In this document: in pieces, positions 1-64,000 of the stretch
How the letters are laid out: the number at the start of each line of letters is the position of its first letter
How positions within the stretch are numbered: position 1 is the first letter of the stretch
Source of the DNA: Rheinheimera sp. 1928-s
GTDB taxonomy: Bacteria; Pseudomonadota; Gammaproteobacteria; Enterobacterales; Alteromonadaceae
NCBI RefSeq assembly: GCF_029269265.1
Contig: NZ_JARIXP010000001.1
Span: forward strand, 60,398 to 124,397
Direction of reading: 5' to 3'
Length of the DNA: 64,000 bases
Made by a program: the position numbers and the translations under genes
Notes under the pieces: generated by a model
Database searches by the model: none
Told to the model about the DNA's origin: nothing
Seen by the model: the letters and a program-made list of their open reading frames with translations, nothing else

Positions 1-1031
1 AAGCTATGGCTTTTGGCAAAGCGGTTTTATCTGGCCCTTATGTGTTTAATTTCCAGCAAGTGTTTCAGCTGCTGCAACAGCAGCAGGCTTATTTTCAGGT
101 GCCTGATGTTGAAGCTCTGGTTGGCACAATCACTACGCTTATTCAGCAGCCCGAACTGGCGATTAAGACCGGCGAAAAGGGCTTAAAGCTCTATCAGCAG
201 CAGCAAGGTGCAGTGGCTCGCATCATGGCACAAGTGAAAAATTTATTGCCTATGGCTGAAATTAAAAAATTAAGTATTGGCAATAGTTTAGCTTGGTTTG
301 ACCCGCACTTTTATCCGAACTTTGAAATGGCGTATTTTCAGAGCGAATTTTGGCAAAAACAAGCTTTGGTCGCAGGGCAATCGAAAGGCCGCAATACCGT
401 TTGGTTTATCCGGCATCAGGACGGCCAGCAAGCAGTGCTACGGCATTATTATCGTGGTGGTTTGGTCGGTAAAATCAATAAAGACAAGTTTTGGCCAGAG
501 CCTGCAGCCCAAAGCCGGGCTATGGCAGAATTCAGTTTACTCTGGCAAATGCGCTTATGGGGTTTACCTGTGCCACGGCCTTGTGCCGCTTTGTATCAAA
601 AGCACGGTTTTAGCTTTGGTTTTTATAGTTATAGTGCTGATATTCTGATTGAACGAATTCCCGGCGCCATAGATCTGGCGCATCTGCTGCAACAACGGTC
701 TTTAACTTCTGCTGAGTGGCAACAGCTAGGAGCCTTGATAGCGGCTTTTCATCAGCATCAGGTCTATCACTCCGACTTAAACTGCCACAATATTTTGCTG
801 GATGATCAAGGCCAGTTCTGGCTGATTGATTTTGATAAATGCGCTATTCGCACGACGGCCGACTTTCCGGATCAAAGCTGGAAAACACAGAATTTGCAGC
901 GTTTATTGCGCTCTTTAAATAAAGAAAAACAGCAGTTGCCAGTTTTCCACTGGCAAAACGACCAATTTACCGCGCTTGAATTGGGTTATCAGCAAGCGGG
1001 TTTTACACATACCATACAGAGTACAAATTAA
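1..1031 (+). CDS. kdkA: KDO transferase C-terminus fused to KDO kinase (partial at window edge)
   Basis: The frame is open from the window edge. The first 75 or so residues after the Met at 6 match the end of WaaA (KDO transferase), including a GPYVFNF motif like the family's GPHTFNF. Without a stop the frame continues into a KdkA-type kinase from about residue 83. Kinase marks are FQSEFWQKQ, the ALRHYYRGGL lysine-loop region, the catalytic loop HSDLNCHN (255-262, Asp257) and the metal-binding DFDK (275-278). KdkA phosphorylates KDO on lipid A at the inner face of the inner membrane. An internal ATG at 252 could also start KdkA alone. Known KdkA proteins are usually separate, so the fusion is the odd point. 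The stop overlaps the yhiN start (TAATG). Confidence 0.85.
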   Translation, partial: AMAFGKAVLSGPYVFNFQQVFQLLQQQQAYFQVPDVEALVGTITTLIQQPELAIKTGEKGLKLYQQQQGAVARIMAQVKNLLPMAEIKKLSIGNSLAWFDPHFYPNFEMAYFQSEFWQKQALVAGQSKGRNTVWFIRHQDGQQAVLRHYYRGGLVGKINKDKFWPEPAAQSRAMAEFSLLWQMRLWGLPVPRPCAALYQKHGFSFGFYSYSADILIERIPGAIDLAHLLQQRSLTSAEWQQLGALIAAFHQHQVYHSDLNCHNILLDDQGQFWLIDFDKCAIRTTADFPDQSWKTQNLQRLLRSLNKEKQQLPVFHWQNDQFTALELGYQQAGFTHTIQSTN

Positions 1032-2212
1032 TGCAGCAGTGGGACGTAATAGTTATAGGTGCAGGCGCAGCAGGTTTATTCAGCGCTATTGAGGCAGCCA
1101 AAAGAGGCCGGAAAACGCTAGTGCTGGATAATGGCAAACGTATAGGCCGCAAAATTCTGATGTCTGGTGGTGGTCGCTGCAACTTCACCAATATCTACGC
1201 CAGCCCGGCTAATTTTTTATCGCAAAACCCGCATTTTTGTAAGTCGGCTTTAAGCCGTTATACCCAATGGGATTTTATCGCTTTGGTGCAGCAATACGGC
1301 ATTGCCTATCACGAAAAAACACTGGGCCAGCTGTTTTGTGACGACAGCGCCAAAGACATAGTCGATATGCTGCAACAAGAGTGTGACAAGGCCGGTGTGT
1401 CCATTGCACTGCAGCAGGATATTCAAAACGTTAGTTTTGCCAATGGCGTCTATACGGTCACTACGCCACAGCTTAGCCGCAGTTGTCAGAGCCTGGTGGT
1501 GGCTAGTGGCGGTTTAAGCCTGCCAAATTTAGGTGCCACAGCTTTTGGTTTTCAACTGGCCGAACAATTTGGTTTAAATGTATTACCAGTGCGTGCTGCT
1601 TTAGTACCACTGACCTGGCAACCGGCCGATAAAGCGGTATTTGAAGAAATCAGTGGTGTGTCTTTACCTGTTACGGCCGAAGCCAACGATGTGGTATTTC
1701 CGGAAGATATGCTGTTTACCCACAGGGGTTTAAGTGGCCCTGCTATTTTGCAAATTTCCAGCTATTGGCAACCAGGCGACGAGCTGATTATTAACTTATC
1801 GCCGCAGCAGGATTTAAATGAATTCCTGCTGGAGCAACAGCAAAAACACCCTGAGCAGGAGCTAAAAACTATACTTTCGCGTTTGCTACCGAAACGCTTA
1901 GTTGAAAAACTGCTGGAGCTGAATGTATTTCAGAATCAGGCGATTAAAGCGCTGCACGCCAAATCCATCCAGCGTCTGGCCGACAGCCTGACCCACTATG
2001 TATTTAAACCCAACGGTACTGAAGGCTACCGCACAGCTGAAGTGACTTTAGGTGGTGTCGACACCAACGAACTATCGTCCAAAACCATGGAAGCGAAAAA
2101 ACAACCAGGCCTGTATTTTGTCGGCGAAGTAGTAGACGTCACAGGCTGGTTAGGAGGCTACAATTTCCAATGGGCCTGGGCATCTGGCTGGGTGGCAGGG
2201 CAGTATTGTTAG
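1031..2212 (+). CDS. yhiN: NAD(P)/FAD-dependent oxidoreductase, HI0933/YhiN family
   Basis: The 393-residue protein opens with a Rossmann FAD-binding motif (VIGAGAAGLFSA) and has the family hallmark SGGGRCNFTN near residue 46. The C-terminal GGYNFQWAWASG is also typical of the HI0933/YhiN flavoproteins. The reaction is not established for this family. The start ATG overlaps the preceding stop by one base, so the two genes are probably co-transcribed. As I recall, the 3' end of yhiN is a known attachment site for one lineage of Tn7-like transposons (Tn6230 group). Here the stop codon lies inside the TAGC that directly borders a Tn7-like end, so the element inserted without disrupting the protein. 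Confidence 0.9.
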   Translation: MQQWDVIVIGAGAAGLFSAIEAAKRGRKTLVLDNGKRIGRKILMSGGGRCNFTNIYASPANFLSQNPHFCKSALSRYTQWDFIALVQQYGIAYHEKTLGQLFCDDSAKDIVDMLQQECDKAGVSIALQQDIQNVSFANGVYTVTTPQLSRSCQSLVVASGGLSLPNLGATAFGFQLAEQFGLNVLPVRAALVPLTWQPADKAVFEEISGVSLPVTAEANDVVFPEDMLFTHRGLSGPAILQISSYWQPGDELIINLSPQQDLNEFLLEQQQKHPEQELKTILSRLLPKRLVEKLLELNVFQNQAIKALHAKSIQRLADSLTHYVFKPNGTEGYRTAEVTLGGVDTNELSSKTMEAKKQPGLYFVGEVVDVTGWLGGYNFQWAWASGWVAGQYC

Positions 2213-2213
2213 C
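2210..2213. repeat. Left copy of flanking TAGC direct repeat
   Basis: TAGC directly precedes the left transposon terminus and contains the yhiN stop codon. The same four bases directly follow the right terminus at 33911-33914. With one more base the copies read TTAGC and ATAGC, so this is a target-site duplication of 4 bp, or a diverged one of the 5 bp usual for Tn7. Confidence 0.75.
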
Positions 2214-2304
2214 TGTTTTTTTTGATTATAAATGAAGACATTTGATTTAGGTGAAGACATCTGCCAGTTAATTGAAGACAAATACTGACGAGACACTTAA
2301 ATTT
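2214..2304 (+). repeat. Transposon left (yhiN-proximal) end with putative TnsB-binding repeats
   Basis: The end starts TGTTTTTTTT. It carries three direct GAAGACA repeats at 2234, 2253 and 2274, spaced 19 and 21 bp, which is close to two helical turns. A related GAGACACTTAAA follows at 2290. The first 27 bp match the inverted right end at 22 positions. Repeats of this kind in Tn7-like ends are TnsB-binding sites; that role is inferred. The GAAGAC core also resembles repeats in Tn402/Tn5053-type ends. Confidence 0.8.
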
Positions 2305-2907
2305 CTCGTTGTCTTTACGGCAATCATCCAATTTCTGGTGGCCGCCTAAATTAGTGCTTTTGATCTTGGTTTATTACTACTTGATAAAGTCCAAATAAGG
2401 GGCAACTAGAGTCGTCTGACCTAACACTGTTTTTTTCTGGCAGGATGTGGCAGTGTTCAGACGGCCAATGCGTTACCATTTTTCAATGACCTGCTCTGGA
2501 ACCTGAATACAACACCTGCCCTAGATGTCCTGACAAATACTGAATGGTACTGCTTTACTGAAAATAACCTTGAACTCGAAGATGAATGAATCGAAGCCAA
2601 GAATAACCAAAACAAGAAACGATATGGCGCAGGTAACATTGCACAAAACAAAAAATGGCTTTCAAATAGCGACAACCAGCTTTTAATTGCTGAATGCACC
2701 GTGGATGGTAGTTGGAAGTCGGTGTGCTTCTATCGATACTCTTTGAAATTGATCGTCAATACAGAAATGATGAGAATAAGTCTCTTAATCTCATCAATAA
2801 ATCCATGTTTTTGATTAGATTAACTCCTTTATTCTAATCAAAAATAATGGTTTGTTGCACTTAGCTGCTGGGGTGCTAACCTACGAGTACACTAAGGAGG
2901 CTCTATA
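2305..2907. other. Non-coding stretch inside left end: hairpin, decayed reading frame, operator-like palindrome
   Basis: No intact gene is visible. Positions 2414-2462 can form a hairpin (GTCTGA and ACACTG arms with a 4-nt bulge, pairing with CAGTGT and TCAGAC). The plus frame from about 2464 reads as protein-like sequence for 40 codons, hits a TGA at 2587, then continues for about 75 more codons. I do not recognise it; it may be a decayed cargo gene. A perfect 12-bp inverted repeat lies at 2808-2844, upstream of the phosphatase gene. Confidence 0.5.
2808..2844. promoter_or_regulatory. Perfect 12-bp inverted repeat upstream of the phosphatase gene
   Basis: The arms TTTTTGATTAGA (2808-2819) and TCTAATCAAAAA (2833-2844) are exact reverse complements around a 13-nt spacer. 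The site is 63 bp upstream of the start codon at 2908. It could be an operator or a terminator of something upstream; the sequence alone does not decide. Confidence 0.45.
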
Positions 2908-3252
2908 ATGAATGTGCTGTTTTTGTGTACTGCAAATCTGAATCGCAGCAAGACAGCAGAAGTGCATTTTGCAGCAAAAGATCCCGCTAATGTATATCGC
3001 TCTGCTGGCCTCAGCGAAAAAGAGTGTCATCGTAATGGGACTACTTTATGCACCGAAGCTATGCTCCAGTGGGCAGATGTTGTTTTTGTCATGGAGCGCT
3101 CCCATGTTCGCCGAATTGAACAATACACTGGTCAGCGTTTCCTGAAGAAAGTTATTAATCTCGACATTCCTGATGTTTACAAGTTTGGTGAGACAGAGCT
3201 GATTGAGAAACTGGAAGATAATCGTGAAGCGAAGGTTAATGCTGATCGGTGA
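2908..3252 (+). CDS. Low-molecular-weight protein-tyrosine phosphatase family protein
   Basis: The 114-residue protein carries the phosphatase P-loop C-x5-R-S near its start (CTANLNRS, Cys7 and Arg13). The LDIPD near residue 90 fits the short LMW-PTP-like family often seen on mobile elements. It lacks the longer C-terminus of housekeeping enzymes such as Wzb. The ATG at 2908 has a strong ribosome-binding site (AAGGAGG, 10 bp upstream). It is the first cargo gene next to the left transposon end and has no obvious operon partner. A role in reversing protein phosphorylation is inferred from the motif; the substrate is unknown. Confidence 0.75.
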   Translation: MNVLFLCTANLNRSKTAEVHFAAKDPANVYRSAGLSEKECHRNGTTLCTEAMLQWADVVFVMERSHVRRIEQYTGQRFLKKVINLDIPDVYKFGETELIEKLEDNREAKVNADR

Positions 3253-3388
3253 TATGTAGTAACTCATATGAATTAGTCTCGACTTGATCTGACACCTTTC
3301 TAAAAAGTCCTGACCTAAACTGACTTTCAGCTAAGAGCGTTTAGTGAATATCAAATTTGATAAGTATTATTGTATTTCATAATCAGGC

Positions 3389-5392
3389 TTATAACGCAGG
3401 CAAAACAAATGGCTTTACGCTTTTGTGAAGCTCATAAAGGTATTTTGCCTTCAGCTCGGAGATGTCCTCATTCAAATTTATGTATATATCAAAAATACGA
3501 TTTAGGTTAATTGAATATTTATCAAAATTTTCATTAGGTTTAACTCCTTTAACAACAAAGTCCTCCCAAAAAGAAAGTGTATAAATGCCATCGGTCGCTT
3601 GAGTGGAGTTTAGATATTCCAGAGTAAATATCATAGTCATCCATTCTAAAAGCGGTTTCACGTGTTCTAGTTTAAATTCAACTATCTCGCTATACTCATT
3701 AGAATAAAAGCGCATTAAATTGTATCCATTGAAGAGCCTTTTAAGCTGCCTGGGATTATGGAAGCCAAAAACGTCCTGAAGAATAATAAAATGTTCTTTT
3801 TCATTTTCACTGAAGCCAGTGACTTGATTTTTTTTCGCTTCAGCCTCCATTTCAAATGGTTTTTCTTCTGGAATGTTAGTCTCATCTTGATTTTTTTCAA
3901 TGCCCTCGGTAGATGTCTTGGGAAAAGAAAAAACCTCAGTAAAAAGCACGTTTGATATGAATTTCTGAGTATCTTTTTGAGTTGGTTCAGTCAGAATAAT
4001 TGGTAGTTGTATAATTTTACCCAAATAATCTCTGGCAATAGCGGTTGGAGTCGTTTTACTGTGATGTTTACTTAACTCTTCGTAATGACACGCTAAAGCT
4101 GGCAATGCGACATTTTGGTCTACTGCTATCAAAACGGTCACGTGGGGCTGTTGCATGACAAGCCTAACAGCTTCAAAGACTTTAATTATTCCTTCGGCGC
4201 TACATCTATCAAGGTCGTCAACTACATAAAGCAGACGTCTTGGATTTTTCGGGAGATAGTATCTTAAGTTCCATCGTTCAAGTCTAAAAAACCACCTAAA
4301 GATCAGATGTTTTTCACCTGCTAACATATATTCTTTAAGTTTTCTAAGTGTACGATTTATTGGGTATTCTCTTTGCCAAACTTTTGCTTTTCGTTCAGAT
4401 GAAACACCTTCCAAGATGATCTGTGAAAGCGTTGCAATATGCTTCTTCATTAAAGGAATTAAGCCAAGTTCTTTACCAAAATGGGGTAAGCGTAGATATG
4501 TATTGAAAACACTCGCAAACGGCAGCAGCAACAGGCTCCGCATCAAGGTTATAATACCTCCAAGAGCAATAAGTAGACTGACCTTACCGAATAGTGTCTC
4601 CCATAAAAAACTAGATGTTGACGCTAACAATGTAAATATAACAACGAATATCAACACCAACATTAACCGATATAGCCATTTTCTCTCAGCTCTAGAGAAA
4701 ATATCTAATAATTGAACTCTGTTCCAGATACTCAAATTATTAACTAATCCCGATACAGCCTCTTGGGCAACACCGGCCTGAATGTTATCTGAATGCTCAT
4801 ATTCCCAAGCATTAAAGTTTGCGTGCAACCAAGTGTTTTGCTTGCTCATTGAGAGCTGCTCTCGTATTAGTTCTATTAATGTAGTCTTTCCAATACCCCA
4901 GTTGCCCAACAACCCAATAGTCATTTCTCCAGAATAGTCTTTACCATCGATGAAATTAACTAGTGCAGATGAAAGCTGAGATCTTCCTAGCGCGTCTGAT
5001 GGACCTGCCAGATCTCCAACAAAATGTGAATCTCCTCTTTTCCACGTTAATGATGGTACTGATAATTTCTCGTTGATTTCTGCTTCTTTTTCACTTTTCC
5101 TAGCAAATTCAATATTATCTCGTTCATCATGATCTTTACTTTTTCTAGTTTCTGGCCTTACTTTATCTTTAGCTGAATTAGTTCTTTTTGATATCGATAT
5201 CTTCGATAATTTGTCGGGGCTTTTTATGCTGCCATGAGCCTTAGATAAATGATCTAACAAAACACGCTTGTCTTCTTCGGAAACGTTATCGTGAGGCCCT
5301 TTTTGAATCCCTGCGTCAGAAAATTGCTGTATTATTCGTTCAACCGTAGTGTTAACGTCATTAGCGAGCTTTTCTATCGAGACTATGGTCAT
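3389..5392 (-). CDS. KAP-family P-loop ATPase with an N-terminal IF-2 N-domain-like module
   Basis: Residues 1-55 closely resemble the N-terminal domain of translation factor IF-2 (pattern V-x-I-x-x-LA, then QQF-x-DAGI-x-K, then LLDHL). A charged linker follows (about 56-115). The KAP NTPase has Walker A GNWGIGKT (163-170), two membrane segments inserted in the ATPase (about 239-261 and 266-290) and Walker B VVDDLDRC (390-397). KAP ATPases are membrane-linked P-loop enzymes, some of them in phage-defence or toxin systems. The start is ATG with AAAGGA upstream. An IF-2-like head on such an ATPase is unusual and suggests contact with the translation machinery or mimicry of IF-2. The gene stands alone within the cargo. 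Confidence 0.8.
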   Translation of the reverse strand: MTIVSIEKLANDVNTTVERIIQQFSDAGIQKGPHDNVSEEDKRVLLDHLSKAHGSIKSPDKLSKISISKRTNSAKDKVRPETRKSKDHDERDNIEFARKSEKEAEINEKLSVPSLTWKRGDSHFVGDLAGPSDALGRSQLSSALVNFIDGKDYSGEMTIGLLGNWGIGKTTLIELIREQLSMSKQNTWLHANFNAWEYEHSDNIQAGVAQEAVSGLVNNLSIWNRVQLLDIFSRAERKWLYRLMLVLIFVVIFTLLASTSSFLWETLFGKVSLLIALGGIITLMRSLLLLPFASVFNTYLRLPHFGKELGLIPLMKKHIATLSQIILEGVSSERKAKVWQREYPINRTLRKLKEYMLAGEKHLIFRWFFRLERWNLRYYLPKNPRRLLYVVDDLDRCSAEGIIKVFEAVRLVMQQPHVTVLIAVDQNVALPALACHYEELSKHHSKTTPTAIARDYLGKIIQLPIILTEPTQKDTQKFISNVLFTEVFSFPKTSTEGIEKNQDETNIPEEKPFEMEAEAKKNQVTGFSENEKEHFIILQDVFGFHNPRQLKRLFNGYNLMRFYSNEYSEIVEFKLEHVKPLLEWMTMIFTLEYLNSTQATDGIYTLSFWEDFVVKGVKPNENFDKYSINLNRIFDIYINLNEDISELKAKYLYELHKSVKPFVLPAL

Positions 5393-5511
5393 ATTTATTC
5401 CTTTGAATATGAAAAATGTTTTCTCTTAAAATCCTTGGCTAAATATGCCCTTTGTCGAGCTACTGTACCATTAATCCATTCTGATAAAATCATTGAGGTG
5501 TGAGTTGAGCT

Positions 5512-5532
5512 TGTCAATTATTAATATTGACA
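5512..5532. promoter_or_regulatory. Palindrome upstream of the KAP ATPase gene
   Basis: TGTCAAT (5512-5518) and ATTGACA (5526-5532) are inverted copies around a 7-nt AT-rich spacer, 120 bp upstream of the KAP start. The position fits an operator; no regulator is identified. Confidence 0.35.
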
Positions 5533-5662
5533 TCTAGAGGACTGCAAGGCTTGGTCAAACTCCATGATGAGAAGGTATCAGATAAAGTTGAACCTAATTC
5601 AGCTGATAACCGCTTATTAGCTAGTACAATAGACGTACTTGGCTTTATGCTATTCCCTAGTT

Positions 5663-6271
5663 TCAGTTTCCCAAACTTCTGAGATATTCAATAAACTCAG
5701 AGAAGTCGCCTTCGTCGGCTTTTCTTAGGCCGGAGATATATGAAGAGCGTTCCTCAGTCATATTCTCAAGCTTGGCGTTTGCCCACTTCATCGGTTTCTC
5801 ACTGAGTAGGTATACTCGAACAATGTCAGTGAAGATGCGTGAATGACGACCATTGCCATTTACAAATGGGTGGATCTGAACGAGACGGTGCTGAATTCGG
5901 GCAGAAACCTCAAGATTGTCGTAGTGTTTGAATTCGACCCAGCATTTAGCATCTGCAAGAAAATTATGCAGATCAACAGAAATATTTCTTGGTTCGACGC
6001 CGATGTTAAGCTCACGCAGCCTGAAGGTCCCTGCCCATTCCCACACTTCCCCAAAAAGAGCTTTATGCAAGTCAGTCACAAAAATTCGGTCAAAAATATT
6101 CTCTGGCGTTAGATTCTTAAGTTGACCAGCCCACATTTGACCCTGAAGTATATTGGCGGCCTCAAGTTCGTTCAGTTGCTCACGAGTATCAATATGTTTG
6201 TGCTTCAGGCTCAACATATCATCAGGAGTTAGAGGGGTAGCACCCTCAGGGTTTTCAATCAATTGCGTCAC
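5663..6271 (-). CDS. Fic-domain protein, 'mobile mystery protein B' type
   Basis: The 202-residue protein has the Fic motif HPFVNGNGRHSR near residues 134-145. The canonical Asp/Glu before GNGR is Asn here, as I recall is usual in the mobile mystery B family (TIGR02613). Fic proteins usually transfer AMP or another nucleotide to target proteins; the target here is unknown. The start is GTG at 6271, preceded by AAGGAA, three bases after the stop of the Xre partner, so the pair is one operon. These A/B pairs are found on mobile elements and look like toxin-antitoxin units, but their function is not settled. Confidence 0.85.
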   Translation of the reverse strand: MTQLIENPEGATPLTPDDMLSLKHKHIDTREQLNELEAANILQGQMWAGQLKNLTPENIFDRIFVTDLHKALFGEVWEWAGTFRLRELNIGVEPRNISVDLHNFLADAKCWVEFKHYDNLEVSARIQHRLVQIHPFVNGNGRHSRIFTDIVRVYLLSEKPMKWANAKLENMTEERSSYISGLRKADEGDFSEFIEYLRSLGN

Positions 6272-6274
6272 GAA

Positions 6275-6769
6275 TTATTCCTTAGTGTTTTTCCAAAGAA
6301 CACGCCCGCCAGATTCGATAACTTGTTCTTTGATCTGCTTAAATAGTCGTTTTTTAGCTTCTTCATTTATAGCCTGAGCTTCCAGAAACATGTTCTGAGA
6401 GTTAGCATCTAAATTTCTTGAAGCTATTACTGCTGCTCTTTCATCGATAATGTCTTCAATTGGTTTTCTCGGCACTAATGCGTAAGTCAGATCGCAGTTT
6501 AGTTGTTCGGCTAGCTCTTTAAGCTGATTTAAAGTGATATCTCCCTCCGCTTCTTTGCGTTCAAGAACAGAAATTCGATTTCGACTTAAACCCATTCTTT
6601 CACCAAGTTGAGAGCCTGACATCCCAAGTGCAGTTCGAATAGTTCTAACCCATCCTTCCTTCGGTTTTTTTGGTGGACTAACCCCCACCGCCGAGTTGGC
6701 AATAGCTCTATACTGATGCACCACTGTCTTTTTGACAGTGTTCTTTGAGTTGCTTCTGGTGAAATACAT
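6275..6769 (-). CDS. Xre-type DNA-binding protein, 'mobile mystery protein A' type
   Basis: The 164-residue protein has a helix-turn-helix of Xre type at about residues 40-100 (IRTALGMSGSQLGERMGLSRNRISVLE). Residues after it are helical and end in a charged tail. It pairs with the Fic protein directly downstream, the known partnership of mobile mystery proteins A and B. It probably represses its own operon through the TAGATAC-type palindromes upstream. The N-terminal 35 residues are poorly conserved in appearance, and a later start is possible. A 7-bp hairpin (6722-6740) lies inside this N-terminal coding stretch. Confidence 0.8.
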   Translation of the reverse strand: MYFTRSNSKNTVKKTVVHQYRAIANSAVGVSPPKKPKEGWVRTIRTALGMSGSQLGERMGLSRNRISVLERKEAEGDITLNQLKELAEQLNCDLTYALVPRKPIEDIIDERAAVIASRNLDANSQNMFLEAQAINEEAKKRLFKQIKEQVIESGGRVLWKNTKE

Positions 6770-6795
6770 GATTTCGCTCGCTTGACAGACTTGTT

Positions 6796-6928
6796 TCTAG
6801 ATATAAGTGTAACCCATTTTTGATACGTATAGAAATTTCTTGTATCTAAATTTAGTTACGTAAATTTATTTTTGTCATCAAATATAAAGACTGATTTTTA
6901 TTTATGTATCTATTTTTAGATACATAAA
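6796..6928 (-). promoter_or_regulatory. Operator cluster upstream of the mobile mystery A/B operon
   Basis: A perfect 12-bp inverted repeat lies at 6901-6928 (arms TTTATGTATCTA and its complement, 4-T loop). Related half-sites recur nearer the gene: TAGATATAAG near 6797, GATACGTATAG near 6820 and TTGTATCTAAA near 6840. The whole region is AT-rich and directly precedes the Xre gene, so autoregulation by that protein is the simplest reading. Confidence 0.6.
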
Positions 6929-7004
6929 TTGTTTTCTGTAATCACAACAGGTTACGATGATCTGGCATTTTTCTTTGTAAGCGACTGATTTTTAAAATAT
7001 AGCC

Positions 7005-8567
7005 TTAAGCTATTGATAGAGTAACTTTTCCTTGTGCACGAACTATAGACAGCTTAGCTCTCATTTCGTCGCCATCGAAGTCATATACAAGAAGTGCAGG
7101 CTGATAAAGATCGAAGGCTTGCCCTACGAATACGCAAGCAGCGTTAGACGCGCAGATCAGCAAGTGAACACGCTTAACAGCAAATTGGTCATGAAGTTTT
7201 TGTAGTATTGCGTGAAGCTCGCTCTTTAATTCCAACCCGTTTTCCGGGTGTGGGATCGCGGCATTACCCATTTGCTTGGCTACGATTTCTATCTCAGGGT
7301 AACCGAGAGCTGTTGCAGTGTTTTTCATTGCTCCAGGAAATTGAGTTAATGCTATAGAGAGCGTGACCTCTGATGATTGTCCTATTTCGTTCTTCCAGTT
7401 TACCTCGTAGGGTGTTTCACACCGAGAATCCTGAGGCCAAACCCAGCAGTTTCCATCTCGATATCTGAGCATTGGGGTTATTTCAGATTTATTCCCCAGA
7501 CTCGCTCCTAATCCTACCAAAGCAGGCATTGGCCCAAATGCGAATAGCGCCGCCCGATATCCATAATTTTTTGTTTGATTGATTATGGTTTCTGCTTCCT
7601 CTGTGACAATTTCATCCATTTCTTTGGCAAACCGTTCAGGTTTGGTTCTGTATCGGCGTTCATTGTCACTAAGATTATTCAATGAGCCTCTAATTCGAGT
7701 TCTCAACCTGGATAAGCTTCCTGCAATGTCTCTTGATTCAGGGGGAGAAACTACCTGACCACCTACCGGCCAAAGAACTGAAAATACAGGTATGGGCTGG
7801 AAACTCAGTCCTTCGAGTAATTTCTCAACATTGATTGAAAACTCAGATCGCATGTGAGTAAGTCTGGATGCAGGGTAATCCGCACGCGCAACTCGATCTA
7901 TTAATCGGTGATGTTTGTCGCACAGAAGCAGGATGTTAGCTGGCTCATTAGAAAGTTCTTCGGATAGATAAGGTATACCCCTTGGGCCACTCTCGGAGGA
8001 CGCAACATTGTGAGCTAAATATGAATAGTTACCAGATTCCCCCGTCAGATAATCAATATCCAACCTATCACCGCAGCCTTCAAACATACAGTAGCCATGA
8101 CTATCACGCATCACTTGATTAATTGTGGGCTGCGTGAATTCTTTACCGCGACCTTTATTAAGTCGCTGTTCGATATTCCTGGAGATATAGTCGGCAACGT
8201 CATTGACCGACAAGTTTATAGATTGGCCAATACAGGAGTTCCATATCTCTAGTAGCGACTCTATTGTTCCATATTCGTCTTGAGTAAGGTTTCGGCCCTG
8301 AAGGTGACGAACCTCAATATTGTCCCCACAACCTATTAACGTTAGAGCATTCTTAATATCTTCATCAGATAGGTTAAGCCGCAAACTGGCTTGGAACTCC
8401 TGTGATGACAGTATATATATCTGGTTTTTCACACGCTCGTCGGTAAGTAATCCAACATGCTCCCACGCAAAAGAGGTCTTAATAGCAGATAAAAACTCTG
8501 TGAGCTTGTCTAATGACTCTATGGGATAAAAACATGCTTGATGAAAATGTAATCGCTCGTCAATCAT
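7005..8567 (-). CDS. cap5: CBASS effector Cap5: HNH nuclease-SAVED protein with an extra N-terminal domain
   Basis: A central HNH nuclease has Cys160 and Cys165, His186, then Asn211 with LLLC-DKHH (219-220). The C-terminal half fits a SAVED sensor domain, which binds cyclic oligonucleotides made by the CD-NTase and switches on DNA degradation. The ATG at 8567 overlaps the cap3 stop (ATGATTGA) and follows AAGGA, so translation is coupled. A longer frame to 8639 lies inside cap3 and is unlikely. The protein is about 520 residues, longer than the roughly 400 usual for Cap5. The first 140 residues form an additional, unrecognised domain. Last gene of the CBASS operon. Confidence 0.85.
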   Translation of the reverse strand: MIDERLHFHQACFYPIESLDKLTEFLSAIKTSFAWEHVGLLTDERVKNQIYILSSQEFQASLRLNLSDEDIKNALTLIGCGDNIEVRHLQGRNLTQDEYGTIESLLEIWNSCIGQSINLSVNDVADYISRNIEQRLNKGRGKEFTQPTINQVMRDSHGYCMFEGCGDRLDIDYLTGESGNYSYLAHNVASSESGPRGIPYLSEELSNEPANILLLCDKHHRLIDRVARADYPASRLTHMRSEFSINVEKLLEGLSFQPIPVFSVLWPVGGQVVSPPESRDIAGSLSRLRTRIRGSLNNLSDNERRYRTKPERFAKEMDEIVTEEAETIINQTKNYGYRAALFAFGPMPALVGLGASLGNKSEITPMLRYRDGNCWVWPQDSRCETPYEVNWKNEIGQSSEVTLSIALTQFPGAMKNTATALGYPEIEIVAKQMGNAAIPHPENGLELKSELHAILQKLHDQFAVKRVHLLICASNAACVFVGQAFDLYQPALLVYDFDGDEMRAKLSIVRAQGKVTLSIA

Positions 8568-9042
8568 CAATTTTTTCCTTAAAAATCCGTTTAAATGACC
8601 CGTTAATTTCCCGAAAGATACAGACATCTTTTTGACCAATAATCACAAAGACTAACTGTCTGTCAGGGTTACGTTTTATGCATTTCTTCCAATCAGTAAT
8701 ATCAATATTCGATGGGGTAGGTGTTGGTTCAGGATGTGTGTGCCATGTGCCCAAGTAGCCTAGTTTGCCATGCGAACTTTCGTAATAAGAATCAACTGAT
8801 TTTTGGTGGTGAGGGGCACGCATATTAAAGTTAACTCTGGTAGCAGAATCTTCTTTCTGAGGGGTAGTACAGTGTTCTAGCCAAAACTCGTTAGCGTCAG
8901 CGGATTGAGAGCCAATTAATGCTCCAAAAGCTTCACTTCTATCACGCGACACCTGCCTGTATGAATACCAAAGAGCAATTAGCTCTTCTGAAAGGTAAAT
9001 TTTCGTATCTTTGATGCCCGTATCTTGTTCAATGAGTGCAGA
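8560..9042 (-). CDS. cap3: CBASS Cap3: JAB/JAMM-type isopeptidase
   Basis: This 160-residue protein has the JAMM metal-binding core: a Glu in SEAFGAL, then H-x-H-P in TWHTHPEP and S-x2-D in SNID. Cap3 proteins cut the bond that Cap2 forms between the CD-NTase C-terminus and target proteins, so Cap3 counteracts CBASS priming. The ATG at 9042 overlaps the end of cap2 by 14 bases and follows GAGGA; an upstream in-frame ATG at 9078 is less likely. Gene order (synthase, Cap2, Cap3, effector) is that of type II CBASS. Confidence 0.88.
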   Translation of the reverse strand, partial: SALIEQDTGIKDTKIYLSEELIALWYSYRQVSRDRSEAFGALIGSQSADANEFWLEHCTTPQKEDSATRVNFNMRAPHHQKSVDSYYESSHGKLGYLGTWHTHPEPTPTPSNIDITDWKKCIKRNPDRQLVFVIIGQKDVCIFREINGSFKRIFKEKIDD

Positions 9043-10756
9043 CATCGCAGTCCTCATCAACCAAAGGTAAGTATTCAAGCGAACTGCTGAAATTGTAGTA
9101 ACGATGAGTCATCCTGATGCCCTCCGCCATTGCATCTTCATCTAAACCCTTCCAACTGACTTTGCAGGACTTCGTTTGTTTGCCTTCCAAATACCGAATG
9201 GCCAAATTTGCTGCCATGACAGCAGTTTGAGCAGAACTTGCTGCGCCATATGAGATAAATTGTTCTCCACAGCCAGCGATGTTTTTCATGGTTACCTGGT
9301 TGGGTTCGATAAAATTCATGTTCGACACTAGCCCTCTTGCACCTGTTTCTTGGCAAACGTAAGAGCACAATAAGCATCCCTCCGTACTAGGGATATCTAA
9401 TGTTGCATGGCCACCAACGCCAAAACCTTCTAACCAACTGTTAATGACAGCAACTTTTGAGTTGTTATCCAAAAGGTATTGTTTAAACAACCGTTCCTGG
9501 GTCGGATTGCCGATAGCAATGACGATCAGGTCAAAATCATTCATACGGTTACTGCGAGCAAACTCCATCAGTTTATCTAATTTCCATTGTGCACAAGACC
9601 AAGGAAATTGTCGTTGAAGAGCGACACTTAGGGCTACGGTTTTGAATGCTCCCACCCAATGCTGTTCTAAAATATGGCGATACAGATTATTGATTTCGTA
9701 TAGATCAGGATCTACTAACGTTAAATATCTGACTCCGGCAGCAGACAACTTATGCGCAATTTCACTGCCTACTGAACCAATGCCTATCACGGCTACCTTT
9801 TTGTCTGCTAACGGCAGAATGCCACCACCACGTTCCACAGTATTCTCTTTATTGAATAACCGTATAGGTAAAGCTTCCAATTTCCAGTTTTTTAGCTTTT
9901 CATCTGATAGTGGTAGCGCCTTTTTGGCTTTACCGCTAAGTTTCAGTGCGAACCAAGTTCGTTCATCATTAACAGTTTTGGCGGTAAACACGACCCAATA
10001 AGCAGTTTCACGCCATTGACCGTATTTTTGTTGTAATTCACTTCTAACCTTTATCGGGAGCGAAGATATTGTATTTAAATACCATTCTTCGAGAGCATCT
10101 GAATTTTTAGGTGCAGGAGTTAGTGTCTCGATTGGAATCACAACTGCTTTTCCTGCTATGCGTCGATTATCCTTAGCTATAGACAACCGAATATCACTGA
10201 TACCCGAAAGCGAATCATCAGCCGGATGAACCATATAGTGGCTTTCGATGCCAAATTGTTTGCCATCCACTGGGCTATATACCGATAACGTTTGTAGGGC
10301 TGGCCTTGCGATATTTGCCAACAAGGGTTTAAAGCTATCTGGAGCACAGATTCGCAACCATTCACTGGAGAACTCACGAAGCAATTCACTATGGTTCCAA
10401 TCTGGATTCGTTATGCACTTCTCTAACAACGAGATATGCCTCCGAAGCGATTCTTCTACAACCAATAGTGGTTGTTCGAAATTTACTGACAGCGACTCTG
10501 GAGCATTAACACACACAGTGCCAATCTGAATCTCTGAATCTTCATGAACAGAGACATGAGCCAACCTGCCAATGGAATCAGGGTTAATTAAGAAAAATTC
10601 GGGCAGGCTGTAGTAAGGAGGATCTGCTACTAGCATTAATTGTATCTCATGATTAAGGATCGTAGTTTCCACTACTATCCTCTCTCCTCCAGCTACTTCA
10701 CTGATTGTGCAGTAGAACCCCTGGTTGATAAGGTGCTGTTTTATTTCGCTTAGCAC
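9029..10756 (-). CDS. cap2: CBASS Cap2: E1-E2 fusion conjugating enzyme
   Basis: The protein of about 575 residues has an E2-like N-terminal third with a Cys in the IGTVCVN segment, then an E1/ThiF-like adenylation domain with the nucleotide loop VIGIGSVGSEIA near residues 322-333. Cys-rich segments follow (CLLCSYVC and the terminal CDVC). Cap2 attaches the C-terminus of the CD-NTase to other proteins, which primes signalling. The likely start is GTG at 10756, one base after the synthase stop and preceded by AGGGGG; a TTG at 10780 is an alternative. The family shares ancestry with ThiF, which also occurs in this window (52990-53721). Confidence 0.88.
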   Translation of the reverse strand: MLSEIKQHLINQGFYCTISEVAGGERIVVETTILNHEIQLMLVADPPYYSLPEFFLINPDSIGRLAHVSVHEDSEIQIGTVCVNAPESLSVNFEQPLLVVEESLRRHISLLEKCITNPDWNHSELLREFSSEWLRICAPDSFKPLLANIARPALQTLSVYSPVDGKQFGIESHYMVHPADDSLSGISDIRLSIAKDNRRIAGKAVVIPIETLTPAPKNSDALEEWYLNTISSLPIKVRSELQQKYGQWRETAYWVVFTAKTVNDERTWFALKLSGKAKKALPLSDEKLKNWKLEALPIRLFNKENTVERGGGILPLADKKVAVIGIGSVGSEIAHKLSAAGVRYLTLVDPDLYEINNLYRHILEQHWVGAFKTVALSVALQRQFPWSCAQWKLDKLMEFARSNRMNDFDLIVIAIGNPTQERLFKQYLLDNNSKVAVINSWLEGFGVGGHATLDIPSTEGCLLCSYVCQETGARGLVSNMNFIEPNQVTMKNIAGCGEQFISYGAASSAQTAVMAANLAIRYLEGKQTKSCKVSWKGLDEDAMAEGIRMTHRYYNFSSSLEYLPLVDEDCDVCTH

Positions 10757-10757
10757 A

Positions 10758-11789
10758 CTATGCCCCCTGTGACGTTCCAACTACACCAGCGCTACTGTAA
10801 GCCACTTTTTTGGCATTACTGTCTTGCTCCTTTTCTGGCACTTCAAAGTCATCACCGAAAAGCCCTTGCAAGATTTCACATTGTTTACGCAAAGAGTCTT
10901 CGCTTAATGCTTGATCAAGTTTAGCCAGCATCGCATTCAGCTTGTTATAGAGCTGTGTTCCCGTGTCAATACTGCTGTTTTCAAACACATTTCTGTATGG
11001 TTGAACCGGTAACCGCACATTGACCTTGTACTTACCATCATCAACCCACTGGAAATAATTGGCATTTAAAATTGCTGAAACAGTGTCGCGTAGCGATTGC
11101 AAGTCACTGACTTTGCCGTCATTGCTGATAGATGGACGGAACTTATCTTTCAACATTAGTGTTAGTCCAATTGAAAACACTTTTTTGCCCACATTTTGGC
11201 CGAATTTTTCGTCTCTCCAGCGTTTTACGTATCTGATCAAACGTTTAACCTGTCTGATTTTCAGATCTGCTGAGCCGATGTATTGGCTGCTATCATTAAT
11301 ATGTTCTATCAGTTTTTTTGGCTCGGAAGGAGACCACACACGGTTTTCTGCATTTGAGTTTAATTTACCTACTGCCAGTTCATACTGCTGACCTCGTTTC
11401 CGGTATATGACAATGTCGATATGCAGGTTTAAATTCATGTAGTCAGCAGTGACACAAGGCTTTTTGATTCTTGCGTTTTTAAAACCGCGCTTTTCCAAAA
11501 CTTTTAGCACAAGTTTTTTAACTTCAACCGGATCATCAGGAGCATTATCTGCATCAATAACAACTGCTCTATCGATATCAAAGTCAGCCACTGGGTGCTT
11601 TATGCCTGTGTGCGTGCTTAAAGAACCCTGAATAAAAGTTTCTATTATTGGGTAACCGGCATTTTTAAATTCATCCCTTAAATCATCCAGGATGCTGGAA
11701 TCCTTCGACCTGGCCTCTCGGTAAGTATCATCCTCTCGTCCCAATTTTATTTTGTCGTGAAATTTAATGAATTTGTTTTGCATAGACAT
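10758..11789 (-). CDS. cdn: CBASS cyclic-oligonucleotide synthase (CD-NTase)
   Basis: The 343-residue nucleotidyltransferase has the Gly-Ser motif QGSLSTHTG (G55, S56) and the acidic residues DFDID (69-73) and Asp125 in HIDIVIY, all in CD-NTase order. On phage infection such enzymes make cyclic di- or trinucleotides that activate Cap5. The C-terminus ends in SQGA; a small-residue tail fits Cap2-mediated conjugation through the C-terminal carboxylate. It is the first gene of the operon, divergent from the WYL regulator. The clade cannot be fixed by eye. Confidence 0.88.
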   Translation of the reverse strand: MSMQNKFIKFHDKIKLGREDDTYREARSKDSSILDDLRDEFKNAGYPIIETFIQGSLSTHTGIKHPVADFDIDRAVVIDADNAPDDPVEVKKLVLKVLEKRGFKNARIKKPCVTADYMNLNLHIDIVIYRKRGQQYELAVGKLNSNAENRVWSPSEPKKLIEHINDSSQYIGSADLKIRQVKRLIRYVKRWRDEKFGQNVGKKVFSIGLTLMLKDKFRPSISNDGKVSDLQSLRDTVSAILNANYFQWVDDGKYKVNVRLPVQPYRNVFENSSIDTGTQLYNKLNAMLAKLDQALSEDSLRKQCEILQGLFGDDFEVPEKEQDSNAKKVAYSSAGVVGTSQGA

Positions 11790-12104
11790 AGTTAGATATC
11801 TCCAGTTAAAAGCATTCTACTGTTTGCCAAAAAATGGCAGACTTCTTGGTGTCGTAGCATCTTTATTCTCCTTTCTGAGCGCCTTTGAGCGGGTGCTTAT
11901 CAGATGTTTTAACATCCATTAATTGACCAATGTCAGCGTCTCGTTTTACCTAATCCCTTCTAGGGGCTTGAGTTTGCGACTGCCCCATAATAATCATATG
12001 TTGCGATACTTAAGCTATTTATATATGATCATTTTGATGATGTAAAGTTATATTTTTTGTTTTACTATGTGCTCATTACAACGATAAAATCAGGTAGGGA
12101 ATGC
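11790..12104. promoter_or_regulatory. Divergent promoter region between CBASS and the WYL/type I RM operon
   Basis: For the plus strand a promoter is visible: TTGCGA at 12001-12006, a 17-bp spacer, then TATGAT at 12024-12029. It lies between an inverted repeat, ATCATAT (11993-11999) and ATATGAT (12023-12029), whose centres are 30 bp apart. This is a candidate operator for the WYL protein. A minus-strand promoter for the CBASS genes must also lie here, but I could not assign it. Confidence 0.5.
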
Positions 12105-13001
12105 ATGAAAGATATCAATGATTTACCGAAAAATGTTCATGACAGGCTTGAGTACCTTGAGTTTATGCTGCGTTTTAGGGGGTGGGTTTCTCGTGCTGAT
12201 TTGACTGAACGGTTTGGCTTGGGCGAAGCCGCTGCCACAAGGGACATTAGACTTTACCGCGAGCATGCAGAGAAAAATCTGAAGTTAAATCAAAAAACTA
12301 AAAAATATGAAATTAACGAGGACACTTTTACTCCACTCTTTGCGTTTTCAATTCAAAGTGCTCTTTCTAAATTGCGAACAACTACTGTAGCGGAAGCATT
12401 GGGTCTCTCAGAGTTTGATGGGGTTATGAGTCCACCGCGATTAGCATACCCTTCTGTGGAAGTTCTTTCGGCAGTGACGCGTGCGATTTCCTCATCCGTT
12501 GCGCTCAGGGTTACTTACAAAGCGGTAAAAAGCGGTCAATCTGAAAAGTTGCTATATCCATTGGCTATTTTTGACAACGGTATTCATTGGTATTTAAGAG
12601 CTTTTGACCCGGATAAAAATGAATATAGAGTGTATGCACTGACGCGCTTTGTTTCTGTTGAGATGGCTCATGACACTCGTGTGAAGATAGAAATTAAAAA
12701 TCAGGATCACCAATGGACCCGGATGGTGGAACTCGAACTTGTTTCACATCCGAATCCAAAAAATGTCAGAACCCCAGAAACCATAACTCATGACTTCAAT
12801 ATGAAGGATGGCAAGCTAAAGTTGACGGTCAGGGCAACAGTTGTGGGCTATTGGCTAAGGCATTGGAACGTTGATTGCACTGAAGACCATAGTCTCGAAG
12901 GGTTTCATTATCAATTGTGGTTGAAAAACCATCAAACACTTTACGGCGTAGAGAGCAGAAACCTTGCTCCAGGCCTTTCCGAATATCACGAACAGAATTA
13001 A
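12105..13001 (+). CDS. WYL-domain transcription regulator, CapW/BrxR type
   Basis: About 298 residues: an N-terminal winged helix (LEYLEFMLRFRGWVSRADLTERFGLG region), a WYL domain (YPLAIFDNGIHWYLRAFD, with an Arg-Tyr-Ala segment after it) and a C-terminal WCX-like part. CapW and BrxR proteins of this layout repress CBASS, BREX or RM genes and are thought to release DNA on sensing DNA damage or nucleic-acid ligands. The ATG at 12105 with AGGGA upstream is preferred over a TTG at 12057. The gene is divergent from the CBASS operon and 29 bp upstream of hsdM, so it could control both systems. Confidence 0.85.
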   Translation: MKDINDLPKNVHDRLEYLEFMLRFRGWVSRADLTERFGLGEAAATRDIRLYREHAEKNLKLNQKTKKYEINEDTFTPLFAFSIQSALSKLRTTTVAEALGLSEFDGVMSPPRLAYPSVEVLSAVTRAISSSVALRVTYKAVKSGQSEKLLYPLAIFDNGIHWYLRAFDPDKNEYRVYALTRFVSVEMAHDTRVKIEIKNQDHQWTRMVELELVSHPNPKNVRTPETITHDFNMKDGKLKLTVRATVVGYWLRHWNVDCTEDHSLEGFHYQLWLKNHQTLYGVESRNLAPGLSEYHEQN

Positions 13002-13030
13002 TGAGCAGCGAAGCTCAAGAGGTTTAATTA

Positions 13031-15418
13031 ATGGATCACGGCGTACACAATAAATTAGTTAGTTTCATATGGGGTATTGCAGATGACTGTCTGCGTGATG
13101 TTTATGTTCGTGGCAAGTACCGTGACGTCATTCTTCCAATGGTAGTTCTTCGCCGTCTCGATACGTTACTGGAGATAAATAAAGAGATCGTACTTGCTGA
13201 AGTTAGGTATCAAAAAGAAGAAATGGATGCGACAGAACTCGATGATGAGGCTTTAAAAGCAGCGTCAGGACAAGTATTTTACAACATTTCGAAATGGACA
13301 CTTAAAAGTCTGTTCTCGACAGCTACTAACAACCAGCAAATCTTACTAGCTAACTTTGAGGAATACCTCAACGGTTTTAGTTCTAACGTGAAGGAAATCA
13401 TTGATCGCTTTGAGTTAAAATCCAAAATCCGTCACATGGCTGGCAAGGACGTGTTGTTAGATGTACTGGAAAAGTTTGTCTCCCCCTATATCAACCTTAC
13501 GCCAAATCCAGCTGAAGACCCCGATGGCAATAAATTACCTGCGCTGACCAATTTAGGCATGGGCTATGTATTTGAAGAGCTGATCCGTAAATTTAACGAA
13601 GAGAACAATGAGGAGGCTGGAGAACACTTCACTCCACGTGAAGTTATTGAGTTAATGACTCACCTCGTGTTTGATCCCATAAAAGACGAGTTACCACTGA
13701 CCATTTCTATTTACGATCCTGCCTGCGGCAGTGGCGGTATGCTGACCGAGTCGCAAAATTTCATCGAAGAAAAGTATCCGTCGTCCAATCGCGATATTTA
13801 TTTATTCGGAAAAGAAATTAACGACGAAACCTATGCCATCTGTAAGTCTGACATGATGATTAAGGGTAACAACCCTGAGAACATCAAAGTTGGTTCCACT
13901 CTTTCCACCGACGAGTTCGCCTCAGATCGTTTTGACTTTATGCTGTCAAATCCACCGTATGGGAAAAGCTGGGCGTCAGAACAGAAAAATATCAAAGATG
14001 AAGGTGAGGTTATAGATCCGCGTTTTAAAGTAGAACTAACTGATTACTGGGGGAATAAAGAAACCGTTGATGCAACACCCCGCTCCAGCGATGGACAACT
14101 CCTCTTCCTGATGGAAATGGTCAGTAAAATGAAGTCTCCGGACGTCAGCTCTCTAGGTAGTCGTATTGCTTCGGTACACAACGGCTCCAGCTTATTTACC
14201 GGTGATGCCGGTGGCGGTGAAAGCAATATTCGTCGCTATATTATCGAAAACGATATGCTCGATGCCATAGTGCAGCTGCCTAATAACCTGTTTTACAACA
14301 CCGGTATTACCACCTACATTTGGCTGCTGAATAACAAAAAGCCAGCCAACAGAAAAGGTAAGGTGCAACTCATCGATGCCAGCTTATTGTATCGCAAGCT
14401 ACGTAAGAACCTGGGCAATAAAAACTGCGAATTTGCCCCAGAGCATATTGAAGAAATCACCCAGACCTATCTGGATTGTGTGGCTATTGAGCGCAAACTT
14501 GACGAGAACAAGGACCCAATTGGTATCGCCAGTCAGGTATTTGAAAACAAGGATTTTGGTTACTACAAAGTCACTATTGAAAGGCCGGACCGTCGTAAAG
14601 CCAAATTTACCTCTGATGTGATAGGGCCTTTGCGTTTTGATAAGTCATTACACGACGTAATGAAGTACCTGTATGAGGAATATGGCGATAACGTCTACGA
14701 AAAAGGTTTCTTAAAAGGTATCAGCAAAGACGTCCTTGAATGGTTTGAAGAAAAGGACATCAGTATTAACACTAAAGCAAAGGCTAAACTGCTGGATGAA
14801 AAATATTGGCAGAAGCTGCGCGATAATCTTGAAACCGCCAAAATGCTACTGAGTCAGATTGGTACAGAAGAGTTTAGTGATTTTAACTTGTTTAAAGATA
14901 AAGTCGATTCGGTACTCAAAGCGAAAAACATCAAGCTTTCTGCACCGGAAAAAAATGCCATTCTTAACGCAGTAAGCTGGTACGACGAGAGTGCCGTAAA
15001 GGTCGTGAAAAAGGTAGTTAAGCTCTCAGGCAGTAAACTAGGTGAATTGCTCGACTATTTAAGGTGTGATCAAAGTGAACTGGCAGACTATGGTTATTAT
15101 CCCACTGGCAAAGCCGGTGAGTTTGTCACCTATGAATCCAGCTCCGATTTACGTGATGCCGAGTCGATTCCTCTAAAAGATAGCATTTATCGCTATTTCA
15201 TAACAGAGGTTAAACCTCATGTAGAAGAAGCATGGATCAATCTGGATAGCACCAAAATTGGCTATGAAATCAGTTTTAATAAGTACTTCTACCAGCATAA
15301 ACCTTTACGCTCGCTGGAAGCAGTTGCCAAAGATATTATTAGGTTGGAGCAAAAGGCCGAAGGTTTAATAGCTCAGATATTAGGTGTAGGTATAGCCGAT
15401 GTTCAGGGAGATGTCTGA
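13031..15418 (+). CDS. hsdM: Type I restriction-modification methylase subunit
   Basis: The 795-residue protein has the SAM-binding motif DPACGSGG (229-236) and the catalytic NPPY (307-310) of N6-adenine methylases. It also has the N-terminal helical HsdM domain. The C-terminal 300 residues are longer than in classical HsdM of about 500 residues. With HsdS it methylates adenines in a bipartite site and protects host DNA. GAGG lies before the ATG. The stop overlaps the hsdS start (TGATG). Intact motifs contrast with the degenerate HsdM-like protein at 23880-25262. Confidence 0.93.
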   Translation: MDHGVHNKLVSFIWGIADDCLRDVYVRGKYRDVILPMVVLRRLDTLLEINKEIVLAEVRYQKEEMDATELDDEALKAASGQVFYNISKWTLKSLFSTATNNQQILLANFEEYLNGFSSNVKEIIDRFELKSKIRHMAGKDVLLDVLEKFVSPYINLTPNPAEDPDGNKLPALTNLGMGYVFEELIRKFNEENNEEAGEHFTPREVIELMTHLVFDPIKDELPLTISIYDPACGSGGMLTESQNFIEEKYPSSNRDIYLFGKEINDETYAICKSDMMIKGNNPENIKVGSTLSTDEFASDRFDFMLSNPPYGKSWASEQKNIKDEGEVIDPRFKVELTDYWGNKETVDATPRSSDGQLLFLMEMVSKMKSPDVSSLGSRIASVHNGSSLFTGDAGGGESNIRRYIIENDMLDAIVQLPNNLFYNTGITTYIWLLNNKKPANRKGKVQLIDASLLYRKLRKNLGNKNCEFAPEHIEEITQTYLDCVAIERKLDENKDPIGIASQVFENKDFGYYKVTIERPDRRKAKFTSDVIGPLRFDKSLHDVMKYLYEEYGDNVYEKGFLKGISKDVLEWFEEKDISINTKAKAKLLDEKYWQKLRDNLETAKMLLSQIGTEEFSDFNLFKDKVDSVLKAKNIKLSAPEKNAILNAVSWYDESAVKVVKKVVKLSGSKLGELLDYLRCDQSELADYGYYPTGKAGEFVTYESSSDLRDAESIPLKDSIYRYFITEVKPHVEEAWINLDSTKIGYEISFNKYFYQHKPLRSLEAVAKDIIRLEQKAEGLIAQILGVGIADVQGDV

Positions 15419-16689
15419 TGGGATCATTAGCTACAAAGCCTCGGTACGATGCATACAAAGACTCTCGCGAAGGGTGGATTGGAGAAATACCAAGTCATTG
15501 GCACGTTCAAAAGCTGAAACACTTATTTTATGAAAAAAAGCATACTTCAAATCCTACATTGGGCTGCGGCGCGATTAGTTTTGGGGAAGTGATATCAAAG
15601 GACGATGACAAGATACCTTTATCAACTAAAGCCTCTTACCAAGAAGTATTGAGTGGTGAGATCCTCATCAATCCGTTAAACCTGAATTACGATTTGAAGA
15701 GTTTGCGAATCGCATTATCTAGAATCGATGTTGTAGTTAGTGCTGGGTATATCGTCATCAAAGAAAAGACTGATATTGATAAGGGATATTTTAAATATCT
15801 TTTGCATCGATATGATGTTGCCAACATGAAACTTCTCGGCTCAGGGGTCCGACAAACTATTAACTTCCACCATATTGCCAATAGCCAGCTAGTCCTGCCT
15901 ATTAAGTCTGAACAGGTTGCTATCTCAAGGTTTTTAGATCAGAAATCAGCGCAGATTTATGAAGCGATTGCTATAAAAGAGAAGCAAATCGCTCTGCTAA
16001 AAGAGCGTAAGCAAATCATTATCCAGCAAGCCGTTACCCAAGGGCTAGATCCAAATGTGCCGATGAAAGACTCCGGTGTAGGTTGGATTGGACGAATACC
16101 CGCTAACTGGGAAGTAAGAAAAAGTAAATACCTCTTCACTCAAAGAAAAGAACGAGCTTGGAAAAGTGATGTTCAATTATCTGCAACTCAAGCTTATGGC
16201 GTGATCCCTCAGAGCGAATATGAGGCATTGTCAGGTAATACTGTAGTCAAGATTCAATTCCATCTAGATAAACGAAAGCATGTTGAGAAAGATGATTTTG
16301 TAATCAGCATGAGGAGCTTTCAAGGTGGATTAGAGAGAGCTTGGTCAAGCGGCTGCATACGATCTTCTTACGTTATTCTGAGGTCATTAGAAGAAATAAA
16401 TCCAGATTTTTATGGTTACTTATTGAAACTACCTAGCTATATCAAGGCATTGCAAAGAACAGGAAGTTTTATTCGAGATGGTCAGGATTTAAACTTTGAT
16501 AACTTTGCTCAGGTGGATTTATTTATACCGCCTATTGAAGAACAATGTGAAATCGCGAACTATGTCAAAGGATTTATGGTTTCGTCCGACAAAGGAATAG
16601 CACTGCTTCAGGAACAAATAGAAAAACTCAAAGAATACAAAGCCACGCTAATTCATAGTGCTGTTACCGGAAAAATCAAATTAGTATAA
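15418..16689 (+). CDS. hsdS: Type I restriction-modification specificity subunit
   Basis: The 423-residue HsdS has two target-recognition domains. Each starts with a similar segment (GWIGEIPSHWHV near 20 and GWIGRIPANWEV near 220), followed by coiled-coil spacers rich in Lys/Glu (KEKQIALLKERKQ; EQIEKLKEYKA). The two halves would read the two parts of an asymmetric bipartite site; the site cannot be deduced from sequence. It is translationally coupled to hsdM, and hsdR follows after 12 bp. Confidence 0.93.
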   Translation: MGSLATKPRYDAYKDSREGWIGEIPSHWHVQKLKHLFYEKKHTSNPTLGCGAISFGEVISKDDDKIPLSTKASYQEVLSGEILINPLNLNYDLKSLRIALSRIDVVVSAGYIVIKEKTDIDKGYFKYLLHRYDVANMKLLGSGVRQTINFHHIANSQLVLPIKSEQVAISRFLDQKSAQIYEAIAIKEKQIALLKERKQIIIQQAVTQGLDPNVPMKDSGVGWIGRIPANWEVRKSKYLFTQRKERAWKSDVQLSATQAYGVIPQSEYEALSGNTVVKIQFHLDKRKHVEKDDFVISMRSFQGGLERAWSSGCIRSSYVILRSLEEINPDFYGYLLKLPSYIKALQRTGSFIRDGQDLNFDNFAQVDLFIPPIEEQCEIANYVKGFMVSSDKGIALLQEQIEKLKEYKATLIHSAVTGKIKLV

Positions 16690-16701
16690 CAAGGAGGTAA
16701 G

Positions 16702-19700
16702 GTGGTTAGTCAAACAAACGAGCAAGCGCTAGAGTCGGCCATTGAGAAGCATTTAACTGGCACCTGCTTAGAAGAATTAAAAGCTGGTGTGGGAGAAGCT
16801 AGGCCTGGCTTTGGCAACACTCAATATCGGATTGGCCAACCGTCTGACTTCAACACGCAGTATGCACTTGATGAGCATTTTTTCTGGGCCTTCTTGGAAA
16901 AGACACAACACGATGAACTAGACAAAGTTAAGCGCAATAACCCCAACGACTGGCGGCTGAAGATCTACGAACGCTTTGACCGGCTGATTAAAAAGCATGG
17001 TATTTTGCACCTTCTAAAAAAAGGCTTGAGTGTAGATGATGCCCACTTTAATCTCATGTTTCCGGCACCTCTTGTCAGTAGCAGTGATAAGGTAAAGCAA
17101 AACTTTGCCGACAATCTGTTTAGTTGCACCCGCCAACTGCATTATTCCCAAACGAACCCTTTGCAAGAAATTGATATGGTGCTGTTTATTAATGGCATTC
17201 CATTGATAACTTTGGAACTGAAGAACCCCTGGACCAACCAAACAGCACGTTATCACGGTCAGAAGCAGTATCGGGACGACAGAGATACCAATCAGCCACT
17301 GTTAAATTTTGGTCGCTGTTTAGTGCATATGGCAGTAGACACCGATGAGGTGTATATGACCACCAAACTGGCAGGAAAAAGCACTTTCTTTTTGCCATTT
17401 AATAAAGGCCATAACTTAGGTCAAGGTAACCCGACGAACTCTAAAGGACATAAAACGGCTTATCTGTGGGAAGATGTATTTAGAAAAGAAAGTTTGGCCA
17501 ATATTATCCAGCATTTTGTAAGGTTAGATGGAAGTAGCAAAGAGCTGCTCAACAAGCGAACTCTGTTCTTCCCTCGTTATCATCAGATGGATGTGGTCAG
17601 GCGACTGGTTACACATGCAGCCGAAAATGGCGTTGGCCAGACCTATTTGATCCAGCATTCAGCAGGTTCCGGTAAATCGAACTCTATTACCTGGGCTGCT
17701 TATCAGCTTATAGAAACCTATCCAGTGTCGGATAGTGTGCCTGGCAGCAGAGGTATGGATCAGCCGTTATTCGATTCAGTGATTGTTGTCACCGATAGAC
17801 GTCTTTTAGATAAGCAGCTTCGCGACAATATCAGAGAGTTTTCTGAAGTGAAAAACATTGTGGCCCCTGCTCATAAGTCTTCTGAGCTGAAGTCTGCGTT
17901 GGAAAATGGTAAGAAAATCATTATTACCACGATCCAGAAATTCCCTTTCATCATTGATGGGATTGCTGATTTAAGTGAAAAGCGCTTTGCTGTGATCATT
18001 GATGAGGCGCACAGCTCTCAATCAGGTTCTGCTCATGACAATATGAATAGAGCTATGGGAAGAGCCGAAGTTGAAGAAGTCGAAGACGTACAAGATAAAA
18101 TTTTACAGGCAATGAAGTCGCGCAAAATGCGAGGAAACGCCTCTTATCTGGCATTCACTGCCACACCAAAGAACACGACATTGGAAAAGTTTGGCGAACG
18201 CAAGGCTGACGGTAGCTTTAGGCCATTCGATCTCTACTCAATGAAGCAAGCTATTGAGGAAGGATTTATTCTTGATGTTTTGGCTAACTATACAACCTAT
18301 AAAAGCTATTACGAGATTGAAAAATCCATAGAGGATAATCCTGAGTTCGATACTCGCAAAGCGCAGAAGAAGCTACGGGCTTATGTAGAGCGCAGTCAGC
18401 AGACCATCGATATCAAAGCTGAGATTATGCTGGATCACTTTATCCCACATATAGTGAATCCTAAAAAGCTTAAAGGTAAAGCCAAAGGCATGGTAGTGAC
18501 GCAAAATATCGAAACGGCAATTCGTTACTACAAGGCTATTACGCGAATGTTGGTTGCACAAGGTAACCCATTTAAAGTTGCGATTGCTTTTTCTGGCTCC
18601 AAGGAGGTGGATGGTATTGAATACACTGAAGCCGATATGAATGGTTTCGCTGAAGGGGATACTAAAGATAAGTTTGACACAGACGAATACCGTTTGCTGA
18701 TTGTAGCAAACAAGTACTTGACTGGTTTTGACCAACCCAAGCTTTGTGCGATGTATGTTGATAAAAAGCTGGCAAGCGTGCTTTGTGTGCAGACACTTTC
18801 TAGGTTAAATCGTGCGGCACCTAAATGGGGTAAAAAAACGGAAGATCTTTTTGTGCTTGATTTCTTCAACTCAGTTGATGATATCAAGACTGCTTTTGAC
18901 CCATTTTATACCGCGACATCCTTGTCTGAAGCGACAGATATTAATGTTTTGCATGAGCTGAAAGACGAGTTAGATGATGTGGGTGTGTATGAATTCATCG
19001 AAGTTGAAGAGTTTATAAAGCGATATTTCAATGACGAAGATGCCCAGAAGTTAAGTCCAATCATTGATATTGCAGCCAACAGATTCAACATCGAGCTGGA
19101 ACTAGAAAACGATGCTAAGGCAGACTTCAAAATCAAAGCCAAACAGTTTGTGAAAATTTACGGCCAGATGGCGTCAATAATGCCCTATGAAATAGCTGCC
19201 TGGGAAAAGCTGTTCTGGTTCCTTAAGTTTCTGATTCCAAAACTCAAAGTGGAAGACCCGGATGCTGAACTGCTGGATGAGTTACTGGATTCGGTAGATC
19301 TAAGCTCATACGGCCTTCAGCGTGTAAAACTTGGGCATTCTATTGAACTGGATGAAGCAGAAACAGAGTTAGAGCCACAGAACCCCAATCCACGGGGAGC
19401 GCATGGCGGTGATAAGCTAAAAGACCCTTTGGATGAAATCATCAGAAGTTTCAATGAGCGTTGGTTCCAAGGCTGGAGTGCGACACCTGAAGAACAGCGG
19501 GTTCGTTTGTTGAGCATGGCAGAATCCATTAAGTCTCACCCGGATTTTAAAGACAAATACCAGAACAATTCTGATCCACACAGTCAAAGTCTTGCCTTTG
19601 AAAAGCTGTTTAAGGAGATCATGTTGCAGCGCCGCAAGGACGATCTAGAGTTCTATAAGCTCTTTGCCGGAGATGACGCATTCAAATCCTCGCTGATGCA

Positions 19701-19728
19701 AAGCATGCAGCGGCTTGTGGGCTTGTAG
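16702..19728 (+). CDS. hsdR: Type I restriction-modification endonuclease subunit
   Basis: The 1008-residue HsdR carries an N-terminal PD-(D/E)XK nuclease (EIDMVLFINGIPLITLELKN region near 155-175), a helicase Walker A AGSGKS (321-326) and a DEAH box (434-437), followed by the SF2 motif FTATP. It translocates DNA and cuts unmodified invaders. The start is GTG at 16702 with a strong AAGGAGG five bases upstream. It completes a full, apparently intact hsdMSR set. Confidence 0.93.
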   Translation: MVSQTNEQALESAIEKHLTGTCLEELKAGVGEARPGFGNTQYRIGQPSDFNTQYALDEHFFWAFLEKTQHDELDKVKRNNPNDWRLKIYERFDRLIKKHGILHLLKKGLSVDDAHFNLMFPAPLVSSSDKVKQNFADNLFSCTRQLHYSQTNPLQEIDMVLFINGIPLITLELKNPWTNQTARYHGQKQYRDDRDTNQPLLNFGRCLVHMAVDTDEVYMTTKLAGKSTFFLPFNKGHNLGQGNPTNSKGHKTAYLWEDVFRKESLANIIQHFVRLDGSSKELLNKRTLFFPRYHQMDVVRRLVTHAAENGVGQTYLIQHSAGSGKSNSITWAAYQLIETYPVSDSVPGSRGMDQPLFDSVIVVTDRRLLDKQLRDNIREFSEVKNIVAPAHKSSELKSALENGKKIIITTIQKFPFIIDGIADLSEKRFAVIIDEAHSSQSGSAHDNMNRAMGRAEVEEVEDVQDKILQAMKSRKMRGNASYLAFTATPKNTTLEKFGERKADGSFRPFDLYSMKQAIEEGFILDVLANYTTYKSYYEIEKSIEDNPEFDTRKAQKKLRAYVERSQQTIDIKAEIMLDHFIPHIVNPKKLKGKAKGMVVTQNIETAIRYYKAITRMLVAQGNPFKVAIAFSGSKEVDGIEYTEADMNGFAEGDTKDKFDTDEYRLLIVANKYLTGFDQPKLCAMYVDKKLASVLCVQTLSRLNRAAPKWGKKTEDLFVLDFFNSVDDIKTAFDPFYTATSLSEATDINVLHELKDELDDVGVYEFIEVEEFIKRYFNDEDAQKLSPIIDIAANRFNIELELENDAKADFKIKAKQFVKIYGQMASIMPYEIAAWEKLFWFLKFLIPKLKVEDPDAELLDELLDSVDLSSYGLQRVKLGHSIELDEAETELEPQNPNPRGAHGGDKLKDPLDEIIRSFNERWFQGWSATPEEQRVRLLSMAESIKSHPDFKDKYQNNSDPHSQSLAFEKLFKEIMLQRRKDDLEFYKLFAGDDAFKSSLMQSMQRLVGL

Positions 19729-19774
19729 CACCGTCAAGGGGCATGGCTAAACTATTGGATAGTGGAGATATCTC

Positions 19775-21526
19775 TTGATTTACCACGGACTTGGAAACGA
19801 TCTTATTAATTTTGCGTTTGACCCTATTAAATATCGGAATGTTCTGGGGGTCCAGGCAAGTCCCACAGTAAGAGTATTTAATAAATGCCTAAATATAGTA
19901 ATGCCATACAAAACAGATATTGAAGAGTTCGAAGAATTCCTATTCGGCATTATTCTCCAAGCTGAGGAGCAGATTAACAAACTCAGAAACGGCCCTCCTA
20001 GCGGAATGTATGATAGAGATAAGTCTAATTTAATCAATAAAATCAAAGATTATCTGAGAATAGATGTCAAAAACAGCAGGGACGGAGCCACAGATCCAGT
20101 TCATGCACAAGCTATTTTGGATTACACCGATAATCAACTTCTTGTGACCTTCGGTTACAATGTAGATAGGCTTTCTGAACGCTACGGCATCAAAAGAGAG
20201 CATTTTTTGCTGATTGATGGGGCTATTGTCATTTCGGCAATGATGCTGAGTGAAATATATGTGTTTGTGAAATCTGGCTACATCAGTATCAGGAAGCTAA
20301 AAGGCGGTTTTGAATTAACTCTTAAAGATTCAACTGTGCCATATCACAAGGCGCTTGGAGTATCTGAATTACTTGAAAAAAAATCAACTGATGCGGATGA
20401 ATTTACTCTTTACAGCGCAACTTCCATGATGAATAGCGGATATGTTCCTCTTGACGTTGCAGAGCACACTATAGATGAAGTGTTTGATAAGGTTTTATCG
20501 ATTCAGCCTAAGTATTTATCTGATGAAGCTAAAGCGTCAGAGCACTACCGTTTTATCAGGGAATGTGTAGCCATTATGGCATTCACACAATGCTTTAAAC
20601 TGCGGGGACAGGACATACCTGCTAAATTCTTTTTCGATAATCAGCTATGTCGCCCCGAATCACTGACTTTTATCTGTAACAACCTGCGTTCATTAAACTC
20701 CTTAAAAGGAAACCATTTTAGTGCGTTAGATTTTGATGGCAGATCATTTAAGCCTGGTGACCTTGAGTTCAGTATCGCAACCCGTCATTTCGTCTTCGCT
20801 GCGTCTGAGTTGCTCAGTACAAAGGTAGATACCAAGAATGAGCTAATTAAATTTGGAGATGTCTTCGAAAAGGACTACATATACAGGCGCATACAGAGCA
20901 TAAACCCTGCTCGATACCAGATCTATCCAAGCCTTAACCCTAATAATAATGCGGAAATTAAAGGTTATGATATTGACCTAGTTATCGAAGATAAAATGTT
21001 TGATCAGTTCTATTTTGTTCAAGTGAAGTATCGCACGAAATGGTTGCCTAAGTATTATTCTGAGCGCTATTGGGAGTTAAACAAGGGGTTACTGCAAAGC
21101 TACGAACGTCAGTTGAGGATATTCAAGGATAACCTTAACCATCAAAGCATCCGTAAAAAGCTCAGCCAGCAAAAATACAAAGGGTTAGAACGTGCTACAG
21201 ATGAAAATTCGCATTTCGTGTTCCTGCACAACATTCCATTTCTGAATTTTTACGAGTTAGATGGCATCTACTTCTATGAATGGAATTTATTTCGAAACTT
21301 GATGCAGGGAGCAAAGGTCTATTTTACGCAATACGACACAAAGGGAGCTGAGACGAGAAATCCATTTATGCTTCACGATATCGTTGCAGCTTTAGAAGCA
21401 TATATTGATGATAAAAATGCGAAAACATCAATAAGACCAGATTTGGAAGCTTATACCAATTCGTTAGTGCAGTTGAAAGTAAAGTCTCATGGGAAGACTA
21501 CCTGTGTTGATATGCCTTTGGTTTAG
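19775..21526 (+). CDS. Uncharacterised protein with a nuclease-like segment, downstream of hsdR
   Basis: I do not recognise this 583-residue protein as a named family. Around residues 395-420 a pattern GYDIDLVIEDK followed by FYFVQVKY looks like a PD-(D/E)XK nuclease core (Asp, then Q-x-K). The rest is mixed alpha/beta without signal peptide or membrane segments. The start appears to be TTG at 19775 with GGAG eight bases upstream. It lies 46 bp after hsdR in the same direction, so it may be an accessory of the restriction operon, or an independent defence gene that joined it. Confidence 0.55.
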   Translation: MIYHGLGNDLINFAFDPIKYRNVLGVQASPTVRVFNKCLNIVMPYKTDIEEFEEFLFGIILQAEEQINKLRNGPPSGMYDRDKSNLINKIKDYLRIDVKNSRDGATDPVHAQAILDYTDNQLLVTFGYNVDRLSERYGIKREHFLLIDGAIVISAMMLSEIYVFVKSGYISIRKLKGGFELTLKDSTVPYHKALGVSELLEKKSTDADEFTLYSATSMMNSGYVPLDVAEHTIDEVFDKVLSIQPKYLSDEAKASEHYRFIRECVAIMAFTQCFKLRGQDIPAKFFFDNQLCRPESLTFICNNLRSLNSLKGNHFSALDFDGRSFKPGDLEFSIATRHFVFAASELLSTKVDTKNELIKFGDVFEKDYIYRRIQSINPARYQIYPSLNPNNNAEIKGYDIDLVIEDKMFDQFYFVQVKYRTKWLPKYYSERYWELNKGLLQSYERQLRIFKDNLNHQSIRKKLSQQKYKGLERATDENSHFVFLHNIPFLNFYELDGIYFYEWNLFRNLMQGAKVYFTQYDTKGAETRNPFMLHDIVAALEAYIDDKNAKTSIRPDLEAYTNSLVQLKVKSHGKTTCVDMPLV

Positions 21527-21734
21527 CTGCGGAAGTTTAATTCTCTATAGCACGGTATATGCTTGGTATAATCAGATGTACTGGCTCATATATTGTGTTT
21601 GATGACTGGATTGTTACTATGGAGCATGAGAGTTATCTCTTTGGTTTTGATTAAGGATTCGACACCTACAATCAACACTGGTAACTCTCACCGTTTCAAG
21701 GCGATGTGTCAGAGCGAGTCGAAGCTAGTTCATA

Positions 21735-21771
21735 TAATGTGAACAAAGCCTATGTAATTTTGTTCACATTA
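21735..21771. terminator. Perfect 13-bp inverted repeat between convergent genes
   Basis: TAATGTGAACAAA (21735-21747) and TTTGTTCACATTA (21759-21771) pair exactly around an 11-nt loop. The site lies between the 583-residue gene (plus) and the DUF4365 gene (minus), so a two-way terminator is plausible. It lacks a clean U-tract and could instead be a protein-binding site. Confidence 0.5.
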
Positions 21772-21789
21772 ACCAATTTGTTATCTTTA

Positions 21790-22629
21790 TTATTCAACCA
21801 TTTTAATAATGGTTTTGTGTTTATCGCTAGTTGACCAAGCTCGCCTGAACTCATAATCATGATAACAATCATTTTCCATCACGTCTGGTAACATACTAAT
21901 AATTACCGATTTAATTTCTTCGTATGTTTCATATATACTGTGAACATCGCTTGTTAATTCGCTTAACTTATTGTTTTTAGAAGTCATATCGTCGATTTTA
22001 TCTACCAAATAACAAGCTGTATTAAAGTTCTCCATAAAATAATGAGCGGTTATTAGATCAAAATTATTGTAATTTTCGTAGTCATAGCGGTCATATTCTT
22101 CACTGTAGCAAGGTTCCCCAACTTCAAGCCATAAGTCATACAGTTTTTTGTATGTTTTATTTAATATAGCGAGTTCGTTTTTATACGGTAACCTTACAAG
22201 TTGTGATAGTGAGCTGGGTGAAAGTAAATCATCCTGAGTAAATCTAACATCTACTGTTTTCTTTTTTTCTTCTTTTTCTTTATGCAATTTATTTCTTGTA
22301 TCTTTTTTATTGACAAGCTTCCAGTAAATTTTAGGTTCATTATCATTAAAGGATACTAATACTAAGATCACGGGATCGCTTATAGACTCCCAATATTTTA
22401 GATGCTCCAATTTTATCGATATTTTAAGCTCAGGATTAATGGAAGTCTTAATTTGTGCTGCTAGAAACTCCCCTGTAGAATGCATAGCTTCATCCATAAT
22501 TTCAATTTGTGCATCAATACCAATATCCACGTCAAGCAGTCGGCATGGCCAGTTGAGATATCTCAAAACCCAGTAGGCGAAGTAGTGCTCCGCAGCCTTT
22601 CCATTTGCATTATTTAAATCTAACTTCAA
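21790..22629 (-). CDS. DUF4365-domain protein, probable nuclease-like defence protein
   Basis: The 279-residue protein has the DUF4365 pattern: NxxGKAAEHY at the start, then VDIGIDAQIE (Asp35, Asp39), AAQIKTS (Gln59, Lys61) and HLKYW with PVILVLVS. This resembles a PD-(D/E)XK nuclease core, and the family is common in defence islands. The activity is not proven. The start is a TTG at 22629, chosen because the conserved N-terminus begins at once and a TGA lies just upstream. A structured attC-like sequence precedes it, suggesting it arrived as or next to a gene cassette. Confidence 0.7.
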   Translation of the reverse strand: MKLDLNNANGKAAEHYFAYWVLRYLNWPCRLLDVDIGIDAQIEIMDEAMHSTGEFLAAQIKTSINPELKISIKLEHLKYWESISDPVILVLVSFNDNEPKIYWKLVNKKDTRNKLHKEKEEKKKTVDVRFTQDDLLSPSSLSQLVRLPYKNELAILNKTYKKLYDLWLEVGEPCYSEEYDRYDYENYNNFDLITAHYFMENFNTACYLVDKIDDMTSKNNKLSELTSDVHSIYETYEEIKSVIISMLPDVMENDCYHDYEFRRAWSTSDKHKTIIKMVE

Positions 22630-22639
22630 AACTCAATCA

Positions 22640-22726
22640 GTCCTTAAAAACATAACGCCGCCAACACGCGCGGCTTTGAAGCCGAGGCGAAGCCGCAACG
22701 AAAAGGCGTCGGTGTGCTTTGCATTA
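22640..22726 (-). repeat. attC-like integron cassette recombination site (candidate)
   Basis: The short space between two minus-strand genes is GC-rich and strongly self-complementary. Outer arms (CATAACGCCGCC near 22650 and GGCGTCGGTGTG near 22705) pair imperfectly, and inner arms GCGGCTT and AAGCCGC pair exactly. On the minus strand it ends GGCGGCGTTATG just before the next start codon, like the GTTRRRY core end of attC sites, although the core match is imperfect. No integrase gene is present in the window. Confidence 0.5.
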
Positions 22727-23425
22727 TTAGCCACTCTTGAACATGAGCGTAACCCGAGATCCTTCGTATATTCTAAGATACATTATTGTATTGACTAGAT
22801 CATTCCCGCTTGCCACTTGATAGCAAAATACGTCAGGGTTCTCTCCAAATCGTTCACAATTTTCCATAAGCTGCTCAGTACATTGCTGCATCCTTTCATT
22901 TGGCTCATTCAAATCTCGCGCATCAGGTTCCGTGAGATGCATAAGGAAGTGAGGGTAAGCTTGGACAGTACCAAACCAAGGCTTTCTAAAATGGTGGTAG
23001 TACAATGCACAACCAATAGACTGAAGAGATGAATTAAGTCTTTTCTCATCTATTCGGACAGCAATAGTCTGATGAGCCTCTCCAGTCACATTATCGACAG
23101 CGGTAACTGGAACATTCGTCTCTGTGATGCTTTGGATTAAAGATGGGTTGTTTTCAATCGCTCTTAGCGCTTTCTTGAAGAAATAGTTTTCAGCTGTTTG
23201 ATTGTTAGGAATATTGAGAAGCAGCGTGTACAGAAGATACTCGTCGTCCTTTGACTTCTGGCTGTTGTGCAGATCACATGATGGAACAGTTATGAGTTGT
23301 TTCCGCAGATCCTCCCCATCAGGCAAATCCTTTTTCTGCGGAAACAAGCACCGCGGCGGGACATGTTCCACCGAAGTTTTTGGCTGACTACACATATAGC
23401 AAGTTTCTTTTGTCACGCTAATCAA
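22727..23425 (-). CDS. HNH-like zinc-finger protein of unknown function
   Basis: The 232-residue protein starts with C-x2-C (CYMC, Cys9 and Cys12), then EHVPPRCLFP and SCDLHNSQKSKDDEY. This is the arrangement of an HNH-type nuclease (Cys pair, His, second zinc pair, Asn/Asp). The rest is not recognised. The start is uncertain: TTG at 23425, or GTG at 23416. It ends directly at the attC-like hairpin, as a cassette-borne gene would. HNH-like proteins of this kind occur in defence islands, but no partner is evident. Confidence 0.5.
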   Translation of the reverse strand: MISVTKETCYMCSQPKTSVEHVPPRCLFPQKKDLPDGEDLRKQLITVPSCDLHNSQKSKDDEYLLYTLLLNIPNNQTAENYFFKKALRAIENNPSLIQSITETNVPVTAVDNVTGEAHQTIAVRIDEKRLNSSLQSIGCALYYHHFRKPWFGTVQAYPHFLMHLTEPDARDLNEPNERMQQCTEQLMENCERFGENPDVFCYQVASGNDLVNTIMYLRIYEGSRVTLMFKSG

Positions 23426-23879
23426 TCCATTCTGGCTAACAGCTTACTAGTACGAATTCCCGGTTAAGGACGTTATCCACAACCTTACCTTTTCCAACTA
23501 ATGATTTTTTTATTTAATAATAGCAACCAGTTATCAGGTGCTTTTCTCACAAACAGCAAAGGAAGATGCTAAAAAGTGAGCCATTACTTATTCTAACCTT
23601 ATCCAACTCGCTAAGTAATTTATTTTCCCATTGAATATCAGATGGCTATGTTTTATTAGCGCATAACCGAGCCGTTTTTGTTTAGTACATAGTGTGCGAA
23701 AACCAACATCATTTGCAGATTTTTACTTATCCATGTTGTTGGCGCGAAGGTCTACTACTGGTACTAAGCTGACAGTCAGATTTGATCAAGCTCGATCATG
23801 ACAAGGGTCAGATGAAATTAAGGCTAATCCCGATGAGATAGTCAAAGGCTCAATTAATAGTTAGTTTTAGTGGGGCCTC
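23426..23879. other. Gene-free stretch between the HNH-like gene and the HsdM-like gene
   Basis: AT-rich sequence of 454 bp with stops in all frames. I see no intact gene, no clear terminator and no long repeat. A GTTATCC near 23471 faintly recalls an attC core but has no matching partner arm. Confidence 0.5.
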
Positions 23880-25262
23880 TTAGGTATCCTCAGAATTTGT
23901 GACGTTATTCAGTTTTGAAAGCAAATAATCTGTCATTTTCTGCTGCCTCGCTAACTCTTGCCGAATTAAGTCTGAATCTATTTCTTCGTGATGGTCATCG
24001 ACACTTTTAACGTAACCGGATACGGTTAATAGCGCTGAATTTGGGTCAATATCATGCACATCGACTAGAGAAGTCATGCCGCTATCAACATTGTCCATAT
24101 GGTACAGACTTGCTAACTTTTCGATATTAGTTAGCTGATTGCATCTACCATCAAACGTGCAAAATGAGCTGGCATCAATGAATTTTATTTTGGTATTGTC
24201 ACCCCGGTTTTTTTTCATGACCAGAATATACAGTGGTACTGTGCGAGAGGTGATCAGCTTTGGTGGAAGCTGAATGACGGCATCGACAAAGTTACCCTTG
24301 AGTAAAAGGTTACGTGCTTCACTTTCAAATTGCCTGTGAAGTGGGCCTTTGCCCAAAATCACAAAGCCTATACCGTCCTGCTTCAACGACCAGATAATGT
24401 GTTGGATGAAGCCATGTTCGCGATACTTATCAAAAATGGTGCCTGCGATAATTCGATTGTCGATGAATGTCTTATTTAACCTCTTTTTTTCTTCGTATTC
24501 GGCTAGCTCGCTGGTTTCAGTGGGCTGAAACAATGTAAACGCGACGTCAAAACTTTCAGGTTCTACATTAGCTCTTGGTGATAAGGCATAAGAGTGTTTT
24601 GTATCTATTTCACTAACACCAGCTATTACCAGCTTGTGGTTAATGTACTTAGCCGTTTGCATCACTGATTCAGTAGTAATAGACGCATTGATACTATGCA
24701 AGGCGTAAGAAACTGAAGACTCCCCAGTTGTTGCGTAGGGGTCGTAAGCTCTATGCGAGAAACGTCTATTCGCGAGGAGAGCAATTAACTCTGAAAAATC
24801 AAAAGGAGGTTCTTGGTAGTTAAAGTTTTTTCCCAGCCTGTCCTCAGCGTTCATTGTTTGTAACCGCTGCAAAACATGATCGTATATGACTGTCAGCTCA
24901 TTCGCGGCTGAATTTAGCAGCGTTCCAGACTCATTTAAGAACGCCATTTTTTCTGCCATTTGAGTAATTTTTTCAACGTTGTTTAAGTTTATTATTGCAG
25001 TGAAAAACTCTGTAAAGTGAAAACGGTGGGACGGCTTTTTATACTCAAACCCCGCATCCAGCAATTGATCTACATCACTGTTATCAGCCACATCAGATAA
25101 TTGTTCGAGAAGGGGAGCGTAATATCCGTTTTCTAGGTGGTTCACAAAACAGATAACGAGATAGGACAGAAAAACATCGCGCTGAGGGATGTTGTCATGG
25201 ACAAAGCCTGACAAATTGAAGGTTTCAACCAAATCTCGAACTAACGATTCAGAATCGATCAT
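23880..25262 (-). CDS. Degenerate HsdM-like (N6-adenine methylase fold) protein, probably inactive
   Basis: About 460 residues with the general layout of HsdM: helical N-terminus, Rossmann-like centre (IIWSLKQDGIGFVILGKGPL, then VDAVIQLPPKLITSRTVPLYILVMKK, as in type I methylases). Both catalytic motifs are destroyed. The SAM motif DPACGSGG reads DPYATTGE (about 174-181). The NPPY/F position reads TLFQPTET. The reading frame itself is intact, so the protein seems kept for a non-methylating role. The ATG at 25262 overlaps the stop of the half-HsdS gene (ATGA). The pair is divergent from tnsA. Confidence 0.7.
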   Translation of the reverse strand: MIDSESLVRDLVETFNLSGFVHDNIPQRDVFLSYLVICFVNHLENGYYAPLLEQLSDVADNSDVDQLLDAGFEYKKPSHRFHFTEFFTAIINLNNVEKITQMAEKMAFLNESGTLLNSAANELTVIYDHVLQRLQTMNAEDRLGKNFNYQEPPFDFSELIALLANRRFSHRAYDPYATTGESSVSYALHSINASITTESVMQTAKYINHKLVIAGVSEIDTKHSYALSPRANVEPESFDVAFTLFQPTETSELAEYEEKKRLNKTFIDNRIIAGTIFDKYREHGFIQHIIWSLKQDGIGFVILGKGPLHRQFESEARNLLLKGNFVDAVIQLPPKLITSRTVPLYILVMKKNRGDNTKIKFIDASSFCTFDGRCNQLTNIEKLASLYHMDNVDSGMTSLVDVHDIDPNSALLTVSGYVKSVDDHHEEIDSDLIRQELARQQKMTDYLLSKLNNVTNSEDT

Positions 25263-25843
25263 TTCAAGTCTTCCCATAGATTACTGAAAACGGCGTTAAT
25301 GTCTTGCTCCCTGCTCTTCATCAACTGTTGATGTAAAAACATTTCTTTTTTGATGCTATTAGCCGCCTCTGTTATCAGACGTTGTCGTTCCAAATCTATA
25401 GCGGGTAGTGGGAGTTTTGAGAGTATTTCTTTGCTAATTGCACTTTGATAGCTGCCGCCTGCATTGTCACTCATCCAGCGCTGAGCTTCGGAGCTATTAA
25501 GGTAATGAGCCAAAAAGTCTGGTAATAGCGGTTTATCGGTTTGTACTCTGAGTACAAAGAAATGTTGGTTTGCAACAATGTTTTTGGGCACAGAATCTAA
25601 GTATATTGCCTTTTTTACCGAACCTTTAGCCACAATCAATACATCGTTCAGCTTTAACGAATTGTCTACTTTGCTGCTGGACAGGTTGGTCTTGCCTAAT
25701 TGCTCCCAACGGATTGGACGCAGATCGTTAGTCGTATCAACATCGCGGAGTTGAATGACTGAATGCGTTGGATCGTCTGATACCGGTATGCCGTTTTTAA
25801 AAGTTCTTCCAGAGCTAATATCCACAAGTTCTTTCAGTTTCAT
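25259..25843 (-). CDS. Half-length HsdS-like protein with a single target-recognition domain
   Basis: About 194 residues from the ATG at 25843, which is preceded by AAGAG. There is one TRD (start MKLKELVDISSGRTFKNG) and one C-terminal helix (IDLERQRLITEAANSIKKE). Complete HsdS has two TRDs. Half-subunits are known to dimerise and then read a symmetric bipartite site. It is coupled to the inactive HsdM-like gene. Two symmetric CCCACT-N5-AGTGGG sites lie directly upstream; a GTG at 25888 inside one of them is a less likely start. The complex may bind these sites. Confidence 0.7.
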   Translation of the reverse strand: MKLKELVDISSGRTFKNGIPVSDDPTHSVIQLRDVDTTNDLRPIRWEQLGKTNLSSSKVDNSLKLNDVLIVAKGSVKKAIYLDSVPKNIVANQHFFVLRVQTDKPLLPDFLAHYLNSSEAQRWMSDNAGGSYQSAISKEILSKLPLPAIDLERQRLITEAANSIKKEMFLHQQLMKSREQDINAVFSNLWEDLK

Positions 25844-25883
25844 TGCTTCACTCTTTTCTGCGACAACCCTAACCTTATCACAA

Positions 25884-25970
25884 CCCACTACAGAAGTGGG
25901 ATTAAAAAATTGACATTTTCAAATATTCGATCAAAAATTTGATGGCTCATTAGCCCACTATGGAAGTGGG
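25884..25970. promoter_or_regulatory. Twin bipartite palindromes in the tnsA / half-hsdS divergent promoter
   Basis: CCCACT-N5-AGTGGG occurs at 25884-25900 and again at 25954-25970, exactly 70 bp apart. Between them on the plus strand is TTGACA (25910-25915) with a weak -10 AAAAAT (25933-25938). The second palindrome therefore covers the expected transcription start of the tns operon, and the first sits near the half-hsdS promoter. Symmetric half-sites separated by five bases fit recognition by an HsdS-type dimer; that link is inferred. Confidence 0.65.
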
Positions 25971-25972
25971 AG

Positions 25973-26848
25973 GTGCGGCTGATAGGTAGATGTATATTTA
26001 AAAGTAAACATTTACAGGTTTTAAAGGTGCAACCTATGGGTATGGGTAAAACAAGGGTTCGAACCACGAGTTCAATACAAAAAGCTTGGATTACAAATTT
26101 CGAGCAAAAATCAGCACGTGGGGACTACGAACCATTTTACAGAACTCAAGATATTACTTCGTCTGGTATCAAAGGAAGAATTCCTTGCCCAATAAACCCT
26201 GGGCTTGTGTATCACACACTTTCGTTGAATGAAACTTTCACACTCATCCAACTATTGCATGATCCGTTGGTGGTAGACATAAAAGAACAATACCCTGAAT
26301 TAGATGTTAAAAAGTCAAAAGCATTTGCTGAGGCTTTGGGGATAAAGCATCCGAGACACGTCTGGAGTTCAACAGAATCAGTTATCACTTGGGACTTCCT
26401 GGTGGAGTTAAAGTTTGGTCCCAAACGAGCGATCAGTGTTAAGCCGGAATACTTATTGAAAGACAGACGAACGGTTGAAAAACTGAAACTGGAGAAAGCT
26501 CTGGCGGAAAGTTTGGGATATGAGCATATTGTGGTTACTGATAAGCAGGTGAAAACCGAGGAAGTCAAAAACATATTTAGAATATTGAGAGGTGCAAACT
26601 TACCCTCTGATTTAAAACGTATTTATTCAACATGGTTTCAACATTTTAGAGCACTTGTGCGCGAGAGCTTTTATCGTCCACTGTCTGAAACTGTTGAGAG
26701 CCTAGCTTGCGACAATCATCTCAGTTATGTCGATTCGTTCACATTGATGCAACACGCATTTTGGGTTTGGGACATCACTTCAGATCCCACAGTGCCACTT
26801 TATCCTGAATATTCTCCTTACGTTTTGGGGGTAGAAATTCATGCTTAA
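25973..26848 (+). CDS. tnsA: Tn7-like transposase subunit TnsA (endonuclease)
   Basis: TnsA cuts the 5' ends of the element and so allows cut-and-paste movement. The catalytic acidic and lysine residues are visible, numbered from the GTG at 25973: Glu105 (DIKEQYPE), Asp141 (TWDFLVE) and Lys157 (ISVKPEY). The true start may be the ATG at 26036, preceded by AAAGGTG, because the GTG lies tight against the CCCACT palindrome. tnsB overlaps the end by 8 bases. Confidence 0.9.
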   Translation: MRLIGRCIFKSKHLQVLKVQPMGMGKTRVRTTSSIQKAWITNFEQKSARGDYEPFYRTQDITSSGIKGRIPCPINPGLVYHTLSLNETFTLIQLLHDPLVVDIKEQYPELDVKKSKAFAEALGIKHPRHVWSSTESVITWDFLVELKFGPKRAISVKPEYLLKDRRTVEKLKLEKALAESLGYEHIVVTDKQVKTEEVKNIFRILRGANLPSDLKRIYSTWFQHFRALVRESFYRPLSETVESLACDNHLSYVDSFTLMQHAFWVWDITSDPTVPLYPEYSPYVLGVEIHA

Positions 26849-29096
26849 TTACGACACGTTACTTTCACCAAATCCATTAGTTGAATCTGCACTTGTAGAC
26901 GAAACTATGGTTGTCGTAGCCGTTTTTCCCGAGAGAGATTCGATCTGGCTTTTACCATACATAACAGTTGGGGAAAACAAAACCAAAAGCCCTGACAGAA
27001 AGCCTTTAGAGTTCGAATTGTCTTGTATTGAATCAGCAATACAGAACGGTGATTTGGTAACCGAACAGTTGCAGTTGGCAGCTTACCAAGACGTACCTGA
27101 GGAGTACTTACTTGATAGAGATGGCAATAAAATACCGTCAGCAGTAGAGCGCGACCGTAGGTATGAAATTGTTAAAAAAGCCTTGAGCTACGAAGACGAG
27201 TTGTTTTATCCGCTGCATGGCAAAGGTGTCATTGCCAAAGTAGCTAAAGAATTTAAGGTGACCCGTCACAACGTCCAGCGTTATTTAAACGAATATTTTC
27301 GCGGCGGCAGACATATTAATTCCCTTATCCCCAAAACAGGTCGTCACTCTACTGCTCCTGGACAGGATGCAAAGAAAATTGGGGCGGCACGAAGCACTGA
27401 GATACTTGGTATTGTCGGGAAAAATGTTGGGCCAACGGATTTAAAAAATATTTGTACGATTGCAAAAAAACACTATGTAAACAAGAAGGGAAAATCACTG
27501 CAATGGTGTTTTAAAGCGCTACTTGACGAGCACTATGCGTTAATCAAAGGAAAAATCCTCCAGGATGGTTCAAGAATAAAAACTGTACATGTTCCCGAAA
27601 ATGAGCAGATCTCGTTTGGTCAGTTTTACTATTGGTTGCCAATAGTATTGGGCATGTCACGAAATGAAATAAAAGCGAAGCGAAGACAATATGCTACTCA
27701 TAAATCAAACTTTGCCGGAAGAACTGGTGAAGTGGCTTATAATAGCCTGGGACCCGGCCAGGCTTTTCAGCTTGATTCGACTGAACTTGACATTGTAATA
27801 GTGTCACCCTATGACAGAAGAGTATCTTTAAAGAAAGTTACGTTATATGTCGTAAGGGACGTGTATACGAGGGCGATTGTTGGTATACATGTTGCCAGTG
27901 GCAAAGCTAGTTGGTACGAGGCAAGACTGGCACTGTTAAATGCATTTCGTGACAAAGTCTTAGTTGCGAAAGAATGTGGGTTAACTATTGAGGCAAGTGA
28001 CTGGATAGAATCAGGTGTTCCTCAAGTTTTATTAGTTGATAACGAGGAGTTTGCCAACAAGATCAGTGCCTCAGTAGGCCGTGACTTGGGTCTTATTGTT
28101 CAATTTAGCCGAGCTTATTCTGGTGATGACAAAGGTTTAGTCGAATCGAGTTTTCATATGCTGCATGCAATGATGCGGAATGAGGAGCTGGCAGGTTTTC
28201 AATACAAAGGTTTGCTCGGAAGAAATAGACAGTTGCCGAGAACCACTGCTGCTCTGACCCCCAGAGATCTGCAACAAATACTCATCATTTTTGCGATATA
28301 CCACAATCGCTGCGTTTGGAAAGATGATTACCCGTTAGAGCAGGCTGCCGCGTTTGACGGTGTTAAAGAAGTGTGTCGTGATTACTGGATTTGGGGGATA
28401 AAAAACAGGCCTTACTACCTTACACAAAAGCCGTTGCGCACGCTGTATTTGAGCCTACTTGAAGTTGGTGAACTGACTTTGCATAAGACTCATCTGATGC
28501 TAAAGGGCACACATATTAAATATCGTTGCGACGACGTTCGAGTGGCTAGGCTACAAGATAAAGCTGAAGGGCGAGCGAAGAAGCCATCATTACGCTGTCG
28601 CTATATCCGCTCCACCGTAGATAAAATTCTAATCGAACTCGATGGTAAATTGGTTATTGGTGAACTTCATTCTTGCCAGCAACAGTTCCAAGGTCTATCT
28701 CATGCAGAGTTTCAAGCCGCTTGGAAGATGCGTAAAGTACGCAAAGATATGCATTTGCATGAAGTTTCGGGAGAACGCAGCGATACTTCTCTATTAATTA
28801 GGCACATCAATAGTGAAGCAATAAAAACCAGAGATAACTTCATAGAACAAGCAGATGCTGCGCCGACTATAGATACAAAAACCGCTACTCAACTTCAAAT
28901 TTCCGATAGTTATCAGATTGATAATGAAATGCTTGATCGCGCCACAAAACCACAAGCTAGCGTATCTGTCGTGAACAGCATTGCAGTAACCTTGCCGGAA
29001 GACAGCGCTGGAGCGGCAAGCCCACTTGAAGTAACGCCCAATGATACAAGTGTTGATATTCTCGATGCTATTCTGCTGGAGATGAATCATGGATAA
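26841..29096 (+). CDS. tnsB: Tn7-like transposase subunit TnsB (DDE transposase)
   Basis: The 751-residue protein has an N-terminal helix-turn-helix region (VIAKVAKEFKVTRHNVQRYL). The retroviral-integrase-type catalytic core has Asp312 (QLDSTELD), Asp400 (LLVDNEEF) and Glu435 (GLVESSFH), so all three DDE residues are present. A C-terminal tail follows that in Tn7 contacts TnsC. It binds the GAAGACA repeats at the ends (inferred) and joins the 3' ends to the target. It overlaps tnsA and tnsC, forming a tight operon. Confidence 0.93.
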   Translation: MLNYDTLLSPNPLVESALVDETMVVVAVFPERDSIWLLPYITVGENKTKSPDRKPLEFELSCIESAIQNGDLVTEQLQLAAYQDVPEEYLLDRDGNKIPSAVERDRRYEIVKKALSYEDELFYPLHGKGVIAKVAKEFKVTRHNVQRYLNEYFRGGRHINSLIPKTGRHSTAPGQDAKKIGAARSTEILGIVGKNVGPTDLKNICTIAKKHYVNKKGKSLQWCFKALLDEHYALIKGKILQDGSRIKTVHVPENEQISFGQFYYWLPIVLGMSRNEIKAKRRQYATHKSNFAGRTGEVAYNSLGPGQAFQLDSTELDIVIVSPYDRRVSLKKVTLYVVRDVYTRAIVGIHVASGKASWYEARLALLNAFRDKVLVAKECGLTIEASDWIESGVPQVLLVDNEEFANKISASVGRDLGLIVQFSRAYSGDDKGLVESSFHMLHAMMRNEELAGFQYKGLLGRNRQLPRTTAALTPRDLQQILIIFAIYHNRCVWKDDYPLEQAAAFDGVKEVCRDYWIWGIKNRPYYLTQKPLRTLYLSLLEVGELTLHKTHLMLKGTHIKYRCDDVRVARLQDKAEGRAKKPSLRCRYIRSTVDKILIELDGKLVIGELHSCQQQFQGLSHAEFQAAWKMRKVRKDMHLHEVSGERSDTSLLIRHINSEAIKTRDNFIEQADAAPTIDTKTATQLQISDSYQIDNEMLDRATKPQASVSVVNSIAVTLPEDSAGAASPLEVTPNDTSVDILDAILLEMNHG

Positions 29097-30561
29097 CATC
29101 ATTCGATTTCCCGCGTCCTACAACAAAGACTTACCCGCAGAATATCTTGGTAATCCCTACATAGAGGCGTTACCAGAGATGATGGATAAGAAATCATATT
29201 TTGAAACGGTTATGTTTTTGCCTCGATTCGACAAAACTTTTCGTAATGAGCCAGATCACTTCAGAAAGGTAAAAATAGTTGAAACGTATAAGTACGTTGT
29301 ACCCAATGAGCATTACTATGATTTGTATAAAACACTTTGGAGAATGCTTTTTACTACTTATACCGACCGAAATAGTTTTGACACTGAAGCCGTAAAAGAG
29401 CATTACACCAAGCTGTTACTCAAGAAAAAAATGGATAGAGTATGGACAGGTACAACAGGTGAAAGCTTGCTGTTGACTGCACCAAGTGGTTTTGGAAAAA
29501 GTATGATGGTAAGGCGCATACTGCTGTCATTGACTCAGGTAATTGATCACGAGGTACATGAAGGTAAGAAGTTCAGGCAGCCTCAAATTTTGTGGATTTA
29601 TCTGAAGATCCCATCGAATGCTAATCGCAGAAGCCTCTGTCATTTGTTTTTGTCCGAAGTGGACAGGTGTGCTGGGACTGATTATGCACAGAAGACGCCA
29701 GAAAGCACACTGATCGGGAATTATGAGCGTATTTTTAGAACTATTATAGAAACGTATAAACTTGGCTTGCTCGTTGTCGATGAAATGCAAAATTTGACTG
29801 TCAGCAAAGCTGGCGGTGACCAAGAGTTCTTAAATTTCTTTAGTGAATTATCCGAACAATGGCGGCTTGGATTAGTCTTGATCGGAACGCCTAATATCAT
29901 TCCCATACTGGAGAAGACATTTTCTGCGGGGCGACGGTTAACATCTGGAGGCGATAAACATTACGAGCGATATGCAATCGATTCTCCAATTTGGGAAGGC
30001 TTGGTTAAAGCGCTTTGGCCTTATCAGTATGTGAATACACAAAAAGAATTGTATGACGCTAAAAGGCTTATTGTTGATCGAAAATTGTACGAAGAAATTT
30101 ACAAACTTACACAGGGGATCCCCTTTGTGTTTACCTTCTTATTTATACATGCCCAGATGATTGCTATTGAAAGTCCTGGTGCAGACGGTAACGAAGTGAT
30201 TGGGGTCGGCAACTGGCGGCGTGCGTATAACGAAAGTTCTACTCTTATTAGAGCTGCTATCGAAGATATCCGAGCCACTGGTGGCAAAAGCTATCCAGAT
30301 TTGATGCATGCTGCACAGTATCAATGTGCACCTGAAAAGACAGCTTTTATTGTAGAACTTCAAGCTATATTAACGAATAACTCCATTCCACCGAAAATTG
30401 CGAAAACGCTACGTGTAGAGATTTCTGCCTTCGAAAAAAACTATGTTTTGAATGAGAAAGAGCAGGCAATAATCGACAAAGTTAAGCAGCTCAATTTCTA
30501 CGAGGATATTGCTGGTCCAAGTGAGGCGTTTATAGACGGCGAATGTGAGGTGGTTAATTGA
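29089..30561 (+). CDS. tnsC: Tn7-like AAA+ regulator TnsC
   Basis: The 490-residue ATPase has Walker A APSGFGKS (131-138) and Walker B LLVVDE (227-232), followed by the conserved GTPN segment. TnsC couples the targeting protein (TnsD/TniQ) to the TnsAB transposase and controls target immunity. It overlaps tnsB by 8 bases, and its TGA overlaps the ATG of the next gene at 30561. Confidence 0.93.
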   Translation: MDNIIRFPASYNKDLPAEYLGNPYIEALPEMMDKKSYFETVMFLPRFDKTFRNEPDHFRKVKIVETYKYVVPNEHYYDLYKTLWRMLFTTYTDRNSFDTEAVKEHYTKLLLKKKMDRVWTGTTGESLLLTAPSGFGKSMMVRRILLSLTQVIDHEVHEGKKFRQPQILWIYLKIPSNANRRSLCHLFLSEVDRCAGTDYAQKTPESTLIGNYERIFRTIIETYKLGLLVVDEMQNLTVSKAGGDQEFLNFFSELSEQWRLGLVLIGTPNIIPILEKTFSAGRRLTSGGDKHYERYAIDSPIWEGLVKALWPYQYVNTQKELYDAKRLIVDRKLYEEIYKLTQGIPFVFTFLFIHAQMIAIESPGADGNEVIGVGNWRRAYNESSTLIRAAIEDIRATGGKSYPDLMHAAQYQCAPEKTAFIVELQAILTNNSIPPKIAKTLRVEISAFEKNYVLNEKEQAIIDKVKQLNFYEDIAGPSEAFIDGECEVVN

Positions 30562-31473
30562 TGGTGCCATTTCATTGCCCAATAATGCCTCAAGAGCATT
30601 TGTTCAGTTGGCTAAATCGCATTCATTTGCTCTTCGGCCATAGTAAATTAAAACATACGTTGGCTTTTTTAAAGGTTGCAGATAAGCCCTTTAAGAGCAG
30701 TAATCATAATCAGTCATCTGTCGATGCTATTGAGCTATATAAGCGAGAGATAGTTAATGATGCATCAGGTTTTGAGGTGCATTCCTCTCTCCCTTTATGG
30801 TCGCTAACCTTTGCTTTTTCGTTTTTTGATAATTGGAAGCAAAAAAATACTGTATCTGTTCCATCCGCATACGATGCCGGTAATTTTGCGTTTCAAAGTA
30901 ACTGGAAGTATTGCCCTCATTGCATACAGGAGGATATAGAACGGTGCGGTCACAGCTTTTGGCATGTAAAACATCAGTTGCCCAGTGTTACACATTTGTT
31001 ATGTGCATAAGACTCAATTAATTGAAGATGATTTATTGCGAGATCTGCGGAATAAGCTGATCCCGCAGGCTCATAATTTTAATGCGCAAAAGTTGGAGGA
31101 TGAAGTCGCGCTTCAGAACTGGAGTAAATTCGTCATTCAAGTATTTGACATCGTCGTCAAAAAACCAGAAGCGGGCGAATTTTTGGCCAATCAAATCAGA
31201 AGATACCTAAAAGTCCCTGCTGATTTGACTTACAAAGACAATGAGATGTTTCGGCCATTACAGACAAAATTTGATGAGGATATGCCTGATAGCATCTTGC
31301 GCCATCTGTTCTTCAGTTACAGCAAAAAGCGTGTGCGACCTCACAATCTTTTAAAAAATACACTGGGACATCGCCATACTGGGCGTTACGACATGAATTT
31401 CTCACACCCAGTGTGCTGGTTGGTAATCCTTTACTGGCTAAAAGATAAAGTGTCATGGGATTGCTGCGCCTGA
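30561..31473 (+). pseudogene. tniQ: TniQ-family targeting protein, broken by a frameshift
   Basis: Two frames together make one TniQ protein of about 305 residues. The first part runs to 31010 and holds the zinc-finger start WKYCPHCIQEDIERCGHSFW and HVKHQLPSV. The second part begins near 30988 in another frame with HICYVHKTQL, the expected continuation (Val-x-x-Cys-x-x-His). Removing one base near 30990 restores the frame exactly. The break is either a true mutation or a sequencing error. The next TniQ gene starts at the stop of this one (TGATG). Confidence 0.8.
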
Positions 31474-33074
31474 TGAAGCATGTGCCATTTTATTTACCCA
31501 TACCAGATGATGAAGTGCCATACAGTACAATTGTAAGATATGCATTGCTAGGCGCTTTTCGAGCGCCTCAAGCGATGAAGCAGGTTTTTGGAAATCCCAA
31601 AAAGCGAATTCATCCCTACCTTCCTGGACAAATTGAGAGGTTTGCTGACTTCTTTGAACTCAACTCTATCGATGTCATTGAAAAAAGTACAATTTACCCC
31701 CTTCTTAAATTCACGCAACCCACTTGCCTGGCGGCCATTAAAAAGGCAATGCAGAATTATACTGATGACAAAGTTCTGCTAAGCACTGCAATAGGCCATT
31801 CGAGGTTTCGTACTTTTTATGGACTAAGTTATTGCCCATGCTGTGTTAAGCGGGATATTGATGACTTAGGTTTTGCTTATTGGCATATCAAACACCAAAT
31901 ACCCGGAGTGCAGGTATGCTTTGAGCACGGCTGCCTTTTATTAAGTATGGCGATGGGAGACGGCTATAGTGATCGAGTTTTGTCGTTACCACCATTTTCT
32001 CCGGTAACAGCTGTTACCGGTTCACTCACTCAGCTAAAGCTTGCTCAATTCTCGGCTCATCTTTTTGATTTGAGCCGAACCTGTGATGTTAATTACAGAC
32101 TCGTGTATCAGCAATTACTTGAGAACGAGGGGTTAGTCAGCAGCACTGGCTGCTATATATCTATCAGTCGAGTGATCTCTGGTATGTCCGAGTACTGGAA
32201 AGGGTTAACTTTTACAAACCACTTAAAACCTGGAGTACCAGAAAAACTAAGTTCCTTCGACTTTTTAGGGCGCATGCTCAGAGCTGGAACTCATTATCAC
32301 GCACATCCATTAAAGCATCTTCTCTTCAGTTGCTGGCTTACTGACAATGATGTCACAAAGTTACTTACTACCCGCTCCTGTACACTTCATCAACAGAAAG
32401 TATCGAATAAAGAGATGAGTGACATCGAGAGTAAAGTACTGAAGTTGTTGAAACAGAGCGTGAGTTTGAACAAAATTGAGGAGCATATTGGTAAAAGCCG
32501 TTGTTATATTCGGCGGATCGCAGAATTGAACGGCATTACTCACCTGTCTAATTCACAAGCATATCGTGCAGATGTGCGAAGAGCCGTGTTAATAAAAGCA
32601 CTGTATGGAATGCACCGTGCCAAGATTGCGGAGCAAATGAATGTTGGTATTGGTTATGTTGAACAAGTGATAGGTAATTCTGCCGGAATGAGCGAATGGC
32701 GAAAGCACTTGCGAATACAGAAAAATGTTTTGGCTGCTTACACGCTTCTAAAGTCAGTTCGTAAAAAGAATCCAACGTGGAACAGGACTCGAATCAGGCA
32801 ACACGCAGAGTCCGCTTATTTTGTACTTTACAACCATGATAAATCTCTAATTGAGAAAGTGCTGCCTAAAGCCTTAAAACCAACTACGTATAAAAAAGAC
32901 TGGGCTGTAGAGGACGCTCGTATATTTGAGGAAATAAATAAGCTGAGCAATGTGGCAGCTATGTCTTTGTCAGAGATTGGTCGCAAAGTGAGTGACCACG
33001 GCTATCTTATACGCAAACTGACCAAGTTACCTAAAAGCCAAGCATTACTCGAAAAGCTTAAAAAACCATTATAA
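31473..33074 (+). CDS. tnsD: TnsD/TniQ-family target-site selector (intact)
   Basis: The protein of 533 residues begins at an ATG that overlaps the stop of the preceding tniQ frame. It has the TniQ zinc motif YCPCCVKRDIDDLGFAYWH, then HQIPGVQVCFEHGCLL near residues 117-155, and C-terminal DNA-binding-like helices with repeated helix-turn-helix appearance. TnsD recognises the attachment gene and recruits TnsC. Because the element sits at yhiN, this protein is the natural candidate for reading the yhiN 3' end; that is inferred. Confidence 0.85.
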   Translation: MKHVPFYLPIPDDEVPYSTIVRYALLGAFRAPQAMKQVFGNPKKRIHPYLPGQIERFADFFELNSIDVIEKSTIYPLLKFTQPTCLAAIKKAMQNYTDDKVLLSTAIGHSRFRTFYGLSYCPCCVKRDIDDLGFAYWHIKHQIPGVQVCFEHGCLLLSMAMGDGYSDRVLSLPPFSPVTAVTGSLTQLKLAQFSAHLFDLSRTCDVNYRLVYQQLLENEGLVSSTGCYISISRVISGMSEYWKGLTFTNHLKPGVPEKLSSFDFLGRMLRAGTHYHAHPLKHLLFSCWLTDNDVTKLLTTRSCTLHQQKVSNKEMSDIESKVLKLLKQSVSLNKIEEHIGKSRCYIRRIAELNGITHLSNSQAYRADVRRAVLIKALYGMHRAKIAEQMNVGIGYVEQVIGNSAGMSEWRKHLRIQKNVLAAYTLLKSVRKKNPTWNRTRIRQHAESAYFVLYNHDKSLIEKVLPKALKPTTYKKDWAVEDARIFEEINKLSNVAAMSLSEIGRKVSDHGYLIRKLTKLPKSQALLEKLKKPL

Positions 33075-33235
33075 ATCAAGTTTTTGTGAATAAATTTAAT
33101 TTGTTCTCGCTGCCCCTTTAAAGGGCAAAAAGGTTGGTGCTAAGATTAGCTTGTCTTTGCAAAATGGCAGACAAAACAACTGACTTTTTAGCCTGTGCTA
33201 TTATTGGTGTGTTTATTCAGAGTAAGGAGTCTAGT

Positions 33236-33451
33236 GTGGGCTATCTGATCGATATTCGCAAAAACAATGAAATACTGCTACCGGATGAAATCTGCAATGA
33301 GCTTGAAATCAACGTTGGTGACATTTTGATGTGCGAAGCAGCTGTAGATTCATCTGCAATTATCATGAGTAAACACTGTAATCAGGCACTTTCTGATGAT
33401 GAGATTACTGCTGCTGGAAATTTAACTCGCGTTATTCTTCTGCAATCCTAA
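33236..33451 (+). CDS. Small AbrB/MazE-like DNA-binding protein
   Basis: A 71-residue protein from a GTG at 33236 with AAGGAG six bases upstream. A longer frame from 33134 has no such site. The N-terminus (YLIDIRKNNEILLPDEICNELEINVGDIL) follows the swapped-hairpin AbrB/SpoVT pattern of antitoxins and transition-state regulators. No toxin gene is adjacent. It is the last gene before the right transposon end and may regulate the tns genes or be a leftover antitoxin. Confidence 0.55.
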   Translation: MGYLIDIRKNNEILLPDEICNELEINVGDILMCEAAVDSSAIIMSKHCNQALSDDEITAAGNLTRVILLQS

Positions 33452-33807
33452 CCTACAGTTATGAGTGCCTAAGATGCTTTGCACATTAGCTTCAAAATCT
33501 ATTATTCAAAAGAACAGCATTAGATCTGTGCTGGTTGCGCACTCTAATCTAAGCAAAAATTGTTGAAGTAATTGAGCTTATTAAGGTCCAATGTTGTCAT
33601 CAATAAAGTTCATCGCCAGACTCCTATCTTCAAAAATGGCTAGATATTAAGCATTCTTAGTCACAAAGCGTAATCATAGCACAAGAAAAAAAAGGTTAAA
33701 ATGAGCAAAATTCGGACCGCTAGGTTTTTCCTTTTTTAGGATCGTACCTCAAGGCCGAAACTCTACCTCACTTATGGTTTTTAATCTATCTATATGATAT
33801 ATATGGA
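33452..33807. other. Gene-free stretch between the AbrB-like gene and the right end
   Basis: AT-rich non-coding sequence. I see no gene or strong hairpin. It leads into the transposon right-end repeats. Confidence 0.5.
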
Positions 33808-33910
33808 TTTTTAAATGTCTCTATATTGAATCGAAAACTGGGTAAAATAAATTGCCTTAGGTTGGGGTTTTCAGAGGCGGATTTGTCTTCCTTTGTAATC
33901 TTAAAAACCA
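33808..33910 (-). repeat. Transposon right (distal) end with putative TnsB-binding repeats
   Basis: Read inward on the minus strand, the end begins TGGTTTTTAAGATTAC and reaches GAAGACA at 33884. It matches the left end at 22 of 27 positions. Further in, GAGACATTTAAA (33808-33821) resembles GAGACACTTAAA of the left end at a similar depth (89 versus 76 bp). TAGC follows directly outside. Confidence 0.78.
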
Positions 33911-33914
33911 TAGC
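33911..33914. repeat. Right copy of flanking TAGC direct repeat
   Basis: This copy directly follows the right transposon terminus and matches 2210-2213 next to the left terminus. Confidence 0.75.
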
Positions 33915-34019
33915 ATCTTCTTTTGAACAAGGCAGCACAGATCGGACCAACCGCTATTTGACCTCAACTTCATTTCAGGGCAGTGTAAAGATCGCATTGT
34001 TCTGAAGGAGAGAGTAAGG

Positions 34020-34475
34020 ATGTTCAAATTAAAGTTAGGATTAGTGGCCGTATTGGCTGTGACTTGCCTGAGTACTATGGCGGCAGAGCCAATACAGCCG
34101 TCGCAAATTATTCAACAATCTGAAGCCAAAACCGAGAAGGGCGATGGTTATGTGTTTTATAGCTATTTTGCCAAGCCGACTTTTGGCACCCAGGACGCGC
34201 TGACAGGTGTGGCTGTGATTGAGCCTGGTAAAGAAATTCATCCGCCTCATATTCATGCCGAAGAAGAGTATCTGATGGTGATTGAAGGTGAAGGTGTCTG
34301 GTCGCTGAAAGACAAAGATATTCCGGCTAAAGCTGGTGATATTTTATATGCGGCGCCATGGGATTCGCATGGCATTCGCAATACAGGCAAAGTACCGCTG
34401 AAGTTTGTCGTGATGAAATGGCATAGCAAAGGTCTGCCAGTGCCTGTCGATCCAGCTGTAAAGGCTAAACCTTAA
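34020..34475 (+). CDS. Exported cupin-domain protein
   Basis: The 151-residue protein has a signal peptide (about 1-21, ending TMAA) and one cupin fold. Metal-binding residues are in HPPHIHAEEE and GDILYAAPWDSHGI, the two cupin motifs. The metal and substrate are unknown. GGAGAGAG lies upstream of the ATG. In the uninterrupted chromosome this gene would lie just downstream of yhiN. Confidence 0.75.
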   Translation: MFKLKLGLVAVLAVTCLSTMAAEPIQPSQIIQQSEAKTEKGDGYVFYSYFAKPTFGTQDALTGVAVIEPGKEIHPPHIHAEEEYLMVIEGEGVWSLKDKDIPAKAGDILYAAPWDSHGIRNTGKVPLKFVVMKWHSKGLPVPVDPAVKAKP

Positions 34476-34489
34476 CGCAGCAAGCTGAG

Positions 34490-34512
34490 CAGGCTAAAGT
34501 TGCTTTAGCCTG
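34490..34512. terminator. Hairpin between convergent cupin and flavoprotein genes
   Basis: CAGGCTAAAG and CTTTAGCCTG pair exactly around a 3-nt loop between two convergent genes. There is no long U-tract, so strength is uncertain. Confidence 0.55.
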
Positions 34513-34603
34513 TACTGCTGCAATCTGCTGTTGGGCTTATCCGGCAAGGTCATTTCTATCCATCCGGCCTGCAGCGCTGAATCATTTTGTTTAGTGCTTA
34601 TCT

Positions 34604-35497
34604 TCAGTGGCTGATAGTGCCAAACAACAGCGATTGATGAGTCATGGCTCCGGCCAGAGATCCATCTCCTATGGAGATAGCCACAGAACCTGCCATACGA
34701 GCGTTATCACCACAGGCAAAGACGCCTGGTATTGTGGTTTCTTTGCTGGCACTGGTTTGAATAAAAGCGCCCAACGGGCCTTGTTCAAACTGACAGCCTA
34801 ATTGTGCTGCTAATGGGCTGTTGACTCTGGTGCTAGGCTGGGTAAACAGGCCTGCCATCTGCAGTGTTTTACCAGTCGTTAGTTGCACATCTGCTTTGCC
34901 TGAAATCTGCAGCACTTTGCCTGATTCAATCACAACACCACGGGCCAGTAGCTGTACTTGTTGTTCTGCATCAGGCTCAAAACACTGATTGGTGAATAAA
35001 GTGGTTGGTCCCCAATCCGGCAGCATCAAAGCATGGTGCAAAGCGAGAGGGCTGGCAGCCAAAACCCCAATAGAGCCTTGCTCCAGCTCGTAGCCATGGC
35101 AATAAGGGCAATGAAAAATACTTTTTCCCCAGCGTTCTGCAAGGCCTTCAATGTCAGGAAGCTGATCGGTCACACCAGTAGCCAGTATTAAACGTTTGGC
35201 CTGATAACTTTGTTGTGCAGTATTCACCTGAAAACCAGTTGCAGTTTTGCTGGCTGTTGTAGCAGAAGCTTCAAGCCATTGCACTGTTGGATAAGCTAAA
35301 AGCTGAGTCTTGGCGGTTGCTGCAATAGCCGCAGGGCTGTTACCGTCCTGAGTTAAAAAACCATGTGAGCTGTCAGCAAATCTGTTGCGTCTGCTGCCTG
35401 CGTCTATCACCAATACAGAGCGGCGGGCACGCACTAACTGCAAAGCTGCGGCCATACCGGCGTAGCTGCCGCCTACGATAATTACATCAAAATTCAT
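34604..35497 (-). CDS. Thioredoxin-reductase-like FAD/NAD(P) oxidoreductase
   Basis: The 297-residue protein has the FAD motif VGGSYAGMAAAL at the N-terminus, the redox-active C-x2-C (CPYC) near residue 132 and the terminal FAD motif GVFACGDNA. This is the layout of short thioredoxin-reductase-like enzymes. The NADPH GxGxxA motif is weak (GVLAASPLALHHAL), so the electron donor is uncertain. The Rrf2 regulator gene ends 6 bp upstream in the same direction, suggesting co-expression and control by it. Confidence 0.8.
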   Translation of the reverse strand: MNFDVIIVGGSYAGMAAALQLVRARRSVLVIDAGSRRNRFADSSHGFLTQDGNSPAAIAATAKTQLLAYPTVQWLEASATTASKTATGFQVNTAQQSYQAKRLILATGVTDQLPDIEGLAERWGKSIFHCPYCHGYELEQGSIGVLAASPLALHHALMLPDWGPTTLFTNQCFEPDAEQQVQLLARGVVIESGKVLQISGKADVQLTTGKTLQMAGLFTQPSTRVNSPLAAQLGCQFEQGPLGAFIQTSASKETTIPGVFACGDNARMAGSVAISIGDGSLAGAMTHQSLLFGTISH

Positions 35498-35503
35498 ATC
35501 CGC

Positions 35504-35983
35504 TTACTCTTCTTTGGTTTGTGGTGCAGTTGCTGCTGAGTGTTCCAATGTCAGCAAATGTTGCTGACGCCTGAGTTCAAAATCAGCTGCTATATCAGAG
35601 AGGTTTACTGCATTGAATTTCTGCAGCAGTTGCCGCTCTGCTTCCGCAAAAGCTGAGTCCAGCGACGCATTCACGGCCTGTTCGATAAGGCATTGTGGTG
35701 CGTCCTGCCGATAACCCTGAGCAAATAAGCGTGGAGCTCCAAGCGCCTGATACACGTCCTGCAAGCTGATCGCGGCAAGAGGTTTTGCCATAGTCCAGCC
35801 GCCGCCATGGCCTTTGACTGAAACCACTAAACCAGCCTGACGCAAACCAGCCATCATACGGCGGATCACCACAGGATTCGTTTTCAGATAAAGCGCCAGT
35901 GTTTCAGAGGTCATTGCCTGGTTATGTTCAGCCAGATGCAGAATGACATGCAAAATGGATGAGAGTTTATTATCTGTTTTCAT
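35504..35983 (-). CDS. Rrf2-family transcription regulator
   Basis: About 159 residues from the ATG at 35983, where the Rrf2 winged helix begins (KLSSILHVILHLAEH, then RRMMAGLRQAGLVVSVKGHGGGW). The cluster of three Cys that binds Fe-S in IscR or NsrR is absent; only one Cys (PQCLIEQ) is seen. This resembles the YwnA/CymR-like non-Fe-S group. A longer frame starts at 36064, but the domain begins later. A perfect palindrome overlaps the start. Confidence 0.8.
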   Translation of the reverse strand: MKTDNKLSSILHVILHLAEHNQAMTSETLALYLKTNPVVIRRMMAGLRQAGLVVSVKGHGGGWTMAKPLAAISLQDVYQALGAPRLFAQGYRQDAPQCLIEQAVNASLDSAFAEAERQLLQKFNAVNLSDIAADFELRRQQHLLTLEHSAATAPQTKEE

Positions 35984-36003
35984 GTAACTCAAAATATTAC
36001 ATG
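35981..36003. promoter_or_regulatory. Palindromic operator at the Rrf2 start codon
   Basis: CATGTAA (35981-35987) and TTACATG (35997-36003) are inverted copies around a 9-nt spacer and overlap the start codon of the Rrf2 gene. Autoregulation is likely but inferred. Confidence 0.6.
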
Positions 36004-36104
36004 ATGTGGCATTGAGCAAGCTGTTCTTCATAAAAGGCGATGAATGGCTTAAATGCGCTGACAAAAAGGCTATTGCAGAAGAGAGGGATAAATCCTGGCT
36101 GAAG

Positions 36105-36136
36105 TAAAAAACAAAGCCGGTCGAGTGACCGGCTTT
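36105..36136 (-). terminator. Rho-independent terminator of the BON-domain gene
   Basis: On the minus strand AAAGCCGGTC and GACCGGCTTT form a 10-bp stem with a 4-nt loop, followed by TTTGTTTTTT. It lies 14 bp after the stop of the BON-domain gene. Confidence 0.85.
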
Positions 36137-36149
36137 GGCGATAAGGCTA

Positions 36150-36698
36150 TTAACCTTCTGACACTGTTAATTTATCTACTACCTTCACCACATCCTTGGT
36201 GTTTTTAGCTTTGGCAACGGCCAGATCTTTTTCAGCATCTGAATCCACCACGCCACTGAGTGTTACCACACTATTTTCAACATCCACATCAATGCTGGTA
36301 CCACTGGTTTCTGGCTCAAATAACAGACTGGTTTTTACCACTGTCGCTATTTTTGCATCTTTCAGTGCGCTGGTCTGTTTTGGATCGGTATTGGTTTTGC
36401 CGTCTTTTTTCACCATCAGCTGGTTTTCTACTGAGGTAACGCCGTCCAGCCCTTCAACCAGCTCTGCAGCCAATGCTTTATCCACATCGCTTTCCACTTC
36501 ACCTGTTAAGGTAACCACACCATTTTTTACATGGGTGTCGATGGTAAAAGAATTCAGGTTGCCATTCAGCAACAGAGTCGTTTCAGCTTTGCCGTCAATC
36601 CAGGCATCTTTCGCTGTATCTTTCCAGTCATTGGCCGCCATGGCCGATACTGAAGCAAGAGTTAAAGTCATCATCACTGCTAATGTTGTGCGTTTCAT
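36150..36698 (-). CDS. Periplasmic BON-domain protein, OsmY-like
   Basis: About 182 residues from the ATG at 36698, preceded by AAAGGAG. A signal peptide (about 1-22, ending SAMAA) is followed by two BON domains (about 40-100 and 115-180), each with the VKNGVVTLTGEV or VENSVVTLSGVV motif. OsmY-like proteins are periplasmic and induced by osmotic or envelope stress. It has its own terminator. Confidence 0.85.
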   Translation of the reverse strand: MKRTTLAVMMTLTLASVSAMAANDWKDTAKDAWIDGKAETTLLLNGNLNSFTIDTHVKNGVVTLTGEVESDVDKALAAELVEGLDGVTSVENQLMVKKDGKTNTDPKQTSALKDAKIATVVKTSLLFEPETSGTSIDVDVENSVVTLSGVVDSDAEKDLAVAKAKNTKDVVKVVDKLTVSEG

Positions 36699-36760
36699 AA
36701 GGGTCGCTCCTTTGTTAGTGACACCCTGAAGGTGTTGCCAGTTTGATGCCAAAGTTTAAG

Positions 36761-37315
36761 TTATTGATTTGTATTGAATATATTTTTAAGTTCATCTGAT
36801 GTTAATTTTATGTTTGTAAATTTGTCTGACTGATCGGTAAAAGTTTCATAGTCTGAGGGCTGAGTTTTGTTCTGTGCCAGCTGATCGGCTGCTATTTGCA
36901 GACTCGCAGTAAAATGCAACAAGGTTTTATGATGCAGCGGTACATCGCCACTTCTGATCAGCGCTTTTTGTAGCTGCAACTGGGTGGTAAGTTGCTGCTG
37001 TATAGCTGACACAGAAAGCGGGTTGGGTGGGTTGTGGTACCAGTTGCTAAGCTCCGATAAAGCGCTACTTTCTGCTGCACTTTCCGCTGTACTCTCAGTC
37101 GCGTTATCAGCAACACTTTTGGGAGCTGGAAACAAATATAAAATTTGCTGATGCAGCTCTGCCAGCGCTGCAAATTGTCTGCGCAGGTTACCCGGGCCGG
37201 CACTTTCTGCGTGATGTTGGTAAAAAGTTTTCGCTCGTGAAAACAAGCAGCTTAAAGTCGCTAACAGTTCTGTCTGCTGCACTGTTAGCGCCTTGTTTAA
37301 TAATGGTTCTGTCAT
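36761..37315 (-). CDS. Unknown helical protein, possibly a PA2169-like four-helix bundle
   Basis: About 184 residues from the ATG at 37315. The sequence is helical and Gln/Leu-rich; the first 60 residues (LSCLFSRAKTFYQHHAE, then LAELHQQIL) resemble four-helix-bundle proteins of the PA2169 type. A Glu/Ser/Ala-rich linker follows. There is no signal peptide. It lies next to envelope-stress-type genes, upstream of the BON gene. Confidence 0.4.
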   Translation of the reverse strand: MTEPLLNKALTVQQTELLATLSCLFSRAKTFYQHHAESAGPGNLRRQFAALAELHQQILYLFPAPKSVADNATESTAESAAESSALSELSNWYHNPPNPLSVSAIQQQLTTQLQLQKALIRSGDVPLHHKTLLHFTASLQIAADQLAQNKTQPSDYETFTDQSDKFTNIKLTSDELKNIFNTNQ

Positions 37316-37496
37316 CAGTTTGGTACTCCATGGCAAATAAAAACCATACAGATTCATAATCAATTCATGTACCAAGATGTAAGTTTATGATGTATAGATA
37401 TTTTTGCTTTTTTCTAGCCGGGAAGCTGAGTGCAGGTCGGTAAGTTTTACTCAGGAGCCCTGTTAAATTTACAGTCTAAAACTACGGAAAGTATGT

Positions 37497-38831
37497 ATGA
37501 CCCAGCCTTTACTGTTCCTGCATGTGCAGGACCCCGAGTTAACTACTCAACTATTGCAGTCAGACATTGTCCGGCGTTTTGTCATTTGTAAAAGCCAGCC
37601 AGATGAATGCTGGGCAGAACAACTGCTCAGACAACCTTATGATTTAGCTTTTATTGAAATAGATAATCCAGAACCTGCTCAATACGAGCTGCTGCAGCAC
37701 AGTAATGCGTTGGCAGAAATGGACTTTATTCTGGTCAGTAAAGGCGTACCGGATCTGGCGCTGGATCAACTGATGCGCTGTGGTGCTGGTTATCACTTTC
37801 GCCAGCCACTGGATATGAATTGTGTACTGGATGCAGTGCAGGACTTTTATCAGCAACTGTCCACAGTAGCGGTGAAACGTAAAGTTCAAACCAGTGATCT
37901 GGATCAGTTTGGTTTATTGGTGGGCTCGTCTGCTGCCATGCTCCGGCTCTACAAAACGGTGCGTAAAGTGGCCGTCACTGAAGCCAATGTTTTTATTATC
38001 GGCGAAAGCGGTGCAGGTAAAGAGCTGGTGGCGAATACAGTGCATTTGGCCAGTCACAGGGCCGATAAGCCTTTTATTGCTATTAATTGTGGTGCTTTGA
38101 GTTCGGAGCTGATCGACAGCGAACTGTTTGGTCATGTCAAAGGCTCTTTTACCGGCGCTTTACGTGATCATCAGGGCGTATTTGCTCAGGCAGAACAAGG
38201 CACTTTATTTCTGGATGAAGTGACAGAAATGCCGCTTGAGCAGCAGGTGAAATTACTGCGGGTACTGGAAAGTGGTGAATATCGCCCTGTTGGCAGTAAT
38301 AAGCTGTGTATGGCCAATGTCAGGGTGATAGCTGCCACTAACAGGGATCCTTTGCAGGCTGTGGCCGATGGTCTGTTTAGGGAAGATTTGTATTTCAGGT
38401 TATCGCAGTTTCCGGTGAAAGTGCCGCCACTGCGCGAACGTGAGGGCGATATTGCTGGCCTGGCGCAGCATTTTCTTGCCTATTGCAATGCCAGGGAAAA
38501 ACAGCAAAAACAGCTGTCTGATGCTGCTTTATCCTTGGTAGCACAGCACAAATGGCCTGGTAATGTACGTGAACTGAAACATGCTGTTGAGCGGGCTTTT
38601 ATTCTGGCAGATAAACTGATCGAGCCTGAACACTTACTGTTGGAAGTGGCGACCCCAGCAGCTGATGTTGCAGATATTCCTGCCGATATGCCGCTGGACG
38701 AGCTGGAAAAAGCAGCAATTTTTGCAGCATTGGAACGAAACTGCGGCAATAAAACCGATACCGCGCAACAGTTAGGCATCAGTGTAAAAACCCTTTATAA
38801 CAAGCTGGAAAAATATCAGCAGAAAATCTGA
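37497..38831 (+). CDS. Sigma-54-dependent transcription activator with an altered receiver domain
   Basis: The 444-residue NtrC-type activator has a receiver-like N-terminus (about 1-120), AAA+ domain with Walker A GESGAGKE (169-176), sigma-54 contact loop GSFTGA (216-221, usual GAFTGA) and a Fis-type helix-turn-helix at the end (TDTAQQLGISVKTLYNKLEK). At the usual phospho-acceptor position Asp54 there is Glu54, and the acidic pair at the N-terminus is missing. The receiver probably cannot be phosphorylated and may mimic the active state. No sensor kinase gene is adjacent. Confidence 0.85.
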   Translation: MTQPLLFLHVQDPELTTQLLQSDIVRRFVICKSQPDECWAEQLLRQPYDLAFIEIDNPEPAQYELLQHSNALAEMDFILVSKGVPDLALDQLMRCGAGYHFRQPLDMNCVLDAVQDFYQQLSTVAVKRKVQTSDLDQFGLLVGSSAAMLRLYKTVRKVAVTEANVFIIGESGAGKELVANTVHLASHRADKPFIAINCGALSSELIDSELFGHVKGSFTGALRDHQGVFAQAEQGTLFLDEVTEMPLEQQVKLLRVLESGEYRPVGSNKLCMANVRVIAATNRDPLQAVADGLFREDLYFRLSQFPVKVPPLREREGDIAGLAQHFLAYCNAREKQQKQLSDAALSLVAQHKWPGNVRELKHAVERAFILADKLIEPEHLLLEVATPAADVADIPADMPLDELEKAAIFAALERNCGNKTDTAQQLGISVKTLYNKLEKYQQKI

Positions 38832-38855
38832 ACAGATTAAAGCAGGTGCAGGAAG

Positions 38856-38874
38856 GGCGGGGATCAACCCCGCC
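38856..38874. terminator. GC-rich hairpin between convergent genes
   Basis: GGCGGGG and CCCCGCC pair exactly around ATCAA, between the sigma-54 activator and the lipoprotein gene. It lacks a U-tract on either strand. Confidence 0.5.
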
Positions 38875-38882
38875 TGTGTTAC

Positions 38883-39164
38883 TTAGCAGTCTTTGTCTTT
38901 GGCGTCAGCCTTTTCCTTGGCTGCTTCACAGAGTTCTTTGGCTTTCTCTGCGGTTTTGTCTGCAGCGTCTTCCAGCGCGTCTGCTGTTTTGTCAGCTGCT
39001 TCTTCCAGTTTATCGCTGGCTTGCTCAGCTGTTTTTTCTGCCTGAGCTTTGAGTTCTTCCATTCTGTCTTCAGCTTTATCTGCATCACTTTCACTACAAG
39101 CAACCACTGACGTCGCAAGCACTACAGCAAATAACAATTTGAACAATGAAGTTTGAGTTTTCAT
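38883..39164 (-). CDS. Small Ala/Lys/Glu-rich lipoprotein
   Basis: The 93-residue protein has a lipoprotein signal (lipobox VVAC, Cys23) and then a long coiled-coil-like helix of heptads rich in Ala, Glu, Lys and Asp, ending in Cys. It resembles small outer-membrane or periplasmic stress lipoproteins. Its ATG has GGAGAATG upstream. It is followed on the same strand by the DUF1328 membrane protein gene further upstream. Confidence 0.65.
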   Translation of the reverse strand: MKTQTSLFKLLFAVVLATSVVACSESDADKAEDRMEELKAQAEKTAEQASDKLEEAADKTADALEDAADKTAEKAKELCEAAKEKADAKDKDC

Positions 39165-39193
39165 TCCATTCTCCTTCAGCCGCTTCCGGCATT

Positions 39194-39370
39194 TTACAAT
39201 TTAGGGGTTTTGCCGCGCAGTGCGTTGGCTAGCAGCGAAATCACCAGCAAGACAATAAAAATCAGAAAAATGACTTTTGCTATACCTGTTGCTGCGCCTG
39301 CTATGCCGCCAAAACCCAGGATACCAGCCACTATGGCCACAATAAGAAAAGTTAAAGCCCAGCCTAACAT
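39194..39370 (-). CDS. DUF1328 (YtjA-type) small membrane protein
   Basis: A 58-residue protein with two membrane helices. It begins [20 protein letters not shown] and continues [18 protein letters not shown], a pattern diagnostic of DUF1328/YtjA. The ATG at 39370 has AAGGAGC seven bases upstream. The function is unknown; it is often found with stress-induced envelope genes. Confidence 0.85.
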
Positions 39371-39663
39371 AATTGCTCCTTGGTACTTAAGTACCGCATC
39401 AAAAGTGCTTCAGCACTTGGTTGAACGTACTTTTGTCACCAAGCCAGCATCATGCCAAGGTTAAATTTTGTACTCTAAGTTATTGTTATCGCTTATTTTA
39501 TACATAATTCCTGAACGCAGGCTGTCTGCGCTTTGTATGCTTCAAAGGTAAAATTTACAGGCAGGGCAGTAACAGTTGCAGAGTTTAGAAGCTAAAGCCT
39601 GACCCTGTAGCACCTGAATCCGTGTCATAATTCTGCTTATAAAAGTTTGGAACTGAGTGAACA

Positions 39664-39981
39664 ATGGCAAAAAAATTAAGTGTGGTGCAACAAAAGCAGC
39701 AAGCTAATGTGCTGAAGTCTTTAGAAGCGGTAGAGCAGGCCGCGGCGGTTTTGTATGCAGATTTTGTTGGTTGCTGGTTCAGTATGGAGTTCGAGAATTT
39801 CCCTGGGTCTTTACTGGTGCGTTGCCAGTTTAATTCCGAAGCGGCTTTAGCTGCTGCGCTGGAGCAAAAGCTGGATCTGTATTTTCAAAAACAAATCCAT
39901 AAACAGCTGTTTAAATGCGGAATTCTGGTGAAAGACATTAAAAGGCATGTGGTGTTAACGACCTTGTCACCTGAAGATTAA
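39664..39981 (+). CDS. Small conserved-looking protein of unknown function
   Basis: A 105-residue soluble protein with no motif I recognise. It has a helical start and a mixed centre (FSMEFENFPGSLLVRCQFNS). It lies 81 bp upstream of the SNF2 helicase gene in the same direction and may share its transcript. Confidence 0.5.
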   Translation: MAKKLSVVQQKQQANVLKSLEAVEQAAAVLYADFVGCWFSMEFENFPGSLLVRCQFNSEAALAAALEQKLDLYFQKQIHKQLFKCGILVKDIKRHVVLTTLSPED

Positions 39982-40062
39982 CTCTATCAGACAAAAGCCT
40001 GCTATGGCTGTCTTGCAATTTGAGGTAGCATAAACGCCATTTGGTTTTAAAAAATTTGGCGT

Positions 40063-43000
40063 ATGACGGCTGATTTTGTTTTTCCTGTCTCTGCAGAGCA
40101 GTTACAACTCTGGTTTCACCCTGCCACCTTTCATAAGGCGCGGGCTTATTTTCTGGCTGGAAAAGTAGTGCAGCTGGATTATGAGCCTGACTTTTCTCAA
40201 ATTCGCAGTCAGGTTTGGGGTGATGGTTTTAGTCCTTTTAAGCAGCTGATTTCTATATCTGAGCGCGATGGTCAGGTGCAACTGACAGATTCCTGCACCT
40301 GCTCAGAAGGTAACAGATGCAAGCATGTACTGGCGGCATTGTTAAAGCTGAAACATCAGTTGGATCAATTGCAACAAAAGTCGGTGCAACAGCCGGTGCG
40401 TCAGTTAAACCAATGGTTTAGCGAAGCCGAGCAATACAATCCTCCAATTGCAGCCAATACCCCCGAAGATACAGTTTTGTATGAACTGCGCCCCAGTAGC
40501 TTAGGTTTGCAGCTGCTGCCTAAACGCGTGAAACAAGCTAAAAATGGCAGTTACAGCAAAGGCAAAATTATTGCTCAAAGTGAGCTGTCTGGCCAAATCC
40601 GGCCTTTATGGCTGGCCGAAGATGACTATCGGTTACTGCAGCAGTTTTTTGCTTTTGATTTACGCCGTCAGGCCTTGCTGGAAGATCAGTGGGGTTATCA
40701 GCTGCTATTAAAAATGCTGGAAACAGGCCGTTGTGTGTTAGACGAAGAACGCCGCGAGTTATTCTGGAGCGATAACCTGCCGCTGCAATTACGTTGGTTA
40801 AAAAGCAAAGCGGGTTGGCAGTTGCTGCAATTAATGCCCAAAGACCGCGAACTGGAACTGGTGTTCACCGATCCACCTTGTTACCTCGATTTAGTCAATA
40901 ATCAGCTTGGTTTACTCGACAGCGACATCACAGGCCGTGAGTTGAAACTCTTGATGCGTATGCCGCCTGTGCCAGCTGCCGTATTGCCGGACAGTATGAA
41001 GCGGTTGCAGCAAATTTTCCCCAAGCTCAATTTACCTATGCCGGACGACAGTGCGGTGCAAAAAATTGAAAGCAAACCAGTGCCTGTGTTGCAGCTGAAG
41101 TTGCTGACGCAAAAAAATAAAGTCAGCAAAGCTGTCGCTGTATTGCAAATGGCCTATGGCCCGCATTTATTGCCATTGGATTTACAACAATCCCAGACCC
41201 AGTTGCAGTTAGATAACCAGACGGTATTTATCCGCCGTGACCGCGATAGCGAAATCAAAGCGCTGGAAACTATGTCTTTGTATGGCTTACGTTCTGTGCC
41301 TTTGGAACAGTTTACAACTCCGTGTTTTGACTGTGGCGAAGGGCCGGAAAATCCGCTGTTATGGCAGCCGTTATTGCAAGCCATCCCAGAGTTAAAACAA
41401 CAAGGTTGGCGCATTGAACAGGACAAAGCCTTTAATCAGGCGGTGATTCACGCCAAAGCTTATCTGGAAGTGACAGACAAAAACACCGGTGGTTTTGGTT
41501 TAGCTATTCAGGTAGAAATTGATGGCCAACAAATTCCGCTCTTGCCTTTGATCACTCAGTGGTTACGCAGTTATGGTTTGCCGGCGGCCGATGAAACCTT
41601 GTGGCTGAGTTTACCTCAAGGCAAATTACCTTTGCCGGTCAGCCTGATCCAGCCCTTGATCGACACCATAGTTGAACTGTTAAACCTGAAAAAAGCACCC
41701 AGCGAAATTGAGCTGCCAGATTACAAAGCAGCCTTATTACCAGGCCCAGGTGCTGAAGAAATTCGTTATCTAAATGCCGGACGTTTGCAGCAGTTGGTGA
41801 CTCAGTTGCATCATTTTGATGGTATTGAAGATGTAGCAGCGCCTTTAAGTTTAAAAGCACAGCTGCGGCCTTATCAGCAGCAGGGTTTAAGCTGGCTCTG
41901 TTTCCTGCGCCGTTTTGGTTTGGGTGGCATTCTGGCCGACGATATGGGTTTGGGTAAAACCGTGCAGACGCTGGCATTTTTACTACATCAGCAAGAGTCA
42001 GGCCTGCTGAAACACCCGGCTTTAATTGTTTGCCCTACCAGTTTATTGGGCAACTGGGCGCAGGAAGCCGCACGTTTTGCCCCTTCACTGAAAGTACTGA
42101 CTTTATATGGCCCTAAACGTCAGGCGCTATTTGACGAGTTAGAAAAATACGACTTAATAGTCACCAGCTATCCGCTGTTGGTGCGGGATTTAGCCTATTA
42201 CCAGACGCATCACTTTAGCCTGATGGCGCTGGATGAAGCTCAGCATATTAAAAATGCCGGTTCGCAGTCGGCGCAAAGTGCTCGCTTAGTAAAAGCCGAC
42301 TTTAAACTGGCCTTAACGGGCACGCCGCTGGAAAACCATTTAGGTGAGCTTAAAGCTTTATTTGATTTTGTCTTGCCAGGTTTATTAGGCACTGAAGCCC
42401 GATTTACCCAGGTGTTTCGCAAGCCTATAGAAAAGTCAGCCGATGCAGAGCGTGCTCATGCGCTGCGGCAGCGTATTGCACCTTTTATGTTACGCCGCAC
42501 TAAAAAGCAGGTCGCGACAGAATTACCTGATAAAACTGAAATTTTGCAGTTGCTGGAGATGGAATCGGATCAGCGCAATTTGTACGAAAGTATCCGTTTA
42601 ATTATGGAAACCAAAGTGCGGGAAATGTTTTTGCGCAAAGGCGTAGCAGCCAGCCAGATGGAGTACCTGGACGCGCTGTTAAAACTACGTCAGGCCTGTT
42701 GTGATGCGCGGTTATTACCAATAGAGCAGGCACAGCTGGTGCAGAATAATGCCAAGTTGCAGTGGCTGCGGGACACTTTGCCTGAGATGATTGAAGAAGG
42801 CCGTAAGGTACTGATCTTCAGTCAGTTCTCCAGTATGCTTAGCCTGATAGAGCAGGAACTGCAGTATATGGATATCAGCTACAGTAAGCTGACAGGCCAG
42901 ACGAAAAAACGACAGGAACAAATAGACGAGTTCCAGCTCGGCGACAATTCTGTGTTTTTAATCAGTTTAAAAGCCGGTGGTACAGGTTTAAACCTGACTG

Positions 43001-43257
43001 CAGCTGATACTGTTATTCACTACGATCCATGGTGGAATCCGGCAGCGGAAAATCAGGCGACAGACAGAGCTTATCGTATAGGTCAGGATAAGCAGGTGTT
43101 TGTGTATAAGCTGATTGTCAGCAAAACTGTAGAAGAAAAAGTGCAGCAGTTACAGCAGTTTAAACAAGGGCTGGCCGATCAGATTTTTAGTCTGGGTCAA
43201 AGCCATATCTGGCAAGGTGAAGCACAGGATTTACTGGCATTGTTTAGTGAAGAGTAG
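40063..43257 (+). CDS. SNF2-family helicase with SWIM zinc finger
   Basis: The 1064-residue protein has an N-terminal SWIM finger [11 protein letters not shown] (78-88), a long middle region and a C-terminal Swi2/Snf2 ATPase. Visible marks are Walker A DDMGLGKT (626-633), DEAQ (724-727), the LTGTPLEN motif III and the helicase C-terminal motifs [12 protein letters not shown] and [11 protein letters not shown]. Such bacterial proteins are DNA-dependent ATPases of uncertain role in transcription or repair. The serine-hydrolase gene follows after 22 bp. Confidence 0.88.
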
Positions 43258-43279
43258 TCCCGCAGCAAAGGAAAAAACC

Positions 43280-44449
43280 ATGACGATCAAAAACGTATTA
43301 TTTTTCCTGTTGTGTTGCGCTAGTTCTGCGGTTCAGGCAATTGAACCTTATGATCGCATAGCGCCTTTGGTCGAAAAGGCTATTGCAGATAAGCAATTAC
43401 CCGGTGCTGTGGTATTGGTTGGGCGTGGTGATAAGGTTTTATACCGTAAGGCGTTTGGTTTTAAAACTTATTCACCTGCAGCGCCTGTGATCGCAACAAA
43501 TACTGTCTTTGATTTGGCTTCCCTAACTAAGCCTGTAGTCACAACAACCTTAATAATGCAGTTGGTGGAACAGGGCGAGTTGCGTTTAACAGACCCTGTC
43601 GGCAACTACCTGCAGCAGCTTAACGATGCTGAAGTGAAGAAAATCACTATTCTGCAATTGCTGACCCACAGTTCAGGTTTAGCTGATGGTTTTGACAGAC
43701 GTGAGTTCTGGCAGGGTAAAGCAGGTTTAGACGGCGCGCTTGCAAAGCTGAAGTTAAAAACCAAACCGGAACAGCAGTTTGTGTATTCAGATATAGGCTT
43801 TGTTTTGTTGGGGTTGGTGGTTGAGCAGATCACGAAGCAGCCTTTGGATCTATTGGCAGAACAAAGCATTTTTCAGCCATTAAAGATGAAAGACAGCCGC
43901 TATTTGCCTCTGGATAAGCCTTCGCAAAATGTCGCTTATGTACAACGTATAGCCCCCACCGAAAACCTGCAAGGCGATGTGGATTATCAAAAGCTACTGC
44001 CGAATTACGCTCAGCCTTATTTACATGCGGTAGTGCACGACCCAACTGCCATGCGTTTAGGTGGAGTAGCTGGCCATGCTGGTATTTTTGGTACAGCGGA
44101 CGACTTGGCCTTATTTGTCCAAATGTTATTGAACGGCGGCGAGCTAAAAGGCCAAAGAGTATTATCACCGCTGGCGGTACAACGTTTACTCACTCCGGTA
44201 GTGATTGGCAACCAAAGCAGGGCTTTAGGCTGGGATATGCAAACAGCCTACTCGGCGCCCAAAGGTGATTTATTGCCACCAGGCTCTTTTGGTCACACAG
44301 GTTTTACCGGCACCAGTATCTGGATAGATCCGGCCAGCCGCACCTACATCATTTTATTATCGAATCGTGTACACCCAAATCGCACTACTTCCATCACAGA
44401 CCTGCGCGCTAAATTGGCGAATATAGCTGCGTCAGCCATTGGCACCTAA
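43280..44449 (+). CDS. Exported serine hydrolase, beta-lactamase (class C-like) fold
   Basis: About 389 residues from the ATG at 43280, preceded by AAAGGA. A signal peptide (about 1-20, ending VQA) is followed by the catalytic S-x2-K (SLTK, Ser81-Lys84), then the YSDIG segment in the Tyr-x-Asn position and GHTGFTGT near the C-terminus. The family includes esterases, D-amino-acid peptidases and beta-lactamases; the substrate cannot be set. The Tyr-Ser-Asp instead of Tyr-x-Asn points to an esterase or peptidase rather than a true beta-lactamase. Confidence 0.85.
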   Translation: MTIKNVLFFLLCCASSAVQAIEPYDRIAPLVEKAIADKQLPGAVVLVGRGDKVLYRKAFGFKTYSPAAPVIATNTVFDLASLTKPVVTTTLIMQLVEQGELRLTDPVGNYLQQLNDAEVKKITILQLLTHSSGLADGFDRREFWQGKAGLDGALAKLKLKTKPEQQFVYSDIGFVLLGLVVEQITKQPLDLLAEQSIFQPLKMKDSRYLPLDKPSQNVAYVQRIAPTENLQGDVDYQKLLPNYAQPYLHAVVHDPTAMRLGGVAGHAGIFGTADDLALFVQMLLNGGELKGQRVLSPLAVQRLLTPVVIGNQSRALGWDMQTAYSAPKGDLLPPGSFGHTGFTGTSIWIDPASRTYIILLSNRVHPNRTTSITDLRAKLANIAASAIGT

Positions 44450-44563
44450 AATTAACCATTAGGGGTAATTTTGTAAATAAAATGTTCTTTACATTCTGTG
44501 TATTGATGATAATTTAACTTTTGCACCTTAAAGTGCTACTAAATCATCAATAGGAGAATCAGG

Positions 44564-44929
44564 ATGTTAAAAAAAATAGTTATTGCTCTGGCCTTTGCGA
44601 CTACCGCAGCGGCTGCACAGCAGGAATGCGGTTATTGGGTGGAGTCTCAGGTGGAGGTTTGTGATGAGCGAACCATCATAGTGCAGCAACCTGTCACTCA
44701 ATGTGTATACATTAGCCTTCCTTATGAAAACAGAACTTATACAAATACGGTCGAAGGCCATATTGCATTTGCTCAGTGCCCTAAAATGCAGGGCTACTAT
44801 GTGAATGAAGCCATCCGAACTTACCGTGAACAACGCACCACTGAACGTTACAATTGCCGGAATGAGAGTCGCTGGACATGGATCCCCGGTGGTACACCAG
44901 GCGGTGAATGCAACGTACAGATCCCATAA
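44564..44929 (+). CDS. Small exported Cys-containing protein of unknown function
   Basis: A 121-residue protein with a signal peptide (about 1-18, ending AAA) and several Cys residues that could form disulphides in the periplasm. I do not recognise the family. TAGGAGAATC lies before the ATG. Confidence 0.55.
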   Translation: MLKKIVIALAFATTAAAAQQECGYWVESQVEVCDERTIIVQQPVTQCVYISLPYENRTYTNTVEGHIAFAQCPKMQGYYVNEAIRTYREQRTTERYNCRNESRWTWIPGGTPGGECNVQIP

Positions 44930-45262
44930 AACTAAAGTTTATGGAGCAGAAAACGCTGTACTGCTCCAGCAAATTTCAATACACAAAAAATAATTCGAGT
45001 AATCACTTTAAACAGCTGTTGCAGGAATAAAGCGTGTTACTAAGTTCTGATATCCGCAGACAGTACAGGTCTTTGTTCATTTGTTAACATTTCATATTCA
45101 AACGAAGCAGTTCTTTTTTCATTCTTCTCCCTTCTTTTCTGCGGTTTTCGGCCATTGCATTGTCATTTAACTGTTCTATCTTGTACTGGGATTTGTAACT
45201 TGGCATCACGGAAATGATGCAAATAAAACAATAAATTTACAGACAAGAACAAGGACAAACGA
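44930..45262. other. Gene-free stretch upstream of the lipase
   Basis: No gene is seen. A small exact hairpin, GCATCA and TGATGC around CGGAAA, lies at 45203-45220, just before the lipase ribosome-binding site. It could affect translation or be a protein site. Confidence 0.4.
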
Positions 45263-46318
45263 ATGAAACTACTAAAAATGGCGGCTGCCACACTGGCGCT
45301 GCTGAGTTTACCTCTTTCTGCTGCGTTGAATGGTCATCCTGTAGTGTTAGTGCATGGTTTCCAGCCTGCTAATTTAGCGGATAGGCCAACAGGCGCTGAT
45401 GTCACCAGCAATGGCGCCGACTACTGGGCTGGTTTTTGGTTAAGCCGTGCTGATGCGCGTATCGACTGGCCATCACAAGAACGTATTGCCGGCAAAATTG
45501 CCACCGACTATGTCTGGCCAAAACTGCAGCAGTTATCCCGCGCTGGCACCTGCAACAACGGTTGTATTTTCGTCAGCCATTCCACAGGCGATTTAGTCAC
45601 CCGTTATATCATCGACAATCAGGCTTTATGGCTGCAAAACGCCGGCTTACAACCTTTGAATATTATCGCCAGTTTTGACTTTGCCGGCGCTGGTGGTGGT
45701 GTTGAACTGGCTGATTTAGCTGTGAATGTGGCTGGAGGCGGTAGCTGGACAGACGCAGCTTTACGTGCAGCTTTATCTTTATGGTTAGGCCAGATGCCAT
45801 CACCTTCTAATATTGGAGTGCTGAACGATCTGCGGGTGAATACAGCGCGGCAACTGGCAAGTTTCCCAACCAGTCGTGTGCCACGTTTACGTTTTGTGGG
45901 CGCAGGTTCTGACTTTTTAAATGCCACAGGCCCATTTTTACCTGGCACTGACGATGGTGTGGTCGCCAGTCATTCCAGTTGTGGTGCATCTGCTGTCGGC
46001 TCTTTTGATAGCTGCAGTGCGAACGTGGCTTTTGATGGCAAACTGACCAGCCAAAGCAGTGGCGTGAAGGGCTTTATGCCCTATCACTACCCCATGCTGA
46101 TGGGCAACGACTACAGCCACAGCGGTCTTATTGAAGACAGTCGCGATGGCGAAGTGACAGCAGCCAATGCCAGAGCCAATTACTTAAACAACGAAGCTTT
46201 GCAGTTCCAGACTTATCAGCAAAAACGCGGCTGGTGGGTATTTGCCTCGAACTATTTATTGGTGACAGGTTCGGATCGTCACAGCATGTCGTCTTTAGTC
46301 AGTCAGGCTGCTGATTAA
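45263..46318 (+). CDS. Secreted triacylglycerol lipase-like hydrolase
   Basis: The 351-residue protein has a signal peptide (about 1-20), the oxyanion-loop motif VVLVHGF near residue 30 and the nucleophile elbow SHSTG (Ser107). Asp in GTDDGVV and a late His are candidates for the rest of the triad. Several Cys suggest periplasmic or secreted folding. AAGGAC precedes the ATG. The stop overlaps the next start (TAATG), so the following membrane protein is made with it. Confidence 0.8.
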   Translation: MKLLKMAAATLALLSLPLSAALNGHPVVLVHGFQPANLADRPTGADVTSNGADYWAGFWLSRADARIDWPSQERIAGKIATDYVWPKLQQLSRAGTCNNGCIFVSHSTGDLVTRYIIDNQALWLQNAGLQPLNIIASFDFAGAGGGVELADLAVNVAGGGSWTDAALRAALSLWLGQMPSPSNIGVLNDLRVNTARQLASFPTSRVPRLRFVGAGSDFLNATGPFLPGTDDGVVASHSSCGASAVGSFDSCSANVAFDGKLTSQSSGVKGFMPYHYPMLMGNDYSHSGLIEDSRDGEVTAANARANYLNNEALQFQTYQQKRGWWVFASNYLLVTGSDRHSMSSLVSQAAD

Positions 46319-47367
46319 TGCCAAAAAAAGTCTTGGTTATGATGCTGCTGGTGCTGATGGCACTGGCAGCTTTTTGGTTGTGGCCCAAAACTGAAACTGC
46401 TGTGGCTGTGGTGGATAAGGCCCAGCTTGAAGCTATTGCTGAACCCCAGACCAAAGTCGATGCTCAAACTGCTGCACCAGTGCAGATGGATCAGTATCAG
46501 CAGGAAGAATTGCAACAAAGTTTTAGTCTGTTGTCGCAGGCCTATGCGGCTGAACTAAGTTATCCGCCTTACTCCAGGCCTTTGTCGGCAGCAGATCATC
46601 AGTTACTCAACCCCAATCATTTTGACACTGTGGCTTTGCCGCTGGAAGGGGGCGCCAGCGCCAGTCTGGTGTTGCCTAAATACAGATTCAGCTACCCTGA
46701 AGCTGTGGCTTTTACCTTGGTGATGGATGGGTTGTCACCACAACATGCCAGAGCTGAATTACGTGAACAACAAAGCGGCAAAGTGCTGGCGCAGGCCGAT
46801 TTAACCGCCAATGCAGATGCTGCAGAATGGGCTCATCAGTTTGATGCCAGCGAAAGTTGGGACGGAGCTATGGAGCTGGTGGTGTTATTTGAAGCCGAAG
46901 GTAAAACCCAGCAACTGCAAACAGGGTTCGACTACAGCTATCCGGTTGCCACTATCACGGGTGTTGGCAGCAGCAGTTCGCGTGGCGCTGATTTCGTGAT
47001 CCCTGTGGAGCTGGAAGTGAAAAAAGCGGGTATGTACCGCTTAAGAGCCAATTTATTTACTCAAAGCAAGCAGCCGCTAGCGGTGCTAACGGCAGAAGAT
47101 CAGTTAACAGAGGGGGCGGCCAAGCTCGAACTGCGGGCTTTTAAACAGGTACTGCAGCAACAAGCTGGCCCTTATTGGCTGGGTACTTTTGTACTGGAAT
47201 TACGCTCCGCCATGCCGGGTGAACTCAACAGGTACGGCAACAGTAAAGAACCAGGTTTTGTGGTAGAAGCCATCAACTTTGGCCAACTCAGCGACGAGCC
47301 TTTTGTGTTAAGTGACGATGAAAAGCAGCGTTTGCAGTTTTTGCAGCAGTTGGCTGGGGGGAAGTAA
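46318..47367 (+). CDS. Single-pass membrane protein, translationally coupled partner of the lipase
   Basis: The 349-residue protein has one N-terminal membrane helix (about 5-22), a Gln/Ala-rich linker and a periplasmic part with beta-sandwich-like segments. It lies in the position of a lipase foldase (Lif), but I do not see the Lif sequence motif. It may still help secretion, folding or anchoring of the lipase. This is inferred only from the one-base overlap. Confidence 0.5.
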   Translation: MPKKVLVMMLLVLMALAAFWLWPKTETAVAVVDKAQLEAIAEPQTKVDAQTAAPVQMDQYQQEELQQSFSLLSQAYAAELSYPPYSRPLSAADHQLLNPNHFDTVALPLEGGASASLVLPKYRFSYPEAVAFTLVMDGLSPQHARAELREQQSGKVLAQADLTANADAAEWAHQFDASESWDGAMELVVLFEAEGKTQQLQTGFDYSYPVATITGVGSSSSRGADFVIPVELEVKKAGMYRLRANLFTQSKQPLAVLTAEDQLTEGAAKLELRAFKQVLQQQAGPYWLGTFVLELRSAMPGELNRYGNSKEPGFVVEAINFGQLSDEPFVLSDDEKQRLQFLQQLAGGK

Positions 47368-47583
47368 CGCTATTGCTGCAATGAATCAGTCAAGGGGCTG
47401 CGGAAAAGGCACCGCCCTCGCAACACATACCTTGCTATAGGACTATTAAAACCTCTTCTTTGGTGTCCATGTCGAAGATCCTGATCATTCCTCTATGGAA
47501 ATTTGGCTCAAACCAATACATTTGATATCGTGATCAATTCAAAATAAAGAATGAAGTTCTTCATGGGCTATCAAGGAGATACA

Positions 47584-48186
47584 GTGAACCTCTGGACAAA
47601 TATTTGGTTTCAGCCGAGACAAACTATCCAGGAAATTATTGATACTAATGCCCAATATGCGGTCATTCCATTAGCTATGTTGTATGGCATATGGGATGTG
47701 CTCACCAAGGCAAGCAATAAAGAAATGGGCGATAAGTATGAGCTTTCGGCCATTCTGTTTGGGGCAACTGTAAGCGGTATTATCTGCGGACTGATCACTC
47801 TTTATGTTTTAGGCTGGTTACTGAAAATATCAGGCTCTTGGTTAGGCGGAAAAGCGACAGCAGAACACCTTAGAGCGGCATTTGCCTGGGGGGTAATTCC
47901 TGCGATTTGTACTTTACCTTTGTGTTTTGTAGAGATAGCTCTTTATGGCAACGAAATTTTCAGTTCCGAGACTCCTGCAATCTCAGCAAATCCAATTCCG
48001 TTTTTTGTGCTGTTGGCGATACAATTTTTACTCGCTTGCTGGGCTTCTGTGTTGATGTTCATGTGTATAGCGCAAGTGCAAGGGTTTTCTTTCTGGAAAG
48101 CGATTGGAAATTTTTTGCTGGCGGCTGTACTTTTTGTTGCACCGTTTTTTGTGTTGGCGATGATACTATCCGGATTTCGTAACTAA
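47584..48186 (+). CDS. Yip1-family membrane protein
   Basis: About 200 residues from a GTG at 47584 with AAGGAG five bases upstream. The start VNLWTNIWFQPRQTIQEII is the usual beginning of bacterial Yip1 proteins, so the earlier ATG at 47551 is rejected. Five hydrophobic helices follow. The function of bacterial Yip1 proteins is not known. Confidence 0.8.
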   Translation: MNLWTNIWFQPRQTIQEIIDTNAQYAVIPLAMLYGIWDVLTKASNKEMGDKYELSAILFGATVSGIICGLITLYVLGWLLKISGSWLGGKATAEHLRAAFAWGVIPAICTLPLCFVEIALYGNEIFSSETPAISANPIPFFVLLAIQFLLACWASVLMFMCIAQVQGFSFWKAIGNFLLAAVLFVAPFFVLAMILSGFRN

Positions 48187-48295
48187 CAATGGTTTTCGCT
48201 CAGACTGTCGCTTTGGCTGCTTGTTTATTGCACTGCTGCAATCCCGACTTCTTTCGGTATACACTAAAACCAACTCACTACACAGGACTGCCGTT

Positions 48296-48691
48296 ATGAA
48301 AACAGGACTCGTGCTTGTCGCTGAAGCCAAAGCTAAAATTCAGGAACTGACAGTGCAGCAGCTGGCTGCGTTATTGCAAAGCAGTCAGGCTCGTATTATT
48401 GATGTGCGTGAACCTGCTGAATTTGCTACTGGCCATATCCCTACTGCTGTCAATATGCCCCGTGGTGTGCTGGAAATGCAGTTGCCGCAGCATCCGGCTG
48501 TGGCAGAGCATAAGGATGCAGTGGTGGCTTTAACAGAATTGGCCACTCAACCTTTGTATTTAATTTGCCGTTCTGGTGCCCGTTCTGCTTTGGCTGTGGA
48601 ATCACTGCAACGTATGGGCTTTCGTGACTTATACTCAATAGCTGGTGGTATGCAGGCCTGGACGGACGGCGGTTTTCCTGTCCGGCAATAA
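48296..48691 (+). CDS. Rhodanese-domain protein
   Basis: About 131 residues from the ATG at 48296. A single rhodanese domain has IIDVREPAEFATGHIPTAVN and the active-site loop CRSGARSA, with the catalytic Cys near residue 99. It carries sulfur as a persulfide. There is no signal peptide. The partner is unknown. Confidence 0.85.
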   Translation: MKTGLVLVAEAKAKIQELTVQQLAALLQSSQARIIDVREPAEFATGHIPTAVNMPRGVLEMQLPQHPAVAEHKDAVVALTELATQPLYLICRSGARSALAVESLQRMGFRDLYSIAGGMQAWTDGGFPVRQ

Positions 48692-48862
48692 CAGCACATA
48701 AACCAAAGCGACCTAGACTTTAGTCGCATTCCCCTGTGGATGGTTTGACAGTTGCTGGTATAACAGAAACACTGCCAGAACCTAAATGCTATGGAGTTGT
48801 AAATTCTGTAGTTTTTTCTTCTGCCATGTTGCCTGCTGGCCTTTGTCGAATGGGAAGTCGTT

Positions 48863-50407
48863 ATGGAAAATGTACGTGCTGCAGTGGTGTTTGTTGTGCT
48901 CTGGCTGGTGGCTCAGGTGTTGTACCTGTGGCTGGATTTCAATAGCTGGCTGTTGGTGCTGTTTAATCTGTTGGCCGTCGGTGGTTTTTTGTTATGGGTC
49001 GGTCGTAAGCAACCAGAAGTTCAGACTCAAGATGAATCCAATGCGCTGGCCGACAGTGCTCATCATATTACCGAAGCCACTTCAAAAATGGCGATAGGGG
49101 CAGCCGAAGTCTCCTTTTATATCGACGGTTTAATTAAAGACATCAAACATAGCGGCGACGACTGCGGCCAGATTGGCAGTGCTGCCACAGGTTTAGCCGA
49201 TACCAGCGGCCAACTGACAGATAATCTGCAACAAATCAGCCATAGCATTACCCACACCGCCAATGCCTGCAGTGCAGCCGATCAGCGCTTGCAAAAGAGT
49301 GTGGGAAATATCAACCAGTTAGCTAATGCCGTCAGTGATGCGGCGGCCCGGCTGGAACAACTCAAAGGCAGTGCTGACGATATTCAGCGTATTACTGAAG
49401 TGATCACGGGTGTAGCCAACCAAACCAACTTATTAGCGTTAAACGCTGCTATTGAAGCAGCCAGGGCCGGTGAACAAGGTCGTGGTTTTGCCGTAGTAGC
49501 TGACGAAGTGCGGGCTTTAGCAGGTAAAACCTCAGAAGCGACCAAAGATATAGCGAAGATGCTGGCTGATATTCGTAGCCAAAGCGAACAAACCGCTGAT
49601 GTGATGGCGCAGCTGGTCCTGTTAAGTGGCGATGTGCAGCAGGAATTACAAAGTGTGGCCGCAGGTTTTAATGGCATCAATACCGAAGTAGGGCAGGTGT
49701 CCGCTGCGCTGGAACAAATCGAGCAGGTTAGTACTGGGTTGGAAAATACCAGCCAGCAACTGGGCCAGTCGATCCAGAGCATTAATAAGGCCTTATCGGC
49801 AATAGAACATAAAGGCAGCACAGTGGCAGACCAGGCCATTGAATTGTCAGTGGAAACTGAAAGTATTTATCGCGAACTCAGCACTGTCACCAGCCAGAGC
49901 TTCTTTAACCCTGTACTCAAAGAAGCTCAGCAAGCAGCGGCTGCTATAGGCGCTTTATTTGAAAAAGCGCTGAGCGAGGGCAAGCTAACTGAACAGCAGT
50001 TATTTGCCGAACAGTACCAGCCTATAGCTAATACCAATCCACAAAAATTCCATACCGCTTACGACAGTTTTACCGACCAGAATTTCCCGTTGATCCAGGA
50101 GCCTATTTTAGAACGTCATAGCAATGTGTTGTACGCTGGTGGCGTGGATCGTAAAGGTTATTTCCCAACCCACAATAAAAAATACAGCCAGGCGTTAACT
50201 GGGAATTACGAGAAAGACTTGCTGCAAAACCGCACCAAAAGAGTCTTTGGCGACCGCACCGGCAGTCGCTGTGGCAGCAACACCCAGCCTATGCTGCTGC
50301 AAACTTATAAACGCGATACAGGCGAAATTCTGCATGATTTGTCGGTGCCTATTATGGTCAAAGGCCGGCATTGGGGTGGCTTCAGGATTGGCTTTAAACG
50401 GGTTTGA
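48863..50407 (+). CDS. Methyl-accepting chemotaxis-type protein with a C-terminal sensory domain
   Basis: The 514-residue protein has two N-terminal membrane helices (about 5-24 and 28-46) with almost no periplasmic loop. It has the full chemoreceptor hairpin tip ([20 protein letters not shown], then [15 protein letters not shown]). The last 170 residues form a separate domain with [16 protein letters not shown] and [10 protein letters not shown] motifs. A sensory domain after the signalling hairpin, in the cytoplasm, differs from classical receptors and suggests sensing of an internal signal. Confidence 0.82.
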
Positions 50408-50415
50408 GTGCAGAT

Positions 50416-51162
50416 ATGAAGAAAGTTCTTATTGTTACAGGAGGTAGCCGTGGTATTGGTGCAGCTACGGCAAAACTGGCTGCAGCACAGGGTTATACGG
50501 TTTGTGTGAACTACTTAAATAACCAACAGGCTGCAGATGCTGTTGTTGCAGAAATTCAGGCTTTAGGTGGCACAGCTATAGCGATGCAGGCGGATCTTTC
50601 TGTTGAAGCACAAGTAGTGGCTTTATTTCTGCGGGTTGATCGGGAACTGGGTCCTGTCACTGCACTGGTGAATAACGCCGGTATTCTGGAAACTCAAAGT
50701 AGTTTGCTGGATATGGATGAAGGCCGTTTACAACGGGTATTTGCTGCTAACGTTGTTGGGCCTATGTTATGTGCACGCGAAGCGGTAAAGCGAATGTCGG
50801 TAAAATTAGGCGGCAAAGGCGGTGCCATTGTCAATGTATCTTCTGTCGCTTCCCGTTTAGGTGCACCTGGAGAATACATAGACTACGCAGCATCAAAAGG
50901 TGCTTTGGATAGCTTCACTTTAGGTTTATCCAAAGAAGTGGCCGATCAGGGCATTCGTGTGAATTCTGTCCGGCCAGGTTTTATCTACACAGATATTCAC
51001 GCCAGCGGCGGTGAACCTGATCGTGTCGATCGCATTAAAGATGCCATTCCAATGAAACGAGGTGGCCAGCCGGAAGAGGTTGCACTGGCTATTTTGTGGC
51101 TGTTATCCGACCAGGCCTCTTATGCTACTGGCACTTTTATTGATTTGGCGGGAGGGCGGTAA
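50416..51162 (+). CDS. Short-chain dehydrogenase/reductase
   Basis: About 248 residues from the ATG at 50416; a TTG at 50404 overlaps the preceding gene and is less likely. NAD(P) motif TGGSRGIG, NNAGI, and catalytic Tyr-x3-Lys (YAASKG) with the preceding Ser are present. The sequence resembles glucose-1-dehydrogenase or FabG-like SDRs. The substrate is unknown. It starts 8 bp after the chemoreceptor stop. Confidence 0.85.
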   Translation: MKKVLIVTGGSRGIGAATAKLAAAQGYTVCVNYLNNQQAADAVVAEIQALGGTAIAMQADLSVEAQVVALFLRVDRELGPVTALVNNAGILETQSSLLDMDEGRLQRVFAANVVGPMLCAREAVKRMSVKLGGKGGAIVNVSSVASRLGAPGEYIDYAASKGALDSFTLGLSKEVADQGIRVNSVRPGFIYTDIHASGGEPDRVDRIKDAIPMKRGGQPEEVALAILWLLSDQASYATGTFIDLAGGR

Positions 51163-51192
51163 GGGTAGATATCAGCTTATTGTAGCTATTTT

Positions 51193-52089
51193 TTACATTG
51201 GAGCGGTTACGTCGTCGATAATCATTTTTGTAACTCGATCAATATTTTGCCCGAATTCTATCCTCACATCGATGTCATCCCCTAAATGTTCAATCTCCTG
51301 ACATACAGCATAGAGCTTGTCTGATTTTTTTATTGAGGACATATTTTTCTCAGGGATCCAAACGTTCACTTCAAGATGGTTAAATGTGCTGAGACCTAGT
51401 TTTTTCATAGAGTTTAGCTCTGTCGCGTAGCGCATTATTTTGTTTTGCTGCTGCGCAAAGGATGTACTTTGTGGATTTAAAACTCCAAAATTGAATGCCA
51501 GATTTGTTCCGACATAGCCAATTTTTGCTGGTTTAGCACTCTTCCTGAATATAACTTCGCGGTTGAAGTGATTAAGCAGAGTTGGTCTAAGCAAATTTAA
51601 CTTGTTCATTATCTCTTGCTGCCAGCTTTTTGAGTTCGAGTCAGAATACTCTTTAACGTCTAATAGGCTCTTAGTGTCAAGAAGAGAGAAAACCGATAGG
51701 TTTCGCTTAGCTTGGTTAATAACTTGTTCAATATTGTCATCGACGCTTTCAAATTCTTGACCTATCGTTACGCCTCTTATTTTCGGCTCATAAGTGTTGA
51801 AACGTTTAGTCCTGATAAGATAGCGTTCAAAATCGTTTAATACCATTTCAGTGAGTCGATACAATTCTTTCCCTTTCTCACCAAAAATACTCACAATTGA
51901 TAATTCACTAATAGCTCTTTTCACAAATAATTCACCGTCAATGGTTCTGAAACCAAAGCCAATAGTGATTTTTTCTCCTGAGTGGGTAATCGGTTCAAGA
52001 TAAATTGGAACCCATATACAGGAAAAATTGCTATCAAATTTAGGCAGTCTGAAGCCTATATTAGTTGTGGTATTCCCATCTTCTGACAT
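51193..52089 (-). CDS. Unknown partner protein of the HipA-like kinase
   Basis: A 298-residue soluble protein with no motif I recognise. Its start ATG lies within the end of the kinase gene (34-bp overlap), so the two are translated together. The segment EYSDSNSKSWQQEIMNKLNLLRP is helical; the rest is mixed. Lower GC than the flanking genes suggests the pair was acquired. Confidence 0.5.
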   Translation of the reverse strand: MSEDGNTTTNIGFRLPKFDSNFSCIWVPIYLEPITHSGEKITIGFGFRTIDGELFVKRAISELSIVSIFGEKGKELYRLTEMVLNDFERYLIRTKRFNTYEPKIRGVTIGQEFESVDDNIEQVINQAKRNLSVFSLLDTKSLLDVKEYSDSNSKSWQQEIMNKLNLLRPTLLNHFNREVIFRKSAKPAKIGYVGTNLAFNFGVLNPQSTSFAQQQNKIMRYATELNSMKKLGLSTFNHLEVNVWIPEKNMSSIKKSDKLYAVCQEIEHLGDDIDVRIEFGQNIDRVTKMIIDDVTAPM

Positions 52090-52880
52090 AAAAGTTTCAC
52101 CGAGTGGTTGATTCGTTTTTCTAAAAATTCAGAGATTTTCGCTGCATCCGCGCTGCCATGAATCATTTTGTAGTAGTTTTCTGCATCTAAGGTGCTGAAA
52201 TCTATCACTTTTGCTCTTTCCATAAGAGCGTCAGCCTTATTTTTCATCAAATATTTTTCCTTATGAGTTTTTAGATGGCTAACGCTTTCAAAAAGAGTGT
52301 TGTAAGTTTCTATTTCTGGCTTGTCTAATGCCCAATGTGGCATGCAGTCACCTGTAAGTGCATTACCATGGTCAATTAACCAGAAATCATTATGTGCTGG
52401 AGAATATAAATAATTACAATCTAACCTATCTGGATTTGCAATCCATTCATCAAATGCAATCACATCGTCAAGACTTTTCCAAGCTTCAAATAACTTATTT
52501 GCCATAGGATTGTTTTCAGATAATAACCTCTCGAAACTCATAGAGTTAGGGGCTGGGCTCGCGCTTGCAAAGGCCAATAGGGCTCCTTTTCCTGCAAAGC
52601 TTGATTGCTTTTTAACATTCTCTGGAAATGCATTTGTATCTACGTAGACTAGGTAGGCTTCCGGTATATTCAAGCCCAACGCTCTTCCAACCTTTGAACA
52701 TGCTAATTCAGTTATCGTTTGTTTAAAGTCGTGAACAAACTTGATGTAAGCGTTTATCGAGTTGGGAGTTCCTCTAAGTGAAACTTTCCATGTTTCCGCA
52801 TTACTACCAGATGTTTCTCTACCGAAGTATGTAGATACCTGGGTGTACTTTACATTTGGGAGATCTTGTTTGTTAGACAT
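52056..52880 (-). CDS. HipA-like kinase-domain protein
   Basis: The 274-residue protein has a catalytic core like HipA kinases: FDEWIANPDRLDCNYLY (Asp and Asn of the catalytic loop) followed by FWLIDHGNAL (metal-binding Asp in a DHG motif). It lacks the long HipA N-terminus and the HipB antitoxin next door, so it belongs to the short HipA-like group. Targets are unknown. It is the first gene of a two-gene unit. Confidence 0.7.
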   Translation of the reverse strand: MSNKQDLPNVKYTQVSTYFGRETSGSNAETWKVSLRGTPNSINAYIKFVHDFKQTITELACSKVGRALGLNIPEAYLVYVDTNAFPENVKKQSSFAGKGALLAFASASPAPNSMSFERLLSENNPMANKLFEAWKSLDDVIAFDEWIANPDRLDCNYLYSPAHNDFWLIDHGNALTGDCMPHWALDKPEIETYNTLFESVSHLKTHKEKYLMKNKADALMERAKVIDFSTLDAENYYKMIHGSADAAKISEFLEKRINHSVKLLCQKMGIPQLI

Positions 52881-52989
52881 TGATTCAGTTCAATCTAGAA
52901 TTTGGCTTTTCAAGCGTAACGCATTGATCAAAAAGAAGGAACCCAATTTAATATTTTTGATCTTAAAATAGGGACGCGAATTTTCATTT

Positions 52990-53721
52990 TTAGCAATGAC
53001 TAGAGCATGAAGATAACATGTCTATAGATATCAACCTGAATCCCATCCCCTCAAACTGCCAGAGCTTAGGCTGGCTATCCGGTTGAATAATTTGCTGGAT
53101 CAGTAACATAGCCTGCATAGACCCCATCACACCAAGCAAAGGGGCTACTACGCCTAAGCTGCTGCAGTTGCCGGATTGGTCTGTTAAATCCGGGAATAAA
53201 CATTGATAACAGGGGCTGCGGTTTTGGGCAAAAGGCCAGAGCATCAACTGGCCTTGTTGGGCTATAGCCGCAGCGCTAATCAGGCTGATTTGATGCTGCT
53301 GGCAAAGCTGATTAATGAGTTTCCGGCTTTGGAAATTATCGGTGCAATCCAATACCCAGTCGGTGTTTGCTAATAAAGCTTCAGCATTGTCGAAGCTAAA
53401 CTGCTGTTCTACAGCCTTGACGCTGACATGCGGATTCAGCTGTTTAAGCTGGCGAGCCGCCATTTTGGCTTTGTTAAAACCTTTGTCACTGTCGCGGAAT
53501 AATATCTGCCGTTGCAGATTGGATAACTCCACTTTATCGCCGTCGACCAAAGTCAGGTGACCTATACCGGAGGACACCAGATACTGACTGGCGGCATTGC
53601 CTAAACCACCGCAGCCAATTAGCAGCACTTTCGTTTGTTTTAGTTTTAACTGAGCGGCTTCACCAAAACCAGGCAACATCAACTGGCGGCTATAGCGGAT
53701 AAATTCTAAATCATTCAGCAT
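52990..53721 (-). CDS. thiF: ThiS adenylyltransferase
   Basis: About 243 residues from the ATG at 53721, which overlaps the stop of thiDE. The nucleotide loop LIGCGGLGNAASQYL and DGDKVELSNLQRQ are the E1/ThiF core. The Cys pair CYQC and later Cys bind zinc in the family. It adenylates the ThiS C-terminus so that sulfur can be loaded for thiazole synthesis. Last gene of the thiamine operon. Confidence 0.9.
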   Translation of the reverse strand: MLNDLEFIRYSRQLMLPGFGEAAQLKLKQTKVLLIGCGGLGNAASQYLVSSGIGHLTLVDGDKVELSNLQRQILFRDSDKGFNKAKMAARQLKQLNPHVSVKAVEQQFSFDNAEALLANTDWVLDCTDNFQSRKLINQLCQQHQISLISAAAIAQQGQLMLWPFAQNRSPCYQCLFPDLTDQSGNCSSLGVVAPLLGVMGSMQAMLLIQQIIQPDSQPKLWQFEGMGFRLISIDMLSSCSSHC

Positions 53722-55322
53722 GGCTTTTGCTCCAATTGGGCTCCGGTGATTAACTGCTGCATTTGTTGCACCCAAAGTTTTGGCTCTGCAGCATTCGCAA
53801 AAGCTTGTACTACCGCCAGATGTTGGATGCCACAGGCCAACACAGCTTTGGCATTGTGTTCATGAATGCCACCAATAGCGACCAGTGCAGTAGTTGGGAA
53901 TAAGGCCGGGTATCGGGATAGTTTTTGCAGCCCTTGTAATTTGCCACCCATCTCCTTGGTTTGAGTGGCAAAAACAGCGCCTATCGCCAGATAACTGGGC
54001 TGAAATTGCTGCGCTCTTAATAGTTTATAAAAACCATGGCTGGATAAACCCAGCCTCAGTCCGGCTTGTTGCAAAACTGCTAAGTTGGCGCTGTTGATAT
54101 CTTCCTGACCTAAATGCACACCATAAGCGCCCAATTCCAGCGCCAATTGCCAGTGATCGTTAATAAAAAGCTGAATATCAGGGTGCTGGCAAAGCTGGAT
54201 TGCCTGCTGTATTTCTTGCCGGAGTAGTGCCTGATCTGTGCTTTTTATCCGCAGTTGCAGGGTTTTCACTCCGGCCGCTAAAGCCCTTTGTAGTTCTGCC
54301 ACTGACGGCACTATCACATACAAACCTAAAGGAGCTTTTAAAGGTGCAAAGGCTTTGGCTGGCGGCTGCAGATCGTCAGTCAGCAGCTTTGGTAAATACT
54401 CTGGCTTGGCTGGAAAACCCCAGTGACCCAAAGTTCCTGAACATTCTGTGATAGCAACTGGCTGGCTTAAACCCTGATTGATATAGCTTTTTGCTAATAC
54501 AAAAGCATCTTCCAGCGCATAACCTAAAGCCAAAGCTGCTGCTAAAGCACTGCTAAAACAACAGCCTGTGCCATGGCTAAAAGCATCTTGTTGGCGTGGA
54601 CTGCTCAACCTGACCTGATGGCTATAAGCCGGATAACCGCGGTAACGAAACTGCGGGCTGATAAAAAGTTGGTCCGTGCAGCTTTGTGTATCAAAGTCAT
54701 GGCCGCCTTTGACCAATACTGCTTTTACGCCGGTGTCTAATAGCAGTTTTACTGCCTGATCTGCATCTGTGCTTTGGGTTAAAGCCTCCAGCTCCGGCAG
54801 GTTAGGTGTCAGCACATCAAGTTGTGGCAATAAATGCTGGATCACCGCTTGATATAAATCAGCGTCCGCCATCCTTGAACCACTACTGCTAATGGCGACA
54901 GGGTCGTAAATCACCAACAAATCAGCTTGTTTTTGCCTGAGCTGCTGCCTGAGTTCTTGTAAAAAGTCAGCCAACCAAAGCACCTGAAGTTTATTTACCA
55001 GCAAACCAATTTTAATCACAGCAGGTTGTGCATCTTTCAGCAAAGTCATAGCTTGTTGGTGCAGCATAGCCACTGACATCGCCAGACAAGCATCAACACC
55101 ACCACTATGCTGGGCGGTAATGGCGGTAACTAAAGTGTATAAATGCAGAGGATGTTCTGGTGCAGAAAAACTTTGGATAGTTTTTAAATCGGCCTGAATA
55201 CCGGCACCTGCGCTATTGTCTGAACCTGTAATACTCCAGAGGATTGTTGCCTGAGTTGCCTGAGTTGCCTGAGTTGCCTGAGTTGCCTGAGTTGCCTGAG
55301 TTGCCTGAGTTGGCTGAATCAT
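53715..55322 (-). CDS. thiDE: Fused HMP(-P) kinase and thiamine-phosphate synthase
   Basis: About 535 residues from the ATG at 55322, which overlaps the thiG stop (ATGA). The N-terminal half is Thi[18 protein letters not shown]-like start (here [11 protein letters not shown]), then VLVKGGH and [11 protein letters not shown]. The C-terminal half is Thi[26 protein letters not shown] and VAIGGI. It phosphorylates HMP-P and joins it to thiazole phosphate. Eight tandem Q-A/P-T tripeptides follow the start Met, encoded by 9-bp repeats. Confidence 0.92.
55246..55317. repeat. Tandem 9-bp repeat in the thiDE 5' end
   Basis: Eight units of GTTGCCTGA (plus-strand reading), seven exact and one with a G for C, encode repeated Gln-Ala-Thr. 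Because the unit is 9 bp, copy-number change would alter length but not frame. Confidence 0.95.
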
Positions 55323-56113
55323 GGCGCCTCCTGTAACCAAAACGGCATACCAAGAACAGGTGTTGAAGGGCTGGCAAAATCTTGTTTAGGCATAGCCCCT
55401 GCTAAAAATGCAGAGCGGCCGGCAGATACTGCCTGTGAAAAAGCCTGAGCCATCACTACAGGATCTTTGGCTAAAGCCACGGCAGAATTCAGTAATACAC
55501 CATCAAAACCCATTTCCATCACCTGACAGGCGTGGCTGGGTAAACCTAAACCTGCATCCACTATTAAAGTGGCGTCCGGTAAACGTTCCCTTAAAGTCCG
55601 CAGCGCATAAGGGTTTAATACACCTAAACCTGAACCTATAGGCGCAGCCCAAGGCATCAGTACTTTGCAACCGAGTTCATACAACCTTTTGCAGAGCACT
55701 AAATCGTCAGTGCAATAAGGTAAGACCTCAAAGCCATCAGCCAGCAGTTGTTCGGCCGCTTGCAGCAACAAAATGGGATCGGGCTGCAGGTTGTAGTCAT
55801 CGCCTATCAGCTCCAGTTTTATCCAGTTGGTTTGGAATAACTCCCGCGACATCTGAGCCAAAGTCACAGCTTGTTGCACTGAATGGCAGCCCGCCGTATT
55901 GGGCAATAGCCTGAGTTTTAAATCGCGGATCAGTTGCCAGAACTGCTCACCCCCTTGTTGTTCAGGGGCTTGACGGCGAAGGCTTAAAGTCACTGCTTCG
56001 CAGCCACTTTGTTGCAGGGCTTGCTGCATCAAGGCCGGGTTTGGATAGAGGGCGCTGCCTAAAATCAGCCTGCTGCTAAGGGTTTCGCCGTAAATCTTAA
56101 ATTCGGGTTGCAT
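55319..56113 (-). CDS. thiG: Thiazole synthase
   Basis: The 264-residue TIM-barrel enzyme has the [20 protein letters not shown] start, [28 protein letters not shown] and [26 protein letters not shown], the phosphate-binding and end motifs of ThiG. It joins DXP, dehydroglycine and ThiS-borne sulfur into thiazole phosphate. It lies 2 bp after thiS. Confidence 0.92.
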
Positions 56114-56115
56114 AC

Positions 56116-56320
56116 TTAACCTCCAGCTATAGGGCTGACAATATCCAGCTCGTCACCGGCTTTAAGTTGTGTGTCTGAATACTGTGCTGCTGCAATAAAA
56201 CGGCCATTTAAAGCCACGGCAAAAGGGGCTTTAAAGCGTGGCAATAAATCGCTTAATTGACTGGAGTTTAAAGTTTCAGTTTTGCCATTCAGCCAGATAT
56301 TCACTGTTGTATCAGTCACT

Positions 56321-56328
<8 letters not shown>
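56116..56328 (-). CDS. thiS: Sulfur carrier protein
   Basis: About 70 residues from the ATG at 56328. Beta-grasp pattern ([20 protein letters not shown]) with the obligatory C-terminal Gly-Gly (SPIAGG), which is adenylated by ThiF and then thiocarboxylated. It overlaps the end of thiO by 8 bp. Confidence 0.92.
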
Positions 56329-59379
<3,051 letters not shown>

Positions 59380-59479
59380 TTAATTTTCAACAGAGCTTGG
59401 GAAAAGCGTGGACAGCCATCAACAGATGAGCCGAATGAGTGCGCCAACAGGCAGACGGATCACCGCCGCTATTAGCGCT

Positions 59480-59578
59480 CTTGTTTCCCTCCGCAGGTAT
59501 TATCCTGTTCAGGTTCCACGGATTCCGCCCAAGGGCGGTCTCAGCTGACAAACAAGGTTTGTGCAGCACTCCGACAAG
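59480..59578 (-). promoter_or_regulatory. TPP riboswitch (THI element) of the thiamine operon
   Basis: On the minus strand the conserved aptamer pieces appear in order: closing stem CTTGT with ACAAG, CGGAGTGC, CAGCTGAGA, a GC-rich hairpin, then ACCTGAACAGGATAATACC and GCGGAGGGA. When TPP binds it lowers thiC operon expression. It lies 127 bp upstream of the thiC start; the mechanism (translation or termination) was not resolved. Confidence 0.95.
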
Positions 59579-59822
59579 CTAAGTGCGGCCAGCATAAACA
59601 GCTTTTTTCCAGGCGGCAAGGGGAAATTGGTAGGTGCCTTGTTTCGGACTTGAGTGTTCTATGGGCTAATTTGTGGCAATCACCAGCTTAAATTTCCCCC
59701 AAAAGCGGATAAAAAATTGTAGGGGGCGGGTTTATCCCGACCCGATTAGGGTCTAGTTTTACGCTGTTCTCCACGATTTATTTTATGGAGAGAGGATCTC
59801 GTAGCTTAGTATTACCAATCAA

Positions 59823-61202
59823 TCACTTAACCTTATGATTCTTGAGCTTGGCAACTTGTGGCTGATTGCTCAGGAAATTGTAAAAATCCATTTGCTGTTG
59901 CTCAGTGCCAATGTGCTTTATGTAGAAATAGCTCAGAGTATCTTTAAAATAAAACCCATGGTCTTTCATTGGTATGACTTCGTATTTTGGGCCATCGTTT
60001 CGCTGGTAAATAAATGCACCATTTACATAATCCAATGTCCTGACGACTTGCTCCTCTAAGTGGTATTGGCCAAGATACTGCTGAGTATTTTGTGCTGACA
60101 CATCAACAGCGCTGTAGTCAGGAAGCGGAAACGAAAGGAGGTTTGCTGCCAGTTTGCCTGCAACTGTTGCTGGAGGGATCCAGCTTCCGCCATTAATGCC
60201 GTCACTGTTGCTTAACACCACTATGTATGTGTCTTGTTCAGGCAAAAAAATGCTGTGGCTCGAATAACCCATAGTTGAACCACTCATTGTAATAGCCGCT
60301 GTATTTCCAATCTGCGATAAGGAATAGTTAAAAGTACCATCAGTTTGCGATTTATCGTTTAAGGTAATGCGGCTTAGAAATAGATTGAGGTAATGGCTAT
60401 TAAGCAGTTGCTTGTGCATCAGGGCTTGGGTAAAACGATACAAATCCTTGGTGTTCGAGACAATATCTGCTGCACCATATGCCCAGTTCAGATTTAAAAA
60501 ATCATGCTGGCGAGGGGTTGTGTCAGCAAACGTATAGCCAGTCACTTTATTGTGAATTACAGCAAAAGAGGCCTGGTATGTATGGGTCATACCCAATGGT
60601 TTGAAAATACGCGCTGATAAAAATTCACTGTAGCTCTGACCTGTCACTTTTTCGATGACGTACGCCAGCATACTGTAGCCAACATTGCTGTATTGGACCC
60701 TGTCGCCTGCCGGATAGTGCCAGTTATTATTTTTAAATAGGGTAATAAGTTGTGCTAATGAAATGCTCTCCTGCACACGGGTAGCTAAAAACTCGGGTTC
60801 ATTGATTGGGTCAACCAATCCAGAGGTATGAGCGAGCAGGTGGCCTATCGTAACTTTGCCTTTAGTGGTGTTGATCTCCGGGATATAGAGAGAAATATCA
60901 TCATCCAGAGAGAGCTTATTTTCCTGTGCCAGTAAGAGTACAGCAACAGCTGTGAACTGTTTGGTCAGAGAGCCAATTTCGAAAAGATGCTGGTTGTTCA
61001 TAGGTACAGATAATTCGATACTGGCGTTTCCCACAGCGGCTTCACAGAGTTCTTTTCCATTCGTTGCAACAAGAGCAGAAAATCCTATAGAGTTTTTAGT
61101 CGTAAACTGTTCCAGCTGCTTTTTAAGACTCGTGTTGCTGCAAGCCCCTGCGTGAAAAGTGATGGCCAAACCAAAGACCAATGCAAGTGTGTTTATTCTC
61201 AT
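59823..61202 (-). CDS. Exported serine hydrolase, beta-lactamase fold
   Basis: The 459-residue protein has a signal peptide (about 1-20), S-x2-K (SLTK, Ser78-Lys81), Tyr-x-Asn (YSN in VQYSNVGY) and a C-terminal extra domain of about 100 residues. It belongs to the penicillin-binding-protein-like hydrolases; the substrate is unknown. Cys21 after GA could make it a lipoprotein, but the lipobox is weak. It is divergent from the CadC-like regulator at 61341, which may control it. Confidence 0.85.
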   Translation of the reverse strand: MRINTLALVFGLAITFHAGACSNTSLKKQLEQFTTKNSIGFSALVATNGKELCEAAVGNASIELSVPMNNQHLFEIGSLTKQFTAVAVLLLAQENKLSLDDDISLYIPEINTTKGKVTIGHLLAHTSGLVDPINEPEFLATRVQESISLAQLITLFKNNNWHYPAGDRVQYSNVGYSMLAYVIEKVTGQSYSEFLSARIFKPLGMTHTYQASFAVIHNKVTGYTFADTTPRQHDFLNLNWAYGAADIVSNTKDLYRFTQALMHKQLLNSHYLNLFLSRITLNDKSQTDGTFNYSLSQIGNTAAITMSGSTMGYSSHSIFLPEQDTYIVVLSNSDGINGGSWIPPATVAGKLAANLLSFPLPDYSAVDVSAQNTQQYLGQYHLEEQVVRTLDYVNGAFIYQRNDGPKYEVIPMKDHGFYFKDTLSYFYIKHIGTEQQQMDFYNFLSNQPQVAKLKNHKVK

Positions 61203-61340
61203 GGCATTTCCTTTTTATCAGATAATTTTGGTACATTTGAAAACCGGATAAATTAGAAATTGAATTGCTTCAAAAACCGATGGAGAAGTAACGATTTTTC
61301 TCTGATGAAGTTCTGATGTTTATGCCAATAAGGATGTTAC

Positions 61341-63290
61341 TTGCTTAAGCAGTTTAAATTGAACGATATCCGGGTGGATGTAGATCGTTGTTTTATTACG
61401 AGGGGACAAGAGTCTGTGACTGTTGAACCCAGAACAATGGACGTTTTGGCCTATCTGGCGGCCCATCCCAAACAAGTGGTATCACAAGAATCGTTGTTTG
61501 AAGAGCTGTGGCCTAACACAGTTTTTAGTCCGGGATCTGTTCAGCGTAGTATTGCTCAACTTAGAAAAGCTTTGGGAGACGAAGCAAAAACACCTGTTTA
61601 CATCCATACTCATACCAAGCGGGGCTATAGTTTAGAGGTTGAGCCATTAGCCATTACAACACAAGCCAACCATTGGCGCTGGTGGCTGTTTTCTTGTTTG
61701 CTTGCTCTGTTTGTCATGATCTGGGGTTTCTGGCCAGACACAAAGGCTCATATCTCATTTTCAGGCAAACTACAGCCAATCACCTCATCTTCTTATTATG
61801 ATTTTATGCCCCTTTATTCAGCTGACGGCTCCGCTCTGGCATTTATCCGACAAACAGGAGCTTCAAATCAAATCGTGGTCAAAGATCTGCATTCTTCCGA
61901 TGAAAAGATCATTTTGTCCGGGTCTGACGATTACCAATCGATCACCTGGGACCAATCAAATAGCAGCTTTTACATTATTGTCCGAGCTGCTGCTGGTGAT
62001 TGGGTGGGCAAGATTTCCCGCCATGGTGGGCCCTTAGATCGGCTGTTTAGCGTCGATGAGCAAGGCGGTCTCTGGCGACTGGATGCAGATAAGAGCGGGC
62101 TTTATTACATGCTGGCGACTGTACCAATAAATGGCCGCCCAGTGACTCGTTTAAAGCACTTTAATGAGCAGACTAAAATTCACACTGACTTGCTGCTGAG
62201 TAGCAACGAATTTACACCTTACCGCATCGCTTTATCTCCCGATACGACAGTGATTGCACTGGCAGGCGAGAATGCCAGCAACGATGTGGAATTAAGGTCA
62301 TTTCACATCAAGACGGCTGAGTTGTCGCAGCCTTTCGCTAAGCTTCCACTAGGTTTTACCGAGATAAACTGGCATCCCAACAACCAGTCACTGCTGGTTC
62401 ACCATTTAAACGAACTTTTTATTATGGGGTTAGATGGCAGCCGGAGCGATATCCCATATTTCAGCTATCAACGGATTTTTAACCCGTCTTTCAGTCCTGC
62501 TGGCGATAAAATTGTGCTGTCGCTTAGCCGATACGATACTGATTTAATTGAGGTCGGACGTCGTGATTTTATCGACAAAATCGTCGATTCAGCGGGCGAA
62601 GATCATCTTGCTAGATATTCGCCATCAGGCCGTGAGATTGCTTTTGTATCCTCAAGAACAGGCAGGTCGCAGCTGTTCCTTTATCGGGATGGGCAGCAAA
62701 AACTCATTTTTGATAACTCAGAAAACCAACCGATATACCGTGCGCCGGTATGGTCAAAAGATGGAAATCGTATTGCATTCTCTTTTGGAAAAATTCTGTA
62801 TATCTACTCTATCGAAGATCAAACCACAGTCGCTCATAAAATGCCTGCTGAATTCACTGCTGTTCTTGACTGGTATAGCGACAAAGACAAGTTGCTAATA
62901 GCCACAAAACGTAGCGGAAGTTCATATTTTGAGCGATACCAGCTGAGTAAAAGAGTCACAATCCGACTAGCAGAAACCGGTGTTAATTTTTCTGCACGAC
63001 TCGATCAAGACGATAAACTGCTTTATCGGACTGAAGAGTTCTTATTTTGGGGGGAGCGTAAGTTCAGTTTGCAAAGCCTACCTCCGATGACCGGTGCGGT
63101 AGTGCCTGTGAAAGGTGGGGTTTTGTTTCAATCGCAAAGAGACTTGTATCAATTTGACGGTGTCAGCGCGATCAAGTTATCTGAAACGCTGCCGGATTTG
63201 GTGTCTGAGTTGATTGACGCCTATTCAACCCAACAAATGTTGTTCTGTTCGCAGCCAGAGGAGAATGCTGACATAGTTCTGCTGGAGTGA
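61341..63290 (+). CDS. CadC/ToxR-like membrane transcription regulator with TolB-like beta-propeller
   Basis: The 649-residue protein has an N-terminal OmpR-type winged helix (about 1-100, VEPRTMDVLAYLAAHPKQVVS, YIHTHTKRGYSL). One membrane helix follows (about 113-130). The periplasmic part holds PD40/WD40-like repeats (SPDTTVIALAG, SPAGDKIVLSLS, SPSGREIAFVSS). The start is TTG at 61341 with AAGGA upstream; no in-frame ATG fits better. It probably senses an envelope signal and may act on the divergent hydrolase gene. Confidence 0.8.
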   Translation: MLKQFKLNDIRVDVDRCFITRGQESVTVEPRTMDVLAYLAAHPKQVVSQESLFEELWPNTVFSPGSVQRSIAQLRKALGDEAKTPVYIHTHTKRGYSLEVEPLAITTQANHWRWWLFSCLLALFVMIWGFWPDTKAHISFSGKLQPITSSSYYDFMPLYSADGSALAFIRQTGASNQIVVKDLHSSDEKIILSGSDDYQSITWDQSNSSFYIIVRAAAGDWVGKISRHGGPLDRLFSVDEQGGLWRLDADKSGLYYMLATVPINGRPVTRLKHFNEQTKIHTDLLLSSNEFTPYRIALSPDTTVIALAGENASNDVELRSFHIKTAELSQPFAKLPLGFTEINWHPNNQSLLVHHLNELFIMGLDGSRSDIPYFSYQRIFNPSFSPAGDKIVLSLSRYDTDLIEVGRRDFIDKIVDSAGEDHLARYSPSGREIAFVSSRTGRSQLFLYRDGQQKLIFDNSENQPIYRAPVWSKDGNRIAFSFGKILYIYSIEDQTTVAHKMPAEFTAVLDWYSDKDKLLIATKRSGSSYFERYQLSKRVTIRLAETGVNFSARLDQDDKLLYRTEEFLFWGERKFSLQSLPPMTGAVVPVKGGVLFQSQRDLYQFDGVSAIKLSETLPDLVSELIDAYSTQQMLFCSQPEENADIVLLE

Positions 63291-63418
63291 ATGTGCAGCT
63301 GTAGCTTTCTGTTATGCTAACGGAATGTCATATGACATTGTGGGTCAGCTGAAAACAACAGGTTTTCTGTGGTCGTTGCTGCGGATAAAACATAGATCTT
63401 CCAGCTCAGAGGCAAAGC

Positions 63419-63695
63419 TCAGAGCTTATTCGCTTTAATCGAAAGCTCAAAACCGCAGGCATGGGCGTACTTAACCAGCGTAGACCAGTTAGGGTCGGAG
63501 TTACCTTTTTCTAAACGGCTGCTATTACTCTTCGGAGTCCGTATTTTCACCCAACGTGTTTTGAGCGCTTCCGACTTGAAGGGGCACTGATAACTGTTGA
63601 TCGATAAAACGAAACTCAGCCTCCAACAGCTGATATTCAGCTTTCACTTCAGGGTTATCTAAAGCTTGTTGTTTTAATTTTTGCAGACTCATCAT
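63419..63695 (-). pseudogene. Decayed Xre-type (HigA-like) antitoxin
   Basis: The minus-strand ATG at 63695 opens MMSLQKLKQQALDNPEVKAEY, the usual start of HigA-like Xre antitoxins, but reaches a stop after 57 codons. Another frame then gives SSRLEKGNSDPNWSTLVKY and CGFELSIKANKL, the usual end. The middle of the helix-turn-helix is lost or scrambled. No toxin gene remains beside it. Confidence 0.7.
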
Positions 63696-63802
63696 TATTA
63701 AAACCTCGTTTTGCCTTCCCTGTTATTTTAGCTAAGCCACAAGAAGATCCCGCCAAATTATGCTAATTTGCCTGCGGTGTGCCATTTTGAAAAGACTTGC
63801 CT

Positions 63803-64000
63803 GTGGACAGACGTCAGTTTTTAATCCTAAGCGGCGGTGCTGCTGTAACAACAGTCTCTGGTTGCCAGTTCAGCCCGACCGTAGCTTTGCCAGAAGCTAC
63901 TGACTGGCAGCAACTCAAAGCTAATTTTTCCGGCCAGTTATTGTTTCCGGCAGATGCTGGTTTTAATCGTTTTTATAAAGCGGCCAATTCCCGTTACGAC
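63803..64000 (+). CDS. FAD-linked oxidase, N-terminal fragment (cut by window edge)
   Basis: The frame is open to the window end. It begins at a GTG (63803) with a twin-arginine-type signal (DRRQFLILSGGAAVTTVSGC), then WQQLKANFSGQLLFPADAGF and NRFYKAANSRYD, the start of berberine-bridge-type FAD oxidases. Only about 66 residues are present. The start codon is uncertain. Confidence 0.65.
   Translation, partial: MDRRQFLILSGGAAVTTVSGCQFSPTVALPEATDWQQLKANFSGQLLFPADAGFNRFYKAANSRYD

Follow-up and report, generated by a model that had tools for sequence, protein, structure and literature searches.

A catalytically dead HsdM and a half-size HsdS as a probable autoregulatory repressor of Tn7-like transposons

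The hsdM- and hsdS-like genes lying divergently from tnsA in a Tn7-like element of Rheinheimera sp. 1928-s probably encode a dedicated autoregulatory repressor of the transposon, which would derive from a type I methyltransferase that no longer performs its chemistry. The stretch analyzed, hereafter the window, comprises 64,000 nucleotides, and the initial annotation had suggested that it encodes a DNA-binding complex controlling both itself and the tns genes. Such a complex fits the comparison of ten loci, because HsdM is dead in 10/10, the linkage to tnsA is kept in 10/10, the matched arms of the palindromes change together between loci (with twin sites in 6/10), and the pair has been exchanged as a unit. 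Binding to DNA, assembly of the subunits, a negative sign of regulation and zygotic induction are what we infer from these sequences.

The hsdM-like gene (23880..25277, minus strand) encodes a pseudo-methyltransferase of 465 aa, in which the glycine-rich SAM loop and the NPPF motif are gone. On re-reading, DPYATTGE stands at the place of the SAM motif and FQPT at that of NPPY/F, which bears out the earlier observation that both catalytic motifs are lost and that the frames of hsdM and hsdS are open. The Pfam N6_Mtase match is confined to residues 274-428. The predicted structure has the fold of HsdM along almost its entire length, resembling the M subunits of PacII (7vs4_B; Z 26.5, rmsd 5.9, 392 aligned, model residues 6-429) and EcoR124I (Z 24.9), with weak stretches (pLDDT <50) at 143-158 and at 253-262, the latter directly after the place of the lost NPPF. 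EcoR124I and PacII are active methyltransferases, the HsdS of which reads an asymmetric site.

The half-HsdS gene occupies 25259..25843 on the minus strand (194 aa from a conserved ATG). The listed reading frame (25259-25888, 209 aa) begins at GTG 25888, which sits inside the first palindrome described below, and close relatives conserve the ATG at 25843. The model of HsdS shows a single TRD followed by one long C-terminal helix, so that the single TRD noticed in the sequence is also seen in the predicted structure. Its best structural match, Esub1 (PDB 8vsq, 8vsr; E 7.7e-13, TM 0.76, 23% identity), shares the half-size HsdS fold and is presumably a protein of streptococci to which the phage protein paratox binds (8vsr being the complex with Prx); HsdS subunits are matched as well. 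Pfam matches of the pair are limited to N6_Mtase and Methylase_S, with no helix-turn-helix domain of the Xre or MerR type. The genes next to the pair encode one unmatched protein and one DUF4365 protein, and neither hsdR nor a two-TRD HsdS is found in the operon.

The element holding the pair (2214..33910, ends approximate) lies directly downstream of a yhiN-like gene and is assigned to the Tn7-like transposons by its tnsA, tnsB, tnsC and TniQ/TnsD genes and by related inverted end sequences, with GAAGACA-type repeats, of which the left end has three and the corresponding right end one; no clean target-site duplication could be made out. What had been annotated as a tnsABCD operon has the fuller order tnsA-tnsB-tnsC-tniQ-tnsD, all on the plus strand: tnsA (26036..26848, with the conserved start MGMGKTR), tnsB (26841..29096), tnsC (29089..30561), a first tniQ (30558..31473) that is split by a frameshift and forms a single open frame in locus L004, and tnsD (31455..33074, TniQ and TnsD domains). 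The divergent orientation of tnsA and hsdS was read correctly from the outset, but the start of tnsA is the ATG at 26036/26042, which is conserved in L003, L004, and L087, and not GTG 25973.

L090 (a duplicate of L028 at 99.6-99.8% identity), L091 (a duplicate of L003) and the fragment L089 were left out before counting, and the hsdS-hsdM pair was then found in ten distinct intact loci, in all of which it is divergent from a tnsA-like gene of a Tn7-like operon and has the half-HsdS gene directly before hsdM. The conserved linkage to tnsA, on which the initial annotation had made its idea depend, is hence present throughout, beside TnsA and TnsB families whose identity goes down to 11-20%, the TnsA match lying under the Pfam cut-off in L026, L028, and L029. 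In the tree, the transposon-linked HsdMs form one group (100/100) with long branches. Their alignment, which is loose for L088 around NPPY/F, shows the SAM-binding loop of the DPACGSGG type kept in 0/10 and the catalytic NPPY/F in 0/10; the asparagine of NPPF is absent from all ten, and the former SAM loop ends in an invariant Glu.

Between hsdS and tnsA of the window lie two candidate operators with the pattern CCCACT-N5-AGTGGG, operator 1 at 25884..25900 (CCCACTACAGAAGTGGG) and operator 2 at 25954..25970 (CCCACTATGGAAGTGGG), 70 bp apart from start to start. Their spacing was noted correctly at first, but they do not fill the promoter: they flank the predicted -35 and -10 of tnsA (25910..25938, plus strand; TTGACA at 25910, N17, AAAAAT to 25938), operator 1 on the hsdS side of the -35 and operator 2 just past the promoter. 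TTGACA is invariant in the five aligned loci, although the scan would yield 0.6 such matches by chance, so that the tnsA promoter alone is not above chance; the same scan gave no hsdS promoter. The twin arrangement of the window was equaled in 0/300 shuffles under a strict score and in 1/300 under a looser one.

The expectation of the same neighborhood in other Tn7-like elements was borne out for the linkage and in part for the co-varying palindromes, as clear twin palindromes (0/300 shuffles each, strict score) occur in six of the ten loci. Their arms are CCCACT-N5 in the window, L003, and L004, CTCACC-N5 in L087, CTCACT-N5 in L025 and RCATTC-N8 in L027, equal at both sites within a locus (one is imperfect in L025) and differing between loci. 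In L026, L028, L029, and L088 no twin palindrome above chance was found, even when half-sites were scored more loosely. Half-HsdS identity tracks the likeness of the operators (Mantel r 0.66, 1/5000 permutations), part of which could come from shared descent. If the operators do change along with the TRD, the sites of such repressors might be deduced from TRD and palindrome pairs for tool building.

In the mechanism that we propose, two half-HsdS subunits would pair via their long helices, with identical, oppositely oriented TRDs reading CCCACT-N5-AGTGGG, and the dead HsdM subunits, retaining their fold, would clamp round the DNA. One such complex would occupy the interval between hsdS and the tnsA -35, upstream of the latter, and the second would sit just beyond the tnsA promoter, near the beginning of the tnsABCD transcript, so that both together would hold down the hsdS and tnsA directions. 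Upon entry into a repressor-free cell, tns would be expressed until the pair accumulates, a zygotic induction as reported for the Xre regulators of I-F3 CASTs. The position of operator 1 upstream of the -35, a frequent place of activator binding, could also suit a pair that activates tns, and in relatives an active HsdM might modify the operators of its own genes, as would befit a sensor of methyl marks set by the host or other R-M systems; operator 2, however, is situated past the predicted promoter, a position in favor of repression, and we regard activation or methylation sensing in place of simple repression as improbable. Little probability is likewise given to the palindromes being RNA hairpins or attenuators in the two 5′ untranslated regions rather than operators. 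Each palindrome does lie where a transcript 5′ end could be, and the sequence running from operator 2 to within tnsA folds better than 200/200 shuffles (z -3.4), the operator itself forming the first stem. However, a hairpin needs pairing within a site and not identity between sites, whereas the two sites of a locus have the same arms, which co-change between loci (CCCACT, CTCACC, CTCACT), and no terminator-like site was found.

Repression at its own promoter, as preferred here, also agrees better with the genomic distribution of the sites than does a role in targeting. In the 4,641,281-base genome, exact CCCACT-N5-AGTGGG occurs twice, both times between hsdS and tnsA, compared with 0 exact matches of a reversed-pattern control and a chance expectation of ~0.28 per genome (4.64 Mb / 4^12, equal base frequencies). 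Relaxed sites with one mismatch number 66 versus 61 for the reversed control, and two of them, located 0.5 and 1.3 kb before the start of the window, are therefore taken as chance; a relaxed CYCACY-N5-RGTGRG is present elsewhere in several genomes at about the frequency of its reversed control. The initial annotation had offered, as its other option, an extra target selector or self-recognition module, that is, a clamp that marks a DNA site and passes it to TnsC like TniQ/TnsD or Cascade. A likely sequence-specific DNA binder encoded beside tnsABC would be in keeping with the modular selectors of Tn7-like elements (excerpts of PMC10293859), but the exact operator is absent elsewhere in the genome, neither HsdM nor HsdS matches a TniQ model in Pfam, and the element already has TniQ and TnsD genes. 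The selector role, which we consider very unlikely, is left without support since a related TnsAB core, that of L097 (TnsA 66% and TnsB 70% identical), has no pair.

That the pair and its palindromes travel together is indicated by L003 and L004, because these share hsdM (90% protein identity), hsdS (88%) and the promoter while their tns genes differ (TnsA 48%, TnsB 42%); identity falls at the tnsA start codon. Between the same two loci, dN/dS is 0.17 for hsdM and for hsdS, and both genes are under purifying selection. The loss of the HsdM motifs, together with a window element whose cargo includes defense genes and a complete type I R-M system, of a kind common in Tn7-like elements (excerpts of PMC8649781), might suggest relict, decaying modification genes carried as functionless cargo beside unrelated palindromes, but this least probable of the readings is largely refuted by that selection on frames open in ten loci and by the constant position beside tnsA, as well as by the twin palindromes, and the decayed copy L089 is unlike the ten, being reduced to a fragment of 152 aa with no tns match within the 9 kb examined.

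The transposon family that would carry this repressor looks narrow, because in a class-wide HsdM profile search at 1e-25 (matches in 41/369 genomes) only the match of the window itself reached the N-terminal half. The search across the taxonomic order found 3/394 genomes and that across the family 9/395 (own genome included in both), in samples that were drawn and that overlap. In viral contigs, the dead-HsdM profile matched 17 loci, 15 of them only from residue 278 on (including one short stretch, 318-368) and one over 136-429, and the half-HsdS profile had no match there. Among 985 plasmid records matched by HsdM, the two examined, H1 and H2, are the two matches that cover >80% of HsdM, and both lie in ordinary R-M loci.

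Relatives of the half-HsdS also head type I R-M operons with an active-type HsdM (halfS-hsdM-hsdS-hsdR), for instance on a plasmid of Proteus sp. ZN5 (L106). The HsdMs linked to them have the loop DP[AT]CG[SA][GA] in 20/20 and NPPF in 19/20, and the opened plasmid loci contain a further hsdS after hsdM in 9/10 and hsdR in 4/10. Palindromes were first sought in 200 bp together with the initial 15 bp of the ORF and then, given the uncertain start codons, with its initial 60 bp; twin sites at ≤2/200 shuffles were obtained for L106 alone in the first run and for L108, L113, L119, and L123 only in the wider window. Of 44 control hsdM loci, 26 remained once the 18 preceded by an S-like gene had been taken out; the 21 half-HsdS loci already included 5 of these 18, and the other 13 brought their number to 34. 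GCATCA-N7-TGATGC precedes the half-HsdS gene in 6/34 R-M loci, with twin sites in 5/34 (72-73 bp apart in L106 and L113), versus 0/26 controls, where nothing was closer than 2 mismatches; in 26/34 half-HsdS R-M loci, GCATCA/GCACCA/GCATGA-type sites with perfect 6-N7-6 arms were not seen. Two of the 26 controls had one palindrome each at p ≤0.05, and the controls L009, L011, and L013 may not be clean because they group with half-HsdS-linked HsdMs in the tree.

The half-HsdS encoded first in type I R-M operons may autoregulate these operons, an idea open to testing. DNA-mimic anti-restriction proteins of plasmids and phages (ArdA, Ocr type) disarm HsdM-HsdS complexes. A broader speculation, to which we give a low probability, is that half-HsdS:HsdM forms a general, previously unrecognized class of bacterial transcription regulator. 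Its ancestral form would be that of type I R-M operons, with an active methyltransferase modifying the operators of its own genes; the transposon branch would have fixed it as a pseudo-enzyme, and its inducers would be the ArdA/Ocr-type DNA mimics, an incoming plasmid thereby derepressing tnsABCD. Anti-restriction proteins could then trip a control switch of the transposon, releasing tnsABCD exactly when a new vehicle arrives.

The operons headed by a half-HsdS are like the window pair in having a half-HsdS of ~200 aa just before hsdM and, in some, palindromes ahead, and differ in that their HsdM motifs are kept and further hsdS and hsdR genes follow. In the literature searched, which included few subscription papers and covered R-M autoregulation thinly, no HsdM/half-HsdS regulator of Tn7-like elements was found, which is weak evidence of absence. 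Vibrio Tn7-like elements beside yhiN carry hsdS-hsdM-hsdS-hsdR cargo downstream of tnsABCD (excerpts of PMC12671221), and the hsdS-hsdM start, the kind of element and the site are as in the window; the hsd genes are presented there only as R-M cargo with no regulatory role, the string "regulat" being absent from the whole paper, and such cargo may have been the source of the pair. Insertion beside yhiN is also shared with Tn6230-type Tn7-like elements (excerpts of PMC11406308). RptR of defense islands represses itself from palindromes ahead of type I R-M genes, but is a small, all-helical protein that binds TAGCTA and comes without HsdS or HsdM (excerpts of PMC12255303). The closest functional parallels are the Xre regulators RtaC/RtbC of I-F3 CASTs, which control genes of their own Tn7-like element (excerpts of PMC11406308), VpxR of VpaI-7, which belongs to the Xre regulators of CASTs (excerpts of PMC12150760), and the MerR-type CvkR, a dedicated regulator of V-K CASTs (excerpts of PMC9938897). 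As with RtaC/RtbC and CvkR, the putative regulator is encoded inside the Tn7-like element, here beside tns and with likely operators in the tns promoter. CRISPR-Cas genes were not noticed among the genes listed for these loci. In contrast to these helix-turn-helix proteins, the two-subunit HsdM/half-HsdS would read DNA through its TRDs, as a pseudo-enzyme whose operators change along with the TRD, and an R-M methyltransferase has seemingly been recast as a regulator.

In the window, an hsdM-like gene and a half-size hsdS lie on the minus strand at 23880-25888 (open reading frames and Pfam matches), overlap by 19 bp and are divergent from a tnsA-tnsB-tnsC-tniQ-tnsD operon. The 465-aa HsdM matches N6_Mtase solely in its C-terminal part (residues 274-428, E 6.9e-21) and carries DPYATTGE at the SAM motif and FQPT at the NPPF place; matches to type I M subunits cover most of its structural model (mean pLDDT 80), with Z scores of 26.5 against the M subunit of PacII and 24.9 against that of EcoR124I. 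The half-HsdS has a single Methylase_S match, and its model (mean pLDDT 89) comprises one target-recognition domain and a 43-residue helix, the half-size Esub1 being its top structural match.

A genome-contig scan identified relatives in a Colwellia MAG (L003) and in Pseudoalteromonas aurantia 208 (L004), with HsdM identities of 61-62% to the window, and whole-genome searches added L025, L026, L027, L028 and L029, followed by L087, L088, the fragment L089 and two duplicates. Within a class sample of 369 genomes, a full-length member is found in the window's genome only. The initial annotation had proposed a search for the same neighbourhood, with co-varying palindromes, in other Tn7-like elements: the linkage is borne out, as each of the ten distinct intact loci (window counted) has the half-hsdS-hsdM pair facing away from a tnsA-like gene, and tnsB- and tnsC-like genes come next wherever the contig extends far enough. 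The twin palindromes recur in part, standing out from chance in six loci and not in the other four. Pfam's TnsA family is matched above its cut-off by the window, L025, L027 and L088, and with a sub-threshold score by L026, L028 and L029 (E 0.0034 to 6e-5); the TnsA of L003, L004 and L087 has a clear BLAST match to that of the window. As TnsA and TnsB identities between loci fall to 11-20%, the linkage spans several transposase families. The fragment L089 retains 152 hsdM residues, with no tns match in the 9 kb fetched around it. A small ORF (64-106 aa, with a GGAGG-like site) lies between hsdS and tnsA, ahead of tnsA, in L027, L028, L029 and L088; the ORFs of L028 and L029 both end in SFIDNTExPTxxRF, that of L088 ends in a weaker EPPT-type sequence and that of L027 in neither.

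None of the ten transposon-linked HsdMs retains the glycine-rich loop or the catalytic asparagine, and the Glu at the end of the former SAM loop is invariant in them. These proteins form one group in a 52-row tree (support 100/100), the exact placement of which is left loose because the branches are long. Between L003 and L004, dN/dS is 0.17 for both hsdM and hsdS. Judged by sequence, the pair is dead as a methyltransferase yet maintained.

An exact search of the genome (4,641,281 bases) finds CCCACT-N5-AGTGGG exactly twice, at 25884-25900 and 25954-25970, here termed putative operators 1 and 2. Under a strict twin-palindrome score, none of 300 dinucleotide shuffles each reaches the observed value in six of the ten loci, namely the window, L003 and L004 (CCCACT-N5, start-to-start 70, 69 and 69 bp), L087 (CTCACC-N5, 62 bp), L025 (CTCACT-N5 with one site imperfect, 63 bp) and L027 (RCATTC-N8, 31 bp). 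Under a looser score the window's value is matched by 1/300 shuffles, and L026, L028, L029 and L088 show no twin palindrome above chance by either score; close to the start of hsdS, L028 and L029 have a single conserved GCAACG-N7-CGTT block in common. Between the operators, TTGACA and a GATCAA block are both invariant in the five aligned N5 loci. A scan of the hsdS-tnsA region predicts one tnsA promoter, TTGACA-N17-AAAAAT at 25910-25938 (0.6 matches expected by chance), and none for hsdS; this would place operator 1 upstream of the -35 element and operator 2 immediately downstream of the predicted promoter. For the palindromes, RNA structure is the strongest competing reading: the segment running from operator 2 into tnsA (25954-26050) folds better as RNA than 200/200 shuffles (z -3.4), but the identical arms used by both sites within each locus argue against it. 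L003 and L004 contain an additional inverted repeat, GGTAAATG...CATTTACC.

L003 and L004 are 90% identical in HsdM and 88% in HsdS, compared with 48% in TnsA and 42% in TnsB (the L003 TnsB being cut by the contig), whereas the window and L004 share 68% in TnsA and TnsB and only 61-62% in HsdM/HsdS. Of the 18 50-base windows running from the hsdM start across hsdS and the promoter, 14 show 80-98% identity between L003 and L004 (minimum 58%), and from the tnsA start codon onward every such window shows 38-72%; hence the pair, together with its palindromes, is exchanged between different tns cores as a unit. Nor is the pair an obligate part of the transposase, since the related core L097 (TnsA 66% and TnsB 70% identical) lacks it; the nearest sizeable divergent gene there encodes a cold-shock-domain/DUF1294 protein.

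The left end of the element, from 2214, has TGT with three GAAGACA-type repeats and adjoins a yhiN-like gene (HI0933 family) ending at 2212, and its inverted counterpart, with a single repeat of this type, is at ~33910; the pair therefore sits inside a ~31.7 kb Tn7-like element beside yhiN, which the available portion of PMC11406308 lists as the target of Tn6230. No clean 5-bp target duplication could be made out at these ends; the L004 element has an end of the same kind. Cargo includes, on the minus strand, a KAP NTPase (similar to QatA, with an N-terminal IF2_N domain) with a Fic protein (3389-6271) and a CBASS operon of cyclase, E1-E2, JAB and SAVED-HNH effector (7005-11789), and, on the plus strand, a WYL-domain regulator and, downstream of it, a type I R-M system whose motifs are intact (12057-19728); the HsdM (795 aa), HsdS (423 aa) and HsdR of this system are distinct from the dead pair. 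A frameshift interrupts the first tniQ of the window (30558-31473) and an internal stop that of L025 (16397-17310), while the L004 copy is one open frame, which may point to decay of a second targeting path.

A plasmid search with the half-HsdS matched 38 records, of which ten were examined: hsdM directly follows half-hsdS in nine, and in the remaining one, from Sulfitobacter, a small gene stands between them; within the stretch fetched a further hsdS lies downstream in nine (the tenth record is unannotated) and hsdR in four. HsdMs linked to half-HsdS keep the DP[AT]CG loop in 20/20 cases and NPPF in 19/20. Among 34 half-HsdS R-M loci, a perfect GCATCA-N7-TGATGC precedes half-hsdS in six (L106, L108, L112, L113, L119, L121), GCACCA-N7-TGGTGC in L111 and GCATGA-N7-TCATGC in L115; no perfect site of these types is found in the other 26, or in 26 control hsdM loci, where the closest has two mismatches. 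Twin sites occur at ≤2/200 shuffles in five of the 34 (L106, L108, L113, L119, L123), spaced 72-73 bp in L106 and L113; in an earlier search over a narrower stretch, L106 alone passed. Half-HsdS identity correlates with operator likeness (Mantel r 0.66, 1/5000; 14 proteins with a clear site), a correlation to which shared descent contributes. TGCAGTA/TACTGCA-like palindromes recur ~150-190 bp upstream of half-hsdS in L132, L133, L134 and L136, and close to the ORF in L138, and are possibly another operator class or sites of another regulator. L106 comes from a Proteus sp. ZN5 plasmid; its half-HsdS-led R-M operon, with an active-looking HsdM, lies near tns genes (DDE transposase, ATPase and TnsD), is likely cargo and offers a possible bridge to recruitment. 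Vibrio Tn7-like elements beside yhiN are reported to carry hsdS-hsdM-hsdS-hsdR cargo (PMC12671221, available portion); with these and L106, a source of the pair exists close at hand. We read the transposon branch as probably derived from an old autoregulatory half-HsdS:HsdM device, a descent that the 52-row tree does not resolve.

The best reading of these sequences, with a relict pair, a target selector and an activator also weighed, is that the dead pair probably acts as a repressor of hsdSM and tnsABCD. The complex would clamp operators 1 and 2 and repress both transcription units, giving tight control, and an element entering a naive cell would show a burst of tns expression; the direction of control, the stoichiometry of the complex and any inducer are inferred. 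Anti-restriction proteins (ArdA, Ocr) are one idea for the inducer, since ArdA- or Ocr-bound EcoR124I and other M subunits are among the structural matches of the HsdM model. Searches and term look-ups in the open-licence literature returned no such HsdM/half-HsdS system: by term search of two Tn7 surveys, 'hsd' is absent from PMC8649781, which counts methylases and specificity subunits among R-M cargo, and 'hsd', 'methylase' and 'methyltransferase' are absent from PMC10293859. The available portion of PMC11406308 reports such tight control, and a burst when the element enters a naive cell, for the Xre regulators RtaC/RtbC of I-F3 CASTs.
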